Virus record (IMG/VR): IMGVR_UViG_3300029986_000041
Coordinates: 1-37,024 of that record
Source of the DNA: a virus
Length of the DNA: 37,024 nt
Reading direction: 5' to 3' (one strand)
Shown here: positions 1 to 37,024 of the stretch, piece by piece
How positions within the stretch are numbered: the first letter of the stretch is position 1
Layout of the letters: every line of letters begins with the position of its first letter
Notes under the pieces: model-generated
The model's database searches: none
What the model saw: the letters and a program-made list of their open reading frames with translations, nothing else
What the model was told of the DNA's origin: nothing
Position numbers and translations under genes: made by a program

Positions 1-123
1 ATCACAGGATTTACCGTTGGCTCATTTAATAACGGTTGGGAGAACGGATGTTGGAGTCAGAACGTAGTCCCAACATATTCAAGTAGTCTAATCCGATTCG
101 GGTTAGAAGGAAGGCAATCATAA
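1..123 (+). CDS. 3' end of the second tandem head-region paralogue (partial)
   Basis: These are the last 40 codons of the 89-residue protein encoded complete at 36624-36893; the window opens in frame in the middle of it. Its stop overlaps the next start as TAATG at 122-125. It is described at the full copy. It is listed here only because the circular genome was opened inside this gene. Confidence 0.9.
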   Translation: MTGFTVGSFNNGWENGCWSQNVVPTYSSSLIRFGLEGRQS

Positions 124-170
124 TGGCACGTACAGGTAAAGCAGAACGTCGTAAAAACAAAAGGAGATAA
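123..170 (+). CDS. Very small basic peptide upstream of scaffold
   Basis: A 15-residue reading frame of the form M-A-R-T-G followed by a Lys/Arg-rich tail. Its start overlaps the preceding stop (TAATG) and its last codons carry the AAGGAG ribosome site (161-166) of the scaffold gene. The second copy at 36893-36940 encodes Glu instead of Ala at residue 2. No function is recognised. It may simply keep ribosomes moving through the scaffold SD (translational coupling). That it is expressed is inferred only from its tight packing. Confidence 0.45.
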   Translation: MARTGKAERRKNKRR

Positions 171-172
171 AC

Positions 173-1057
173 ATGGCATTACTAGAGGATAACGCTGCCC
201 AAACAGCAGGTGCAATTAGTGGTGGCCCAGATGCCGCAGGTGCGGTAGCAGGTGCAGGTCAAGCATGGAATTGGAAGTCTCAACTAACACCAGACGTTAA
301 AGGAAGTCCTTTGACATCTAAGTTTGATGACACGCCTGACGGTTTAAACAAGGCGCTGACCAGTTATGCTAACCTTGAACAGCTTTTAGGACATGAGAAA
401 GTCCCAATCCCTAAAGACGTTAATGACGTTGAGGGTTGGAATAGATTTAGTAAGGCAATGGGGATACCTGATAAGGCAGAAGGATATGGTCTTGCAGATG
501 CCAACATTCCAAAGGACATGGCGGCTAAAGGTCTGACACTGGATAAGAACCAGTTCGCAGAGATCATGCACGCTCATAAGGTACACCCGGCGGCAGTTAA
601 GGGAATATGGGACACGTATCAAAAGGTCAACGTGGAAGCGTACAGTAAATCAATGAACGCCCACAAGGAACAGTTGGTCAAGACTGTCAATCAATTAAAG
701 AGCGAGTGGGGCGATACCTATGACACTAACGTTGAGTTAGGTCAGATGGTTATAAACAAGTTCTCTGCTGACAAGGACACAAACGATTTTATTACCACGG
801 TGGCTTCAAGTGATCCGCGCTTGATTAAGTTCTTAGCGCAAGTAGGTAGTCAGTTCGCTGAAAACAAGATTCCCGAGTTCCAGATGAAACGCTTTAGCTT
901 ATCACCGGCAGATGCTAAAGAGGAATGTTTAAAGATGTCTAAGGATATGAACGGACCGTATATGAATCAAGCGGGCAAGTTTACTGACCGCGAACACGCA
1001 GCAGCGGTTGATCGTTACAATATGTTGATTGGTGTAGCACAACGAGCTAATGGATAA
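173..1057 (+). CDS. Capsid scaffolding protein
   Basis: A 294-residue protein that should guide capsid assembly and then leave the procapsid. It lies directly before the major capsid gene, the usual position in podoviruses. Residues 1-35 are Ala/Gly-rich and disordered. The middle has the 'GIP.KAEGY' turn common in phage scaffold proteins (near residue 96), then a long helical stretch with 'LKSEWGDTYD' (about 176-185) and 'DPRLIKFLAQVG' (about 216-227). The C-terminal end is helical and charged, as expected for the part that binds the coat protein. ATG 173 follows AAGGAG at 161-166. The gene is repeated in part at the other end of the window. Assignment rests on motif style and position, so the family is known but the role is inferred. 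Confidence 0.85.
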   Translation: MALLEDNAAQTAGAISGGPDAAGAVAGAGQAWNWKSQLTPDVKGSPLTSKFDDTPDGLNKALTSYANLEQLLGHEKVPIPKDVNDVEGWNRFSKAMGIPDKAEGYGLADANIPKDMAAKGLTLDKNQFAEIMHAHKVHPAAVKGIWDTYQKVNVEAYSKSMNAHKEQLVKTVNQLKSEWGDTYDTNVELGQMVINKFSADKDTNDFITTVASSDPRLIKFLAQVGSQFAENKIPEFQMKRFSLSPADAKEECLKMSKDMNGPYMNQAGKFTDREHAAAVDRYNMLIGVAQRANG

Positions 1058-1144
1058 GCGAAAGCCCTGTTACTCGTTGAGGATGATTTACGGATAAGCT
1101 GAAATGCCCCGCGTATTACCGAAAGGCCCCTGAAAAGGACAAGC
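1052..1144. repeat. Three GGAYAAGC repeats between scaffold and capsid genes
   Basis: The 116-base gap holds GGATAAGC at 1052, GGATAAGC at 1092 and GGACAAGC at 1137, spaced 40 and 45 bases. The first two are followed by similar GAAA-GCCC tails. Read in the +1 frame, the copies begin the peptides DKRKPCY and DKLKCPAYY. The role is unknown: a structured mRNA segment tuning capsid expression, or remains of a coding repeat, are both possible. Confidence 0.5.
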
Positions 1145-1173
1145 TGTAATGTAGTTGAAACAAGGAGTCAGTG

Positions 1174-2028
1174 ATGGCTGATACACAAGCAACAATTTAC
1201 GCACAAGCGTATTCACAGAACATTATGCAACTTGCTCAACAGAAATATAGCAAGCTCATAAACACTGTGTATATGAAGCCCAACGTGCGTGGGAAGACCT
1301 TCTTCCAAGACCAAATCGGTCAATGGGCTATGTCTCTCAAAGCAGGTAGAAACTCTCAAACCCCTAACAATGACCCGAACTTGGCTCGTCGTATGGGGAC
1401 AATGTTAGATTACAATGATGCTCGTTTGCTTGATAGAACTGACGAGTTAAAAGTAATCTCTGATCCTCGCAGTGCTTATACCATTGCGGCAGGAGAATCT
1501 ATCGCTCGTCAGTTAGACGATTCGATTATTCAGCAAGGTATGTTAGGCAACGCTTCCGCTGGTGAAACAGGCTCATCGTCAGTTACTAATAGTAACATCG
1601 TATTGATGTCGTCTGCTTCTATGACGCTTGCTCGTATCATCGCAGTTAAGCAACAGTTTGATATTGGCGACATTGAGATGGAAGATCGTTATATTGCGAT
1701 TCGTCCTGATGCTTTGGACAACCTCTTGAATACCACAGCCGCAACATCATCTGACTACAACAGCGTGAAAGCGTTGGTTCGTGGTGAGATCGATACGTGG
1801 ATGGGATTTAAGTGGAATACTACAACCCGTATTGCGGCGGCTTCAACTTCAACCTTGATCGGTATCGCTTACCAGAAGTACGGTGTCTGCGCGGCTTTGT
1901 CAGATGCTCCTATGGTTCGTACTGATGAACGGTTTGACTTGTCGTATTCTTGGCAAGTGTATTATGAAGTTAATATCGGCGCTGTGCGTCTTGAAGAAGC
2001 GCGGGTCGTAATAATGAATGAAGGCTAG
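1174..2028 (+). CDS. Major capsid protein
   Basis: A 284-residue protein placed right after scaffold, which builds the icosahedral shell. The text matches the style of HK97-fold 'phage capsid' families: an N-terminal helical arm (YAQAYSQNIMQLAQQKYSKL, about 10-29), a central E-loop-like region ending at 'RRMGTMLDYND', then the A/P-domain with 'MEDRYIAIRPDALDNLL' and a closing strand 'GAVRLEEARVV'. AAGGAG (1162-1167) lies 6 bases before ATG 1174. A GTG at 1171 would leave only 3 bases, so ATG is preferred. The downstream neighbour and the terminator at 2590 make capsid plus 2068-2583 a natural expression unit. Confidence 0.85.
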   Translation: MADTQATIYAQAYSQNIMQLAQQKYSKLINTVYMKPNVRGKTFFQDQIGQWAMSLKAGRNSQTPNNDPNLARRMGTMLDYNDARLLDRTDELKVISDPRSAYTIAAGESIARQLDDSIIQQGMLGNASAGETGSSSVTNSNIVLMSSASMTLARIIAVKQQFDIGDIEMEDRYIAIRPDALDNLLNTTAATSSDYNSVKALVRGEIDTWMGFKWNTTTRIAAASTSTLIGIAYQKYGVCAALSDAPMVRTDERFDLSYSWQVYYEVNIGAVRLEEARVVIMNEG

Positions 2029-2067
2029 TAACAAACACTCGGCAGAGTACCGGGAAAGGAAAGCATC

Positions 2068-2583
2068 ATGGCTAATTATAACGCAACACAAGTTACAAAT
2101 TATCAAGCTGGCGGTTCAGGCGATAACCTTATCGCTGACGGCTATGTCAAGGCAGTTGAAAAAATCTGGTTAGACAGTTTCACCTGGGGGTTGACTACTT
2201 CACCCTCCACCAGTGATACTATCTTGATCGGATATATCCCTGCTAATAAAAAGATTGTGGGAGTTGAAGTTTATGTTCCAGTAACCTTTGCTCCTACAAC
2301 TTGTGCGATCAACGTCGGATTGTCAACCAGCACAGGGTTGTTGATTTCAAACTCAACAGCCTATATTGTTGGCGCTGTAAGTACAGGCACACAGAATCTC
2401 TGTTCAGTGAGATTGAATAATCCCATTGGCATGGGTTATGTGGTGACATCTGGTACCACCACAACGTCTGGTAGTACACAGGTCTTGGTAAACGTTATGA
2501 CACCTATTTATTTGACCTTAGGTGGCGCAAGCTTAACGGCTCCAACGATCGGGACTATTACCACGATCTTACGGTACACATAG
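2068..2583 (+). CDS. Beta-rich protein after capsid, possible head decoration protein
   Basis: A 171-residue protein, rich in Thr/Ser/Gly/Val and with few charges, typical of an all-beta virion protein. It lies 39 bases after the capsid gene behind GGAAAGGAAAG and ahead of a strong terminator, so it should be made in large amounts with the coat protein. I do not recognise a named family. Head decoration or cement protein is the best guess from position and composition; a head-completion factor is the alternative. No catalytic motif or membrane segment is visible. Confidence 0.55.
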   Translation: MANYNATQVTNYQAGGSGDNLIADGYVKAVEKIWLDSFTWGLTTSPSTSDTILIGYIPANKKIVGVEVYVPVTFAPTTCAINVGLSTSTGLLISNSTAYIVGAVSTGTQNLCSVRLNNPIGMGYVVTSGTTTTSGSTQVLVNVMTPIYLTLGGASLTAPTIGTITTILRYT

Positions 2584-2589
2584 AGAAAT

Positions 2590-2628
2590 GGGGCGAAGGT
2601 GCGTCTATCACCCTAGCCCCTTTCTTTT
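2590..2628 (+). terminator. Rho-independent terminator after the capsid unit
   Basis: GGGGC (2590-2594) pairs with GCCCC (2616-2620), and inside it GGTG (2598-2601) pairs with CACC (2609-2612) around a 7-base loop. The T-run TTTCTTTT (2621-2628) follows at once. It would end or attenuate transcription between the highly expressed head genes and the tail genes. It is the clearest terminator in the window. Confidence 0.8.
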
Positions 2629-2639
2629 AAGGAGAGATC

Positions 2640-3233
2640 ATGGCCAATTCCCAGACGCAAATCATAAATAAAGCTCTTGTGCTATGCGGAGCTACGACAA
2701 TCATAAACATTGATGACGGCACTCCTAATTCTATTGCATTAAGCAACGTCTATGAAATGTCCTTACAGTCTATTCTTTCAGAGTGTAAGTGGAATTTCTG
2801 TACTATCAGGACACAGCTTTCTGTTTCCGCAATGCCACCAGCTTATTATTATCCGGGCGAAGTTGTCACCTATCAACTTCCGTCAAACGTTATAAGAATC
2901 TGGATGACGAACCCCGCCACAGCAAACATCCGTGAAGAAAGCGGACAGTTAATCTCGGACACATTAAATTTGGGAATCATGTATACGTTCTATGACGATA
3001 ATCCGGGGGACTATCCAAGCTACTTTCTTGACGCTTTTGTTGACAAGTTATGTTCAGACATAGCTTTTGTAATTATAAATTCAGCGACGATAGCTAGTGC
3101 TTTCGTTAAGAAGTATGAAACAGTTTCACTGCCAAAGGCGATGAGCGCCAATTCCCAGACCGGGAACCAACAAGCCTTAAACGATTACGCATGGACGGAA
3201 GCCAAGTATTCTGATTGGCAACATGACGCATAG
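2640..3233 (+). CDS. Head-tail adaptor (T7 gp11-like tail tubular protein A)
   Basis: A 197-residue protein that forms the ring between portal and nozzle in podoviruses. The N-terminal helix pattern 'IINKALVLCGATTI..IDDGTPNSIALSNVY' (8-39) and the following 'ILSECKWNFCTIRTQL' (near 44-59) match the typical opening of this family: ALxxLG, then an L....W.F...R motif. A beta insert with 'LPSNVIRIWM' follows, and the C-terminal helices carry 'YPSYFLDAFVDKLCSDIAF'. AAGGAGAG before ATG 2640 is a good ribosome site. It directly follows the terminator at 2590. Confidence 0.85.
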   Translation: MANSQTQIINKALVLCGATTIINIDDGTPNSIALSNVYEMSLQSILSECKWNFCTIRTQLSVSAMPPAYYYPGEVVTYQLPSNVIRIWMTNPATANIREESGQLISDTLNLGIMYTFYDDNPGDYPSYFLDAFVDKLCSDIAFVIINSATIASAFVKKYETVSLPKAMSANSQTGNQQALNDYAWTEAKYSDWQHDA

Positions 3234-3241
3234 GAGGATTT

Positions 3242-3481
3242 ATGCCATTACCAAATCAATTGTCTGGAACAGCGGCGTTAACGAGTACTGCTTTATCCGC
3301 TGACGGGACAACAATAGTCCAGACATTTACACAGAACTTAACACAAGCGCAGTTGACGATGGCTTTAGCACAAGCTCAAAATCAACTCGCTCAATTAACA
3401 GCACAGATAGCCAACATTAACGCTAACATTGCTAACTTGCAAGGACAATTAGCCCTGTTCCCTGTTCAAGCAACACAATAG
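3242..3481 (+). CDS. Small Ala/Gln/Asn-rich coiled-coil protein
   Basis: 79 residues. After a polar N-terminus, residues about 33-75 form a regular amphipathic helix with heptad-like spacing of Leu/Ile/Ala (QLAQLTAQIANINANIANL). No named family is recognised. It starts behind AGGAGG and ends just before the next gene's GGAG. Lying between adaptor and nozzle, in a run of small genes with membrane segments, it could be a virion-associated oligomer or a lysis accessory protein. Confidence 0.6.
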   Translation: MPLPNQLSGTAALTSTALSADGTTIVQTFTQNLTQAQLTMALAQAQNQLAQLTAQIANINANIANLQGQLALFPVQATQ

Positions 3482-3490
3482 GAGAATGTC

Positions 3491-3739
3491 GTGGTAGTTC
3501 ATAATGAAAGAAGAAAAGGAGCATGGTCAACCCCATTTGCTCTGCTGTGCTTATCAGCAATGTTTGGCATTATTGGTTGGAGTGGTAGTCAAGTATTGAC
3601 TGATGTAAAAGAGAATGTCATTGATATTAAAAATGGTCAGGAAAAGATTTGGGCAGCGGTATCTAATTCAAAAGCAAGGGCAGATTGTATCCAGGATCAA
3701 TTAGCTAAATGTTGTAAGGAATCTTTATATTGTGCATGA
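3491..3739 (+). CDS. Single-pass membrane protein, possible lysis protein
   Basis: 82 residues starting with GTG (GGAG at 3481-3484). A short basic N-terminus (NERRKGAW) precedes one hydrophobic segment at about 15-35 (FALLCLSAMFGIIGWSGSQV), then a polar helical tail ending in a Cys-rich stretch (ADC..DQLAKCC...YC). N-in/C-out topology with a periplasmic helical tail fits an inner-membrane spanin or a pinholin-type protein. Spanin is only an inference, since no partner lipoprotein is seen. It overlaps the next small gene by ATGA. Confidence 0.55.
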   Translation: MVVHNERRKGAWSTPFALLCLSAMFGIIGWSGSQVLTDVKENVIDIKNGQEKIWAAVSNSKARADCIQDQLAKCCKESLYCA

Positions 3740-3852
3740 CGAAAGATGATATCATAAGAAGGCTCCAAAAATTACCAATAACTGAATGGTTATTGATGAA
3801 AATAATAAATGAGCTGGTAGAAATGGGAGTTTTAAAATTGGAGGACGCATGA
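3736..3852 (+). CDS. Small charged protein in the putative lysis cluster
   Basis: A 38-residue frame, coupled at both ends by ATGA overlaps (start inside the previous stop, stop inside the next start). It is amphipathic (MTKDDIIRRLQKLPITEWLL...), with no signal peptide and no membrane segment. It has the look of a helix-turn-helix-like miniature or an antiholin-type regulator, but no family is recognised. Support comes from its exact overlaps and codon-like composition. Confidence 0.55.
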   Translation: MTKDDIIRRLQKLPITEWLLMKIINELVEMGVLKLEDA

Positions 3853-4067
3853 GTTTTTTACAAAAGATAGACGGAAGCAAGACATATATTTTGGCAATAA
3901 TCACAGGTGTTTTCACGCTGATTCATTTTATGGTTACAGGAGACTACTCTCTTGCATCATTTATTCAGCTATCACAAGACGCTACGGTTCTAGCAATGGT
4001 GGCTGCTTTGCGTCACGGGATTGCAAAGGCGGGGAATCAGGGAGTTATCAATCAAGGAGGGAAATAA
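3849..4067 (+). CDS. Putative holin
   Basis: 72 residues. KTYILAIITGVFTLIHFMVTGDY (about 11-33) gives one strong transmembrane segment, and FIQLSQDATVLAMVAALRHGIAK gives a second, weaker amphipathic or membrane segment. The C-terminus is short and polar. The layout matches small phage holins, which make pores that release endolysin at lysis time. It overlaps the preceding gene by ATGA, and the neighbours are also small membrane or helical proteins. The endolysin is not adjacent; the best candidate is at 18017-18379. Confidence 0.55.
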   Translation: MSFLQKIDGSKTYILAIITGVFTLIHFMVTGDYSLASFIQLSQDATVLAMVAALRHGIAKAGNQGVINQGGK

Positions 4068-4068
4068 T

Positions 4069-4422
4069 ATGAATTTTATTCAGATATTGCAAAAGGTCGA
4101 AAGTTCTGTCGTTAACTTCTTTGAGTTTATCGGACATGAGTTCATCACTATCACAGAGTCAGCATGGCCTAAGGTTAAACAAGATTCTATTGCTAATTTA
4201 GTTGCGCTAGGACAAGAAATAACTGCTACGACAAATCAATCTAATCTTAGCTTTGAACAAAAGTTTATTCAAGTAATGGGTGAGCTTGAGCTAGCGGCTA
4301 TCAAAGAAGCAATTATATTTGGGAAAGATGAACTGGCGGCTGCTGTGGCAATATTGTCAGCTAATGGTGGATTAACAGGTAACGGCGGTAATATGCCCGC
4401 GGGTAATTCTTCGGGGACATAA
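4069..4422 (+). CDS. Helical protein of unknown function before the nozzle gene
   Basis: 117 residues. ATG 4069 sits behind AAGGAGGG (4053-4060); an upstream in-frame TTG at 4021 lies inside the previous gene and is not needed. The N-terminus is amphipathic (NFIQILQKVESSVVNFFEFIG), followed by helices with 'FEQKFIQVMGELELAAIKEAIIFGKDELAAAVAIL' split by short turns, and a Gly/Asn-rich flexible tail. No family is recognised. It overlaps the nozzle start as TAATG. It could belong to the lysis set or be a minor virion protein. Confidence 0.6.
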   Translation: MNFIQILQKVESSVVNFFEFIGHEFITITESAWPKVKQDSIANLVALGQEITATTNQSNLSFEQKFIQVMGELELAAIKEAIIFGKDELAAAVAILSANGGLTGNGGNMPAGNSSGT

Positions 4423-6776
4423 TGCCAAAACAAGAAACAATACAGTGTTCTTTTACTGGCGGTGAGTTAGGGCCTTCTTTGAAGGGCCGCACTGACTTGT
4501 CTCAATATGGACAAGCGGCTGCTGTCATGCAGAACTTCTTAGTCCGTCCGTTTGGGTCTACGCTTTCTACGCCAGGACTTGAGTTTATCAATCCCTGTAT
4601 TACGGGAGGATCAACAACTATCTCGGGAGTTAGGTTAATTCCTTTTATTTTCTCTGTAACAGATTGCTACATGATAGAAATGGGCGTTGGGTATTTTAAT
4701 TTTTATTACAACGGCGCGGTGGTTGTTTCTACCGGGACTACTCCGTATTCAGTAGCGCATACATACGCGGCTGCAGACATTCCTTCAATTCAATACTGTC
4801 AAGACAATGATGTTATTTACTTATTCCACGGGAACTACCAGCCACAAACATTGACACGTTTAGGGTCAACTAATTGGGTGCTTGCGGCGTTTCCTTTTAC
4901 TGGCGGTCCATTCCAAGCTACAAATACGAACACCTCTTTAACGGTCAATGTCAACGGATCTTCCGGGTCTGTAACAATAGCGGCAAACTCAAATATATTT
5001 ACTCCTTCAAGCGGCGTAAACGTTGGTCATGTTGGGGCGTTCTTTAGTATAGGGTCAACGGTCACTTCCTCCACTACAGGACTTGATGTACAGGGCTATC
5101 TTACAATTACGGCTGTTACTAATCCTTCCACGGCTACGGCTACAGTTCAGTCTCTCTTGTCTACTTCGGGGACAACTTCTATTTGGGCATTACCTTCTTG
5201 GTCTTATCCTTCCGGGTGGCCCGCACGTGGTTGTTTTATGCAATCTAGGTTATTTGCGGCTCGTACTGCTACGGAACCTCAAACGGTATGGGGGACTGCA
5301 AACTTTGTATTCACAAATTACGCAGTAAATGGTGGCGCCAATGATGATGCTCTAAATTTACAATTAGCGGCCACACAGTCCAATGATATTAAGTGGATGG
5401 CTCCGATGAATGATTTGATTGTGGGTACGTATGGTGGCGAGTTTATCATCACCGCGGGGATAGGCACAGGTAACCCTTTGACGCCTGCTAGTGCTTCTGT
5501 TATCCAACAGACTTCTTGGGGATCAGAAGCTATTGTTCCAAAGAAGATAGGAAATTTTTGTTATTACGTTCAAAGAGGTGCACAGAAACTTAGGGAGATT
5601 CTTTACGATTTCTTGTCATCAAGCTACAAGTCTTCTGATTTAACTATCCTTTCTCCACACATACAGGGAGGGGCTTTTGTTGATATGACTTATCAACAGA
5701 ACCCGGATACTGTTCTATGGTTGGTGTGTTCAAACGGTACAATAGCGACACTCACGCGGGAAGTTGACCAGAAGGTACAAGGATGGGCTAGACAGGTCAC
5801 GGCTGGAAACTTTATTTCAATAGCATCTATTCCTTCACAGAATGGCCCGTATGACGAAGTGTGGGTCATTGTGACGCGTACTATCAATGGCTCACAAGTA
5901 AACTACGTGGAAAGATTCGCTAGTCAACTACTGACAATGCAAGGGACAGGGTCTCAAACTCCACAACAAGACCAACTATTTTATGTACATTGCGGGCTTA
6001 CCTATGACGCTTTTTCAGCTACTTCCTCTCCCACGGCTACCTCGATAAGCCTCGGTTCAAACCTAAAAACCATAGGCAGTACGCTATTGGTCACATCATC
6101 TGCCGCATACTTTACTGCATCAGACGTTGGGGAAAGACTTAGGGCAGTAGATCAATATGATAATATCTTAGGAGAGATTACGATTACAAGCTACGGCTCA
6201 ACAACGCTTGTTGCTGGAACGGTGACTTATCCGTTTACAGCGCCTTCGTACTCTGCTGGGTATTGGGGTATTTCAGTCAGCCAGATTTCAGGACTTAATC
6301 AGCTTATCGGACAAACGGTTGTTGTGTGTGCGGATGGAGGCACAGACTACCCATCAAAGGTGGTCACTACTGCCGGCACGATTACTTTAGCATATAATTA
6401 CTTTGTCGTTAGTGCTGGGCTACCGGCTCCGCAGATATTCGTTTCTTTACCCCAAGAACCTCCTAGCGATCACGGGACATCACAAGGCAAGAAACAACGT
6501 ATTAGCGAAGTCGCTTTTAAGGTAAATAATTCATATGCAGGATTTCACATTGGCGGGACTACTGGAACTTTATATCCTATAGCTTATCGTCAACCAGCTA
6601 CCTTATTAGGTATGCCAAAGCCGTTAGTGACAGGGATAATCCCTAACGTACCGTTCAGCGATAACAGTCAAGGCGGGTATAACTACGGCGCACAGGTACA
6701 GATTTACAATGCAGATCCATTGCCAGTAGAGCTTTTGTCTTTAATAACCAAGATAGAAACATTTACTAAGGAGTAG
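4422..6776 (+). CDS. Tail nozzle protein (T7 gp12-like tail tubular protein B)
   Basis: A 784-residue beta-rich protein forming the distal tail tube of the short tail. The N-terminus carries the family's opening signature: F-T-G-G-E-L-G-P-S-L-K-G-R-T-D-L near 11-26, then 'AAAVMQNFLVRPFGS' (about 32-46) and 'PGLEFI'. Most of the rest is Thr/Ser/Gly-rich beta sheet, with 'WARQVT' and 'YVERF' typical of the propeller region. Size matches gp12 homologues. It follows adaptor and the lysis-like genes and precedes the internal virion genes, the usual order. Confidence 0.88.
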   Translation: MPKQETIQCSFTGGELGPSLKGRTDLSQYGQAAAVMQNFLVRPFGSTLSTPGLEFINPCITGGSTTISGVRLIPFIFSVTDCYMIEMGVGYFNFYYNGAVVVSTGTTPYSVAHTYAAADIPSIQYCQDNDVIYLFHGNYQPQTLTRLGSTNWVLAAFPFTGGPFQATNTNTSLTVNVNGSSGSVTIAANSNIFTPSSGVNVGHVGAFFSIGSTVTSSTTGLDVQGYLTITAVTNPSTATATVQSLLSTSGTTSIWALPSWSYPSGWPARGCFMQSRLFAARTATEPQTVWGTANFVFTNYAVNGGANDDALNLQLAATQSNDIKWMAPMNDLIVGTYGGEFIITAGIGTGNPLTPASASVIQQTSWGSEAIVPKKIGNFCYYVQRGAQKLREILYDFLSSSYKSSDLTILSPHIQGGAFVDMTYQQNPDTVLWLVCSNGTIATLTREVDQKVQGWARQVTAGNFISIASIPSQNGPYDEVWVIVTRTINGSQVNYVERFASQLLTMQGTGSQTPQQDQLFYVHCGLTYDAFSATSSPTATSISLGSNLKTIGSTLLVTSSAAYFTASDVGERLRAVDQYDNILGEITITSYGSTTLVAGTVTYPFTAPSYSAGYWGISVSQISGLNQLIGQTVVVCADGGTDYPSKVVTTAGTITLAYNYFVVSAGLPAPQIFVSLPQEPPSDHGTSQGKKQRISEVAFKVNNSYAGFHIGGTTGTLYPIAYRQPATLLGMPKPLVTGIIPNVPFSDNSQGGYNYGAQVQIYNADPLPVELLSLITKIETFTKE

Positions 6777-6777
6777 T

Positions 6778-7338
6778 GTGCGAAAACTAATTTGGGGCAG
6801 ACACCCTTTATCTCAAGTAGATTACGGATTCTCAGGAGCCATGCTTGCGTTCAGTGCCGTACAGGGAATAAACTCGATTGGTCAAGGTTATGCACAAAGT
6901 GCCGAAGATAAATACAATGCCTCGCTCTACACTAACCAAGCCAGCGCTTTATCTGTATCAGGAGGCATAGAACAAGGCCAGTACACCCGCAAGGCCGGGC
7001 AGATGCTCTCAACACAGACATCAGACATAGCGGCTAAAGGCTTAGAACCTACCGGCAGTGCGGCGGCAGTAATGCTTTCTTCACAAACACAGATAGAAAC
7101 AGATGCGGCCATAGCCAAGTACAACAACACAATGGCGATCAACCAAGCGAACCAAAAGGCTTTGCAGTTAAAGCAACAAGCTAGTCAAGACGTTTATTCA
7201 GGATTCTCAAGTGCTTTCAGCGATATGCTCAAAGGAGCAGTGGCTTATGGGGCATACAATACGCCTTCTAATTCTTTAACTTTAAGTAGCGGTGGCGGCT
7301 TTAGTAACACAGCGCCATTTACGCCAGCTTCGATATAG
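6778..7338 (+). CDS. Internal virion protein, gp14-like
   Basis: 186 residues, GTG start one base after the nozzle stop, with AAGGAG in the end of the nozzle gene. Ala/Gly/Ser/Gln-rich helices (SAEDKYNASLYTNQASAL, then a 'GLEPTGSAAAVML' loop) match the pattern of podoviral internal core protein A, which is ejected and makes the outer-membrane channel for DNA entry. The N-terminal AMLAFSAVQGI segment is mildly hydrophobic, as expected. Assigned by composition, position between nozzle and larger internal proteins, and size. Confidence 0.7.
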   Translation: MRKLIWGRHPLSQVDYGFSGAMLAFSAVQGINSIGQGYAQSAEDKYNASLYTNQASALSVSGGIEQGQYTRKAGQMLSTQTSDIAAKGLEPTGSAAAVMLSSQTQIETDAAIAKYNNTMAINQANQKALQLKQQASQDVYSGFSSAFSDMLKGAVAYGAYNTPSNSLTLSSGGGFSNTAPFTPASI

Positions 7339-7346
7339 GAGATACC

Positions 7347-8822
7347 GTGCCTACGCTTCCTCAATATGATTCAGGTAACAACATAAACACCACACTTGGC
7401 CCCACTCGTGACCAATCCTCACAGCCTTTTAAAGACAACGCTCAAGTCTTGGGGACGTTACAGGATATTACACAGAAGCTTTCTGATGCGCATGATGCCA
7501 TGCAGGAAACGCGCAAGAAAACAGCCACTGAAACTTCTTTGCTTACACTAGAACAACAAGCACAAAATGACCCTAATCCTGACAATGCGGAAACTTACAT
7601 AAAACAAGCTCAATCTATTTCAGATAAGGGAGCAGAGGGGATTGACAATCAAGAAGTGGCTCAACAAGTTCGTGCAGATATTCAACATACTTCTTTTCTA
7701 ACACAGATAAAAATACAGGACATGTTTAAGGGAAAGCAAATGTTGGCTACCAAAGAAGCTCAACAACAATCCAATGTTGTAGCGGCCCAAAACATAGCAA
7801 GTCCAGTATCAGAAGCGGCGGCACAAAATGACTACGATAACAATATGGCACAAATTAGAAAGCTTCATGCCACGGGAGTATACAGCGACGCAGAAGCTAT
7901 GGGAGCGGAGAAAGAATTTAAATCAGAAATTGTTAAGGCTAAGATTTCACAAAACACATCAACGAATCCCGAAGATTACAAAGGCATTGATGAAGGAATG
8001 GGATTAGACATAAAAGAAACCAGTGAAATGCAAAAAATGATTGAAGCACATATTAAACAAGTAAAAGAAAATGACGTAACAAATACATTTCAGAACCGTA
8101 TAAAGACTTTGGGAGGAGTAGCAAGCAAGCAACTTGATTGGAAAAGCGCAGACAAGATAAATGCGATTGCCGCAAAAGACCCTGCACTGGGAGGAGCTTT
8201 ACAACAAGTTTTTGATGCTCAAGTTAATAATAAAGAAGATTACGAACCAAACAGCAAAGAGGGCAAAGAGTACGCTGATTCTGTTAATAAATTGATGACA
8301 GGAATGACAGTTGAGCAAGTGAGCGAGTATTTACCTAAAGCTATTGAACAAATAAGCAAGCTTCCCGCTGGTGAAATGCAAGACCGTTTAGCGGTTTTAG
8401 TAAATGCCGCAGAAGACAGAGCAAAATCCTTGCCCGTTAAAGACGAACAAGACATCCCTCCGCAAGTAATCCAACAAGAAGGCGGCATACAAGCGGTTTT
8501 GAGATGGAATAAAGAACACGGAGATAATGATCCGCAGACAGTTAATGAATATTTAAAAGGCATTCATTCAGGAAAATCACCGTCGGACGCATACAATGAC
8601 GCTATAAAAACAAAGATTGTCAAAGACCATCCAGAGGTTGCGGCGCAGAAAGATGTTCCTAATAGAATTATTAACAACGATTCTAAATCGTTTCACATCT
8701 TTTCAGGGCCTACAAATATTTATCCAGCTAGGATTTGGAATGAAGGTTTAGGAAGGTTTGAAATTAACCCTAATCGCGAACAATCAAAAAATGATAACAG
8801 CTCTAAACAAACAAACAAATGA
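7347..8822 (+). CDS. Internal virion protein, gp15-like position
   Basis: 491 residues, GTG start behind TAGGAGATACC. The protein is almost entirely polar helix, very rich in Gln, Lys, Glu and Asn, without membrane segments: 'LPQYDSGNN' opening, then 'AHDAMQETRKKTATETSLLTLEQQ' and similar long helices. In T7-like gene order the middle internal core protein (gp15) lies here and is a long helical ejection protein. No catalytic motif is seen. The last 32 bases overlap the next reading frame, so translation is probably coupled. Confidence 0.65.
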   Translation: MPTLPQYDSGNNINTTLGPTRDQSSQPFKDNAQVLGTLQDITQKLSDAHDAMQETRKKTATETSLLTLEQQAQNDPNPDNAETYIKQAQSISDKGAEGIDNQEVAQQVRADIQHTSFLTQIKIQDMFKGKQMLATKEAQQQSNVVAAQNIASPVSEAAAQNDYDNNMAQIRKLHATGVYSDAEAMGAEKEFKSEIVKAKISQNTSTNPEDYKGIDEGMGLDIKETSEMQKMIEAHIKQVKENDVTNTFQNRIKTLGGVASKQLDWKSADKINAIAAKDPALGGALQQVFDAQVNNKEDYEPNSKEGKEYADSVNKLMTGMTVEQVSEYLPKAIEQISKLPAGEMQDRLAVLVNAAEDRAKSLPVKDEQDIPPQVIQQEGGIQAVLRWNKEHGDNDPQTVNEYLKGIHSGKSPSDAYNDAIKTKIVKDHPEVAAQKDVPNRIINNDSKSFHIFSGPTNIYPARIWNEGLGRFEINPNREQSKNDNSSKQTNK

Positions 8823-10710
8823 AGTTTTAGGATTTCCTGACGGGATGTCATCGGACGCTATTGATGCCGCTATTCATTCGGATAAAATTGGCCGTCCTGA
8901 CGTTGACGTTAATCCTAACACTTATGATACCGTTATCCGTCCCGCGCTAAAAGAATCAATGGCTAAGAATAACCCAAATATTCTTTACAATGCAAGAATT
9001 AAACAAGCGCAGGTAGACCCATTTCTAAGCACACTATTTAACCCATTTGGATTATTTAAGAGTTCTGACAAAGATATTAAAGAAGAACAAAAATTAAATG
9101 TTACTGCTCATCCAGATCAAGCAATGATTGGGGAATTGGCTCAACAGACCGCCACTATTGCGGCTACTGCTTTTGTTGGTGGCCCAATAATCGCCCCAAT
9201 AGCAGAAAGAATAGGATTCCTTGCTCGCGGCATGACCCCTATGGCTATTCGGTCAATGATTGTAGGCTCTGAAAAAGTTCTTCCGAAAGTGGCTGGTGAA
9301 GCAATTCGGAAGGTCGCTACGTCTGCCGCTAGTGCCGGTATTCTTGGGGCTTTTTACAAAGGCGTTTCGTCCTATGTTGAGCAAGGCAAAGGGTTTTTAG
9401 ATAATAACCAAGCCCCTGATCTATTGAAGTTAGGAAAGAGCGTTGTAGAGGGTTTAGGATGGAGCGTTTACGGTGTTGGCGGAGCATTTACGAAAGGATC
9501 TTTGGGAATTACAGCGGCATCTGCTACGGTTGGCGGCACGGCTTATGTTATGTCCAGGGCTGACGGTGCGAGTGAATCTGACTCACGATTAAATAGTATT
9601 ATGATGACGGCTTTTACCGCAGTTACTCACGGGGAGTTTAATTTCGAGAGCAGAAAGAAGCTGGTGTCAGATTTACAAGACACTTTCGCGGGATACACAA
9701 AAGCAAAGAACCCTGATACTGAACAGAATGATATTCATAGGATGGTTGGTGATGAATTAGTTGGCAAGACCGCTAAAGACTTGCTTCGTGATAAATACAA
9801 AGCACAGATGGAGGAATGGAATAAAAGCGTATATGTTACTGGCATCCGTGGCGAAGCAGACAAAGCGCGGAATCCCGCGGAAGTTTCGGCAATGGAGAAT
9901 GAAGGTGGTGGACAGGAACAAGGTAAGAACGAACCAATAGTCCAGAAACCAAAGAAATTAACGCCCAAGCAGAAAAAAGACTATGAGGATTTACAAAAAC
10001 AAATATCTGATCTTGAAAATGAGGGAGGGAATTATGCGATAAATGAAATTGCCAAGACCCAAGTAGACACCGAGGAACTTGTTAAAAGATTAGCTGACCA
10101 AGTATTAAATATGGAGAATGAGGGCGGGGCGCTGGCACAAGAAAAGGAAGAAGAAAAAGGCGAAGAAGCACATAAAGAAGCAAAGGTTGAATTAACACCA
10201 AAAGAAGGTGTTAGCAAAATTGGCAAGAGTGTTGAGCAAAAAGCTTTCGATCAGGGCGTAACAAAAGGATTTGATAAAACGGCTAAATTTAGAAAAACTA
10301 CTTTTGAAGAACAAAGAAAACTGACAAGCGGTGCATCAAAAGATGTTAATAAAATGAGAGCTACGTTGCGAGGCGAAGAACCCTTGCCGGAGAATGTTGA
10401 ACCAGCGGCTTATATTGCGGAAGTTGAAAAATATTTAAAAGATAACCCAAGCGCTGACATTGCTTATGAATTAGCTAACTCACCCTTAATCACAGAAACG
10501 TCTGAACAAGCACGCGGATTAAGCGTTGCCCGTATGCGAGAGCAAGATTCTTTTTCTCAAGCCATTGCAGAACTAAAGGCAAAAAAACTGATAATGAGCA
10601 AGGAAGTTGCCAAAGACATTCCTAAAAAAGCTAAAGAAGCAATGGAAAAAGTAAACTTAACCAAAGAAGATTTAAACCTTGATAAATTCTTGGATGAAAT
10701 AAAATGTTAA
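8791..10710 (+). CDS. Large internal/ejection protein with membrane segments and ENEGG repeats
   Basis: 639 residues from ATG 8791. An in-frame TTG at 8758 has its SD only one base away and is less likely. The N-terminus contains 'GFPDGMSSDAIDAAI', a short motif seen at the start of many phage injection proteins. Residues about 120-270 hold hydrophobic, glycine-rich stretches (TIAATAFVGGPIIAPIAERIG; SAGILGAFYKG; GSLGITAASATVGGTAYVM) that could insert in membrane. The second half is charged coiled coil with three copies of (M/L)ENEGG encoded at 9892, 10012 and 10111. No transglycosylase motif is visible. Position suggests half of a gp16-like DNA-ejection machine, the other half being the next gene. 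Confidence 0.65.
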   Translation: MITALNKQTNEVLGFPDGMSSDAIDAAIHSDKIGRPDVDVNPNTYDTVIRPALKESMAKNNPNILYNARIKQAQVDPFLSTLFNPFGLFKSSDKDIKEEQKLNVTAHPDQAMIGELAQQTATIAATAFVGGPIIAPIAERIGFLARGMTPMAIRSMIVGSEKVLPKVAGEAIRKVATSAASAGILGAFYKGVSSYVEQGKGFLDNNQAPDLLKLGKSVVEGLGWSVYGVGGAFTKGSLGITAASATVGGTAYVMSRADGASESDSRLNSIMMTAFTAVTHGEFNFESRKKLVSDLQDTFAGYTKAKNPDTEQNDIHRMVGDELVGKTAKDLLRDKYKAQMEEWNKSVYVTGIRGEADKARNPAEVSAMENEGGGQEQGKNEPIVQKPKKLTPKQKKDYEDLQKQISDLENEGGNYAINEIAKTQVDTEELVKRLADQVLNMENEGGALAQEKEEEKGEEAHKEAKVELTPKEGVSKIGKSVEQKAFDQGVTKGFDKTAKFRKTTFEEQRKLTSGASKDVNKMRATLRGEEPLPENVEPAAYIAEVEKYLKDNPSADIAYELANSPLITETSEQARGLSVARMREQDSFSQAIAELKAKKLIMSKEVAKDIPKKAKEAMEKVNLTKEDLNLDKFLDEIKC

Positions 10711-12584
10711 ATTGCATAATACCGTCGAGATTAGAAGAATATCGCAAGGCTCTCAAGGAAAGAAAGCTCGATGTAAAAGGCTTGCTTAAAATGACCACAG
10801 AGCAAAGGATTGCGGCATTTAAGCCATTCGCGGGAGACAATGCTAACCTTCTTAATGAAATGTTTGAGAATAAATTGGTGCTTAAAAACAAGTTGGCAGG
10901 TCTAAAGAATTTTATCAATAAGACCGCGGAATTAAAACGGTACAGTCCCGAAGGTAAATTAGAATTACAAAAGTCAATTGAAGAATACAAAGCAAAACAA
11001 AAAGAAAGAATCCTTAATCCTAAAGAAGAAGAAACGTTCTTAAATGCCCTGGCGGATAAAGTGGCTGGCACTCACATTGATAAAGACGTTGCAAAGAAGA
11101 TTTATGATCTAAACTCAAAAGTGAATGAAGTTAAAGAAAAGAACGCAAAGTTATCTGGTGTTAGCGACGAGTATTTGATTGCGAAGGGCGATCTCAATGA
11201 TTACATTAAGTCCCAAGAGCCTTTATCGGTATCCTCATCTATTCTCAAAGACGTTGCGGTAATAGGTAGGAACAATTTAATTATGAACGTTTCTACTCCA
11301 ATCAAAGCTACGTTGGGACAGGTAGAAAATGCCGTAATGGATACGATCACTCGCAGGCTTGGCACAGGTACTTTGAAAGGTGAGAATGATGGACTTGTAA
11401 AACAAGCAAATCAAGAAGCTTGGGAAACGTTCAAAAAAACAGGCATAAACACCGCAGGGATGGAAGATATTAACGATACGCATATCTTGGGTAAGGGAGA
11501 GAACTTTAAAGCCCCCGCAGAAGCAAATATAGGCACAAAGACAGGTATTGCAGTAGCTAAAGCGGTTAATGTTGTTGCCCGCGTGTCTAATAAAATAGCG
11601 ATTGATTGGGAGCATAATATTTCATTCGTTAAATTCTACCAAAAGAATTTCTTTGATACAGTGGACTTGCTTTCTACGCAGATGGCAAAACTTGAGAAAG
11701 CGCAAGACGTTAAGTCCCGTTCCGCAGAGATATTTAAAGACGCGGCAAGGATTGAACCTCAAACAGAAGCAGGTGCTATGCTCCGAAAGGTGGCACAGGA
11801 ACAATCCGCGCGTATCACCTCAACAAACAACACCATAGTTTCAAATATGTCTTTGGGTGCTAAAAAGTGGTTAAATTCTTGGATCCCGGATTTCCCATTG
11901 GGGGACTTTATTATTCCTATCGCCAAGATTCCCGCTAACGTGGTGGCTAATGCTATTGATAACGCTGGTGCTGGTGTACCGATAGCTTTGCGTGACATTT
12001 ATCAGGGACGCGAGAAAATACAATCAGATAACTTAAAAACAAAATACGAAGGATTGATACAATTCCACCGGGGAGTACAACGAATCATGCGGATTGGCGG
12101 CACGATAGGCACAGCATTTTTGATTGCAAGTCATTTCCAAAAGAAAGATTTTAAGTCCGATAAATGGGGCAATCACTTTGTAAAGATAGGAAACGTTTGG
12201 GTAAACATGGAATATATGAGCGTGATTTCCCCGGCATTAGCAGGATACTTAACAATAAAATCAGGAAAAGAGAAAACTGTTGCCGGTAAAAGCGCGGAAT
12301 ATGTAGCGGGCGCAGTTGCAGGTCTTAAAGAAGTGCCGGGCGCTGATGAAGCGGAACAAATCATCCAAACATTGACAAGCAATCACCTAGCCAAGAGCGT
12401 TGAGAAGTACGCTTCCGATTTCTTTACTTCCAGAGGAGAACCAGCGTTTTTACAGAATTTACAAAAGAACCGTCCAATTAACCGTTTATTCTTCGGTGCG
12501 CATGGAGCAGAAACACAGGCAGATGTACAAGAAGATGAACGCCAAAAAATGAAAAAAAGGTATTCAGCATTGAAAAATGATTGA
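10704..12584 (+). CDS. Large internal/ejection protein, second part
   Basis: 626 residues. The start overlaps the previous stop (ATGTTAA). The first 170 residues are charged helix (RKALKERKLDVKGLLKM; KLELQKSIEEYKAKQKE). The middle has 'SVSSSILKDVAVIGRNNLIMNVSTPIKATLG', reminiscent of the C-terminal parts of very large phage ejection proteins. Hydrophobic patches follow at 'FPLGDFIIPIAKIPANVVANAI' and 'IMRIGGTIGTAFLIASHF', and the C-terminus is charged. Together with the preceding gene it has about the size of one giant gp16-type protein, so the two may be a split version. No enzyme motif recognised. Confidence 0.65.
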   Translation: MLNCIIPSRLEEYRKALKERKLDVKGLLKMTTEQRIAAFKPFAGDNANLLNEMFENKLVLKNKLAGLKNFINKTAELKRYSPEGKLELQKSIEEYKAKQKERILNPKEEETFLNALADKVAGTHIDKDVAKKIYDLNSKVNEVKEKNAKLSGVSDEYLIAKGDLNDYIKSQEPLSVSSSILKDVAVIGRNNLIMNVSTPIKATLGQVENAVMDTITRRLGTGTLKGENDGLVKQANQEAWETFKKTGINTAGMEDINDTHILGKGENFKAPAEANIGTKTGIAVAKAVNVVARVSNKIAIDWEHNISFVKFYQKNFFDTVDLLSTQMAKLEKAQDVKSRSAEIFKDAARIEPQTEAGAMLRKVAQEQSARITSTNNTIVSNMSLGAKKWLNSWIPDFPLGDFIIPIAKIPANVVANAIDNAGAGVPIALRDIYQGREKIQSDNLKTKYEGLIQFHRGVQRIMRIGGTIGTAFLIASHFQKKDFKSDKWGNHFVKIGNVWVNMEYMSVISPALAGYLTIKSGKEKTVAGKSAEYVAGAVAGLKEVPGADEAEQIIQTLTSNHLAKSVEKYASDFFTSRGEPAFLQNLQKNRPINRLFFGAHGAETQADVQEDERQKMKKRYSALKND

Positions 12585-12711
12585 CCCCAACGGCTGTGTC
12601 TACGATGAAGATGGCTATATGTACCAAAACGGAGAAGGTGAAGAATATGCGGCTAATCCATTTGGAGACCCTTACGATTTATACGGAGAGGGTGGAGAGG
12701 AAGAAGAATGA
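12577..12711 (+). CDS. Small acidic Gly/Tyr-rich protein
   Basis: 44 residues, strongly acidic, with repeated Tyr/Gly/Asp/Glu (VYDEDGYMYQNGEGEEY) and a poly-Glu end. It overlaps the previous stop at its start (ATGATTGA) and the next start at its end (ATGA), so it sits exactly between two real genes. The DNA of its last codons (GAGGTGGAGAGGAAG region) supplies the purine-rich ribosome site for the next gene. Function unknown. Confidence 0.55.
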   Translation: MIDPNGCVYDEDGYMYQNGEGEEYAANPFGDPYDLYGEGGEEEE

Positions 12712-13070
12712 AATTGGGTGAAAGACTTGATGTTGTTACTCTCGCGATTAAAGGGCATTGTTCCGTAGTTGCCGGGACAAGGCTTGTTGATGAATTAGTA
12801 AAAGTGCTTAAAATGAACAAAGCGCATGATCGTATTACCTATGATTATCCCGTTGGTGGGAGCGGTGGCACGGGGTACACGATGATTCAGCCAATTACAG
12901 AGAGCTTTATTGCGTTTGATGCGTGGCCTGACTTTGGCGGAGCGTATTTAATAATTTGTTCTTGTAAAACAGTATGCTTAAATAAAGTGACTAAAAAAAT
13001 ACGGGCTTTAGGATTTCAAGTTAAACAAATCAAAGCACATGAATTGAGGTTGAGAAATGGATTTCAGTAA
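12708..13070 (+). CDS. S-adenosylmethionine decarboxylase (SpeD/SpeH)-like protein
   Basis: 120 residues. The segment 63-87 lines up without gaps with the processing site of prokaryotic AdoMet decarboxylases: I-T-E-S-F-I-A-F-D-A-W-P-D-F-G-G against the family's ESH.-.IHTWPE-YG, ending in C-S-C. Ser66 corresponds to the serine that becomes the pyruvoyl cofactor, and Cys86 to the catalytic cysteine. The His needed for processing and catalysis in the canonical enzymes is Asp71 here, and the His after the Ser is Phe67. The fold is thus recognisable, but canonical AdoMet decarboxylation is doubtful. A changed amino-acid decarboxylase or an unprocessed binding protein are alternatives. It overlaps the ATP-grasp gene by 14 bases, so the two products probably work together. 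Confidence 0.75.
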   Translation: MKLGERLDVVTLAIKGHCSVVAGTRLVDELVKVLKMNKAHDRITYDYPVGGSGGTGYTMIQPITESFIAFDAWPDFGGAYLIICSCKTVCLNKVTKKIRALGFQVKQIKAHELRLRNGFQ

Positions 13071-14328
13071 CAAAAGTTGTTATATCCGAGACAACGGCTT
13101 GTTCGTTGAATTAGCCGTAAGAATGGCAAAAACATTTGGAAAAGTCTATTACGATTTTCCGTGGCAAAACGCTTTTCCTAAATCTAACAGTATGCTCGTC
13201 GGAAAAGGAATACCGGGAGTTGAGCGCATTGGCCCTACTGAAAGAATAAAGGACGTTTGGGAAATTAAAGATGAAGTTGATTTATTTGTTTATCCTGATA
13301 TTTATAATCCGGGCGAACAAACGGAGTTGGAATCACAAGGCAAAAGGGTTTGGGGTTCTCGATATGGGGAAGAATTAGAGCTTGACCGCATAGGAGTAAA
13401 GAAATATTTAGAGAAGATTGGGCTTGCGATTGGTAATTACGAAGTCGTTGAAGGACTGGATGCGTTACGGAAGTATTTAAAAAATCACGATAAGCAGTTT
13501 ATAAAAGTCAGTACCACGCGCGGGGACTTTGAAACATTTTACGCTAAAAACTATAAACTGATCGAGCCTCGCCTTGATGAGTTAGAATACGTTTTAGGCG
13601 CAAAGAAAAGAATCATGCAGTTTATTGTTGAAGATGAAATTGAGAAGGCCGTTGAAATCGGTTATGATGGTTACACGGTAGACGGTCAGTTCCCGACAAA
13701 GGCTATGTGCGGAATCGAGATCAAAGACATGGGATATGTGGGATACTTTAAAGAATACAAAGATATGCCAAAACAGGTGCTTGAAAGCAACGCCAAAATC
13801 GCACCAGCACTCAAAGAATACGGGTATAAAAACTTCTTTTGTATGGAAATGCGGATAACACGTGATGGAACGCCTTATATTATTGACCCTATGACCCGGT
13901 TTGGTTCGCCTCCGAGTGAATTGATTATGAATATGTACACCAATTTAGATGAAATCCTATGGTTTGGGGCCGAAGGAAAGTGTATTGACCCTATCCCGGA
14001 AGCTAAATTTGGGGCTGAATTACTCATCCATTCAAGTTGGGCCGATAAGAACTGGCAAGCGGTAGAATTTCCACCAGAGATCAGAAACAACGTTAAATTG
14101 CGTAATTTGACCATTATAGAGGGTAAGCACTATGTGGTGCCACAGAGCGTGGGTTTGCCCGAAATAGGGGCTGTAGTGGCTACTGGGGACACAGAGAAAG
14201 AGGCCATAGAAAAGGTTCAGGAACTTGCTGGCATGATTGAAGGGTATTCGGTAGAGTGTTATCCTGAAAGTTTGGATAAAGCGGTTGAAGAGAAGGCTAA
14301 ATTAAAAGCATTTGGCATTGAAATATAG
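13057..14328 (+). CDS. ATP-grasp ligase-like protein
   Basis: 423 residues. The middle and end show an ATP-grasp fold: an ATP-binding beta-hairpin/helix region with 'KQFIKVSTTRGDFETF' (about 148-163), 'FIVEDEIEKAVEIGYDGYTV', and the metal-binding end 'FFCMEMRITRDG' with Glu264 and Arg266, then Asp277 in 'YIIDPMTRFGSPPSEL' with Arg281. This is the layout of PurD/carboxylate-amine ligase relatives, which join a carboxylate to an amine through an acyl phosphate. The substrate is unknown. Its start lies inside the SpeD-like gene, so an amine made or bound by that protein is a tempting substrate (inference). It lies just upstream of the tail fibre gene. Confidence 0.75.
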   Translation: MDFSNKSCYIRDNGLFVELAVRMAKTFGKVYYDFPWQNAFPKSNSMLVGKGIPGVERIGPTERIKDVWEIKDEVDLFVYPDIYNPGEQTELESQGKRVWGSRYGEELELDRIGVKKYLEKIGLAIGNYEVVEGLDALRKYLKNHDKQFIKVSTTRGDFETFYAKNYKLIEPRLDELEYVLGAKKRIMQFIVEDEIEKAVEIGYDGYTVDGQFPTKAMCGIEIKDMGYVGYFKEYKDMPKQVLESNAKIAPALKEYGYKNFFCMEMRITRDGTPYIIDPMTRFGSPPSELIMNMYTNLDEILWFGAEGKCIDPIPEAKFGAELLIHSSWADKNWQAVEFPPEIRNNVKLRNLTIIEGKHYVVPQSVGLPEIGAVVATGDTEKEAIEKVQELAGMIEGYSVECYPESLDKAVEEKAKLKAFGIEI

Positions 14329-14338
14329 GGGGTAAAAT

Positions 14339-15340
14339 ATGACTGTTTCTAGCACTGTAACATCACAAACATTTGCAGGGGGGCAAAGCGTTCTTACGTT
14401 TAGTTACAGGGCGCTTGTCAGTAACCCTAATTATATTCAAGTCAGTGTTGTTGCCTTATCAGGTGGCGCAGTAACGCCGTTAGTTTATAACGTAGGCTAT
14501 ACGGTATCAATCAACGCTTCGGGCGTTGGTGGTACGGTCACTGTTTCGCCTACGTACTCAACTGCGTACAATTACGTAGTTTATAGGCAAACAGCTATTC
14601 TTCAATCATCAGCTTATAGTGATTACAACTCATTCCCGGCAAGCACATTAGAGAATGACCTTGACACTGGAATTATGATTGAACAAGAGGCGAATACAAA
14701 TTATAGCCTTTTACTTACTTATCCTGTCGGAACTTCCACAAGTTACAGCACTACAATGCCTCTGCCTGTTGCTGGGTATGCGATTATTGGAAATTCAAAT
14801 AGTACGGGATATGTAAGCGCGCTTATCACAGGATCAGCTGGTGCTATAGGCCCGTCAGGAAGCGGACTAACCTTAGTTTCTTCCTCTACGACTGATTTGA
14901 CCGTTGTAAGCACTCCTTCATCTGCTACGATCACGGCAGTAAACGCAGGGACAGGAGGAACGAATACTATCTTGAGATTAAACTCATCCGGTTATTTGCC
15001 AGCATTAAACGGAAGTCTTTTAACAAATTTAAGTTTTTTCTCTTCTCAAAATGTGGTTACTGGTTCGAGAAATTTATCTAGTTCAGGTAATCACGTTTAT
15101 CAGAATACTACAGGCAAAACGATGTTAGTTACCGTTAGTATTTCGTGTTCTGGGAATAACACTAATCCCATTGTTAAAACAGACTCAAGCGCAACTCCAA
15201 CAACAGCAGTTTTGGGTACATACAATGCGTCTAATACTAATGCTTGGCTAACCATTACTTTTATTGTGTTGAACAACAATTATTATCTAGTTGAAACCGC
15301 AGGAGCAGGAACGTTACAATATTGGACAGAGTGGTACTAA
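14339..15340 (+). CDS. Tail fibre protein with T7 gp17-like N-terminal domain
   Basis: 333 residues. The first about 125 match the podoviral fibre anchor domain: a beta domain ending in 'YVVYRQTAILQSSAYSDYNS' (near 79-98) followed by 'FPASTLENDLDTGIMIEQEAN'. This is the known 'YR.T.L.Q...Y.....FPA..lE..lD...m..QE' signature. The shaft is Ser/Thr/Gly-rich with a short 'GPSGSGLTLVSSS' repeat, and the C-terminus is a small beta head ending 'LQYWTEWY'. The fibre is short compared with T7 (about 550 residues). It determines receptor binding. AGGGGGT precedes ATG 14339. Confidence 0.8.
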   Translation: MTVSSTVTSQTFAGGQSVLTFSYRALVSNPNYIQVSVVALSGGAVTPLVYNVGYTVSINASGVGGTVTVSPTYSTAYNYVVYRQTAILQSSAYSDYNSFPASTLENDLDTGIMIEQEANTNYSLLLTYPVGTSTSYSTTMPLPVAGYAIIGNSNSTGYVSALITGSAGAIGPSGSGLTLVSSSTTDLTVVSTPSSATITAVNAGTGGTNTILRLNSSGYLPALNGSLLTNLSFFSSQNVVTGSRNLSSSGNHVYQNTTGKTMLVTVSISCSGNNTNPIVKTDSSATPTTAVLGTYNASNTNAWLTITFIVLNNNYYLVETAGAGTLQYWTEWY

Positions 15341-15349
15341 GGAGGATTT

Positions 15350-15748
15350 ATGCAAACTTATATTTTACAAACAGGATTTTGGTATTTAAAAGATACTGGC
15401 GGGAACGTTGTTGAGATCCATTTTAATAATGAAGTCGGACAAACTGTTTCCTATCCCGACGGATTTACCCTAGTTGAAGTCGCTAATGCCGATGGATTGT
15501 CTGGAATAGCAATCCCTCAATCACAGGAACAAATAACAGCGTTAGCAAACTCTCAATTATTATTACAAATCCAAGCGAATAGAGAAGCGTACATTGATGC
15601 GTTAATAAATAACGACGCCGCTACGCAAGCATCAATTGTAACAGCACAAACAGCGCTTATTTCGCAAGCTGTAACGGCAGGTGTTGCTTTACCACCGACG
15701 ACAACAAATTGGATACAAACAAGCGGAGTGATCCAGGCAAATAAATAA
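15350..15748 (+). CDS. Small protein after the tail fibre, possible fibre chaperone or adhesin
   Basis: 132 residues. The N-terminal half is beta-rich with aromatic residues (YILQTGFWYLKDTGGNVVEIHFN), followed by an Ala/Gln/Thr-rich helix (QILALANSQLLLQIQANREAY type). It begins behind AAGGAGG, 9 bases after the fibre stop. Many phages place a fibre assembly protein here, but no family motif is seen. It is the last gene of the late block; the next 160 bases are regulatory. Confidence 0.55.
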   Translation: MQTYILQTGFWYLKDTGGNVVEIHFNNEVGQTVSYPDGFTLVEVANADGLSGIAIPQSQEQITALANSQLLLQIQANREAYIDALINNDAATQASIVTAQTALISQAVTAGVALPPTTTNWIQTSGVIQANK

Positions 15749-15756
15749 GATTTTCC

Positions 15757-15785
15757 TTGCAATTTGTTTTCATTGTGATTAAATA
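15757..15785 (+). promoter_or_regulatory. Candidate sigma70-type promoter before the replication block
   Basis: TTGCAA (15757-15762) and, after 17 bases, TAAATA (15780-15785), or TTAAAT one base earlier, in a very AT-rich stretch. Each box matches the consensus only partly. The place is right: it is the first clear gap after the late genes and about 25 bases before the SD of the leader ORF. Confidence 0.4.
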
Positions 15786-15791
15786 TTCGTA

Positions 15792-15900
15792 GATGAGGAT
15801 ATTAACAATGAAGACAACCCCACAACAATATTTTTTGAAATTTCGGCCTTCCCGTGGTATATCCTCATCGACTTACCTTAACCTTCATTGGCGGGAGGCC
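15792..15900 (+). ncRNA. Leader RNA with three interleaved complementary pairs (A B C A' B' C')
   Basis: Three perfect or near-perfect complement pairs occur in crossed order. A GATGAGGATAT (15792-15802) pairs with A' 15859-15869 (11 bp). B CAATGAAG (15806-15813) pairs with B' 15883-15890 (8 bp). C GGCCTTCCCG (15845-15854) pairs with C' CGGGAGGCC (15892-15900), 9 bp with one bulge, followed by TTTTGATTT. A holds the SD of the leader ORF, B its ATG, and C' the GGGAGG upstream of the replisome-organiser gene. The pairs cannot all form as simple nested hairpins. They could make a pseudoknot or be alternative states of a translational/transcriptional switch. The pairing is seen; the switching is inference. 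Confidence 0.6.
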
Positions 15901-15906
15901 TTTTGA
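15808..15906 (+). CDS. Leader peptide, 32 residues
   Basis: ATG 15808 lies 7 bases after GAGGAT (15795-15800). The frame runs exactly through the structured region and stops 3 bases before the next gene's ATG 15910. The peptide starts MKTTPQQYFLKFRP and ends NLHWREAF, basic with many Ser/Thr. It may exist mainly so that ribosomes unwind the C/C' stem and free the downstream SD (translational coupling), as leader peptides do. No family is recognised. Confidence 0.5.
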   Translation: MKTTPQQYFLKFRPSRGISSSTYLNLHWREAF

Positions 15907-15909
15907 TTT

Positions 15910-16581
15910 ATGGTTTATCTCACAATAAGAAACATTGAAAAGTACCACCCGAACTATAAAGACAGGAACTTGATTTGGTGTAAAACTTATTTCACAATGT
16001 TAAATGCTGACCCTGATTTTGAGATGCTTGATGAGATAGATAAGTGGCGATTTATTGCTTTTACCATGCTACAAATTCAAACCCACAACCCAATTCCCCT
16101 AGATGAAAAATATCTTAGCAGAAAAGGCTTTGACTTCAAAAAGAAGAAATTAGCAGATTCCATTATTTCTTTGGCTAATTTTACGCAAATAGTTGAAGAT
16201 AATAGTGTAACAGAACTTACAAAACAATGTAACACAACTTTAGAAAGTGTGTGCCCTAGAGAAGAGAAGAGTAGAGTAGAAGAAGAGAAGAGTAGACACG
16301 ATTTTGAGACCTTATGGAACAAGTATCCTAAAAAGCTTGGGAAGCATGATGCGCACAAACATTTCCAGTCACAGGTGAAAACAGACGAAGATTATTCCAA
16401 TATAAACAAAGCAATAAATAATTTTCTTATTTCGGATGTTGTAGCAGGCGATCAAAAGTTTATTCCGCACGGCTCAACGTGGTTTAATGAACGTTGGAGG
16501 GATTGGGTAGATATAGCAAACGCAACTGGTAAATCACAAGCACTAATTGACCTAGAAAGGATGACAAATGGAAAACGTTAG
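15910..16581 (+). CDS. Replisome organiser / replication initiator-like protein
   Basis: 223 residues. N-terminal winged-helix-like part (LTIRNIEKYHPNYKDRNLIW...). The C-terminal part 'FETLWNKYPKKLGKHDAHKHF' (about 132-152), then 'FIPHGSTWFNERWRDW' (about 183-198), is the usual ending of phage lambda O/DnaT-type replisome organisers (W..YP....K..A...; iP..stWLN...W.D). A flexible acidic/basic linker (CPREEKSRVEEEKSR) joins them. It should bind the origin and recruit the host helicase, which fits a genome with no replicative helicase of its own. The SD is GGGAGG at 15893, 11 bases upstream, inside the C' arm of the leader RNA. Confidence 0.75.
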   Translation: MVYLTIRNIEKYHPNYKDRNLIWCKTYFTMLNADPDFEMLDEIDKWRFIAFTMLQIQTHNPIPLDEKYLSRKGFDFKKKKLADSIISLANFTQIVEDNSVTELTKQCNTTLESVCPREEKSRVEEEKSRHDFETLWNKYPKKLGKHDAHKHFQSQVKTDEDYSNINKAINNFLISDVVAGDQKFIPHGSTWFNERWRDWVDIANATGKSQALIDLERMTNGKR

Positions 16582-16951
16582 CACGGTTATTAATCCACTA
16601 TTGCCAGAAAGGTTCAAAGGCTTAACTGATGATAAGCAAATATGTGAGACATCTTGCGGTATTCCTGAATGTATTGATGATTTTAGATGGCGGGCAGAGC
16701 CAATTTGGCCGGAAGAATTTGTGGCCTTTAAAAGATTAGGGATTCAAGAAAAAGAAAAATATTTAGAACACAATGAAAAGTTTTTTAGAGAAGGAGCAGT
16801 ACCCGCATATTTAGACCAAAGGGACTTAATTAGAAATAAAAACGAACGAAATTTTAATCAATTAAAAGAATGGTTCAAGTTGGAAGTTAGTGAAGGCTCA
16901 AGAAGATTACTTGAGAAAATGTTAAACACTTATTCCGGGAGGATGAAATGA
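16568..16951 (+). CDS. Conserved-looking partner of the replication protein, unknown
   Basis: 127 residues, start overlapping the previous gene by 14 bases behind GAAAGGATG. It contains Trp/Glu/Arg-rich helices (DDFRWRAEPIWPEEFVAFKRLG; EKYLEHNEKFFREGAVPAYL) and two Cys near the N-terminus (ICETSCGIPEC). No family is recognised. The close coupling and position suggest a replication accessory role such as a helicase-loader substitute; this is inference only. Confidence 0.65.
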   Translation: MENVSTVINPLLPERFKGLTDDKQICETSCGIPECIDDFRWRAEPIWPEEFVAFKRLGIQEKEKYLEHNEKFFREGAVPAYLDQRDLIRNKNERNFNQLKEWFKLEVSEGSRRLLEKMLNTYSGRMK

Positions 16952-17100
16952 AAACACTAATCTTTTTACTATTACTAACAACAACAGGAATGGCGCAAGT
17001 AGACACTAACCCTAACGGCACACAAGCAGGGGATCAGCAAAAGCAAGTAAGCTGTCAAAACGTCTGTTCTTATGGAATCTGTCAGGTGGTGTGCTCATGA
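16948..17100 (+). CDS. Small secreted Cys-rich peptide
   Basis: 50 residues. A clear signal peptide: Lys at 2, hydrophobic run TLIFLLLLTTTG, likely cut after A16. The mature part of about 34 residues is Asn/Gln/Asp-rich and ends with five Cys (C36, C40, C45, C49 and the start of the CSYGIC motif). The cysteines suggest disulfides in the periplasm. ATGA overlaps at both ends place it in the operon. No family is recognised. It could act on the host envelope, for example in superinfection exclusion or lysis control. Confidence 0.6.
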   Translation: MKTLIFLLLLTTTGMAQVDTNPNGTQAGDQQKQVSCQNVCSYGICQVVCS

Positions 17101-17303
17101 ACGAAAACCAACTAATGCAAGTGCGCAATCATTTGTTGACGTATGGCTGTATCAGTTCTTGGCAATGTATTACCGAGTATCACATAACTCGATTATCACA
17201 GTACATCTATCTTTTGCGCAAGGCCGGCATGAACATCACAGATACCTGGGTAAAGAACGAGAAGGCGCACTGGAAGCTTTATAAATTGGAGGCGCAGAAA
17301 TGA
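17097..17303 (+). CDS. Winged helix-turn-helix protein
   Basis: 68 residues. 'VRNHLLTYGCISSWQCITEYHITRLSQYIYLLRKAG' is the pattern of the small phage HTH family (hL...g.It...A...y.itRLs..I..LRkaG), and 'MNITDTWVKNEKAHWKLYKL' is the wing. It probably binds DNA as a transcription or replication regulator. ATG 17097 overlaps the previous stop. The next gene's GGAGG lies within its end. Confidence 0.75.
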   Translation: MNENQLMQVRNHLLTYGCISSWQCITEYHITRLSQYIYLLRKAGMNITDTWVKNEKAHWKLYKLEAQK

Positions 17304-17464
17304 TCCCCGATTTCACTAAAATAAACAACAAGGCAGAACTCCAAGCCTACATCAACGGGTATATCGAAATGCTCGATAAAAACAAATACCCGACGGGTAA
17401 ACGTGACGAAGTTAGATACTGCTTGATGAAGGCACGGGAGAGAATAAGAAGGATAAAAAAATAA
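17300..17464 (+). CDS. Small helical protein, unknown
   Basis: 54 residues, ATG behind GGAGG (17288-17292). It has an amphipathic N-terminal half (FTKINNKAELQAYINGYIEML) and a strongly basic C-terminal helix (MKARERIRRIKK). The stop overlaps the next start as TAATG. It could be a nucleic-acid-binding accessory; no family recognised. Confidence 0.6.
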   Translation: MIPDFTKINNKAELQAYINGYIEMLDKNKYPTGKRDEVRYCLMKARERIRRIKK

Positions 17465-17676
17465 TGTTAGACTCAATAAAAAAAGCCCTGCGCCATCGCA
17501 GATCAAAAAAAATAATGAATACAAAAGTGCCAAAAGGTCATCCGTGGAGAATTACATTGCCACCGTCGAGAAAAGCACTAGGATTATTAGACGCTGATGT
17601 TGTAAAGATGGACACAATAGCAAAGTTTGCAAAACGAGTTGGAAACAAAGGAAAAATAAACACAAAATTCCCTTGA
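17464..17676 (+). CDS. Small basic protein, unknown
   Basis: 70 residues, very Lys/Arg-rich (IKKALRHRRSKK; AKFAKRVGNKGKIN), with a central 'WRITLPPSRKALGLLDADVVKM' that may be a short beta/SpoVT-AbrB-like strand set. It overlaps the previous stop. Its final codons contain the TTGACA of the next promoter. Likely nucleic-acid binding; family not recognised. Confidence 0.6.
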   Translation: MLDSIKKALRHRRSKKIMNTKVPKGHPWRITLPPSRKALGLLDADVVKMDTIAKFAKRVGNKGKINTKFP

Positions 17677-17701
17677 CAAATGTAAACAGATGTGCAATAC
17701 T
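17673..17701 (+). promoter_or_regulatory. Strong sigma70-like promoter with extended -10
   Basis: Perfect TTGACA (17673-17678), a 17-base spacer, TG at 17693-17694 one base before AATACT (17696-17701). The start of transcription would fall about 17708, the ATG of the RHH gene, so the mRNA may be leaderless or nearly so. This is the best promoter visible in the window. Binding by the RHH protein it drives would give autoregulation (inference). Confidence 0.7.
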
Positions 17702-17707
17702 ACCACC

Positions 17708-17872
17708 ATGAAAACATACAAATTCGTAAGGATACAGGAAGAAGTTTGGGAAGTGCTAATGGATCACAAAAGAGACACAGGAATTCCGTTAAGCATACAA
17801 ATCAGAAACATGGTACTCGGCAAGGAGGCCAAAAATGACACTGCTACAAAAACTCACAAAAACATTAAATAA
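17708..17872 (+). CDS. Ribbon-helix-helix (CopG/Arc-type) DNA-binding protein
   Basis: 54 residues from ATG 17708. Residues 3-9 (TYKFVRI) form the DNA-contacting strand, 'QEEVWEVLMDHKRDTG' helix 1, and 'PLSIQIRNMVLGK' helix 2, the usual RHH layout. An in-frame ATG at 17690 lies within the promoter and would be untranslated. It is probably a dimeric repressor controlling its own strong promoter. The last 38 bases overlap the next gene. Confidence 0.7.
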   Translation: MKTYKFVRIQEEVWEVLMDHKRDTGIPLSIQIRNMVLGKEAKNDTATKTHKNIK

Positions 17873-18020
17873 TGTAGACGGTAACAATCTAACAGCGGAA
17901 GATCGCGGTTACGATGAGTACTGGTGTATGTTAGGAAAGCACCGGGTTTACGAAGATGCCTACAATCACAAATATCAATGCTGTTATAAGTGCTTCTATA
18001 ACGAAACGGAGGCTATATGA
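17835..18020 (+). CDS. Small Cys/Tyr-rich protein, unknown
   Basis: 61 residues behind AAGGAGG (17822-17828). The C-terminal half contains 'DEYWCMLGKHRVYEDAYNHKYQCCYKCFY', with C, H, CC and C that could bind zinc. It overlaps RHH at the start and the next gene by ATGA at the end. No family recognised. Confidence 0.6.
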   Translation: MTLLQKLTKTLNNVDGNNLTAEDRGYDEYWCMLGKHRVYEDAYNHKYQCCYKCFYNETEAI

Positions 18021-18379
18021 AGGATATAGCCGAAATCGTGGCTTTGGCTTGCTCTCTAATTCTTGCGACAATAGTGGTGTTCCTGACGCTTCTAATTTTT
18101 AGCACAAAATCCCATGCTTACACACTTGACCAATGGGCAGACGCGATAAGGATAACCGAAGGAAATACAAACTACGGTATTTTGAGCGTAAAGACCCATA
18201 ATCCGCGCCAAATCTGCAAGAACACAGTACGGAACACTTTTAAGCGTTTCGTGGCAAGGGGAGGCAACCCAAGCGATTTAAAGGGCTTTATAACCTTTCT
18301 TGGCAACCGTTATTGCCCCCCAAGTGTAGACCCAATAGGAAACCGCAACTGGATACAAAACATGGAGGAGCTACTATGA
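18017..18379 (+). CDS. Exported lysozyme-like protein, candidate (SAR) endolysin
   Basis: 120 residues. Residues 7-28 form a membrane segment (IVALACSLILATIVVFLTLLIF) followed by SHA-Y, so it is either a signal peptide or a signal-anchor. The remaining domain reads 'LDQWADAIRITEGN..YGI' (37-55), then 'NTVRNTFKRFVARGG' and 'FITFLGNRYCPPSVDPIGNRNW' (91-112). I have seen this pattern in many phage proteins of unnamed function. Glu48 before 'YGI' resembles the catalytic Glu of small muramidases, and C67/C100 could pair in the periplasm. Lytic activity is an inference. No other endolysin is visible. Confidence 0.55.
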   Translation: MKDIAEIVALACSLILATIVVFLTLLIFSTKSHAYTLDQWADAIRITEGNTNYGILSVKTHNPRQICKNTVRNTFKRFVARGGNPSDLKGFITFLGNRYCPPSVDPIGNRNWIQNMEELL

Positions 18380-18540
18380 GCTGGAAAGACAATATCGTTG
18401 ATGCTTTTGAGGATTGGCTAGGAGAAGAAAGAACTTTTGAAAAAGTAGGCAAAGAAGAATATCAAAGGCTGTATGAACAATTTGAGAAAGAATATTTAGA
18501 AGGTCAAGTAGCACAGGCAGAAGCAAGGGAGAACAGATGA
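18376..18540 (+). CDS. Small acidic helical protein, unknown
   Basis: 54 residues, ATGA overlaps at both ends, GGAGGAG at 18364-18370 as ribosome site. It is almost entirely amphipathic helix rich in Glu/Lys/Gln (VGKEEYQRLYEQFEKEYLEG). An earlier in-frame GTG-type start is not needed. No family recognised. Confidence 0.6.
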   Translation: MSWKDNIVDAFEDWLGEERTFEKVGKEEYQRLYEQFEKEYLEGQVAQAEARENR

Positions 18541-18734
18541 TAATTCACGATTACACCGTAATACTCGCAAAGCAAACGCTAAACACCACCAAGACCGCCA
18601 AAGACCATCCGTTGTTTTATGACAAGACGGATGTAGACTTGCGGAATCTCACGAACCAAGAACTCAATAAACTGTACTTAGAGGCACAGTCTATTTACAC
18701 ACAACTGCAAGAAATCTTGCAACAGAGAGGATAA
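18537..18734 (+). CDS. Small protein upstream of ERF, unknown
   Basis: 65 residues. A beta-like N-terminus (IIHDYTVILAKQTLN) and helical C-terminus (LTNQELNKLYLEAQSIYTQLQEILQQRG) with Leu/Ile heptads that may dimerise. ATGA overlap with the previous gene. It lies 3 bases before the ERF start, so it is co-translated; a recombination accessory role is possible. Confidence 0.6.
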   Translation: MIIHDYTVILAKQTLNTTKTAKDHPLFYDKTDVDLRNLTNQELNKLYLEAQSIYTQLQEILQQRG

Positions 18735-18737
18735 AAA

Positions 18738-19361
18738 ATGACACAATCTCCCAGTATCTCCGCATTGGCAAAAGCTTTAGTTTCCTTCCAAAGAGAAATG
18801 AACACTGTTTTATATGATGCCGATAATCCTTTCTATAAATCAAAATATGCTACCCTTGCCGCTTTAGTTAGCGAAAGCCGGGAACTTCTCACAAAGAACG
18901 GTTTAGCAGTTTCCCAAATGATGGATGGCGAATGTTCAGTAAACACAATGCTTATGCACGAAAGTGGGGAGTTTATTTCAGGAACCCTTTCGTTAAAGGC
19001 AGTTAAAGGTTATAAGAAGCATCCAATGTCCGGGGAACCGATTTTAGAAGAATATCCCACTCCACAGGCTTTCGGTGCGGCGATCACTTATTCCCGCAGG
19101 TACTCATATGCGGCGATTCTAGGACTTGTTTCTGACAAAGATGATGATGGCAACGAAGCATCCGGGTTAAAGGCAGAACCTAAAGTCCACACAATAACCA
19201 CAATGAAAGAACGCGTTATTTTAGAAGGTATAAAGAAGTGCGGAGATTTAGACAAGTTTACCGCATGGCGAGTAGACCATAAGCTAGTTGAGGAATTAGA
19301 CGAGGCAAGTGAAGCGCAGTTAAGTTATATTTGGGCAGTTCTGAAAGGGTCTACAAAATGA
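18738..19361 (+). CDS. erf: ERF-family single-strand annealing protein
   Basis: 207 residues. The hallmarks of the ERF superfamily are present: 'DNPFYKSKYATLAALV' (29-44), 'LLTKNGLAVSQM' (51-62), 'LMHESGEFISGTL' (72-84), and 'TPQAFGAAITYSRRYSYAAILGLVSDKDDDGNE' across 108-140, quoted here as separate motifs. It promotes annealing of complementary single strands and thus recombination at short homologies, which fits the repeated leaders downstream. It starts 3 bases after the previous stop and overlaps the following zinc peptide by ATGA. Confidence 0.88.
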   Translation: MTQSPSISALAKALVSFQREMNTVLYDADNPFYKSKYATLAALVSESRELLTKNGLAVSQMMDGECSVNTMLMHESGEFISGTLSLKAVKGYKKHPMSGEPILEEYPTPQAFGAAITYSRRYSYAAILGLVSDKDDDGNEASGLKAEPKVHTITTMKERVILEGIKKCGDLDKFTAWRVDHKLVEELDEASEAQLSYIWAVLKGSTK

Positions 19362-19468
19362 ATAAAATGTGTCCTCATGGCAGATGGTGGGATAGTTATT
19401 GTTCCGATTGTGAGTACGATAAAAAAAATAGATGCTGGTTATGCAAATTAATTGATTGGTTATTTTAA
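19358..19468 (+). CDS. Zinc-ribbon micropeptide
   Basis: 36 residues: C-P-H-G at 5-8, Y-C-S-D-C at 14-18 and C-W-L-C at 26-29 give three metal-ligand pairs, enough for one or two zinc sites. Overlaps ERF by ATGA and the next gene by TAATG. Likely a small nucleic-acid or protein adaptor; no named family. Confidence 0.55.
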   Translation: MNKMCPHGRWWDSYCSDCEYDKKNRCWLCKLIDWLF

Positions 19469-19770
19469 TGCCTAAATGCGTTAAATGCGGGTTTACTTGG
19501 GTAAGCACCACAAGATCAACGCTACAAAACAACTACTATTTCGGTGTGATAGTAGACATGCTCTCTGAGCAAACAGGATATGAGTTTTACGAAATGCACG
19601 ATGAATTAAAGGCAATGTTTATAATGCCAATGGGATACAAAAGCACAACAGATATGACGACAGGTGATTTTAAGATATTTTGCAAAAGAGTACAGGAATG
19701 GGCAAGAGATAATCATGAAATGAACATACCAGACCCGGAAAGACCCAATGAAAAAACAGACCAAAAATAG
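19468..19770 (+). CDS. NinB-like recombination-region protein
   Basis: 100 residues. After a CVKCGFTW zinc-like start comes 'RSTLQNNYYFGVIVDMLSEQ', then 'EFYEMHDELKAMFI' and 'STTDMTTGDFKIFCKRVQEW' closing with 'MNIPDPERP'. This resembles a widespread phage protein found beside ERF/RusA/NinG genes, similar in layout to NinB/Orf (recombination mediator). The name is inferred from layout and neighbours. ATG 19468 overlaps the previous stop. Confidence 0.55.
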   Translation: MPKCVKCGFTWVSTTRSTLQNNYYFGVIVDMLSEQTGYEFYEMHDELKAMFIMPMGYKSTTDMTTGDFKIFCKRVQEWARDNHEMNIPDPERPNEKTDQK

Positions 19771-20101
19771 TCTTACAGTCAAGCTTGATCGTGAATGTAG
19801 CCGGATAGTCCGCGCAAGAGGCGGTTGCCAATGGTGCGGAGAACCAGATTACTCAAAGCTTCAATGCGCCCATATATTCAGTAGGACATTTCGCAATACC
19901 AGGTGGGATTTACACAACCTAATTTGTTTATGCGCCCGGTGTCATTTTGAAGCTCACCAGAAACCCATACTATTCACAGAGTTTGTGCGTAATGTACTTG
20001 GGGAGTATTTCTACGCTTCACTAAAGTCAAATCATAACGCAATTAAGAGATGGACAGTAACCGAAATGGAAGAATTATGGCAGACCCTAAAACAACTTTA
20101 G
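19748..20101 (+). CDS. HNH-type nuclease, NinG/Rap-like position
   Basis: 117 residues. Zinc ligands CQWC (27-30) and CARC (62-65) frame the HNH core: His42 in 'CAHIFSR', Asn57 in 'LHNLIC', and His66/His70 in 'CHFEAH'. The C-terminus is helical. With ERF and the NinB-like gene upstream it probably acts as a recombination/resolution nuclease. It starts inside the previous gene (23-base overlap). The same frame stays open beyond the TAG for another 35 codons (see findings). Confidence 0.78.
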   Translation: MKKQTKNSLTVKLDRECSRIVRARGGCQWCGEPDYSKLQCAHIFSRTFRNTRWDLHNLICLCARCHFEAHQKPILFTEFVRNVLGEYFYASLKSNHNAIKRWTVTEMEELWQTLKQL

Positions 20102-20108
20102 ATTCGCC

Positions 20109-20165
20109 GTGATTTCTTGGGACCGCCTCCAAGTGTCCGTAAACGTGCCGTAGTGGTACGATCAC
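20109..20165 (+). ncRNA. Possible three-way-junction RNA
   Basis: Outer stem GTGAT (20109-20113) with ATCAC (20161-20165). Inside it are a 5-bp hairpin CTTGG/CCAAG (20116-20120 / 20129-20133) and a 6-bp hairpin CGTGCC/GGTACG (20144-20149 / 20155-20160) that abuts the outer stem. It lies in a 108-base gap with no secure gene. The pairing is visible but short, so it could be chance. Confidence 0.3.
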
Positions 20166-20209
20166 AGAAAAAAGGTATCAAATATCAATTAAACGAAAGA
20201 AGGCCTTAA

Positions 20210-20362
20210 ATGTCAAAAGCACACGCAACACCCCCGGCACCTCAAAATAGATCCCGGAGAGCTGCTTATTTCATTAAACGTATGCCGGATCCTTATGCTA
20301 AGGCTGAGCTGTTAAAGCTTGCTATTGATCAGCACCAGAAACAAGCTGAAAGGCCTAAATGA
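20210..20362 (+). CDS. Small basic protein, unknown
   Basis: 50 residues: a Pro/Arg-rich N-terminus (ATPPAPQNRSRRAAY), then helix 'DPYAKAELLKLAIDQHQKQAE'. AGAAGG at 20198-20203 is a weak ribosome site. It lies between the HNH gene and a leader-type repeat, in a region of tiny accessory genes. Function unknown. Confidence 0.5.
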   Translation: MSKAHATPPAPQNRSRRAAYFIKRMPDPYAKAELLKLAIDQHQKQAERPK

Positions 20363-20392
20363 GTAAAATGAAGGTGCTTAAAGGAGGGATAG

Positions 20393-20593
20393 ATGAAGGA
20401 TAAATGCAGGCATAGAAATTCAACATTATTGCTTACAGCTGGATGGTACAGAGTTCCTAAAAACGCAGACATCCCAAGCGATGAATGTTTAATTTACAAA
20501 TGTGTTAAGTGTGGTTCTATTAGGATAGACAATAAGAATGTTATGTGTTATGGCAAAGGTGTTTGGAGTCATTACACAATTAGATCTCTTTAA
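20393..20593 (+). CDS. Small zinc-binding protein, unknown
   Basis: 66 residues with C5-R-H, C33 and 'YKCVKCGSI' (CxxC), a probable single zinc site, and a basic aromatic C-terminus. It is preceded by GTGCTTAAAGGAGGGAT, a degenerate form of the leader repeated five times further on. Accessory gene without a recognised family. Confidence 0.6.
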   Translation: MKDKCRHRNSTLLLTAGWYRVPKNADIPSDECLIYKCVKCGSIRIDNKNVMCYGKGVWSHYTIRSL

Positions 20594-20604
20594 CCCCATC
20601 ACCC

Positions 20605-20621
20605 ACAACAGGAAGGGTAGA
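20605..20621 (+). repeat. 17-base direct repeat, copy 1
   Basis: ACAACAGGAAGGGTAGA, repeated exactly at 20728-20744. The two copies enclose the tRNA-like element, so the element may have been inserted or duplicated as a unit. Confidence 0.8.
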
Positions 20622-20626
20622 TATTT

Positions 20627-20710
20627 GTCAGAGAAGCTTAGAAAAGTCGAAAGACGGGCATAAGCGTTGGAGAAATCCAAAGGTCGCAGGTTCGAATCCT
20701 GCCTCTGACA
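20627..20710 (+). ncRNA. tRNA-like cloverleaf with a GAAA tetraloop instead of an anticodon loop
   Basis: The 7-bp acceptor GTCAGAG (20627-20633) pairs perfectly with CTCTGAC (20703-20709) before discriminator A. Two bases (AA) precede a D-arm-like stem GCTTA/TAAGC (20636-20640 / 20661-20665) holding a small GTC-GAAA-GAC hairpin. One base (G) then precedes hairpin TTGGA-GAAA-TCCAA (20667-20680), where the anticodon arm belongs. Next come the class I variable loop AGGTC and a perfect T-arm GCAGG-TTCGAAT-CCTGC (20686-20702). No CCA is encoded. All spacings fit a tRNA, but the anticodon loop has 4 bases, not 7. It is therefore either a decayed tRNA or a tRNA mimic. The fold is seen; the function is unknown. 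Confidence 0.65.
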
Positions 20711-20727
20711 ATTAATTTAAACGAGCA

Positions 20728-20744
20728 ACAACAGGAAGGGTAGA
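20728..20744 (+). repeat. 17-base direct repeat, copy 2
   Basis: Second exact copy of the repeat at 20605. It ends just before GGAGAATATG, the ribosome site and start of the next gene, so it also serves as that gene's leader. Confidence 0.8.
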
Positions 20745-20751
20745 GGAGAAT

Positions 20752-21006
20752 ATGAAAAATATACCAGCATTTCCACAAAGCATTATGGAAGGTTCAGCAG
20801 GAGGTGTTGTGGGTGGTTGTGATTTTTCTGGAAGATATGAAGGAATGACCTTGAGGGATTATTTTGCAAATACCGCTTTAATTCACATGATGGAACAAGA
20901 AGGCCCAATTAGTGGTGGTGAATATGGGGATGAATTGAGAGCAAGAATAGCAAAAGATTCTTATTTAATGGCAGACGCAATGTTAAAAGAACGGGAGCAA
21001 CCATGA
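20752..21006 (+). CDS. Conserved phage protein with GMTLRDYFA motif
   Basis: 84 residues. 'IPAFPQS' at the start, 'YEGMTLRDYFANTAL' (29-43) and 'SYLMADAML' near the end are typical of a small protein widespread in phages whose function is unknown. GGAG at 20744 is the ribosome site. The stop overlaps the next start (ATGA). Confidence 0.7.
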   Translation: MKNIPAFPQSIMEGSAGGVVGGCDFSGRYEGMTLRDYFANTALIHMMEQEGPISGGEYGDELRARIAKDSYLMADAMLKEREQP

Positions 21007-21368
21007 CCGATAACGAACGTAAGAATACAGGAGTTTTATGTGAGTGTGGCGGAACAATGAACCCAATACGGATTGATACTGAATACGGTTGCACAGAGTA
21101 TCAATGTGAGTTATGTAAGAATGAATTTAGTATTTGGCTTGATATGTTTAGACAGAACGCCAGCCCCCAAGACAATAATGCTCTTGTGCCGTTGGATTCA
21201 GAATTATTAGCAGAGTATTTATTTAAAACAAAAGAAATTCAATCGACCATGTTACAAAGCAAAACTGGATGTCAATTCTTTGCTGACTTAGTCTGTGCTA
21301 AATTCGGCAAAGAAAACAACTCTCTTATTCCTCTGGATAAAGATGTCGTAGGTACTGATGAGTTGTGA
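21003..21368 (+). CDS. Zinc-ribbon protein, unknown
   Basis: 121 residues. N-terminal zinc ribbon CECGG (13-17) and CELC (35-38), spaced about 20 residues. The helical C-terminal half contains 'NALVPLDSELLAEYLF' and 'NNSLIPLDKDVV', two similar P-L-D motifs that may be a short internal repeat. No named family. The end overlaps the next gene by 11 bases. Confidence 0.6.
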   Translation: MTDNERKNTGVLCECGGTMNPIRIDTEYGCTEYQCELCKNEFSIWLDMFRQNASPQDNNALVPLDSELLAEYLFKTKEIQSTMLQSKTGCQFFADLVCAKFGKENNSLIPLDKDVVGTDEL

Positions 21369-21618
21369 CCCTGAATTTAAAGACCATCCTAAAGTTAAAG
21401 AAGCCAGAAAGTTGCTTCAAGAAGCAGAACTTGATTATATTAAAGATAAGAAAGAAATAATCAATAATACCATGTGCGAATGTGGACATATACGAGCGGT
21501 TCACGGAACTTCGTATAGCATGAACTATACAGGCGGAGTTTGTAATAAATGTGATTGTTTAAACTTTTCAAAGAAACTCAATCTATTTGATTCTTTAAGA
21601 GAAAAGAAGATTATTTAA
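21358..21618 (+). CDS. Zinc-binding protein, unknown
   Basis: 86 residues. Charged helical N-terminus (HPKVKEARKLLQEAELDYIKDKK), then CECGH (40-44), an H and 'CNKCDC' that form a zinc knuckle of the kind seen in many small phage proteins. It starts inside the previous gene and ends just before the first identical leader repeat. Confidence 0.6.
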   Translation: MSCDPEFKDHPKVKEARKLLQEAELDYIKDKKEIINNTMCECGHIRAVHGTSYSMNYTGGVCNKCDCLNFSKKLNLFDSLREKKII

Positions 21619-21620
21619 AC

Positions 21621-21640
21621 GGCATTGTTAAAGGAGGGAT
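21621..21640 (+). repeat. Leader repeat, copy 1
   Basis: GGCATTGTTAAAGGAGGGAT directly before ATG 21641. It contains the SD AAAGGAGGG. Identical copies precede the next three genes, and a one-mismatch copy precedes a fifth. Confidence 0.9.
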
Positions 21641-21847
21641 ATGACAATTATTTATAATGGCTGTGATACGTGTGGTCATAATGAATTAAGAAAAATGGTA
21701 GATAGTGGAAAGCCATATGGATATTCTGGTGATATTCCTTGCTTTAGATGTTCAAGATATGGTGTTAAGCAAGATTTGCATACCAATCCAGGCGTAATGG
21801 GTGGTAAGTGTAAGCATGGATTAGATGCTCATTATGGGTGTAATTAA
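21641..21847 (+). CDS. Small zinc-binding protein, unknown
   Basis: 68 residues with C8-D-T-C11-G-H, C34-F-R-C37, then C57 and H59, likely two zinc ligand sets (treble-clef or ribbon). Cysteine patterns are reminiscent of small phage Zn-ribbons. First gene of the run with identical leaders. Function unknown. Confidence 0.6.
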   Translation: MTIIYNGCDTCGHNELRKMVDSGKPYGYSGDIPCFRCSRYGVKQDLHTNPGVMGGKCKHGLDAHYGCN

Positions 21848-21855
21848 TCTTAAAA

Positions 21856-21875
21856 GGCATTGTTAAAGGAGGGAT
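21856..21875 (+). repeat. Leader repeat, copy 2
   Basis: Exact 20-base copy directly before ATG 21876. The downstream gene is unrelated in sequence to the one behind copy 1, so only the leader is shared. Confidence 0.9.
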
Positions 21876-22118
21876 ATGACAGATAGAGATGATTTATTCA
21901 CAGAGGTAGAAAAGATATTATTGGCAAGTAGAGAAGCAGATTTTCTTACAGATGATATTATTAATGATTTGGTTAATTTTATTACTGATGAAAGAAAACG
22001 TATAATGTGGCCAGTCGCAATAGCCTATTGGAAACACCCAAATGATATAAAATCATTATGGGAGGTAATTGACAAATCCATTATTTTAGCAGGAATTACT
22101 GGACAACAGATTTCTTAA
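21876..22118 (+). CDS. Small acidic protein, unknown
   Basis: 80 residues: helical, acidic N-terminus (DDLFTEVEKILLASREADFLTDDI) and 'AIAYWKHPNDIKSLWEVID'. No Cys, no membrane segment, no recognised family. It uses leader copy 2 and is followed by copy 3. Confidence 0.6.
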   Translation: MTDRDDLFTEVEKILLASREADFLTDDIINDLVNFITDERKRIMWPVAIAYWKHPNDIKSLWEVIDKSIILAGITGQQIS

Positions 22119-22120
22119 AC

Positions 22121-22140
22121 GGCATTGTTAAAGGAGGGAT
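22121..22140 (+). repeat. Leader repeat, copy 3
   Basis: Exact copy directly before ATG 22141 (methyltransferase). Confidence 0.9.
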
Positions 22141-22641
22141 ATGAAAGGATTTACACACGAACCACCAGCAGGAGGGCCAGTTGATTGGTATACTCCACCA
22201 GAAATATTTGAAAAGTTGAATATTCAATTTGATCTTGATGTGGCTTATCCGAAAGATAAGATTTTAGATTGGATACCCACTAAGGGATTTATTACAGAGA
22301 GGTCGCTTCAATCGGAATGGCATGGACGGGTATGGATGAATCCACCATATGATCGTCATATACATTTATGGTTAGAAAAATTAAGTAATCATGGTAACGG
22401 AATTGCATTGATATGGGCAAGAACAGATGTTGCTTGGTTTCATACATACGCCCCATTAGCTACCTATGTTTTATTTACTAAAAACAGAATATCTTTCATA
22501 AACCACGAAATGAAAAGAATGGAAAGACCCGCCATTGGATCTCTCTTTCTTGCCTTCGGACAAGAATGTGCAGAAGCATTGATGAAGTCAAATCTTGGTT
22601 TTGGAATGTATACACCAGTGGGGAGAATGTTAAATTCTTAA
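22141..22641 (+). CDS. Phage DNA N-6-adenine methyltransferase (Dam family)
   Basis: 166 residues. 'VDWYTPPEIFEKL' (14-26), 'FDLDVAYP' (30-37) and 'WHGRVWMNPPYDRHIHLWLEKL' around NPPY (67-70) are the motifs of the small phage Dam/adenine methyltransferase family. The N/DPPY motif binds the target adenine. 'ALIWARTDVAWFH' follows. It probably protects phage DNA from host restriction or marks it. No partner nuclease is visible, so it is likely an orphan enzyme. Leader copy 3 gives strong initiation. Confidence 0.85.
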   Translation: MKGFTHEPPAGGPVDWYTPPEIFEKLNIQFDLDVAYPKDKILDWIPTKGFITERSLQSEWHGRVWMNPPYDRHIHLWLEKLSNHGNGIALIWARTDVAWFHTYAPLATYVLFTKNRISFINHEMKRMERPAIGSLFLAFGQECAEALMKSNLGFGMYTPVGRMLNS

Positions 22642-22650
22642 TCGCCTAAC

Positions 22651-22670
22651 GGCATTGTTAAAGGAGGGAT
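22651..22670 (+). repeat. Leader repeat, copy 4
   Basis: Exact copy directly before ATG 22671. Confidence 0.9.
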
Positions 22671-22970
22671 ATGAACGATCAAGATAGCCTTATTGTGAAG
22701 TGTGGTAAATGTCAAGGGCAGATACATTTTCACACCTGCCAAGAACACCACTTTGTTCTTAATTCTGTTTGTCTTGATTGTGGAGAAGTTGCTAAAGTCA
22801 TTGGCGGTTGCCCTGAATGTAAGTTCTTAGTATGCCCTAATTGTGATAAACAAAAAGTTAATGACGATTTGCTATGCGAGAATTGCAAAGCAGAATTTAG
22901 TGAAGATGATTTATGCTCGAATTGTGAAAAATTAGTTAAAGGTTCTTGTTATTATTGCAAGATGGATTAA
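22671..22970 (+). CDS. Multi-zinc-ribbon protein
   Basis: 99 residues with about fourteen Cys in CxxC pairs (CGKC, CLDC, CPEC, CPNC, CENC, CSNC, CYYC), enough for three zinc ribbons. It looks like a bacterial double zinc-ribbon repeated in tandem, probably a nucleic-acid or protein adaptor. Function unknown. Uses leader copy 4. Confidence 0.6.
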   Translation: MNDQDSLIVKCGKCQGQIHFHTCQEHHFVLNSVCLDCGEVAKVIGGCPECKFLVCPNCDKQKVNDDLLCENCKAEFSEDDLCSNCEKLVKGSCYYCKMD

Positions 22971-22972
22971 AA

Positions 22973-22992
22973 GGCATTGTTAAAGGAGGGAA
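22973..22992 (+). repeat. Leader repeat, copy 5 (one change)
   Basis: GGCATTGTTAAAGGAGGGAA, last base changed, directly before ATG 22993. It begins 3 bases after the previous stop region. Confidence 0.88.
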
Positions 22993-23325
22993 ATGAAAAC
23001 ATTTACACATGGGGAAGTTTTATTAATGAAGGCTTGTGAATTACCAAAAGGATTAAAGAAGGTTAATTTATTTAAAGAAGGATGCTATCGGTTAGCCGAT
23101 AGTGAAACAAGTGGGAATTTCCATCTTCTTGAGGCTAAAGAAGGTGTTGATCTATTTGAAGATTCCAATGGCGTCTTGTGGTTAAAAAATGATGTTCCTT
23201 GCAATGTTTATTGTGCTATTAAAGAACGCCATGACAATATTACTTTAGAACCTGGTATTTGGGAAATTGATCGAGCGCAAGAATATGATTATTTAACTGG
23301 GATGAATAAGAAGGTTAGTGATTAA
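22993..23325 (+). CDS. Conserved phage protein of unknown function
   Basis: 110 residues. It has the recognisable arrangement 'HGEVLL..ACELPKG', 'YRLADSETSGNFHLLEAKEG', 'FEDSNGVLWL', 'HDNITLEPGIWEIDRAQEYD' of a small beta-rich protein widespread in phage genomes. No activity is known to me. It uses leader copy 5 and closes the run of identical leaders. Confidence 0.7.
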   Translation: MKTFTHGEVLLMKACELPKGLKKVNLFKEGCYRLADSETSGNFHLLEAKEGVDLFEDSNGVLWLKNDVPCNVYCAIKERHDNITLEPGIWEIDRAQEYDYLTGMNKKVSD

Positions 23326-23371
23326 ACATTCGAGGCTTTTAAATAATAATTAACAAGGAGTGAATAACGCC

Positions 23372-23386
23372 AACGTGGATAAAAGG
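23372..23386 (+). repeat. 15-base direct repeat, copy 1
   Basis: AACGTGGATAAAAGG, repeated at 23525-23539. Both copies lie just upstream of a start codon, here the small membrane protein. Confidence 0.8.
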
Positions 23387-23388
23387 TC

Positions 23389-23526
23389 ATGAAAATTATC
23401 AAGTGGTTATTAATTAAGGATTACTTTCCAAGATGGGCAACAATTATTATTATGATCCCGATGATTACACATTTACTATTTGGAGTTTGGACTCTATCAG
23501 ATTTAATTAAATTATTTTGGAAATAA
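23389..23526 (+). CDS. Small membrane protein
   Basis: 45 residues, with a basic N-terminus (KIIKWLLIKDYFPRW) followed by a strong transmembrane segment (ATIIIMIPMITHLLFGVW) and a short aromatic tail. It is flanked by the two copies of a 15-base direct repeat, so gene and leader may have moved as one cassette. No family recognised. It opens the sugar cassette. Confidence 0.55.
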   Translation: MKIIKWLLIKDYFPRWATIIIMIPMITHLLFGVWTLSDLIKLFWK

Positions 23527-23539
23527 CGTGGATAAAAGG
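23525..23539 (+). repeat. 15-base direct repeat, copy 2
   Basis: Second copy, overlapping the end of the membrane-protein gene and leading into GGAGCTAGGATG of the FAD enzyme. Confidence 0.8.
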
Positions 23540-23546
23540 AGCTAGG

Positions 23547-24686
23547 ATGAACTTGATATTAGGAGCAGGTATGGCAGGGCTTGGGGCAGGTATAAAAACT
23601 GAATATCCTATATATGAGCAATCAGATAAGGCTGGCGGGATCTGCCGTGATTACGTTAAAGACGGATTCACCTTTTCAAATGGTGGGGGACACTATCTGT
23701 TTGGCAAAGGCCCCGGACTTGATTATATTAAATCTTTAGTGCCAGTAAACGAGATTGAGCGCAAGGCAGGGGTTTATTACAATACGACTTTCCCGTATCC
23801 TTTTCAGACAACAGCAGAAAAAGACAATCACATTAGCACGTATCTACATGGTGGAAATGCAACAATAAAAGATTGGCTATTTGATAAGTTTGGAAAAGAT
23901 CAATGCAATCTATTTTTTAATCCCTTTAATGAGAAGTATACTGCTGGTTTATATGATAGGATTATCCAAGTAGACGACTACAAAAGCCCCCCTGCGGGTG
24001 GTAAAGGCTTCTGTCCTACCTTTTGTGATCCCGTAAACGGATTAAGTGATTTAGTGGATAAGATGGCGAGTAAGTGCGATATAAAATATGGTTATCAAGC
24101 AAAAAAAATATACGTTGAAAAAAAAAGAGTTTATTTTGAAGGGAATAATTTTGGACAAGACAAAGAATACGACAAGTTAATATCAACAATCCCCCTAAAC
24201 AAGTTAATGGAAATGTGCGGCCAGAAAGTAAATCTTCCTTACACTTCCGTATTAGTCATAAACATAGGGGCAGAAGTAGGCGCTTGCACACCCAAAGAGC
24301 ATTGGATGTATATACCTTTTTCTAAAACACCTTTTTATAGAGTGGGCTTTTATTCAAATATTCATCCGAATAAAGCGCCAAATGGAACGGTCGGGTTATC
24401 TGTTGAAATGGCGTTTCTACCAGATCAGAAAATAGACATACCTAAAATCACAAGAGACGTTATTCAAGAATTGCAAGAATGGCGTTGGATTGGAGAAGAA
24501 GTTATTACAAAAGATCCCACGGTTGTGCCAATGGCTTATACTTGGGTTTACGATAGGGAAACAGTACCCAAGGCGTTAGCATGGCTTAAAGAAAGAGATA
24601 TAATCTCAATTGGCAGGTACGGTAAACATCGTTTTCAAGGCATGGTAGAGAGCGTGGGGGACGGGTTAAATGTCAATCTTGACTAG
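23547..24686 (+). CDS. UDP-galactopyranose mutase-like FAD enzyme
   Basis: 379 residues. ATG 23547 sits behind GGAG; an in-frame start at 23517 would begin inside the previous gene. FAD site GAGMAGLGAG (6-15) with Glu24, then 'GGICRDYVKDGFTFSNGGGHYLF' across 30-52. 'FPYPFQT' and 'FNPFNEKY' match the FAD oxidoreductase/mutase family common in polysaccharide clusters, whose best-known member converts UDP-galactopyranose to the furanose. Sequence near 'GRYGKHRFQGM' fits the sugar/FAD end. The mutase call is moderate; a broader protoporphyrinogen-oxidase-like oxidoreductase is possible. It overlaps the next GT2 gene by 17 bases. Confidence 0.7.
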   Translation: MNLILGAGMAGLGAGIKTEYPIYEQSDKAGGICRDYVKDGFTFSNGGGHYLFGKGPGLDYIKSLVPVNEIERKAGVYYNTTFPYPFQTTAEKDNHISTYLHGGNATIKDWLFDKFGKDQCNLFFNPFNEKYTAGLYDRIIQVDDYKSPPAGGKGFCPTFCDPVNGLSDLVDKMASKCDIKYGYQAKKIYVEKKRVYFEGNNFGQDKEYDKLISTIPLNKLMEMCGQKVNLPYTSVLVINIGAEVGACTPKEHWMYIPFSKTPFYRVGFYSNIHPNKAPNGTVGLSVEMAFLPDQKIDIPKITRDVIQELQEWRWIGEEVITKDPTVVPMAYTWVYDRETVPKALAWLKERDIISIGRYGKHRFQGMVESVGDGLNVNLD

Positions 24687-25359
24687 CGTTATCGTAGCAA
24701 ATCACGGAAGGGACACTTCTAAGCTGGTATCTTCTTTGCCGGCAGGTGTGGAATATCTCGAAATCAATCAAGGATTAGAGCGATCAGCCCAAAGGAATAT
24801 TGGTATTGATAACGCCCGCGGCAAGTATTTACTTATTCTTGATAGCGACCAAAACATTTCACCTGGATTGATTAGAGAGTGCGAAACTTTAATGTGGGCA
24901 GGGTTTTCGTGCGTTTATATCCCTGAAATCATAGTAGCCAAGTCTTTCTTTGGGAAGATTAGGAAATTTGAACGGGAATTTTACACCGGCACAGCAATAG
25001 ATGTTCCGAGATTTGTTGATAAGAGATACTGCCCTAAATTTAATTTAGAATTATCGGGGCCCGAAGACGCGGATTGGGGCAATAGAATTAGAGGATGTCG
25101 GGCAATAAGCACTTCGCCCCTCTATCACCACGACGACGTGAGCTTTATTGAGTACATGAGAAAGAAGATTTATTACACGAAGTCAATGCGTAAGTACGCA
25201 GAATTATGGCCTGATGACAAATGTTTGAACCTTAAGTACAGATGTTGGGATGTTTTCGTGGAAGATGGAAAATGGCGCAAGTTGATCGCCCATCCTATTT
25301 TGACTTTAGGAATAATATTTTTATTGATAGTCAGGGGAATAATTTATGCGAAAAGATAA
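24670..25359 (+). CDS. GT2 glycosyltransferase with C-terminal membrane anchor
   Basis: 229 residues. GT-A fold: 'SVIVANHGRDTSKLVSSLP', 'ERSAQRNIGIDNARGKYLLILDSDQNI' (split by helix) with the DxD-type DSD at 57-59, and acceptor-side 'LSGPEDADWGNRI' (about 136-148). A hydrophobic tail 'HPILTLGIIFLLIVRGIIYA' likely anchors it to the inner membrane. It transfers a sugar to a lipid-linked or surface acceptor. The start overlaps the mutase-like gene. Confidence 0.75.
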   Translation: MSILTSVIVANHGRDTSKLVSSLPAGVEYLEINQGLERSAQRNIGIDNARGKYLLILDSDQNISPGLIRECETLMWAGFSCVYIPEIIVAKSFFGKIRKFEREFYTGTAIDVPRFVDKRYCPKFNLELSGPEDADWGNRIRGCRAISTSPLYHHDDVSFIEYMRKKIYYTKSMRKYAELWPDDKCLNLKYRCWDVFVEDGKWRKLIAHPILTLGIIFLLIVRGIIYAKR

Positions 25360-25507
25360 TCTTCAAAGACAATCCGTAGTTTTTAAATGTAAACAATGTG
25401 GTAAAATGATAGAACATTTCACACGCAAGCCAATGTTAATGACAAAAACCTATTGTGATGATTGCGTCTACCAAAGAAAGAGAAAATATTATGCCTCTGT
25501 CCGTTAG
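25346..25507 (+). CDS. Small zinc-finger protein within the sugar cassette
   Basis: 53 residues, 'FKCKQCGKMIEHF' and 'TYCDDCVYQRKRK' give two CxxC pairs about 25 residues apart, one zinc site, followed by a strongly basic end. It overlaps the GT2 genes on both sides. A nucleic-acid-binding role is likely; it does not fit the sugar pathway and may be an inserted accessory gene. Confidence 0.55.
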   Translation: MRKDNLQRQSVVFKCKQCGKMIEHFTRKPMLMTKTYCDDCVYQRKRKYYASVR

Positions 25508-26354
25508 TGTGTGTATCGCGTGCTACAAAAATGATCCGTTCTTAAATGAAGCAATCGCAAGTTGCACAATGCAAAGCTATCCAGTAACAGTTTGTGTTTA
25601 TCACGACAACGTAGGTGTCGGAACGGGAGAAGCTTTCAATCGGGCAATAGCAATGTCTAAAGACGACATAATTGTGCTTCTTTGTTCCGATGATGTTTTT
25701 ACTGACCCCAATGTAATCTCTGATATTGTGAGCGTCTTTGAAACAATACCAGAAATAGGTCACGTTTCTAGGTGGTATCATCAGTTTGTAGAAAACGACA
25801 GGCATCCAGTAAGGGCATGGCGCGGTGAAGATGTGATTGAGCTTGCCAACAACCCTTCCGGTATGGCTTTTAGGAGAGAGGCATTGTGTTGTGATGTGAA
25901 AAACAACTGGTTTGATCCACCCCGCAGATTAACAAACAGAATATTTGTTGAAGTTGCAGATTTAGTCAGAAGCGTTATAAAAGATGGGTGGGCATATTCA
26001 ATACTTCGGTACGACACAGTAGCCGTTAGGATTCACCAGAGCATTTCAAGAACGCCTGGGTACTATAAGAAAATGTTTACCACAAGCCCTGTATTGGAAT
26101 GGGCAAAGTTAGGTTGGAAATCAAAAGACTTCACAAGTTTAATTCAGATAAAAAACAATTTCACAACAAAGGCGGTGTTAGATGAAATCAGGAATTTTAT
26201 TTCTGTTGATATGGGGAATTTACTTCACCCTGCTTTTTGGTTTTTTAGCGTGGTGGCACTTATTACACCGAGATCAATCCTCTATAAAATTCCCGAAATC
26301 TACCGGGCGACTTGGGGCAGACTTACAACCAAAGAGGTAAAGCGTGAAAAATAA
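25491..26354 (+). CDS. GT2 glycosyltransferase
   Basis: 287 residues from ATG 25491 (upstream in-frame codons at 25455 lie in the previous gene). 'SVSVCIACYKNDPFLNEAI' opening, and 'DDIIVLLCSDDVFTDPNVI' with the DD metal motif. The middle contains 'NPSGMAFRREAL' and 'TNRIFVEVADLV'. The C-terminal end 'PAFWFFSVVALITP' is membrane-like. It shares these motifs with the next gene, so the two are paralogues. Start overlaps the zinc gene; end overlaps the next start. Confidence 0.75.
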   Translation: MPLSVSVCIACYKNDPFLNEAIASCTMQSYPVTVCVYHDNVGVGTGEAFNRAIAMSKDDIIVLLCSDDVFTDPNVISDIVSVFETIPEIGHVSRWYHQFVENDRHPVRAWRGEDVIELANNPSGMAFRREALCCDVKNNWFDPPRRLTNRIFVEVADLVRSVIKDGWAYSILRYDTVAVRIHQSISRTPGYYKKMFTTSPVLEWAKLGWKSKDFTSLIQIKNNFTTKAVLDEIRNFISVDMGNLLHPAFWFFSVVALITPRSILYKIPEIYRATWGRLTTKEVKREK

Positions 26355-27252
26355 AATCACCGTCGCTATTCCATCATACAATAACGAAAAGCACATAGGA
26401 GAAGCTATTGGAAGCGCAAGGATGCAAGAATATCCATTAAAAAATATTCTCATTATAGATGATTGCTCAACGGATAAAACGTTTAATATAGCAAAAGAAT
26501 TTATGAGTGATGAGAATATTGAAGTTTATAAGAATGAGAGCAATTTAGGAATAGGAAAAAATTTAGAAAAGTTAATGACAAAATGCGAAACAAAGTACAT
26601 AGTATATTTATGTGCAGACGATATTTTCACGCACCCGAAGGTCTTGACAGATATTGTACATATATTTGATTACTCGCCGGAGATTGGCGTAGTCGGAAGG
26701 TACGGATTTTATTTCATGGATGGACACAGAGGCGCAATAGGCGTTTGCAGAGATAAAAATATTCTTACTTCTTCGTGTTGCCCGTCTGGGGTAGCTTTCC
26801 GCACAAGACCAGACATCGCTAAATCCACAAACCGAATTTTCGTTGAAATGCCTACAATGGTTGCAAGTTTTCTGAAACAATACCGATGGACAATGATAGA
26901 ATGGGACACGGTAGCTTTTCGCTATGCGCCCGGAATAAATACCGGCACCAAGCCTTCGTATTACACAGAATCCCCAACACAGAATTGGATTGACCTCATG
27001 GGTCAGAATTACCAAGACTTCTCAATATTCATTACACTTAAAAACCGAGCACCTAGATTGTTGTTAAAGGAGATATGGCTACACATAGAAAACGACAAGA
27101 CGGTATTAAAGAACCCTATGTTCTGGCTGTATGGCCTAACGGCGTTCGTGTTACCCGCCTTCATTCTGAAAAGATTAACAAGATTCTACAGACACAGGCT
27201 GTCAAGAATGTCTGCAAAAATAATAGAAAGGCCAAGTGAACAAAAACATTGA
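26344..27252 (+). CDS. GT2 glycosyltransferase, paralogue of the preceding
   Basis: 302 residues, GTG start. 'ITVAIPSYNNEKHIGEAIGSAR', 'NILIIDDCSTDKTF' with the nucleotide-binding DDCSTD, 'YIVYLCADDIFTHPKVL' with the metal-binding ADD, 'CPSGVAFR', 'TNRIFVEMPTMV' and a C-terminal 'MFWLYGLTAFVLPAFI' membrane-like segment mirror the preceding enzyme. The pair likely arose by tandem duplication and then changed substrate or acceptor choice. It overlaps the previous gene by 11 bases. Confidence 0.78.
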   Translation: MKNKITVAIPSYNNEKHIGEAIGSARMQEYPLKNILIIDDCSTDKTFNIAKEFMSDENIEVYKNESNLGIGKNLEKLMTKCETKYIVYLCADDIFTHPKVLTDIVHIFDYSPEIGVVGRYGFYFMDGHRGAIGVCRDKNILTSSCCPSGVAFRTRPDIAKSTNRIFVEMPTMVASFLKQYRWTMIEWDTVAFRYAPGINTGTKPSYYTESPTQNWIDLMGQNYQDFSIFITLKNRAPRLLLKEIWLHIENDKTVLKNPMFWLYGLTAFVLPAFILKRLTRFYRHRLSRMSAKIIERPSEQKH

Positions 27253-27331
27253 AATAATAATGAGAGTTATCGCAAAACTTGTCAAAGAAGGAAAACCATT
27301 TGTGTTTATAATTGGGGGAGATAATGCCTAA
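27236..27331 (+). CDS. Possible 31-residue peptide between GT2 and RmlB-like genes
   Basis: GTG 27236 behind GAAAGG. The frame runs 'MNKNIEIIMRVIAKLVKEGK' and then 'PFVFIIGGDNA', overlapping genes on both sides. It carries the GGGGGAG ribosome site of the next gene. Moderately hydrophobic. It could be a coupling peptide or non-functional. Confidence 0.35.
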   Translation: MNKNIEIIMRVIAKLVKEGKPFVFIIGGDNA

Positions 27332-28334
27332 AACAATTTTAATTACGGGAGTTGGGGGATTCATTGGAAGTCATTGTTTAAGCCATGTGCTTGTAAACAC
27401 AGATTGGAACGTAGTAGGGATTGATAGTTGGAACCACAAAGGAATTTCAGAAAGAGTTAGCGAAAGCACCCATTACCAACGGAACAAGCATAGGGTAAAC
27501 GTATATACTCACGATTTAAGCGCCCCTATATCAAACGTCATGCAAGAAAAAATAGGGAAAGTGGATTATATCATCAATTTCGCAAGTCAGAGCCATGTTG
27601 ATCGTTCGCTAACAGATCCCGTTCCCTTCGTACAGAACAACGTCAACGTCATTTTAACAATGTTAGAGTACGTTCGCAAGTCACAGCCTGAAAAGTTTAT
27701 TCAGATAGGCACAGATGAAACCTACGGGCCTACTGATGGAATCCACGCACATAAAGAATGGGACTGTATCAGACCATCAAATCCTTACTCCGCAAGCAAG
27801 GCCGCACAAGAAGCTATTTGTATAAGTTATTGGCGCAGTTACAACGTACCTATCATTCTCACAAATATAATGAATAACTACGCAGAAACCCAAGACCCGG
27901 AGAAATTCGTACCGATGGTTATTAAGAAAGTAATTAACGAAGAAACGGTTTATATCCATTCAGATCCTACTTGTCAGTTCTCTGGATCAAGGTTTTGGTT
28001 ACATCCTCGTAATTTATCAGACGCTTTAATATTCTTACTTAAAGAAGTTCCTGTTGATTATTACCCAAAACATGACCGGCCCCAAAGATTTAATGTTGTT
28101 GGAGAGGTTCAGATCACAAATTTAGATATGGCTCTAAAGATAGCTGAAATAATTGGCAAGCCTCTTAAATATGAATTAGTAGACGCCCATACCAGCCGGG
28201 CAGGTCACGACCTACATTATGGGCTTGACGGCAGAAAGTTAAAATCTTACGGATACGAATTCCCTAAAGGATTTGAAGAATCTTTGCGCAAGACGGTTGA
28301 ATGGACGATTAATAACCCAAGATGGTTAAAATGA
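27324..28334 (+). CDS. dTDP-glucose 4,6-dehydratase-like SDR enzyme
   Basis: 336 residues. NAD-binding GVGGFIGSH (9-17), then 'IINFASQSHVDRSL', the dehydratase triad T130-D131-E132 in 'IQIGTDETYGPTDG', and Y155-xxx-K159 in 'NPYSASKAAQE'. The R/TDE-plus-YxxxK pattern is that of RmlB-type NDP-sugar 4,6-dehydratases, giving 4-keto-6-deoxy-sugars for rhamnose-like or amino sugars. A related GDP-mannose or UDP-sugar dehydratase is the alternative. GGGGGAG is the ribosome site. Confidence 0.8.
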   Translation: MPKTILITGVGGFIGSHCLSHVLVNTDWNVVGIDSWNHKGISERVSESTHYQRNKHRVNVYTHDLSAPISNVMQEKIGKVDYIINFASQSHVDRSLTDPVPFVQNNVNVILTMLEYVRKSQPEKFIQIGTDETYGPTDGIHAHKEWDCIRPSNPYSASKAAQEAICISYWRSYNVPIILTNIMNNYAETQDPEKFVPMVIKKVINEETVYIHSDPTCQFSGSRFWLHPRNLSDALIFLLKEVPVDYYPKHDRPQRFNVVGEVQITNLDMALKIAEIIGKPLKYELVDAHTSRAGHDLHYGLDGRKLKSYGYEFPKGFEESLRKTVEWTINNPRWLK

Positions 28335-29356
28335 GATATTTATTTCCTCTTAATCCCTACAATCAGCAAAGGCAACTGGAAAAGATGGTTTGGGTCTACC
28401 CTGCACATTTGGCTATGTACGCAACTTATTTAAAGAATCAAGGGCATGAAGTAATATGGAATCATAAAGGCCCAGCCAAAGCATCGGATAGAACAATTGA
28501 CAATGATTTTCAAATAGATGTTCCGTTTGAAGACTTGCCATTCCCAGACAGACTATTTACCGACGGTAAGAATAAAAGATGGCAAGATTACGGCAACTAC
28601 AAGTTTAAGCCAGCCACGCACATGATGGCATCAAACCTTTGCTGGTACGGCCGTTGTACTTTCTGCATCGATACCAAGAAACTCGAAGAAGGAGAACATA
28701 GAGGGTTAAGAACGGTAGATCACTGCATGGAGGAGATAGATGACCTTATTGCCAATGGATATAAAGAAGTCTTTGATGATTCAGGCACGTTCCCTCTTGG
28801 GAAGTGGTTGGAAGAATTCTGTGTCAAAATGCTTATTAATGGAAGGCGAAAGCACATTAAGATTGGCTGTAATATGCGAGTCCAAGACGCACCTTGGGGG
28901 ATCATGGGAGGTGCTGGTTTTAGATTTATCCTCTTTGGCATCGAGTCAGCAAATCAGCCAACTCTTGACAGAATTAAAAAATCAGCCCGCGCAGATGAAA
29001 CGGTTAGGATACTCAAAGAAGCATCAGAAGCAGGTTTAGAGCCACACGGGACGTTTATGACAGGGTATCCCTGGGAAACGGAGAAGGATGAAAAACGAAC
29101 AATCGAACTCTGCCACTACTTGCTCAAAAAGGGGTATCTTAAAACGGCTCAGGCATCGGTATATAGTCCGCCTCGTACAAGTCCTAGCCCTGATTCTGTT
29201 GGGCACCGTTATTTGCCCCGTTTTTATGATGTATATAAGTCTCCTGAGTTCATTATTCGCAAGGTAAGTGATATAAGATGCTGGCAGGATTTTACTTATA
29301 ACTTACGTGGCGCTCGTTTAGTTGTGGAGGAAAAATGTCGCAAAATGTTCTCATAA
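28331..29356 (+). CDS. Radical SAM enzyme
   Basis: 341 residues, ATG 28331 overlapping the previous stop as ATGA. Cys104, Cys109 and Cys112 in 'SNLCWYGRCTFC' form a CX4CX2C cluster motif, a variant of the usual CX3CX2C. 'FRFILFGIESANQPTLDRI' and 'GLEPHGTFMTGYPWET' are standard later motifs of B12-type/elongator-like radical SAM proteins. The N-terminus has only a trace of a cobalamin-binding domain ('YPAHLAMYATYLKNQGHEV'). In a sugar cluster it might methylate or rearrange a sugar or lipid; the actual reaction is unknown. Confidence 0.75.
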   Translation: MRYLFPLNPYNQQRQLEKMVWVYPAHLAMYATYLKNQGHEVIWNHKGPAKASDRTIDNDFQIDVPFEDLPFPDRLFTDGKNKRWQDYGNYKFKPATHMMASNLCWYGRCTFCIDTKKLEEGEHRGLRTVDHCMEEIDDLIANGYKEVFDDSGTFPLGKWLEEFCVKMLINGRRKHIKIGCNMRVQDAPWGIMGGAGFRFILFGIESANQPTLDRIKKSARADETVRILKEASEAGLEPHGTFMTGYPWETEKDEKRTIELCHYLLKKGYLKTAQASVYSPPRTSPSPDSVGHRYLPRFYDVYKSPEFIIRKVSDIRCWQDFTYNLRGARLVVEEKCRKMFS

Positions 29357-30717
29357 TTTTATTGGTCAACTTTCTGTTTTACGCCAAGACCCTACGTATG
29401 GGTTACGTGTCTGATGATATAGTTTCAGCGCAACGATCGCCACATAAGAATCCATTTCTACATTGGTTTTGGGTTCTTGAGGGACATTCAAAGAGCGTAT
29501 CATATAAAAAAATGGAACAAGGTGACTCTAATTTCTTAATGCCGGGGGTCGATCATGCGATTACTACGTTGCTTCATAGCTTGGTTTGCGTTGGAATTTA
29601 CTTGGGCTTGGGAGATAATCAAGTTAGTTTTATTGCTGCTTTGCTGTTTTCTTTCAATCCTGTTAATAATCAAGGTAGCGTCTGGATAAGTGGACGCGGG
29701 TATGTATTAAGTGCTTTAGGGATGGTTTGGGCATTAGCTTTACCTATGGAGATGGGCGGGCTGATGTTGCTGGGAGCAACCTATAGCAATGCGGGATTCT
29801 CCTTGCCGATTATCCTATTAGGCTCAAGCCATCCTTATTTATTTATATTTGCGCCTTTATGCTGGTGGTTTCACATGAAACGTTTTCAAAAGAACGTGAA
29901 ACAAAAGATGGACATGGAGTTATTTACGGAAGATAAGCACATTCACCCAAAGAAGCTGATCCTTGCGGTAAAAACGTTTGGCATTTATCTAAGTCATGCG
30001 ATTATTCCATTTAAAACCACGTTTTATCATTCTTATCTTGAAAGCATTGCCGGTTGCAACGCACAGAAAGCGTATACACTTTGTAAGTTTTTCTGGTTTG
30101 GCGCAGGATCTTTGGTGCTGATGCTTTGGTATATTTGTACGCACAGATGGGACATGGTTTGTTTCGGGATATTGTGGTGGTGTGTTGGGATTGCGCCATT
30201 TTGTAATTTGATGAGGATGCAACAGGAGTTAGGGGAAAGATACGTATATGCGGCTAACGTTGGCGCTATGCTCATCCTGGCGCACTTTATTTCACCATAT
30301 CCCGTTGTATGTGCCTTTTTTATCGGAATGTACGCAATGAAGACATGGGATTTTATTTCCGGGTACAAGGATGATTTTTGGTTTATAGAAGTCTGCCGAA
30401 TCAATCAGCCTAAGTCTTGGTTTGCTTGGCACATCAGCGCAGTGAAAAGATGGGACGTTCAATCATACCGGGAGGCTGTTATATTTTGGGTGATGGCTAA
30501 AAACCTAAGTCCAAAAGAATTTAAGTTACTATTTAACCTTGCGGCCGCGCTCGTAGTTATGGGAAATCAATGTGTTGAACCGTTACGCTCAAATATGATC
30601 CGTGAAGGATTAGGATTTCTCGCAGAAGCAGAGAAGAACATTCCCAAAGGACAGGAGAAAATGGCGGGAGAGTTTATTACAAATTTCAGAAATAACAAAG
30701 TTGCAATTTTAATTTAG
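29335..30717 (+). CDS. GT-C membrane glycosyltransferase (TMTC-like)
   Basis: 460 residues. ATG 29335 sits behind GGAGG, overlapping the radical SAM gene by 22 bases. There are about eight hydrophobic segments. 'MGYVSDDIV' places the catalytic-type Asp pair D27-D28 in the first outside loop; 'FNPVNNQGSVWISGRGYVLSAL' and 'ELGERYVYAANVGAMLILAHF' are the typical later motifs of the GT-C proteins with C-terminal TPR (TMTC/PMT style). The tail after about 350 is TPR-like helix. GT-C enzymes use a polyprenyl-phosphate sugar as donor on the outer face of the inner membrane. The adjacent DPM1-like gene supplies such a donor. Very unusual in a small phage. Confidence 0.65.
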   Translation: MSQNVLIILLVNFLFYAKTLRMGYVSDDIVSAQRSPHKNPFLHWFWVLEGHSKSVSYKKMEQGDSNFLMPGVDHAITTLLHSLVCVGIYLGLGDNQVSFIAALLFSFNPVNNQGSVWISGRGYVLSALGMVWALALPMEMGGLMLLGATYSNAGFSLPIILLGSSHPYLFIFAPLCWWFHMKRFQKNVKQKMDMELFTEDKHIHPKKLILAVKTFGIYLSHAIIPFKTTFYHSYLESIAGCNAQKAYTLCKFFWFGAGSLVLMLWYICTHRWDMVCFGILWWCVGIAPFCNLMRMQQELGERYVYAANVGAMLILAHFISPYPVVCAFFIGMYAMKTWDFISGYKDDFWFIEVCRINQPKSWFAWHISAVKRWDVQSYREAVIFWVMAKNLSPKEFKLLFNLAAALVVMGNQCVEPLRSNMIREGLGFLAEAEKNIPKGQEKMAGEFITNFRNNKVAILI

Positions 30718-30725
30718 GAGAAATT

Positions 30726-31313
30726 ATGAGTGTTAGTCTTATTATGCCCTGTCACAATGAGGGTAAACGTCAAGAGTTCATGGAAGATATTGAAGAAATC
30801 CTTCCAATGGTAAATCAGATTATAGGTTGTAATGATAAGCACAGCATGGGTAAAGGTTGGGCCGTGCGTGAAGCTTTAAGATGCGCAACAGGAGATATTG
30901 TGATAATCCTCGACGGCGATGGGGATATAAACCCTAAGATGGTTAGGCGGTTACTTCCTTACCTTGAAGACTATGATGTTGTTTGTGGAGTTCGTCCTAT
31001 AAGCGGGTTATGGTCAAGAAGGTGTTTAACTTATTGGTCAAGAATGTACATAGCGCTATTGTTTGGTGTAAAGGTTTCGTCTCAAACAGGATTGAAAATA
31101 TTTAAACGATATGCACTCGAGGAATGGTATAATAATGGATTCTTAGCCGATCTGGAAATACTTTGTATGGCTAAAAAGAAAGGCATGAGAATTATTGAAG
31201 TTCCAATAGAAGGCGAAACAAATAAACCAATGAAATTTTCAAGCATTTGGAGAACTTTCAAAGAATCAATAACTCTTTTCTTAGAAATGAAGGATTATAA
31301 GCATGATAAATAA
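30726..31313 (+). CDS. Polyprenyl-phosphate sugar synthase (DPM1-like GT2)
   Basis: 195 residues. 'VSLIMPCHNEGKR', 'GKGWAVREALRCATGDIVIILDGDGDINP' (split) with DGDGD at 63-67, 'SSQTGLKIFKR' and 'DLEILCMAKKKGMRIIEVPI'. This is the dolichol/polyprenyl-phosphate mannose or glucose synthase pattern, which transfers a sugar from NDP-sugar to the lipid phosphate on the inside of the inner membrane. It lacks the C-terminal membrane helices seen in some relatives (about 195 residues total). Placed 8 bases after the GT-C gene, it very likely makes its donor. Confidence 0.8.
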   Translation: MSVSLIMPCHNEGKRQEFMEDIEEILPMVNQIIGCNDKHSMGKGWAVREALRCATGDIVIILDGDGDINPKMVRRLLPYLEDYDVVCGVRPISGLWSRRCLTYWSRMYIALLFGVKVSSQTGLKIFKRYALEEWYNNGFLADLEILCMAKKKGMRIIEVPIEGETNKPMKFSSIWRTFKESITLFLEMKDYKHDK

Positions 31314-31440
31314 AATCTGTCAAGGATGTGGCAAGACATTTAAGGTTTGGCCGTGCAGGGCAATCGCTAAATATTGCTCTAAGAAATGCCACAATGTTAA
31401 AGGTGACAAGAACCCAAAAACAGGAAGATTTTGTGCCTAA
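31303..31440 (+). CDS. Zinc-finger peptide, possible N-terminal remnant of an HNH endonuclease
   Basis: 45 residues. 'ICQGCGKTFKVWPCRAIAKYCSKKCH' (split at the loop) is the four-Cys zinc finger seen at the beginning of many phage HNH homing nucleases (C..CGk.F...kyCS..C). The nuclease core is missing. About 185 bases later a fragment resembling an HNH C-terminus lies in the spacer (31625-31792). It begins inside the DPM1-like gene. Confidence 0.5.
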   Translation: MINKICQGCGKTFKVWPCRAIAKYCSKKCHNVKGDKNPKTGRFCA

Positions 31441-31582
31441 AGAGCTTTGCCCTTATTGTGGTAAAAAACCCATCCTTAGAAAGACCTGTGGCCACTGTGT
31501 TTGTCAATTCAAACGGCACATTCTTCGTATGAGACTTAACCGCAAAACAGATCGTAAGTGTCTTTCTCGTAGAGTCATATAA
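31433..31582 (+). CDS. Small zinc-ribbon protein
   Basis: 49 residues, GTG start at 31433, overlapping the preceding peptide by 8 bases. 'CPYCGKK' (6-12) and 'CGHCVC' (19-24) make one zinc site; the rest is strongly basic (KRHILRMRLNRKTDRK). Probably nucleic-acid binding. No family recognised. After it, about 215 bases are free of intact genes: a TATAAT at 31595-31600 without a clear -35, then the HNH remnant. Confidence 0.5.
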   Translation: MPKELCPYCGKKPILRKTCGHCVCQFKRHILRMRLNRKTDRKCLSRRVI

Positions 31583-31624
31583 TTACCCTCCCTTTATAAT
31601 ATATTGTGAATACTTTTGAAATAA

Positions 31625-31792
31625 ATTGCAATTATACCTTGGAATAATACACTAAAATTAAGACCAGACAAAGAAGCTGGCAATCCTTATGTTAATAGCT
31701 GGAAAGATTATCCAGAGGAAAGATTTGAAATTAACAATGGACAGACTCTTTGCTTTAAGTGTCATTGTAAAACAGACAACCACGGGCGTTAA
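31625..31792 (+). pseudogene. C-terminal remnant of an HNH endonuclease
   Basis: An open frame of 55 codons without a start codon, closed by TAA 4 bases before the terminase gene. It reads 'NPYVNSWKDYPEERFEINNG' followed by 'QTLCFKCHCKTDNHGR'. This is the usual end of HNH nucleases: '...yPelRFd..NgiTLC..CH..'. The core His-His motif upstream is absent. With the zinc finger at 31303 it suggests an HNH gene that lost its middle by deletion. The match is by eye. Confidence 0.6.
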
Positions 31793-31796
31793 TACA

Positions 31797-32111
31797 ATGG
31801 GATTCACTAAAGGCGATCCAAATATAAACAGGAATGGCAGACCAAAGAACGCAGAGCCGGAGCTATTAAGAGAGGCTTTAAGGCGTGAAGGTGAAAAGCG
31901 TGGAGAAGATTTTTGGGATAAAGTAGCTCAATATGCGTTTACTGATAAGAACATGATGATAGCAATAGTAAAGAAGTTTGTTCCAGACCTTAATCATTCA
32001 GAGATTGATAGCAATATAAACGTCACCAAAATGCCAACAGTTAAGATCGACGACAAAGAACAGGAGCTTCACTTTGGTAGAGTTGCCAACGCTTCTCCAA
32101 GTTCCAACTAA
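31797..32111 (+). CDS. Terminase small subunit-like protein
   Basis: 104 residues. 'MGFTKGDPNINRNGRPKNAEPELL' is the 'F..G.sgNpnGRPkg' start common to small-terminase-associated proteins; a helical middle follows (DFWDKVAQYAFTDKNMMIAIVKK). The long C-terminal end overlaps the large subunit start by 38 bases. It should recognise the packaging site and hand DNA to the large subunit. Earlier in-frame codons from 31689 lie in the HNH remnant and are not used in this reading. Confidence 0.7.
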   Translation: MGFTKGDPNINRNGRPKNAEPELLREALRREGEKRGEDFWDKVAQYAFTDKNMMIAIVKKFVPDLNHSEIDSNINVTKMPTVKIDDKEQELHFGRVANASPSSN

Positions 32112-33435
32112 GTTACTCCCGTTGATTAAGGGATTTGACTTCTATCAAAACTTCTTGATTGAAGGTGGACGAGGTGGTGGAAAATCTCACGCAGTCGCAA
32201 GATGGATACTTTATCTTTGTGAGATAAGACAATGCAGGATAGTATGCGGGCGCGAGATCCAAAACAGCATTAAAGAATCAGTCTACTCATTACTCACCGA
32301 TTTAATCTTAGAACACAAATTAAACTTCCAGATATTCGCAAAGAGCATTGTGAGTAGAACCAATGGCTCAGAGATAAGCTTTAGAGGATTCCGGGAGCAA
32401 GGCTCATTCAACATTCAAGGGATGGAAGCTATAGATTTAGTTTGGATAGATGAAGCGCAAGCTATCACAAAGCAAACGCTAGATAGGTTAATCCCAACAA
32501 TCCGTAAAGACACCTCAAAGATAATCTTCACCATGAATAGGTTTGTAAGGAATGACGCGGTTTACTCCGAGTACAAGGACAGGGAAGATTGCTTACACAT
32601 CCATCTGAATTACACAGACAATCAATTTTGCACACAGAAGCTCATACATGAAGCAGAGGTTTGTAAGAATAAATCAGCACAAGACTTCAATCATATCTGG
32701 TTAGGTCTCCCGCTAGACAAGACAGAAGATTCAGTGTTTAGTATCACAGAGATTGATTCGGTTAAGCTAGCCAAGCACACACCTAAGGCAGGTTATGGTT
32801 TTAGGATTGCCGGAGTTGACATAGCTAGGTTTGGTGATGATAAGTGTGCGGTCGTGGTTATTCAACAGATGGGAGCTTTGCATTGGGAAGTCATTCACGT
32901 AGATCAGTGGGACAAGAAAGACGAAACCTTTACGTGTGGGAAGATTGCCGAGCTTGTAGCCAGGCACAAAGTAGACAAGGCGATTATAGATGTTGATGGG
33001 CTTGGTGGACCGTACTATGACCTGTTAGCTTCAGGAGAGCGAGACAAGCCGGCAGAGAAGAAGATATATTCAGGCTTTAGAAACCCTGTTATAGGCTATT
33101 CAGACAACAAATGGTTTGGTAATCCACGCACAGAGAACACATACACGCTCAAAGAAATGATAAGCGAAGACCATATCTGTATTACCAATGAAGATTTGTT
33201 GAAAGAGCTTGAGACCTTGAGATATGAATATGACCACAATCAACGCAAGATACTTATAAGCAAGGACAGGATGAAGAAGGATGGGGTTAAGTCACCCAAC
33301 ATGGCAGATGCTTTGATAATGGCAGTCAGCTTGATTAGTGGTATTAAAACAGAGCAAGACAATACCTATGAGACGGCTCGTAGGCGAAGAAGCAATCAAA
33401 CCGAAAACCTTTTTTCAATAGCGGGGATACGTTAA
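32074..33435 (+). CDS. Terminase large subunit
   Basis: 453 residues, TTG start with GGAG at 32063-32066, 7 bases away, inside the small subunit gene. ATPase domain: Walker A GGRGGGKS (31-38), Walker B DLVWIDE (121-127), 'TMNRF' coupling motif (153-157). Nuclease domain: Asp249 in 'GVDIARFGDD', Asp306/Asp308 in 'IIDVDGLGG', and 'SPNMADALIMA' near the end with the third Asp. It cuts and pumps DNA through the portal. The size and motifs are complete. Confidence 0.92.
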   Translation: MVELPTLLQVPTKLLPLIKGFDFYQNFLIEGGRGGGKSHAVARWILYLCEIRQCRIVCGREIQNSIKESVYSLLTDLILEHKLNFQIFAKSIVSRTNGSEISFRGFREQGSFNIQGMEAIDLVWIDEAQAITKQTLDRLIPTIRKDTSKIIFTMNRFVRNDAVYSEYKDREDCLHIHLNYTDNQFCTQKLIHEAEVCKNKSAQDFNHIWLGLPLDKTEDSVFSITEIDSVKLAKHTPKAGYGFRIAGVDIARFGDDKCAVVVIQQMGALHWEVIHVDQWDKKDETFTCGKIAELVARHKVDKAIIDVDGLGGPYYDLLASGERDKPAEKKIYSGFRNPVIGYSDNKWFGNPRTENTYTLKEMISEDHICITNEDLLKELETLRYEYDHNQRKILISKDRMKKDGVKSPNMADALIMAVSLISGIKTEQDNTYETARRRRSNQTENLFSIAGIR

Positions 33436-33617
33436 TGGGATTCACACCAGAAGAATTGAAAGCATCAGATCAGAAGTGGGAGTTGGTTCAGAAGGGTAAT
33501 AACGATGAAACGCACAGGTTAAGGATATTCAAAGGCTGGTTAGTTAAGTACACCAAGCAGGGTAATGTGGGTGAGGTTGTTTATCTTGAAGATCCAAAGG
33601 GTGAATGGAAATTATGA
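33435..33617 (+). CDS. Small protein after terminase, unknown
   Basis: 60 residues, TAATG overlap with the terminase stop. It is mostly beta-like (KWELVQKGNNDETHRLRIFKGWLVKYTKQGNVGEVVYLEDP), perhaps a small SH3-type barrel. No family recognised. The next gene starts at its stop (ATGA). Confidence 0.6.
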   Translation: MGFTPEELKASDQKWELVQKGNNDETHRLRIFKGWLVKYTKQGNVGEVVYLEDPKGEWKL

Positions 33618-34009
33618 CAATCGCACAGTATTTAATAGATAACTATTATGCGCATTATAAAGGTAACAGGATGGACATTGTGCCTACTGAAGCGCAGATT
33701 AAACAGGCGATGCTTAATCATCCTGAGAAGATAATCGTTGTGAGAGATGGCAGTATCCGAGGTATAGCGATATATTTAACCTTGACTGATGAGACATACC
33801 AGCGCATAGAGACGTTGGACATTAGTCAAGTTGATGTTGTTAAGGCATTATTGTTAGAGACAGGAAAGAACTTTCATTTTGTTTTAGTAGCGGCTGATAG
33901 CTATAAGACATTGAGACTAATACGAAGCCGGGCTTTAAAGCTAAATCCGAAGACATTTAGCTGGTGGAATCCTGACTTTAAACGATTACATAAGTATGAG
34001 GTGAGATAA
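33614..34009 (+). CDS. GNAT acetyltransferase-like phage protein
   Basis: 131 residues from ATG 33614 (ATGA overlap); ATG 33605 would add three residues. 'NHPEKIIVVRDGSIRGIAIYLTLTDE' (strands 2-4 of a GNAT core), 'NFHFVLVAADSYKTLRLIRSRALKLNPKTFSWWNPD' (split) matches a family found beside terminase/portal in podoviruses. The acetyl-CoA loop Q/R-x-x-G-x-G/A is not clear, so an enzymatic role is uncertain. Function in packaging or assembly is unknown. Confidence 0.6.
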   Translation: MTIAQYLIDNYYAHYKGNRMDIVPTEAQIKQAMLNHPEKIIVVRDGSIRGIAIYLTLTDETYQRIETLDISQVDVVKALLLETGKNFHFVLVAADSYKTLRLIRSRALKLNPKTFSWWNPDFKRLHKYEVR

Positions 34010-34293
34010 TGCCGTGGGTATTTGCAATAGCTGCTGTAGTTGAAGGAGCAGTGTCAATAACACAATCTATTCAATCGGCCGATCAATCCAAGAAAGCCAC
34101 AGAAGCAGCGGCAGGACAGCAAGCAGCAGCCACAGCAGAACTACAGCAATCACAGCAAACAGCTAGCACACAAGCACAGAACGCACTAACAGCCAAGCGA
34201 GCAGCGGCAGCTTCAAGCACAGATATATTCACTTCACCATTAGGTTTAGCAACCCAAGCAACTACGGCGAAAAAAACGTTGACCGGACAATGA
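34009..34293 (+). CDS. Ala/Gln-rich small virion-type protein
   Basis: 94 residues, TAATG overlap. Short hydrophobic N-terminus (WVFAIAAVVEGAVSI), then Ala/Gln/Ser/Thr-rich helix (QQAAATAELQQSQQTASTQAQ). Composition resembles the internal virion protein at 6778, though no real alignment is visible. It could be a minor internal head protein. It lies one base before the portal gene. Confidence 0.6.
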   Translation: MPWVFAIAAVVEGAVSITQSIQSADQSKKATEAAAGQQAAATAELQQSQQTASTQAQNALTAKRAAAASSTDIFTSPLGLATQATTAKKTLTGQ

Positions 34294-34294
34294 T

Positions 34295-35977
34295 ATGGAC
34301 TTAGACCGCAACAGACCAAGAGCAGAAGTATTGATAGAGTTCTACCAGAAGCTTAAAGGCGATAGGCAAAACTTTGAGTCTTATTGGCAGAGTCTTCACG
34401 ATTACTTTTATATTGAAGCAGAAGATATTTCAGTTACTTACTATCCCGGGAGCGAAGTCACGCAAGCCTATTTATACGATGCTACTACGCTCGAAAGTGC
34501 GGATGTCCTAGCTTCCGGATTTATGAACTATCTCACACCACCTACAAGCAAGTGGTACGGGCTAACGCCTAAGAAGGCTGAACAACGAAGCAATAAGAGA
34601 ATATGCACATACCTTGAAGATGTGCGTGATGAAGTCAACTATGCTTTGAATAAGTCTAACTTCTACAATCAGATAATCGCAAGCTACAAAGGTTCAGGTG
34701 TGTACGGTACAAGCGCAATGATCGAAGAAGAAGACCTTGAAGATGACATTAGGTTCAATTCATTACCTATCAAGAACATTGTGATTGTTGAGGATGGCAG
34801 GGGGCGTGTTAATGAATACTTCTTGGAGTTTGAGTATACAGCGTATCAAGCCGCTTCACGTTGGGGAAAAGACAAGCTATCAACTGAAATGCAAAGAGAA
34901 TGTGAGCAGGAGACTAGAGGGACTAATACACATAAGTTTCTGTTGCACATCGCCAAGAGATACATACTTGAGGTTCAAAAGTCTGACCGTAAGAATATGC
35001 CAATAGAAGCGCTGTGGTTGGATGAAGAGAATAAGACTGTTATTGATGAAGGCGGTTACCAAGAGTTCCCGGCGTTCTGTCATAGGTTTGATAAGCGGCC
35101 AACGATTGTTTGGGGATATGGGCCAGGGATGAAAGCTTTACCTTTTGCCCGTATACTCAATGCGATTGCAAAGACAAACTTACGAGCGTTTATGAAAGCG
35201 ACTGATGCGGCTATTGCTGTACCAGACAATGCGTTCATTATGCCATTCAATCAGAATCCTAGAGCGATCAACTATTACAATAAGAAAGTTATGGATAGGG
35301 GCGCTGCAGACATCATCACTCTACAAGGCGGCGCTAATCCAGAGGCAGGTCTTAAAGCTATTGAGTATTACACACATTGTGTGACTTCATTGATGTATAA
35401 CGATATCTTCCTTGCGTTCAATCAAATTGACAAGCGCATGAACAATCCAGAGGTCATGGAGCGGATTAACGAGAAAATGACCCTATTAGGCCCCGCAGTA
35501 GGAAGGTATATATCAGAGATGCTTAATCCGATTATCATTCGTACAATAGGCATCCTAGCCCGCAGGGGACGTCTTCCAAGACCTCCTGATGAGTTTAGAC
35601 AGAATCCAGAGTATGAGATTGACTGTATCAGTGTGTTGGCACAGGCACAGCGTAGAAGCGAGTTAAATGCGCTTGTCCAGGGATTGACACTAGTAGGGCA
35701 GATGAGTCAGTTTGCGCCACAGGTTACGGACAAGGTGGATCCTGATAAGGTAATTGATGAAGCATGGGCAATAACCGGAGCTCCCGACAGGGTATTGCGT
35801 GATGATGGAGAAGTCCAGAAGTTGCGGGAAGTAAGAGGCAAGATGGCGGCACAACAGCATCAAATGGAGCAAGCGGCGCAGGGTGCGGCTACTGTGAAGG
35901 ATGGTAGCGCTGTTGATTTGAACCTAGCTAAAGCAAAGGCGGCAGGTGGCGTAGCAATGCCGAGCAAACCACAATGA
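34295..35977 (+). CDS. Portal protein (T7 gp8-like head-tail connector)
   Basis: 560 residues, the usual size of podoviral portals. 'FESYWQSLHDYFYIEAEDI', 'DATTLESADVLASGFMNYLTPPTSKWYGLTP' (split) and 'NKSNFYNQIIASYKGSGVYGTSAMIEEED' are typical opening segments, with 'GYGPGMKALPFARILNAIAK' in the middle and the C-terminal 'DAAIAVPDNAFIMPFNQNPRAINYY' following. A Gln-rich, helical C-terminus forms the crown. It makes the 12-fold ring that DNA passes through and binds terminase and adaptor. Confidence 0.9.
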   Translation: MDLDRNRPRAEVLIEFYQKLKGDRQNFESYWQSLHDYFYIEAEDISVTYYPGSEVTQAYLYDATTLESADVLASGFMNYLTPPTSKWYGLTPKKAEQRSNKRICTYLEDVRDEVNYALNKSNFYNQIIASYKGSGVYGTSAMIEEEDLEDDIRFNSLPIKNIVIVEDGRGRVNEYFLEFEYTAYQAASRWGKDKLSTEMQRECEQETRGTNTHKFLLHIAKRYILEVQKSDRKNMPIEALWLDEENKTVIDEGGYQEFPAFCHRFDKRPTIVWGYGPGMKALPFARILNAIAKTNLRAFMKATDAAIAVPDNAFIMPFNQNPRAINYYNKKVMDRGAADIITLQGGANPEAGLKAIEYYTHCVTSLMYNDIFLAFNQIDKRMNNPEVMERINEKMTLLGPAVGRYISEMLNPIIIRTIGILARRGRLPRPPDEFRQNPEYEIDCISVLAQAQRRSELNALVQGLTLVGQMSQFAPQVTDKVDPDKVIDEAWAITGAPDRVLRDDGEVQKLREVRGKMAAQQHQMEQAAQGAATVKDGSAVDLNLAKAKAAGGVAMPSKPQ

Positions 35978-36117
35978 GTGAAATAATTGTATACAATTTA
36001 TGGTGCGGATATTGCGGTCACTTTGTGAATGGATCGCAAAAGGATTTTATTGACCATCTACATACATGTGAATTGAAATTATGTGAAAGGATTAAGAATG
36101 ACCGTCAACGAAGCTAA
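35974..36117 (+). CDS. Small C2H2-like zinc-finger protein
   Basis: 47 residues, ATGA overlap with the portal stop. 'CGYCGHF' (11-17) and 'FIDHLHTC' (26-32) give a C-x2-C...H-x-H/C set as in a single C2H2 finger. Basic C-terminus. It overlaps the next gene by 20 bases. Function unknown; its tight position in the head block suggests a packaging role. Confidence 0.55.
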   Translation: MSEIIVYNLWCGYCGHFVNGSQKDFIDHLHTCELKLCERIKNDRQRS

Positions 36118-36337
36118 AGCTTTAAAGAGTAATATTCACGCTTGCTTTGATTCAGCCCCAGGTAAAGAGGTCATGCTCTACATTGAAAAGATAGGCGGTT
36201 GGTATCCAAGCTATGCGGATTCAAACGAAACAAATGATATTATCGCCCGTGATGCTAACAGGCGTTTGATAGGAACATTGAAATCAATAATGATGTTAAC
36301 ACCCGAGCAGATAGCAACGCTCACAGAGGAGGATTAA
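36098..36337 (+). CDS. Bbp19-like small phage protein
   Basis: 79 residues from ATG 36098 (GAAAGGA at 36085-36091). 'HACFDSAPGKEVMLYIEKIGGW', 'NDIIARDANRRLIGTLKSIM' follows the pattern of the Bbp19 family of small proteins near portal genes (F.t..Gk.vL..L...; R...R..v..I). Function not established, probably an assembly helper. A GTG at 36083 would add five residues. Confidence 0.55.
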   Translation: MTVNEAKALKSNIHACFDSAPGKEVMLYIEKIGGWYPSYADSNETNDIIARDANRRLIGTLKSIMMLTPEQIATLTEED

Positions 36338-36339
36338 AT

Positions 36340-36624
36340 ATGGGAGTCAACGCGGCTAACTCTTTAGCAGACCCGATATGCCCAACATATGCGGCAGGCA
36401 CAGTATCGGTAAATTCAGGTAGCACAACAGGTGACCTTCTTAATGACAGCGCAAAACCGGGAAGCGCCAATGGATATATAAATAATTGGAGCAATATAGC
36501 TATTGGAGTTGCGCGTGTTGGTGGATTCAACAATGGATGGACTAATGTGTGTAATAGCCAAAACATTACACCAACATACTCAAGCGGATTGGTATCGTTC
36601 GGCAATACAGGTAGACAAAGCTAA
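36340..36624 (+). CDS. Tandem head-region paralogue 1
   Basis: 94 residues, with GGAGGATT ahead of ATG 36340. 'NSLADPICPTYAAGTVSV' (7-24), 'TTGDLLNDSAKPGS', 'GGFNNGWTNVCNSQN' and 'PTYSSGLVSFGNTGRQS' recur in the next gene. Gly/Asn/Ser-rich and beta-like, with three Cys. It sits between portal and scaffold, and its stop overlaps the second copy (TAATG). A head or head-vertex surface component is possible; no named family. Confidence 0.6.
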   Translation: MGVNAANSLADPICPTYAAGTVSVNSGSTTGDLLNDSAKPGSANGYINNWSNIAIGVARVGGFNNGWTNVCNSQNITPTYSSGLVSFGNTGRQS

Positions 36625-36893
36625 TGGGAGCAAATACTCAAAACTCTTTAAAGGACCCTATCTGCCCGACCTATGCGGCAGGGAGCATTTCTATTATGAG
36701 TGGTACGGGTACAGGAGATGTATTAAATGACAGCGCCCTTGCAGGTCAGCCTAACGGTTATAACAACACGATCACAGGATTTACCGTTGGCTCATTTAAT
36801 AACGGTTGGGAGAACGGATGTTGGAGTCAGAACGTAGTCCCAACATATTCAAGTAGTCTAATCCGATTCGGGTTAGAAGGAAGGCAATCATAA
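36624..36893 (+). CDS. Tandem head-region paralogue 2
   Basis: 89 residues, same architecture as the preceding gene: 'NSLKDPICPTYAAGSISI', 'GTGDVLNDSALAG', 'GSFNNGWENGCWSQN', 'PTYSSSLIRFGLEGRQS'. The loop between about 45 and 57 is the most different part and is shorter. The gene is cut by the window's opening and continues as 1-123. Translation is coupled by TAATG on both sides. Function unknown. Confidence 0.6.
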   Translation: MGANTQNSLKDPICPTYAAGSISIMSGTGTGDVLNDSALAGQPNGYNNTITGFTVGSFNNGWENGCWSQNVVPTYSSSLIRFGLEGRQS

Positions 36894-36940
36894 TGGAACG
36901 TACAGGTAAAGCAGAACGTCGTAAAAACAAAAGGAGATAA
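36893..36940 (+). CDS. Very small basic peptide upstream of scaffold (second copy)
   Basis: Same 15-residue frame as at 123-170 but with Glu instead of Ala at residue 2, because of the single base difference in the terminal repeat. See the entry at 123. Confidence 0.45.
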   Translation: MERTGKAERRKNKRR

Positions 36941-36942
36941 AC

Positions 36943-37024
36943 ATGGCATTACTAGAGGATAACGCTGCCCAAACAGCAGGTGCAATTAGTGGTGGCCCAG
37001 ATGCCGCAGGTGCGGTAGCAGGTG
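36943..37024 (+). CDS. 5' end of the scaffolding protein gene (partial)
   Basis: First 27 codons of the scaffold gene, running off the end of the window. The complete copy is at 173-1057. Confidence 0.9.
   Translation, partial: MALLEDNAAQTAGAISGGPDAAGAVAG

Follow-up and report, generated by a model that had tools for sequence, protein, structure and literature searches.

The window analyzed here, a stretch of 37,024 nucleotides that makes up a 37-kb virus record, resembles a short-tailed phage in which portal, terminase, major head, and tail proteins are recognized. Its portal/head-tail connector shares ~30% identity with the corresponding proteins of HTVC010P-like pelagiphages and of a podovirus from a spring. 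All features listed below for the leader and its flanking genes lie on the plus strand. The block that holds the capsid, tail, and internal virion genes closes at position 15748 with an ORF of 132 amino acids (15350-15748) that falls into no family, and a gap of 161 nt, containing the leader that is the subject of this study, separates it from the gene we call rep (15910-16581). The N-terminal domain of Rep corresponds to PHROG 28809, the C-terminal part is like phage replication initiation and primosomal proteins, and rep is the first recognized gene of a replication and recombination block that includes an Erf-like annealing protein and a NinG/Rap-like nuclease.

Three further observations concern the rest of the record. 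Positions 23517-31313, upstream of the terminase, encode several glycosyltransferase-like proteins, an amine-oxidoreductase-like protein, a nucleotide-sugar epimerase, and a radical SAM protein; such a glycosyltransferase-type block is unusual cargo for a 37-kb short-tailed phage. A tRNA at 20627-20710 is matched by Rfam at 48 bits and was not called by ARAGORN, and its length of 84 bases points to a tRNA that has a long variable arm or is unusual. Finally, a DNA methyltransferase-like ORF (22141-22641) matches only positions 61-215 of a 345-residue profile and is possibly truncated.

Architecture of the Leader

The first-pass annotation described three complementary pairs in the gap before rep, whose strands follow one another in the order A B C A' B' C' (ABCABC). 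Direct reading and stem enumeration confirm this order, the sizes of the pairs, and the span of 109 nt (15792-15900). A (GATGAGGATAT, 15792-15802) pairs with A' (ATATCCTCATC, 15859-15869) over 11 bp, all Watson-Crick; B (CAATGAAG, 15806-15813) pairs with B' (CTTCATTG, 15883-15890) over 8 bp; and C (GGCCTTCC, 15845-15852) pairs with C' (GGGAGGCC, 15893-15900) over 8 bp, one of them G-U. Helix C:C' can alternatively form between GGCCT(T)CCCG and CGGGAGGCC, with 9 bp and one bulged T; taken in full, its 5' strand reads GGCCTTCCCG (15845-15854), and its 3' strand (15892-15900) contains GGGAGG, the Shine-Dalgarno (SD) sequence of rep. Since A, B, and C cross pairwise, all three helices can coexist only as a pseudoknot, as the annotation had stated.

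The helices are superimposed on the start signals of two genes. A leader ORF of 32 codons plus TGA (15808-15906, MKTTPQQYFLKFRPSRGISSSTYLNLHWREAF) ends just before the rep ATG at 15910. Its SD, GAGG (15795-15798), lies inside A, its ATG (15808-15810) lies inside B, and the rep SD lies inside C', so the earlier statement that the helices cover all three signals is correct. A' is the anti-SD and B' the anti-start-codon of the leader, and both sit in the C:C' loop. Directly after C' comes the T-rich tail that had also been reported, TTTTGATTT, part of an intrinsic-terminator-like stretch (15901-15911, TTTTGATTTAT).

A possible promoter, TTGCAA-16 nt-TTAAAT with a TG one base before the -10 hexamer, precedes the leader (15757-15784). 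It is weak, with 8/12 matches, and falls below the threshold of the promoter scan of the window, which does not list it; if used, it would place the mRNA start at ~15791, at the first base of A. A consensus scan for a promoter-like site on the minus strand over the leader found none, such scans being weak evidence.

The leader ORF does not look like a small protein of a recognized kind, with no Pfam or PHROG match. The tblastn matches of its peptide are chance ones, and scans with degenerate codons gave nothing or chance matches. The peptide lacks a run of codons for any one amino acid, and no common run is found across the leader peptides of the three loci compared below. The DNA of the leader region has no match in phage records, and an Rfam search at permissive thresholds, covering the whole window and the three leaders, returned nothing relevant.

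The Triple Is Not Expected by Chance

The interleaved pairing had been called very unlikely by chance, and shuffling bears this out: just 1 of 59,736 dinucleotide shuffles is as good as the window, in a test that held the SD and AUG positions fixed, shuffled the downstream part alone, and applied one loose spacing rule. Interleaved triples of perfect stems of at least 7 bp occur nowhere in the 37 kb outside the leader region and in none of 12 whole-window shuffles. The triple has a summed stacking energy of -48.5 kcal/mol, which 0 of 4000 dinucleotide shuffles of the leader reach, and it is the best-scoring one on either strand of the 37 kb. With A:A' granted, the probability is about 0.003-0.005 for B on its own and about 0.005-0.009 for C on its own.

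Base composition matters for these numbers, interleaved triples being common by chance in GC-rich DNA. The leaders of the window and of L003, a viral contig that carries a rep homologue, have only 35-38% G+C, and both stand out after composition correction. A sequence scan for B', C', and tail gave 101 stretches, and only those of the window and L003 were accepted. The remaining stretches resemble hairpins of local terminators and come mostly from GC-rich DNA; by energy alone, three of them are nearly as good, and composition-corrected tests were used for this reason.

Recurrence at Two Other Operon Starts

Relatives of rep are few: three viral contigs (L002, L003, and L004) and one metagenome-assembled genome (MAG) of the FCB group (L014), with a doubtful match at 28% identity in L015. 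Searches of viral and genome collections and of the phylum of the MAG yielded no rep or nuclease relatives beyond these five. A leader directly upstream of rep is absent in L002, L004, L014, and Vibrio phage phiV208, where rep lies inside an operon.

Two other loci with rep homologues, L003 and L022 (a contig in a bacterial MAG), carry the ABCABC order where the early operon appears to begin, with helix sequences that are entirely different among the three leaders. L003 was examined for its homologous position. L022 emerged from a scan of 13 kb and fits only with a wider A-B gap, and we estimate that ~60 SD-ATG sites have to be weighed against its probability. The L003 leader lies directly before rep, which appears to open the operon there and has a good sigma-70-like promoter (TTGACA-17-TATATT) upstream; the L022 leader, with a perfect TATAAT (10338-10343) just upstream of A, lies before the first gene of the operon, and rep follows 2.4 kb downstream.

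In L003, A:A' (TTGGGAGCG/TGCTCCCAA) lies on the leader SD, B:B' (AAATGAT/ATCATTT) lies on the leader ATG, and C:C' (GCTCCGT/GCGGGGC) is followed by the tail ATTTTTATT. In L022, A:A' (GGCAAAA/TTTTGCC) again lies on the leader SD, B:B' (ACAAAACA/TGTTTTGT) starts 3 nt after the leader ATG, and an 11-bp C:C' (ACCCCACGCCG/CGGCGTGGGGT) precedes the tail ATATTTTATTT; the leader ORF there has 40 codons, and its stop overlaps with the beginning of the gene that follows. The leader SD thus falls within A in each of the three, the leader ATG falls within B in the window and L003 only, and a T-rich tail follows C' in 3/3. Spacers are similar in the window, L003, and L022, with gaps of 3, 2, and 11 nt between A and B, 6, 5, and 3 between C and A', 13, 15, and 8 between A' and B', and 2, 4, and 4 between B' and C'. 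The C loops measure 40, 40, and 30 nt and the spans 109, 127, and 103 nt. The leader stop lies at -6 nt (window), +17 nt (L003), and +5 nt (L022) relative to the next ATG, distances suited to translational coupling. The annotation had C' covering the SD of the next gene; this holds in the window, whereas at the other two loci C' is upstream of that SD and the feature in common is the T-rich tail.

With one common descriptor applied, 6 of 38,123 shuffles equal L003, and L022 stands out against shuffles of its own sequence, 0 of 51,553 of which equal it. On both strands of its 8.4-kb record, the L003 triple alone has -40 kcal/mol or less; its B and C, weak when taken singly (p about 0.10 and 0.05), jointly reach 0.00025 with the spacing rule. 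Similarity of whole-leader sequences is marginal (pairwise p 0.006, 0.04, and below 0.002), the leader peptides of the window and L003 show none (p 0.83), and the open leader frames are not significant on their own (p 0.34 and 0.09). The comparative case comprises three examples, which are too few for calling these leaders a family.

The initial proposal was a regulatory switch that governs the replication operon, and its two halves have fared differently. The regulatory character is well supported by an ABCABC order that is far beyond chance and recurs with other letters at two operon starts. The link to replication holds only in part: the L022 leader heads its operon with rep far downstream, and rep in L002, L004, and L014 has no leader next to it. 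From the shuffling tests and the recurrence taken together, the element is probably a real on/off switch and not a product of chance, and very probably a regulatory leader conserved in the early operons of a phage group that is sparsely sampled.

Both loci show additional pairing. The L003 leader can form a further strong hairpin (GCGACGAT...ATCGTCGC) and an alternative helix that blocks the SD (469-477, 502-528, and 535-543), which give rise to the two nested states described below, and its A' can also pair with the rep SD. L022 has a fourth helix, TGCCCTT/GAGGGCA (10422-10428 with 10470-10476), that overlaps A' and can hide the SD of the next gene.

Phages with a related nuclease or portal (L130-L133), searched under relaxed rules, gave only matches expected by chance from GC-rich coding sequence. 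One region of L133 (792-919) was set aside as an observation: an annotated 38-codon ORF overlaps the next gene, its SD lies in a 9-bp helix (AAGGGGGCG/CGCCCCCTT), and weaker crossing helices are present (p 0.013), so that this is possibly a similar leader in a related podovirus.

Folding of the Leader

When the window RNA is modeled with nested folds as it grows, the leader SD stays partly open (0.23-0.94) before A' emerges, and its accessibility falls from 0.44 to 0.00 between 15863 and 15869, as A' is made. The nested fold of RNA begun at the possible promoter gives A:A', and that of read-through RNA gives C:C' together with a helix beyond the three pairs of the first-pass annotation. This additional helix joins segment D (15764-15776) to its complement at 15805-15817 over 13 bp, one of them G-U, and can exist only in read-through RNA, in which it would mask the leader ATG as a further lock, according to the model. 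As a conserved element it was ruled out, L003 being without a comparable helix (p 0.78).

The full knot of the window comes to about -29 kcal/mol versus -23.0 kcal/mol for the best nested fold, by a crude sum that charges 9.6 per crossing and has no proper ABCABC energy model behind it. The L003 leader has two near-isoenergetic nested states (-24.3 and -24.6). In L022, nested folding alone leaves the leader SD open, so a lock at that locus rests wholly on the crossing helices.

Comparison with Known Systems

Several characterized leaders share parts of this design. In the rep leaders of IncI-alpha, IncB, and IncL/M plasmids (repY-repZ), a short leader ORF ends at or inside the start of the gene for a replication initiator, so placed that coupled translation is expected, and a pseudoknot lies over the start sites; rep is activated through this pseudoknot and is under the control of a counter-transcribed RNA. 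The likeness extends to the leader stop, which adjoins the rep start in the window (-6 nt) and L003 (+17 nt); in L022, the +5 nt are counted from a different first gene. The leaders described here differ in that the proposed knot would repress the leader, in the ABCABC order, in belonging to a phage rather than a plasmid, and in having no antisense promoter visible over the window leader, as far as a consensus scan is evidence.

The mRNA of the E. coli alpha operon (rpsM) folds into a multi-helix pseudoknot over the ribosome start site and is bound by ribosomal protein S4. The Rfam model Alpha_RBS has no match in the window or the leaders, in which the leader ORF and the terminator-like C:C' are extras. 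By analogy, plasmid rep leaders with a leader peptide and pseudoknot and such knotted translational operators appear to be functionally nearest to the element.

Attenuators of the trp/his type likewise combine a short leader ORF, alternative helices, and a terminator-like last helix with a T-rich tail (3/3 here). They differ from the present leaders, which have no single-amino-acid codon run and whose helices block the leader's own start and cross one another.

The helix order itself is identical to that of the 'pseudotrefoil' pseudoknots, an ABCABC class that accounts for 51 sequences, compared with 1688 of the ABAB class, in a set of 1939 RNA structures (PMC3390330). ABCABC knots are rare among known RNAs. 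To our knowledge, no example has been described in a phage leader.

Proposed Mechanism and Alternatives

We give about even weight to the reading that the element is a structured leader coupled to translation of the leader ORF, placed at the start of an early (replication) operon, where it would switch transcription or translation. Transcription would start at or just before A, so that A and B, with the leader SD and start codon, would emerge first and be open to a ribosome. A ribosome that loads promptly and trails RNA polymerase would keep A and B open and cover C, so that C:C' would not form; stopping beside the start of the next gene, it would hand over by translational coupling, and the operon would be ON. 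If no ribosome arrived within about 80 more bases, A' would shut the SD and B' the start codon in an H-type pseudoknot, and C:C' would then close round A' and B', in the window hiding the rep SD. The T-rich tail after C:C' could end transcription in all three examples, leaving the operon OFF. Leader translation would thus compete with co-transcriptional closure of A and B, and C:C' would act as an attenuator and, in the window, as an SD lock as well; its loop of 30-40 nt is long for an intrinsic terminator and counts against the termination step. The pairings, their improbability, and their recurrence are observations; we infer the coexistence of the three helices, the ON/OFF assignment, termination, and coupling, and a protein such as Rep may bind the knot.

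A classical attenuator is the rival that survives best, and we consider it somewhat unlikely. In this explanation, the helices are mutually exclusive hairpins: A:A', as a lock on the leader ribosome-binding site, alternates with C:C', as a terminator and SD lock, B:B' is of minor importance, and leader translation or folding kinetics decides between them. Nested folds already yield both states, A:A' in promoter-start RNA and C:C' in read-through RNA, the two nested states of L003 are close in energy, and C:C' with a T-rich tail is present in all three leaders. Simple alternation leaves unaccounted for a crossing ABCABC order kept with similar spacers in three leaders, the significance of B alone in the window (p about 0.004), and the crude sum, which prefers the full knot there.

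Less probable still, and in our judgment unlikely, is a translational operator that senses a protein or ligand, with Rep or another abundant factor binding the knot and locking the leader. The leaders do head operons with replication genes, and operators knotted over start sites are well established, as in the E. coli alpha operon; yet the helices have no conserved sequence for a common protein to read, Rfam offers no match, and Rep is not encoded by the first gene in L022.

The leader also recalls the c4 antisense RNA of P1/P7, likewise a phage leader hairpin whose inner segments pair just downstream, near a gene start. In a c4-like unit, the A-A' hairpin (78 nt, close to the 77 nt of P1 c4) would be excised, and its inner B and C would target B'-C' at the rep start in trans. 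Our descriptor scan did pick up a c4-2 RNA before an antirepressor-like gene in L028, but we regard the c4-like explanation as very unlikely. Even at permissive E-values, neither c4 nor c4-2 (RF01695/RF02944) gives a covariance-model match in any of the three leaders (window, L003, and L022), and the nested order of P1, A b' a' A' a2 b2, contrasts with the crossing A B C A' B' C' of all three. On these two grounds membership in c4 was rejected; in addition, we noticed no repeated upstream target (a1/b1). The L028 RNA itself (9650-9739, minus strand) scores 30.2 bits against an Rfam cut-off of 41; it lies upstream of the antirepressor-like gene, which is BRO-type by eye, and matches over 8 bp a target that immediately precedes the start of that gene.

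Chance, or a DNA-level symmetry such as an operator or replication origin that has no RNA function, is the least probable explanation and a highly improbable one: interleaved stems with this much total energy do occur at a rate of a few per megabase when viral DNA is scanned without constraints (L081 is an example), and origins are often found in rep-proximal regions, but the composition-corrected probabilities, the recurrence at two operon-start loci, and the tie of the triple to start codons and a T-rich tail all argue against it.

Implications for Early Gene Control

Beyond the ribosome-coupled leader that we favor, we advance, tentatively and as a bolder claim, that these leaders represent a new class of phage early-operon leader: a three-helix 'pseudotrefoil' ABCABC knot with a terminator-like hairpin whose loop displays sequences complementary to the SD and start region of the leader itself, a knot that would sense ribosome availability for the decision to replicate. 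If this is true, the early operon would be on only when ribosomes load faster than RNA polymerase completes the knot, and the leader would be kept by structure and not by sequence. Phage early genes are mostly viewed as controlled by promoters and proteins; a race between ribosome and polymerase would tie replication to the translation capacity of the host. An ABCABC knot that is kept without shared helix sequence would be invisible to sequence-based searches for RNA families, so more such leaders may exist, and the descriptor used here provides a means of finding them.

Follow-up and report, generated by a model that had tools for sequence, protein, structure and literature searches.

Which protein cuts the host cell wall for a phage in whose genome the common endolysin models find nothing? 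The question is raised by a virus record of 37,024 bases (the window, by which we mean the whole stretch of DNA analysed). The first-pass annotation had stated that this genome has no standard endolysin and had proposed a small protein with an N-terminal membrane segment for the role. The first statement holds within the searches made: no lysis enzyme came out of a Pfam scan (E≤0.01) that covered 43 window ORFs and left aside some 15 others, such as those for terminase, portal, capsid and sugar genes, nor was any of six families (PF13539, PF01510, PF01464, PF03330, PF00959 and PF00182) found when the window was searched in six frames.

A small gene in a packed operon

The proposed sequence, 18017–18379, is a real gene. 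It belongs to a closely packed operon on the + strand, because a GGAGG lies just upstream and both its start and its stop share an ATGA with the neighbouring gene. Genes of DNA metabolism (ERF-like, HNH) flank it in the window. The gene and its parts are as follows.

18008–18012, + strand: GGAGG, likely ribosome-binding site, read from the sequence, ending 4 bases before the ATG
18017–18379, + strand: gene for the compact lysozyme-like protein, an ORF from ATG to TGA of 120 amino acids
18035–18100, + strand: hydrophobic N-terminal segment, about residues 7–28, putative export signal or anchor (AF2 helix 2–28; hydropathy 3.13 over 15 residues)
18110–18118, + strand: SHA, residues 32–34, possible signal-peptidase site before Tyr35, from the sequence
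18119–18376, + strand: predicted catalytic domain, residues 35–120 (AF2 model, VIA match, bridge alignment)

Three other regions of the window drew attention. Positions 1 to about 254 recur at 36771–37024 with few differences (30-base probes from 1, 41, 81, 161 and 201 recur, that from 121 does not), which suggests terminal redundancy. A run of genes at 23517–31313, similar in sister genomes, reads by eye as sugar-nucleotide and glycosyltransferase genes (mutase-like, epimerase-like, radical-SAM-like). The ORF at 12708–13070 probably encodes an S-adenosylmethionine decarboxylase: PF02675 is matched (1.4e-5) by a single ORF among the 43 scanned, which we take to be this one because sister G010 has a clear case (L202:2868–3221, 3.8e-23).

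An unnamed phage family and its conserved residues

The protein had been supposed to belong to a compact, unnamed family common in phages, and this was borne out by relatives in 129 of 144 candidate viral stretches of one scan. That scan used alignment A4, built from a longer subgroup with an 'ENGG..G.EFGI' motif, and its best 80 stretches were kept. Scans with the three-row alignment A1 and with A2 gave relatives in 74/161 and 62/71 viral stretches, the three sets overlapping. Used singly against viral contigs, the window protein returned 10 stretches and no relatives; by tblastn it reached four phage records from Manatee Spring, all labelled 'hypothetical protein'. Relatives are also encoded in 5 of 15 stretches from bacterial and archaeal genomes (two Verrucomicrobia, one Phycisphaerae, one Planctomycetota and one Aenigmatarchaeota MAG contig), and these could reflect prophages or mistaken binning. 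A family-profile script run over all collected loci gave 227 ORFs and 126 unique domains.

Established families do not take in these proteins. Against PHROGs, Pfam and NCBIfam the window protein has chance-level matches at most; those to a transposase HTH, to MG319/MPN454 and to other library entries (E 0.04–0.5) were taken as chance. Sixty-four members gave no convincing match to Pfam or PHROGs and, at E≤0.1, no wall-enzyme family in Pfam, neither PF01832 (GH73) nor PF01464 (GH23/SLT). A literature search, conducted by means other than sequence, turned up no paper that we recognised as describing the family.

The motifs that had caught the eye in the single sequence are present, namely a hydrophobic segment followed by STKSHA-Y, TEGN..YGI with Glu48, and GNRYCPPS..DPIGN.NW. 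Their apparent conservation exceeds chance, with E48, G54, P101 and W112 invariant in 67 non-redundant relatives, the window included. In the larger set, 125 unique domains could be aligned, one of the 126 being too short and dropped; L059, which has a broken frame, was also left out of the alignments. E48 is retained in 123/125 of these domains, N115 in 124/125, and G54, P101 and W112 in every one, and position 99 is Tyr in 120 and Trp in 5. Median dN/dS was 0.16 over 45 pairs from a 10-sequence clade to which the window protein does not belong. The residues discussed below map to the window as follows.

18158–18160, + strand: Glu48 codon, candidate general acid, the last residue of helix 37–48
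18173–18181, + strand: Tyr53-Gly54-Ile55; position 53 is Tyr in 83 and Phe in 42
18215–18217, + strand: Cys67, a Cys in 95/125, jointly with Cys100 in 87/125
18311–18319, + strand: Tyr99-Cys100-Pro101, matching Tyr-Ala-Pro of the GH73 domain 8yxk
18350–18352, + strand: Trp112, a Trp in 8yxk too

The near-constancy of Glu48 bears on whether the protein is an enzyme at all. A lysozyme-like fold without catalysis, serving as a binding protein or an inhibitor, would accord with relative L140 (ORF from 8227 of a Planctomycetota MAG contig), which has Lys at the expected position of the catalytic Glu. Against this stand the 123 domains that keep the Glu, and the second exception, L287, is a truncated row that ends at its contig end. 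We regard the non-catalytic reading as the least probable of those considered here.

N termini were classed over the 126 unique members with a simple hydropathy-rule script. A strongly hydrophobic N terminus is found in 89, of which 80 carry an x-x-Ala type motif, 7 lack one and 2 have a lipobox; the motif after the hydrophobic segment resembles that of a putative cleaved signal peptide. The 37 others include several barely under the threshold, some with long N-terminal parts and two that are cut or broken, and the few that are leaderless (L009, L029, L038, L042, L047 and probably L024) include proteins of about 90 residues in all. The family is thus likely to be mostly exported, as far as its N-terminal sequences tell. 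The window segment ranks among the most hydrophobic of the family and is a candidate for either an export signal or an anchor.

Predicted fold and a sequence bridge to GH73

The AF2 model of the window protein (pLDDT 91.5, pTM 0.71) consists of helices at residues 2–28, 37–48, 63–80, 88–99 and 110–119, the second of which is closed by E48. Its top VIA match is the lytic transglycosylase MltF (Z 5.1 over 84 residues), followed by matches at 4.0 and 3.1. Taken alone, a Z of 5.1 is weak and lies within the range given by unrelated folds. Foldseek found nothing at E≤0.001 for this model in the PDB or BFVD.

A model of relative L058, a member of the longer subgroup taken in its mature form, was also examined (pLDDT 90.6, pTM 0.85). 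Foldseek again found nothing in the PDB at E≤0.001; its best match was ostrich g-type lysozyme (E 0.8, TM 0.61), and MltF and the phi6 lysin ranked high, interspersed with globins. VIA on these Foldseek candidates gave 57 chains at Z≥5 and 42 at Z≥8. Among the 50 matches listed, rows 1–43 are by title wall- or chitin-cutting enzymes (Z 10.4 to 4.7), counting rows 34 and 39, virion complexes that we take to contain such an enzyme, and unrelated chains follow only after row 43, at Z 4.3 and 3.8. They include MltF at Z 10.4, the GH73 endolysin domain 8yxk at 9.3 (106 residues) and TM0633 at 7.7. With the GH23-type enzymes MltF, LtgA and Slt among the rows, and the GH73 domain beside them, the relative's model has the lysozyme-type helical fold; for the window model itself the corresponding value is the MltF match at Z 5.1. 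Sequence links the window protein to L058, the two falling into one alignment with the same invariant columns, and in both models the Glu stands at a helix end. Structure prediction, which had been suggested as a check, hence favours a lysozyme-type fold, through a weak MltF match for the window protein and the 43 wall or chitin enzymes for L058, Foldseek by itself being non-significant.

Sequence provides a second and indirect route to the same enzymes. By tblastn, a subgroup member reached a stretch of a 1,212-residue protein of Bradyrhizobium phage BDU-MI-1 (1e-5). This protein sits between tail genes and matches PhageMin_Tail (8.6e-15), which marks it as tape-measure-like; the family-like domain within it, at L293:5932–6321, is annotated only as hypothetical. 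By hhalign the family aligns with the stretch at probability 95 and E 4e-8 for A4 and at 83 and 9e-6 for A2, the A2 alignment leaving the Glu uncovered. The stretch in turn matches 8yxk, the GH73 domain of the Clostridioides difficile endolysin Ecd09610 (E 2.3e-5). Against PF01832 it gives 0.013, below the cut-off, and the 8yxk fragment gives 4e-10. In a 16-row bridge alignment that includes 8yxk and also a wastewater 'Listeria phage' contig of unverified identity, Glu, Gly, Tyr-x-Pro, Asn and Trp are invariant and in register, the register of the Glu being specific to the multiple alignment (it is one residue apart by pairwise BLASTP and gapped by hhalign). When the family is set directly against the 8yxk fragment by hhalign, the similarity is weak and confined to the C-terminal part, and no lysozyme was retrieved from the PDB by sequence searches that started from the window protein or the family profiles. 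A match of alignment A7 to 8yxk (1.9e-16) was excluded from the evidence because A7 holds the 8yxk sequence itself and the match is circular.

The fold matches, together with Glu, Gly, Tyr-x-Pro, Asn and Trp in register with 8yxk, make E48 a well-supported candidate for the catalytic acid. The early emphasis on this residue was well placed, Glu48 being the best catalytic candidate by conservation, predicted fold and bridge alignment together.

Comparison with known enzymes shows where the family stands. It resembles the GH73 domain 8yxk in the fold of L058 and in the shared register; it differs in that direct similarity is weak, the longer segment between the Glu and the Gly motif is lacking, PF01832 is not matched and the hosts are others. 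The 8yxk domain lyses cells (PMC9405191). MltF of Pseudomonas aeruginosa, a GH23-type lytic transglycosylase, is the best VIA match of both models, but is a far larger two-domain cell enzyme with no detectable sequence similarity, and the members have no PF01464 match. In a paper on the Enc34 endolysin (PMC8943055), the Enc34/M4Lys-type endolysins (PHA02564) are described as divergent small lysozyme-fold phage enzymes that sequence comparison misses, are likened to GH73 and GH23, and serve to propose a Glu, a Tyr and an aromatic residue as the GH73/GH23 signature. By analogy, Tyr99 and Trp112 would fit that signature. The family is like these enzymes in being small, divergent and, by prediction, of lysozyme type, with a putative Glu/Tyr/aromatic signature; they have a C-terminal membrane part and a permuted helix order, whereas the window protein has its hydrophobic segment at the N terminus and its Glu helix ahead of the other domain helices.

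The occurrence of the domain in a tape-measure-like protein raises the possibility of a virion-borne or injected wall enzyme that aids DNA entry. Weak matches of 4 of the 64 members to phrog_1259, a tail lysozyme (best E 0.0046), point the same way, as do relatives L032 and L055, which are encoded close to head genes and are extended by long stretches at the N terminus. The window protein, however, is separate and small, carries an export segment and is encoded away from the tail genes, and we consider this reading very unlikely for it.

Lysis or another use of the probable wall enzyme

That the 120-residue protein is a lysozyme-fold wall enzyme we regard as very probable from its sequence relationships and predicted fold; whether it is the endolysin of this phage we judge to be evenly balanced. 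Its N-terminal hydrophobic segment would carry the small protein across the inner membrane, where the 86-residue outer domain would act as a minimal glycosidase of lysozyme type (GH73/GH23-like). The predicted first helix of this domain ends in Glu48, which would be the acid that cleaves a beta-1,4 bond in the glycan strand of peptidoglycan; Tyr99 and Trp112 would line the groove, and Cys67 and Cys100 may form a disulfide. The first-pass annotation had called the enzyme muramidase-like; as to bond specificity, the nearest solved sequence relative makes it a candidate GH73 glucosaminidase and the nearest fold a candidate lytic transglycosylase. The most likely use would be as a phage endolysin whose timing may be set by a separate holin-like protein, for which the window offers one candidate.

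3849–4067, + strand: small hydrophobic protein encoded away from the gene, guessed from hydropathy to be a possible holin partner (weak PHROG of unknown function)

A relative of this hydrophobic protein, 69% identical, is present in sister G003. The proposal as a whole, an exported minimal lysozyme-type glycosidase likely used as an endolysin, is one that we moderately favour. In having an N-terminal hydrophobic export segment ahead of a compact, here predicted, muralytic domain, the protein resembles SAR or Sec-exported endolysins; unlike them, its gene is not beside a lysis cassette.

The gene's neighbours would also suit a different use. Across relatives, adjacent same-strand genes with a membrane-like segment number 5 of 156 by crude gene calls, and the adjacent-gene survey found no lysis cassette of holin or spanin genes. 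Among the 25 of 71 PHROG families listed for adjacent genes, those named are HNH, exonuclease, endonuclease VII, methyltransferase and replication initiation, and none has a lysis label; 26 of 152 adjacent genes, mostly short, had been dropped before family assignment. A putative periplasmic wall-cutting enzyme made early from the replication operon could have a job other than lysis, trimming or altering the wall, for example to block further phage entry or to ease virus production. The position between DNA-metabolism genes in the window, the neighbours in relatives, mostly nuclease and recombination or replication genes where named, the scarcity of adjoining membrane proteins and the close sisters that manage without the gene all speak for such a role. 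Yet this genome is without a detected standard endolysin, and T7 lysozyme is a lysis enzyme whose gene is placed among DNA-metabolism genes, a precedent for the arrangement seen here. We consider a non-lysis role possible but doubtful.

The distribution of other endolysins bears on the preferred endolysin reading. In six-frame searches of 46 family-bearing records (42 selected at ≥37 kb, three sisters and the window; more exist), PF00959, PF13539, PF01510, PF03330 and PF00182 were each found in 0/46 and PF01464 in one, G069, below the cut-off. Sixteen terminase kin without the family were searched for four of these families: PF00959 was found in 1/16, PF13539 in 0/16, PF01510 in 1/16 and PF00182 in 1 of the 9 searched for it, in three different records. 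The contrast of 3/16 with 0/46 for PF00959, PF13539, PF01510 and PF00182 gives a one-sided Fisher value of 0.015 (0.063 without PF00182), and is post hoc, on non-independent records and with shorter controls.

Of 52 portal relatives 16 were dropped, and in the remaining 36 records the family occurs three times (3 of 9 among the larger ones). In G003 and G005, the closest two of the sisters examined, the gene is absent and its two flanking genes are kept. None of the searched enzymes was found in either of them or in the gene-negative sisters G010 and G036; failure to find an endolysin is therefore not strong evidence here. Sister G018, also without the family gene, encodes a secreted RlpA-like protein (L206:17740–18108, PF03330 2.9e-19). 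It alone would fit a general swap of the family gene for another enzyme, and given the other four sisters no such swap is claimed.

A broader and more speculative view, which we think unlikely, is that this unnamed miniature GH73/GH23-like lysozyme family is reused by environmental phages as free exported proteins, as leaderless proteins and as a tape-measure module, and in many of them is expressed from the replication operon to serve a purpose that differs from terminal lysis or precedes it. If active, the protein would fill a gap in many environmental phages, those for which the common endolysin models gave no wall-cutting enzyme, and would provide annotation pipelines with a new model. Its very short lysozyme-type domain would join the small set of divergent phage lysozymes, and it raises the question of why a wall enzyme should be encoded among DNA-replication genes.

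Follow-up and report, generated by a model that had tools for sequence, protein, structure and literature searches.

Eight adjacent sugar-related genes, at positions 23547-31313 of the window, form what we believe, with slightly better than even confidence, to be a phage-borne envelope-glycan conversion cassette of the seroconversion or superinfection exclusion type. The window is the whole 37,024-bp stretch analysed here, IMG/VR virus record IMGVR_UViG_3300029986_000041. The system would be of a known kind, namely periplasmic-face glycosylation; the unusual feature is its layout, in which a constant core is combined with swappable cassettes. The original prediction of a glycosylation pathway filling a fifth of the genome is supported by the gene assignments: all eight ORFs are present on the same strand, can be assigned at the family level, and cover 7767 bp, or 21.1% of the unique genome. 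Its description of the genes as nearly all overlapping was overstated, as only four of the seven junctions overlap (by 17, 11, 13 and 22 nt), the other three being gapped (95, 59 and 8 nt). The genes of the block and its downstream neighbors are as follows.

23547..24686, + strand: UDP-galactopyranose-mutase (UGM)-like FAD enzyme (PF01593; profile match to PDB 4dsg)
24670..25359, + strand: GT2 glycosyltransferase a (PF00535, E=1.6e-7)
25455..26354, + strand: GT2 glycosyltransferase b (PF00535, E=3.5e-7)
26344..27252, + strand: GT2 glycosyltransferase c (PF00535, E=4.6e-23)
27324..28334, + strand: RmlB-like NDP-hexose 4,6-dehydratase (TIGR01181, PDB dTDP-glucose 4,6-dehydratases, motifs)
28322..29356, + strand: radical SAM enzyme, conserved core (PF04055, alignment, structure model)
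29335..30717, + strand: GT-C-like membrane glycosyltransferase with C-terminal TPR-like helices, conserved core (alignment, model, distant homologs)
30726..31313, + strand: DPM1/GtrB-like polyprenyl-phosphate-sugar synthase (GT2), soluble, with no TM domain (phrog_841, profiles)
31328..31582, + strand: small Cys-rich ORF that separates the block from the terminase (conserved in relatives)
32074..33435, + strand: terminase large subunit, the downstream border of the cassette in the clade (phrog_2 / phrog_3717)

The start of the FAD enzyme gene at 23547 is preceded by a good Shine-Dalgarno sequence (AAAGGAGctaggATG). The RmlB-like ORF opens at TTG 27312 and its Shine-Dalgarno sequence belongs to ATG 27324, while the real start of GT2 b may be ATG 25491 rather than 25455. 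GT2 a has a hydrophobic C-terminal segment in its sequence and is 64-66% identical to its counterparts in L005, L075 and G006; GT2 b and GT2 c are paralogous (26-29% identity). The Cys-rich ORF at 31328-31582 shows 39-80% identity in relatives over its C-terminal half and 62-80% in close relatives over its last 45 residues.

The possibility that the block is bacterial DNA, attached to the phage through an assembly error or a single capture event, has a negligible probability, and nothing was found in its favor. Contig IMGVR_UViG_3300030004_000237, which may not be fully independent of the window should the two samples be related, is 100% identical to it over positions 19600-36286, that is, across both block borders. 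All eight genes are found in the same order in L005 and L075 (about 50-67% amino acid identity), and the same eight-gene order was recognized by profile in L101 and L104 (about 45-65% for the pairs measured). Hence the search for the whole cluster in other phages, suggested in the original prediction, found it in four of them, and the chimeric junctions that the prediction had named as its refutation are excluded by the identical contig and by synteny elsewhere. Recent capture from a host is also unsupported, since the GT-C gene co-diverges with the portal gene and the GC content of the block (0.36-0.42) does not depart from that of the rest of the window. An identical gene set and order in independent phages, together with low dN/dS, sets the block above chance.

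The virion genes of the window are of the T7/HTVC010P type, as the PHROG scan identified the portal (phrog_332), the major capsid protein (MCP, phrog_3437), the terminase, the tail tube proteins (phrog_394 and phrog_376) and an internal virion protein (phrog_418). The window also encodes an Erf-like annealing protein, NinB/NinG-like recombination genes and a replication-initiation-like protein; the PHROG scans revealed neither a DNA nor an RNA polymerase in it. The closest portals among named phages, with HTVC010P-type pelagiphages on top, are about 30% identical, and the block belongs to a podovirus clade that is a distant relation of HTVC010P. HTVC010P-type podoviruses share the terL-portal-MCP-tail order (portal identity 30-32%), but HTVC010P, unlike the window, has no annotated sugar gene in the stretch inspected around terL. 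The absence of an integrase claimed earlier holds for the window, where both a tyrosine integrase and a large serine recombinase were searched for, but not for its relatives, as three of 15 carry a tyrosine integrase; parts of the clade are therefore probably temperate.

The ends of the window are identical over 254 bp (1-254 and 36771-37024), and in two relatives the terminal identity is 123 and 127 bp. As 254 is twice 127, the identity possibly comes from overlapping ends in the assembly of a circular map and not from terminal repeats that physically exist. Scans for promoters and terminators gave overall chance-level results.

We then considered the distribution of the block among relatives, which are metagenomic contigs, the near-identical ones in part perhaps coming from shared samples. 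A portal scan yielded 52 loci, and GT-C was present in every one of them with at least 2.7 kb upstream of the terminase, except for L046 and L052, both of which lack the block and have other genes next to the terminase; the block is thus dispensable. A GT-C scan yielded 62 loci, making 65 examined together with L075, L076 and the window (E-values from the locus scans are relative to the candidates). Among loci with enough flanking sequence, the radical SAM gene lies upstream of GT-C in 39 of 43 and the clade terminase downstream in 40 of 42, the two terminase exceptions (L135 and L140) being one phage type in which the block adjoins tail genes. After dereplication at 95% GT-C identity, 23 loci with at least 5.5 kb upstream were kept: 21 of these have the radical SAM enzyme, 20 the DPM-like synthase proper and 19 an SDR. 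The rarity claimed in the original prediction is confirmed among named phages, as a search of 50,697 named phage records detected nothing related to GT-C, the radical SAM enzyme or the DPM-like protein. It does not apply inside the lineage, in which the locus is standard. A search of named plasmids likewise detected no GT-C relative, and no description of the locus was found in the open-access literature searched.

Three alternative cassettes are situated upstream of the common core. Cassette A, with the order UGM-GT2-GT2-GT2-RmlB-rSAM-GTC-DPM, was found in six loci (the window, L100, L101, L104, L075 and the variant L109). Cassette B, in 13 loci, some of them with genes missing or outside the available sequence, comprises an aminotransferase (DegT), a methyltransferase, GT4, GT2s, an HprK-like ATPase, DPM, GT2, SDR, rSAM and GTC. 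Cassette C, in three loci, features transketolase halves, GT2s, a methyltransferase and extra radical SAMs, followed by rSAM and GTC; L126 has GT-C and no genes of cassettes A, B or C. The type A contig G001 (L005) has an extra sugar C-methyltransferase of the Methyltransf_13/14 type, which would fit a 4-keto-6-deoxy-sugar intermediate. The HprK-like P-loop protein, labeled by sequence inspection, is seen in 13 of the 23 dereplicated loci, all of type B (for example, L076 4617-5426, G008 9502-10290 and L135 6065-6862; the G008 copy has no Pfam match). Small HNH- or zinc-finger-like ORFs, recognized by inspection, lie between sugar genes in G005 (10817-11287), L076 (5962-6414) and L075 (8507-8953), which suggests homing elements that may aid cassette exchange.

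The core appears to be inherited along with the virion genes. Distances between GT-C proteins correlate with those between portals (Mantel r=0.83), and the distances for the synthase with those for GT-C (r=0.78), while the radical SAM enzyme follows less well (r=0.41). Between L045 and the window the radical SAM enzyme is 72% identical and GT-C only 39%, suggesting exchange of the radical SAM gene between lineages. The GT-C ORF of L045 (5109-7066) is itself interrupted: some 450 bp, which include a small ORF, separate its two fragments, possibly a mobile insertion. For block genes with unsaturated dS (compared with L003, L005 and L075) dN/dS is 0.11-0.25, similar to 0.07-0.14 for terminase, portal and MCP; this demonstrates purifying selection, though only roughly, as many dS values are saturated. 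We tentatively propose, giving it somewhat less than an even chance, that this is a clade-wide surface-glycan switching locus, with a constant core (GT-C, radical SAM enzyme and polyprenyl-phosphate-sugar synthase) inherited with the virion genes and upstream cassettes exchanged between lineages. It would be for these phages, mostly without a recognized integrase, what O-antigen and capsule loci are for bacteria.

Position and inheritance could also point to the virion itself: the locus adjoins the terminase and head genes and is co-inherited with them, as might be expected if block enzymes glycosylated capsid or tail proteins. However, GT-C superfamily enzymes use polyprenyl-linked donors at the outer face of the membrane, whereas virions assemble in the cytoplasm. 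Moreover, of all genes in the block GT-C is the most constant, and cassettes are swapped without matching change in the head genes, so that virion decoration is a rather improbable reading. Sugar modification of phage DNA is far less probable still; some phages are capable of DNA glucosylation, but the constant component here is a membrane GT-C, and no role in DNA hypermodification is known for the radical SAM, UGM-like and RmlB-like enzymes. Virion decoration, host-surface remodeling and lipid modification had originally been put forward as equals. The anatomy of the block now favors the envelope side, as it combines a polyprenyl-phosphate-sugar synthase with a membrane GT-C that has an acidic motif in its first predicted periplasmic loop.

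A profile of five phage homologs of the UGM-like enzyme matches the eukaryotic-type UDP-galactopyranose mutase PDB 4dsg (3ute is another of this type) with E=2.6e-29 over nearly the full length, positions 3-356 of 369. The phage enzyme keeps the GGxH, WxY..FYR and GRxG motifs; among the residues which we take to contact UDP-Galp in UGM, the Arg of FYR, the Trp/Tyr of WxY and the Arg of GRxG are kept and the others are changed. It is shorter than the eukaryotic-type enzymes and unlike them at several ligand residues; its UGM activity is a prediction. The RmlB-like SDR matches TIGR01181 with E=1.1e-58 and has the GxxGFxG, TDExYG (TDE triad) and YxxxK motifs; its score of 198.8 bits is below the equivalog cut-off of 365. 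The product of 30726-31313 matches the GtrB-like phrog_841 and, by profile, the Pyrococcus DPM synthase 5mlz (E=7e-7), GtrB sll0501 and ArnC, and is a predicted polyprenyl-phosphate-sugar synthase of the DPM/GtrB class.

The radical SAM enzyme (PF04055) has a Cx4Cx2C motif, a spacing shared with OxsB, and a shortened N-terminal domain. Its structure model (pLDDT 88) gave MgmA and AprD4 as the best Foldseek matches, and profile and fold together place it nearest to MgmA, AprD4 (a sugar diol dehydratase) and OxsB, the nearest family being the B12-type one. The cobalamin domain of that family is mostly missing, the cluster motif being preceded by only some 100 residues with no PF02310 match. That each of the three cassettes includes the radical SAM enzyme suggests that they share a substrate.

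This enzyme set also bears on whether a new glycolipid or short polysaccharide is built rather than an existing one decorated. At least three GT2s, the mutase and the dehydratase upstream would suit such a product, as would the aminotransferase, methyltransferase, GT4 and transketolase of cassettes B and C and a radical SAM enzyme nearest to a family with modifiers of lipids and sugars among its members. On the other hand, no flippase or polymerase was recognized in the ORFs searched and no initiating phosphoglycosyltransferase in the Pfam and PHROG scans, and we consider this explanation unlikely.

The GT-C candidate has no Pfam match. Its AF2 model (pLDDT 87) shows TM1, a long SDD-bearing loop, more membrane helices and C-terminal TPR-like helices, and the SDD, predicted to lie in the first periplasmic loop, is invariant in 26 of 26 sequences. 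A rough charge analysis is compatible with active-site loops outside, residues 172-213 being positively charged as fits a cytoplasmic loop. Foldseek against PDB returned mostly TPRs and one weak PIG-U match, with no solved GT-C structure a good match to the membrane half, for which Foldseek against viral structures was uninformative as well; membership in GT-C thus rests on motif, topology and homologs. A TPR-free profile detected Patescibacteria proteins of 500-660 aa (in 54 of 380 genomes at E<=0.01, the best E being 1.4e-12), which have the DD loop, the WIS motif, ERYxY and TPRs, as does the phage protein. In the phylum of G016, the full profile matched TPRs only and the TPR-free one nothing.

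A cellular origin of GT-C was considered and rejected, as the scans gave phage-sized contigs and distant Patescibacteria homologs only. The search of cellular genome contigs found only two, L075 (RXKC01000030.1, in a Saccharibacteria MAG) and L076 (JAHFDG010000034.1, in a Methanoperedens MAG). Both are whole-phage-sized and probably mis-binned, and hence provide no host evidence.

The same architecture, an N-terminal GT-C-like half followed by TPRs, is that of the TMTC1-4 O-mannosyltransferases (GT-C/PMT clan) and is shared by the Patescibacteria homologs, so that the phage protein might modify exported host or phage proteins via a polyprenyl-phosphate-hexose. Of the TMTC motifs (M1-M5 and M7; PMC7801869), M1 (DD) is present in 26 of 26 phage sequences, the arginine of M3 is kept, which meets this motif partly, and M7 shows ER in 24 of 26 and the full ERxxY in 14 of 26, the rest having ERFxA or DRYFW. 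However, M2 (SHKSYRP), M4 (KE(T/Q)xxT) and M5 (DW) were unseen on inspection of the alignment, and TMTC_DUF1736 (PF08409) had no Pfam match in 18 homologs; membership in the TMTC family is ruled out by the motifs. The phage protein is also shorter, viral and associated with other sugar genes, and the long set of NDP-sugar and GT2 genes points beyond a single hexose. Protein O-glycosylation is accordingly an unlikely role, as improbable as the building of a new glycan. We infer a TMTC/ArnT-type mode of action, like that of polyprenyl-linked transferases, for a protein that, judging by sequence and model, appears to represent a new TPR-bearing GT-C family.

Under the favored reading, envelope-glycan conversion, the cytoplasmic UGM-like mutase, RmlB-like 4,6-dehydratase, GT2s and radical SAM enzyme would produce and further modify a sugar of an unusual kind or a short glycan. 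The DPM1/GtrB-like GT2 would load this sugar, or a hexose, on host polyprenyl phosphate, and a host flippase or scramblase would bring it to the periplasmic side. The TPR-bearing GT-C would then pass it to an envelope acceptor, which may be O-antigen, capsule, a glycolipid or an exported protein. With the surface changed, the same or competing phages would no longer adsorb while infection lasts, nor to lysogens in the case of relatives with an integrase. In this scheme the donor, acceptor, flippase, topology and biological role are what we infer. The envelope reading is supported by the joint presence of GT-C and the DPM/GtrB-like synthase in 20 of 23 dereplicated loci and by three cassettes on one core, as expected under diversifying surface selection. 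The SDD, model and loop charges of GT-C, its co-divergence with portal and synthase, and the low dN/dS speak for it as well. Given the integrases in three of 15 relatives, some members of the clade plausibly practice lysogenic conversion; the window phage may benefit from superinfection exclusion during infection or be temperate by some other means. Several results count against the envelope reading. A GtrA-type flippase (PF04138) is absent from 16 genomes, in a search that detected the positive control; the membrane half of GT-C has no good match among solved GT-C structures; no integrase was found in the window to give it the classical benefit of lysogenic conversion; and L046 and L052 do without the block.

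Three-component systems of periplasmic glycosylation, which include phage seroconversion (PMC3688519), are characterized by the pairing of a polyprenyl-phosphate-sugar synthase with a GT-C enzyme (PMC11127046). Like the block, the GtrA/GtrB/GtrC systems (P22 and Sf phages; ORF12-15/GT136) are phage-borne, combine a GtrB/DPM-class synthase with a GT-C-like enzyme and have diverse cassettes. In contrast to them, the block has no GtrA found, a TPR-bearing GT-C unrelated in sequence, a radical SAM core and many NDP-sugar and GT2 genes, and it adjoins the terminase. Phage-borne glycosyltransferases have also been proposed to alter the host O-chain in pelagimyophages (PMC7029224), a host-surface change like that suggested here, but these are myoviruses whose LPS-related genes are GT8-dominated and lie in a host-recognition hypervariable region, with no conserved radical SAM-GT-C core described.

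If the proposed role is true, small phages without a recognized integrase spend a fifth of their genome on repainting the host. Such repainting has so far been associated chiefly with large phages and with temperate ones that cause seroconversion. In addition, the locus supplies a GT-C family predicted to be new as well as a small set of predicted sugar-modifying radical SAM enzymes, and its cassettes, swapped in one slot, form a natural series for studying phage competition via surface sugars.

Two features elsewhere in the window were also observed. At 12708-14328, past the virion genes, an S-adenosylmethionine decarboxylase-like ORF (PF02675, E=1.4e-5) overlaps an ATP-grasp-like ORF (labeled by inspection; weak purD match), and both are conserved in G001 and G002 (64-84% and 65-69%, respectively). 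At 21608-23009, five consecutive small genes are each preceded by a near-identical leader (GGCATTGTTAAAGGAGGGATATG), which resembles a repeated translation-initiation cassette.
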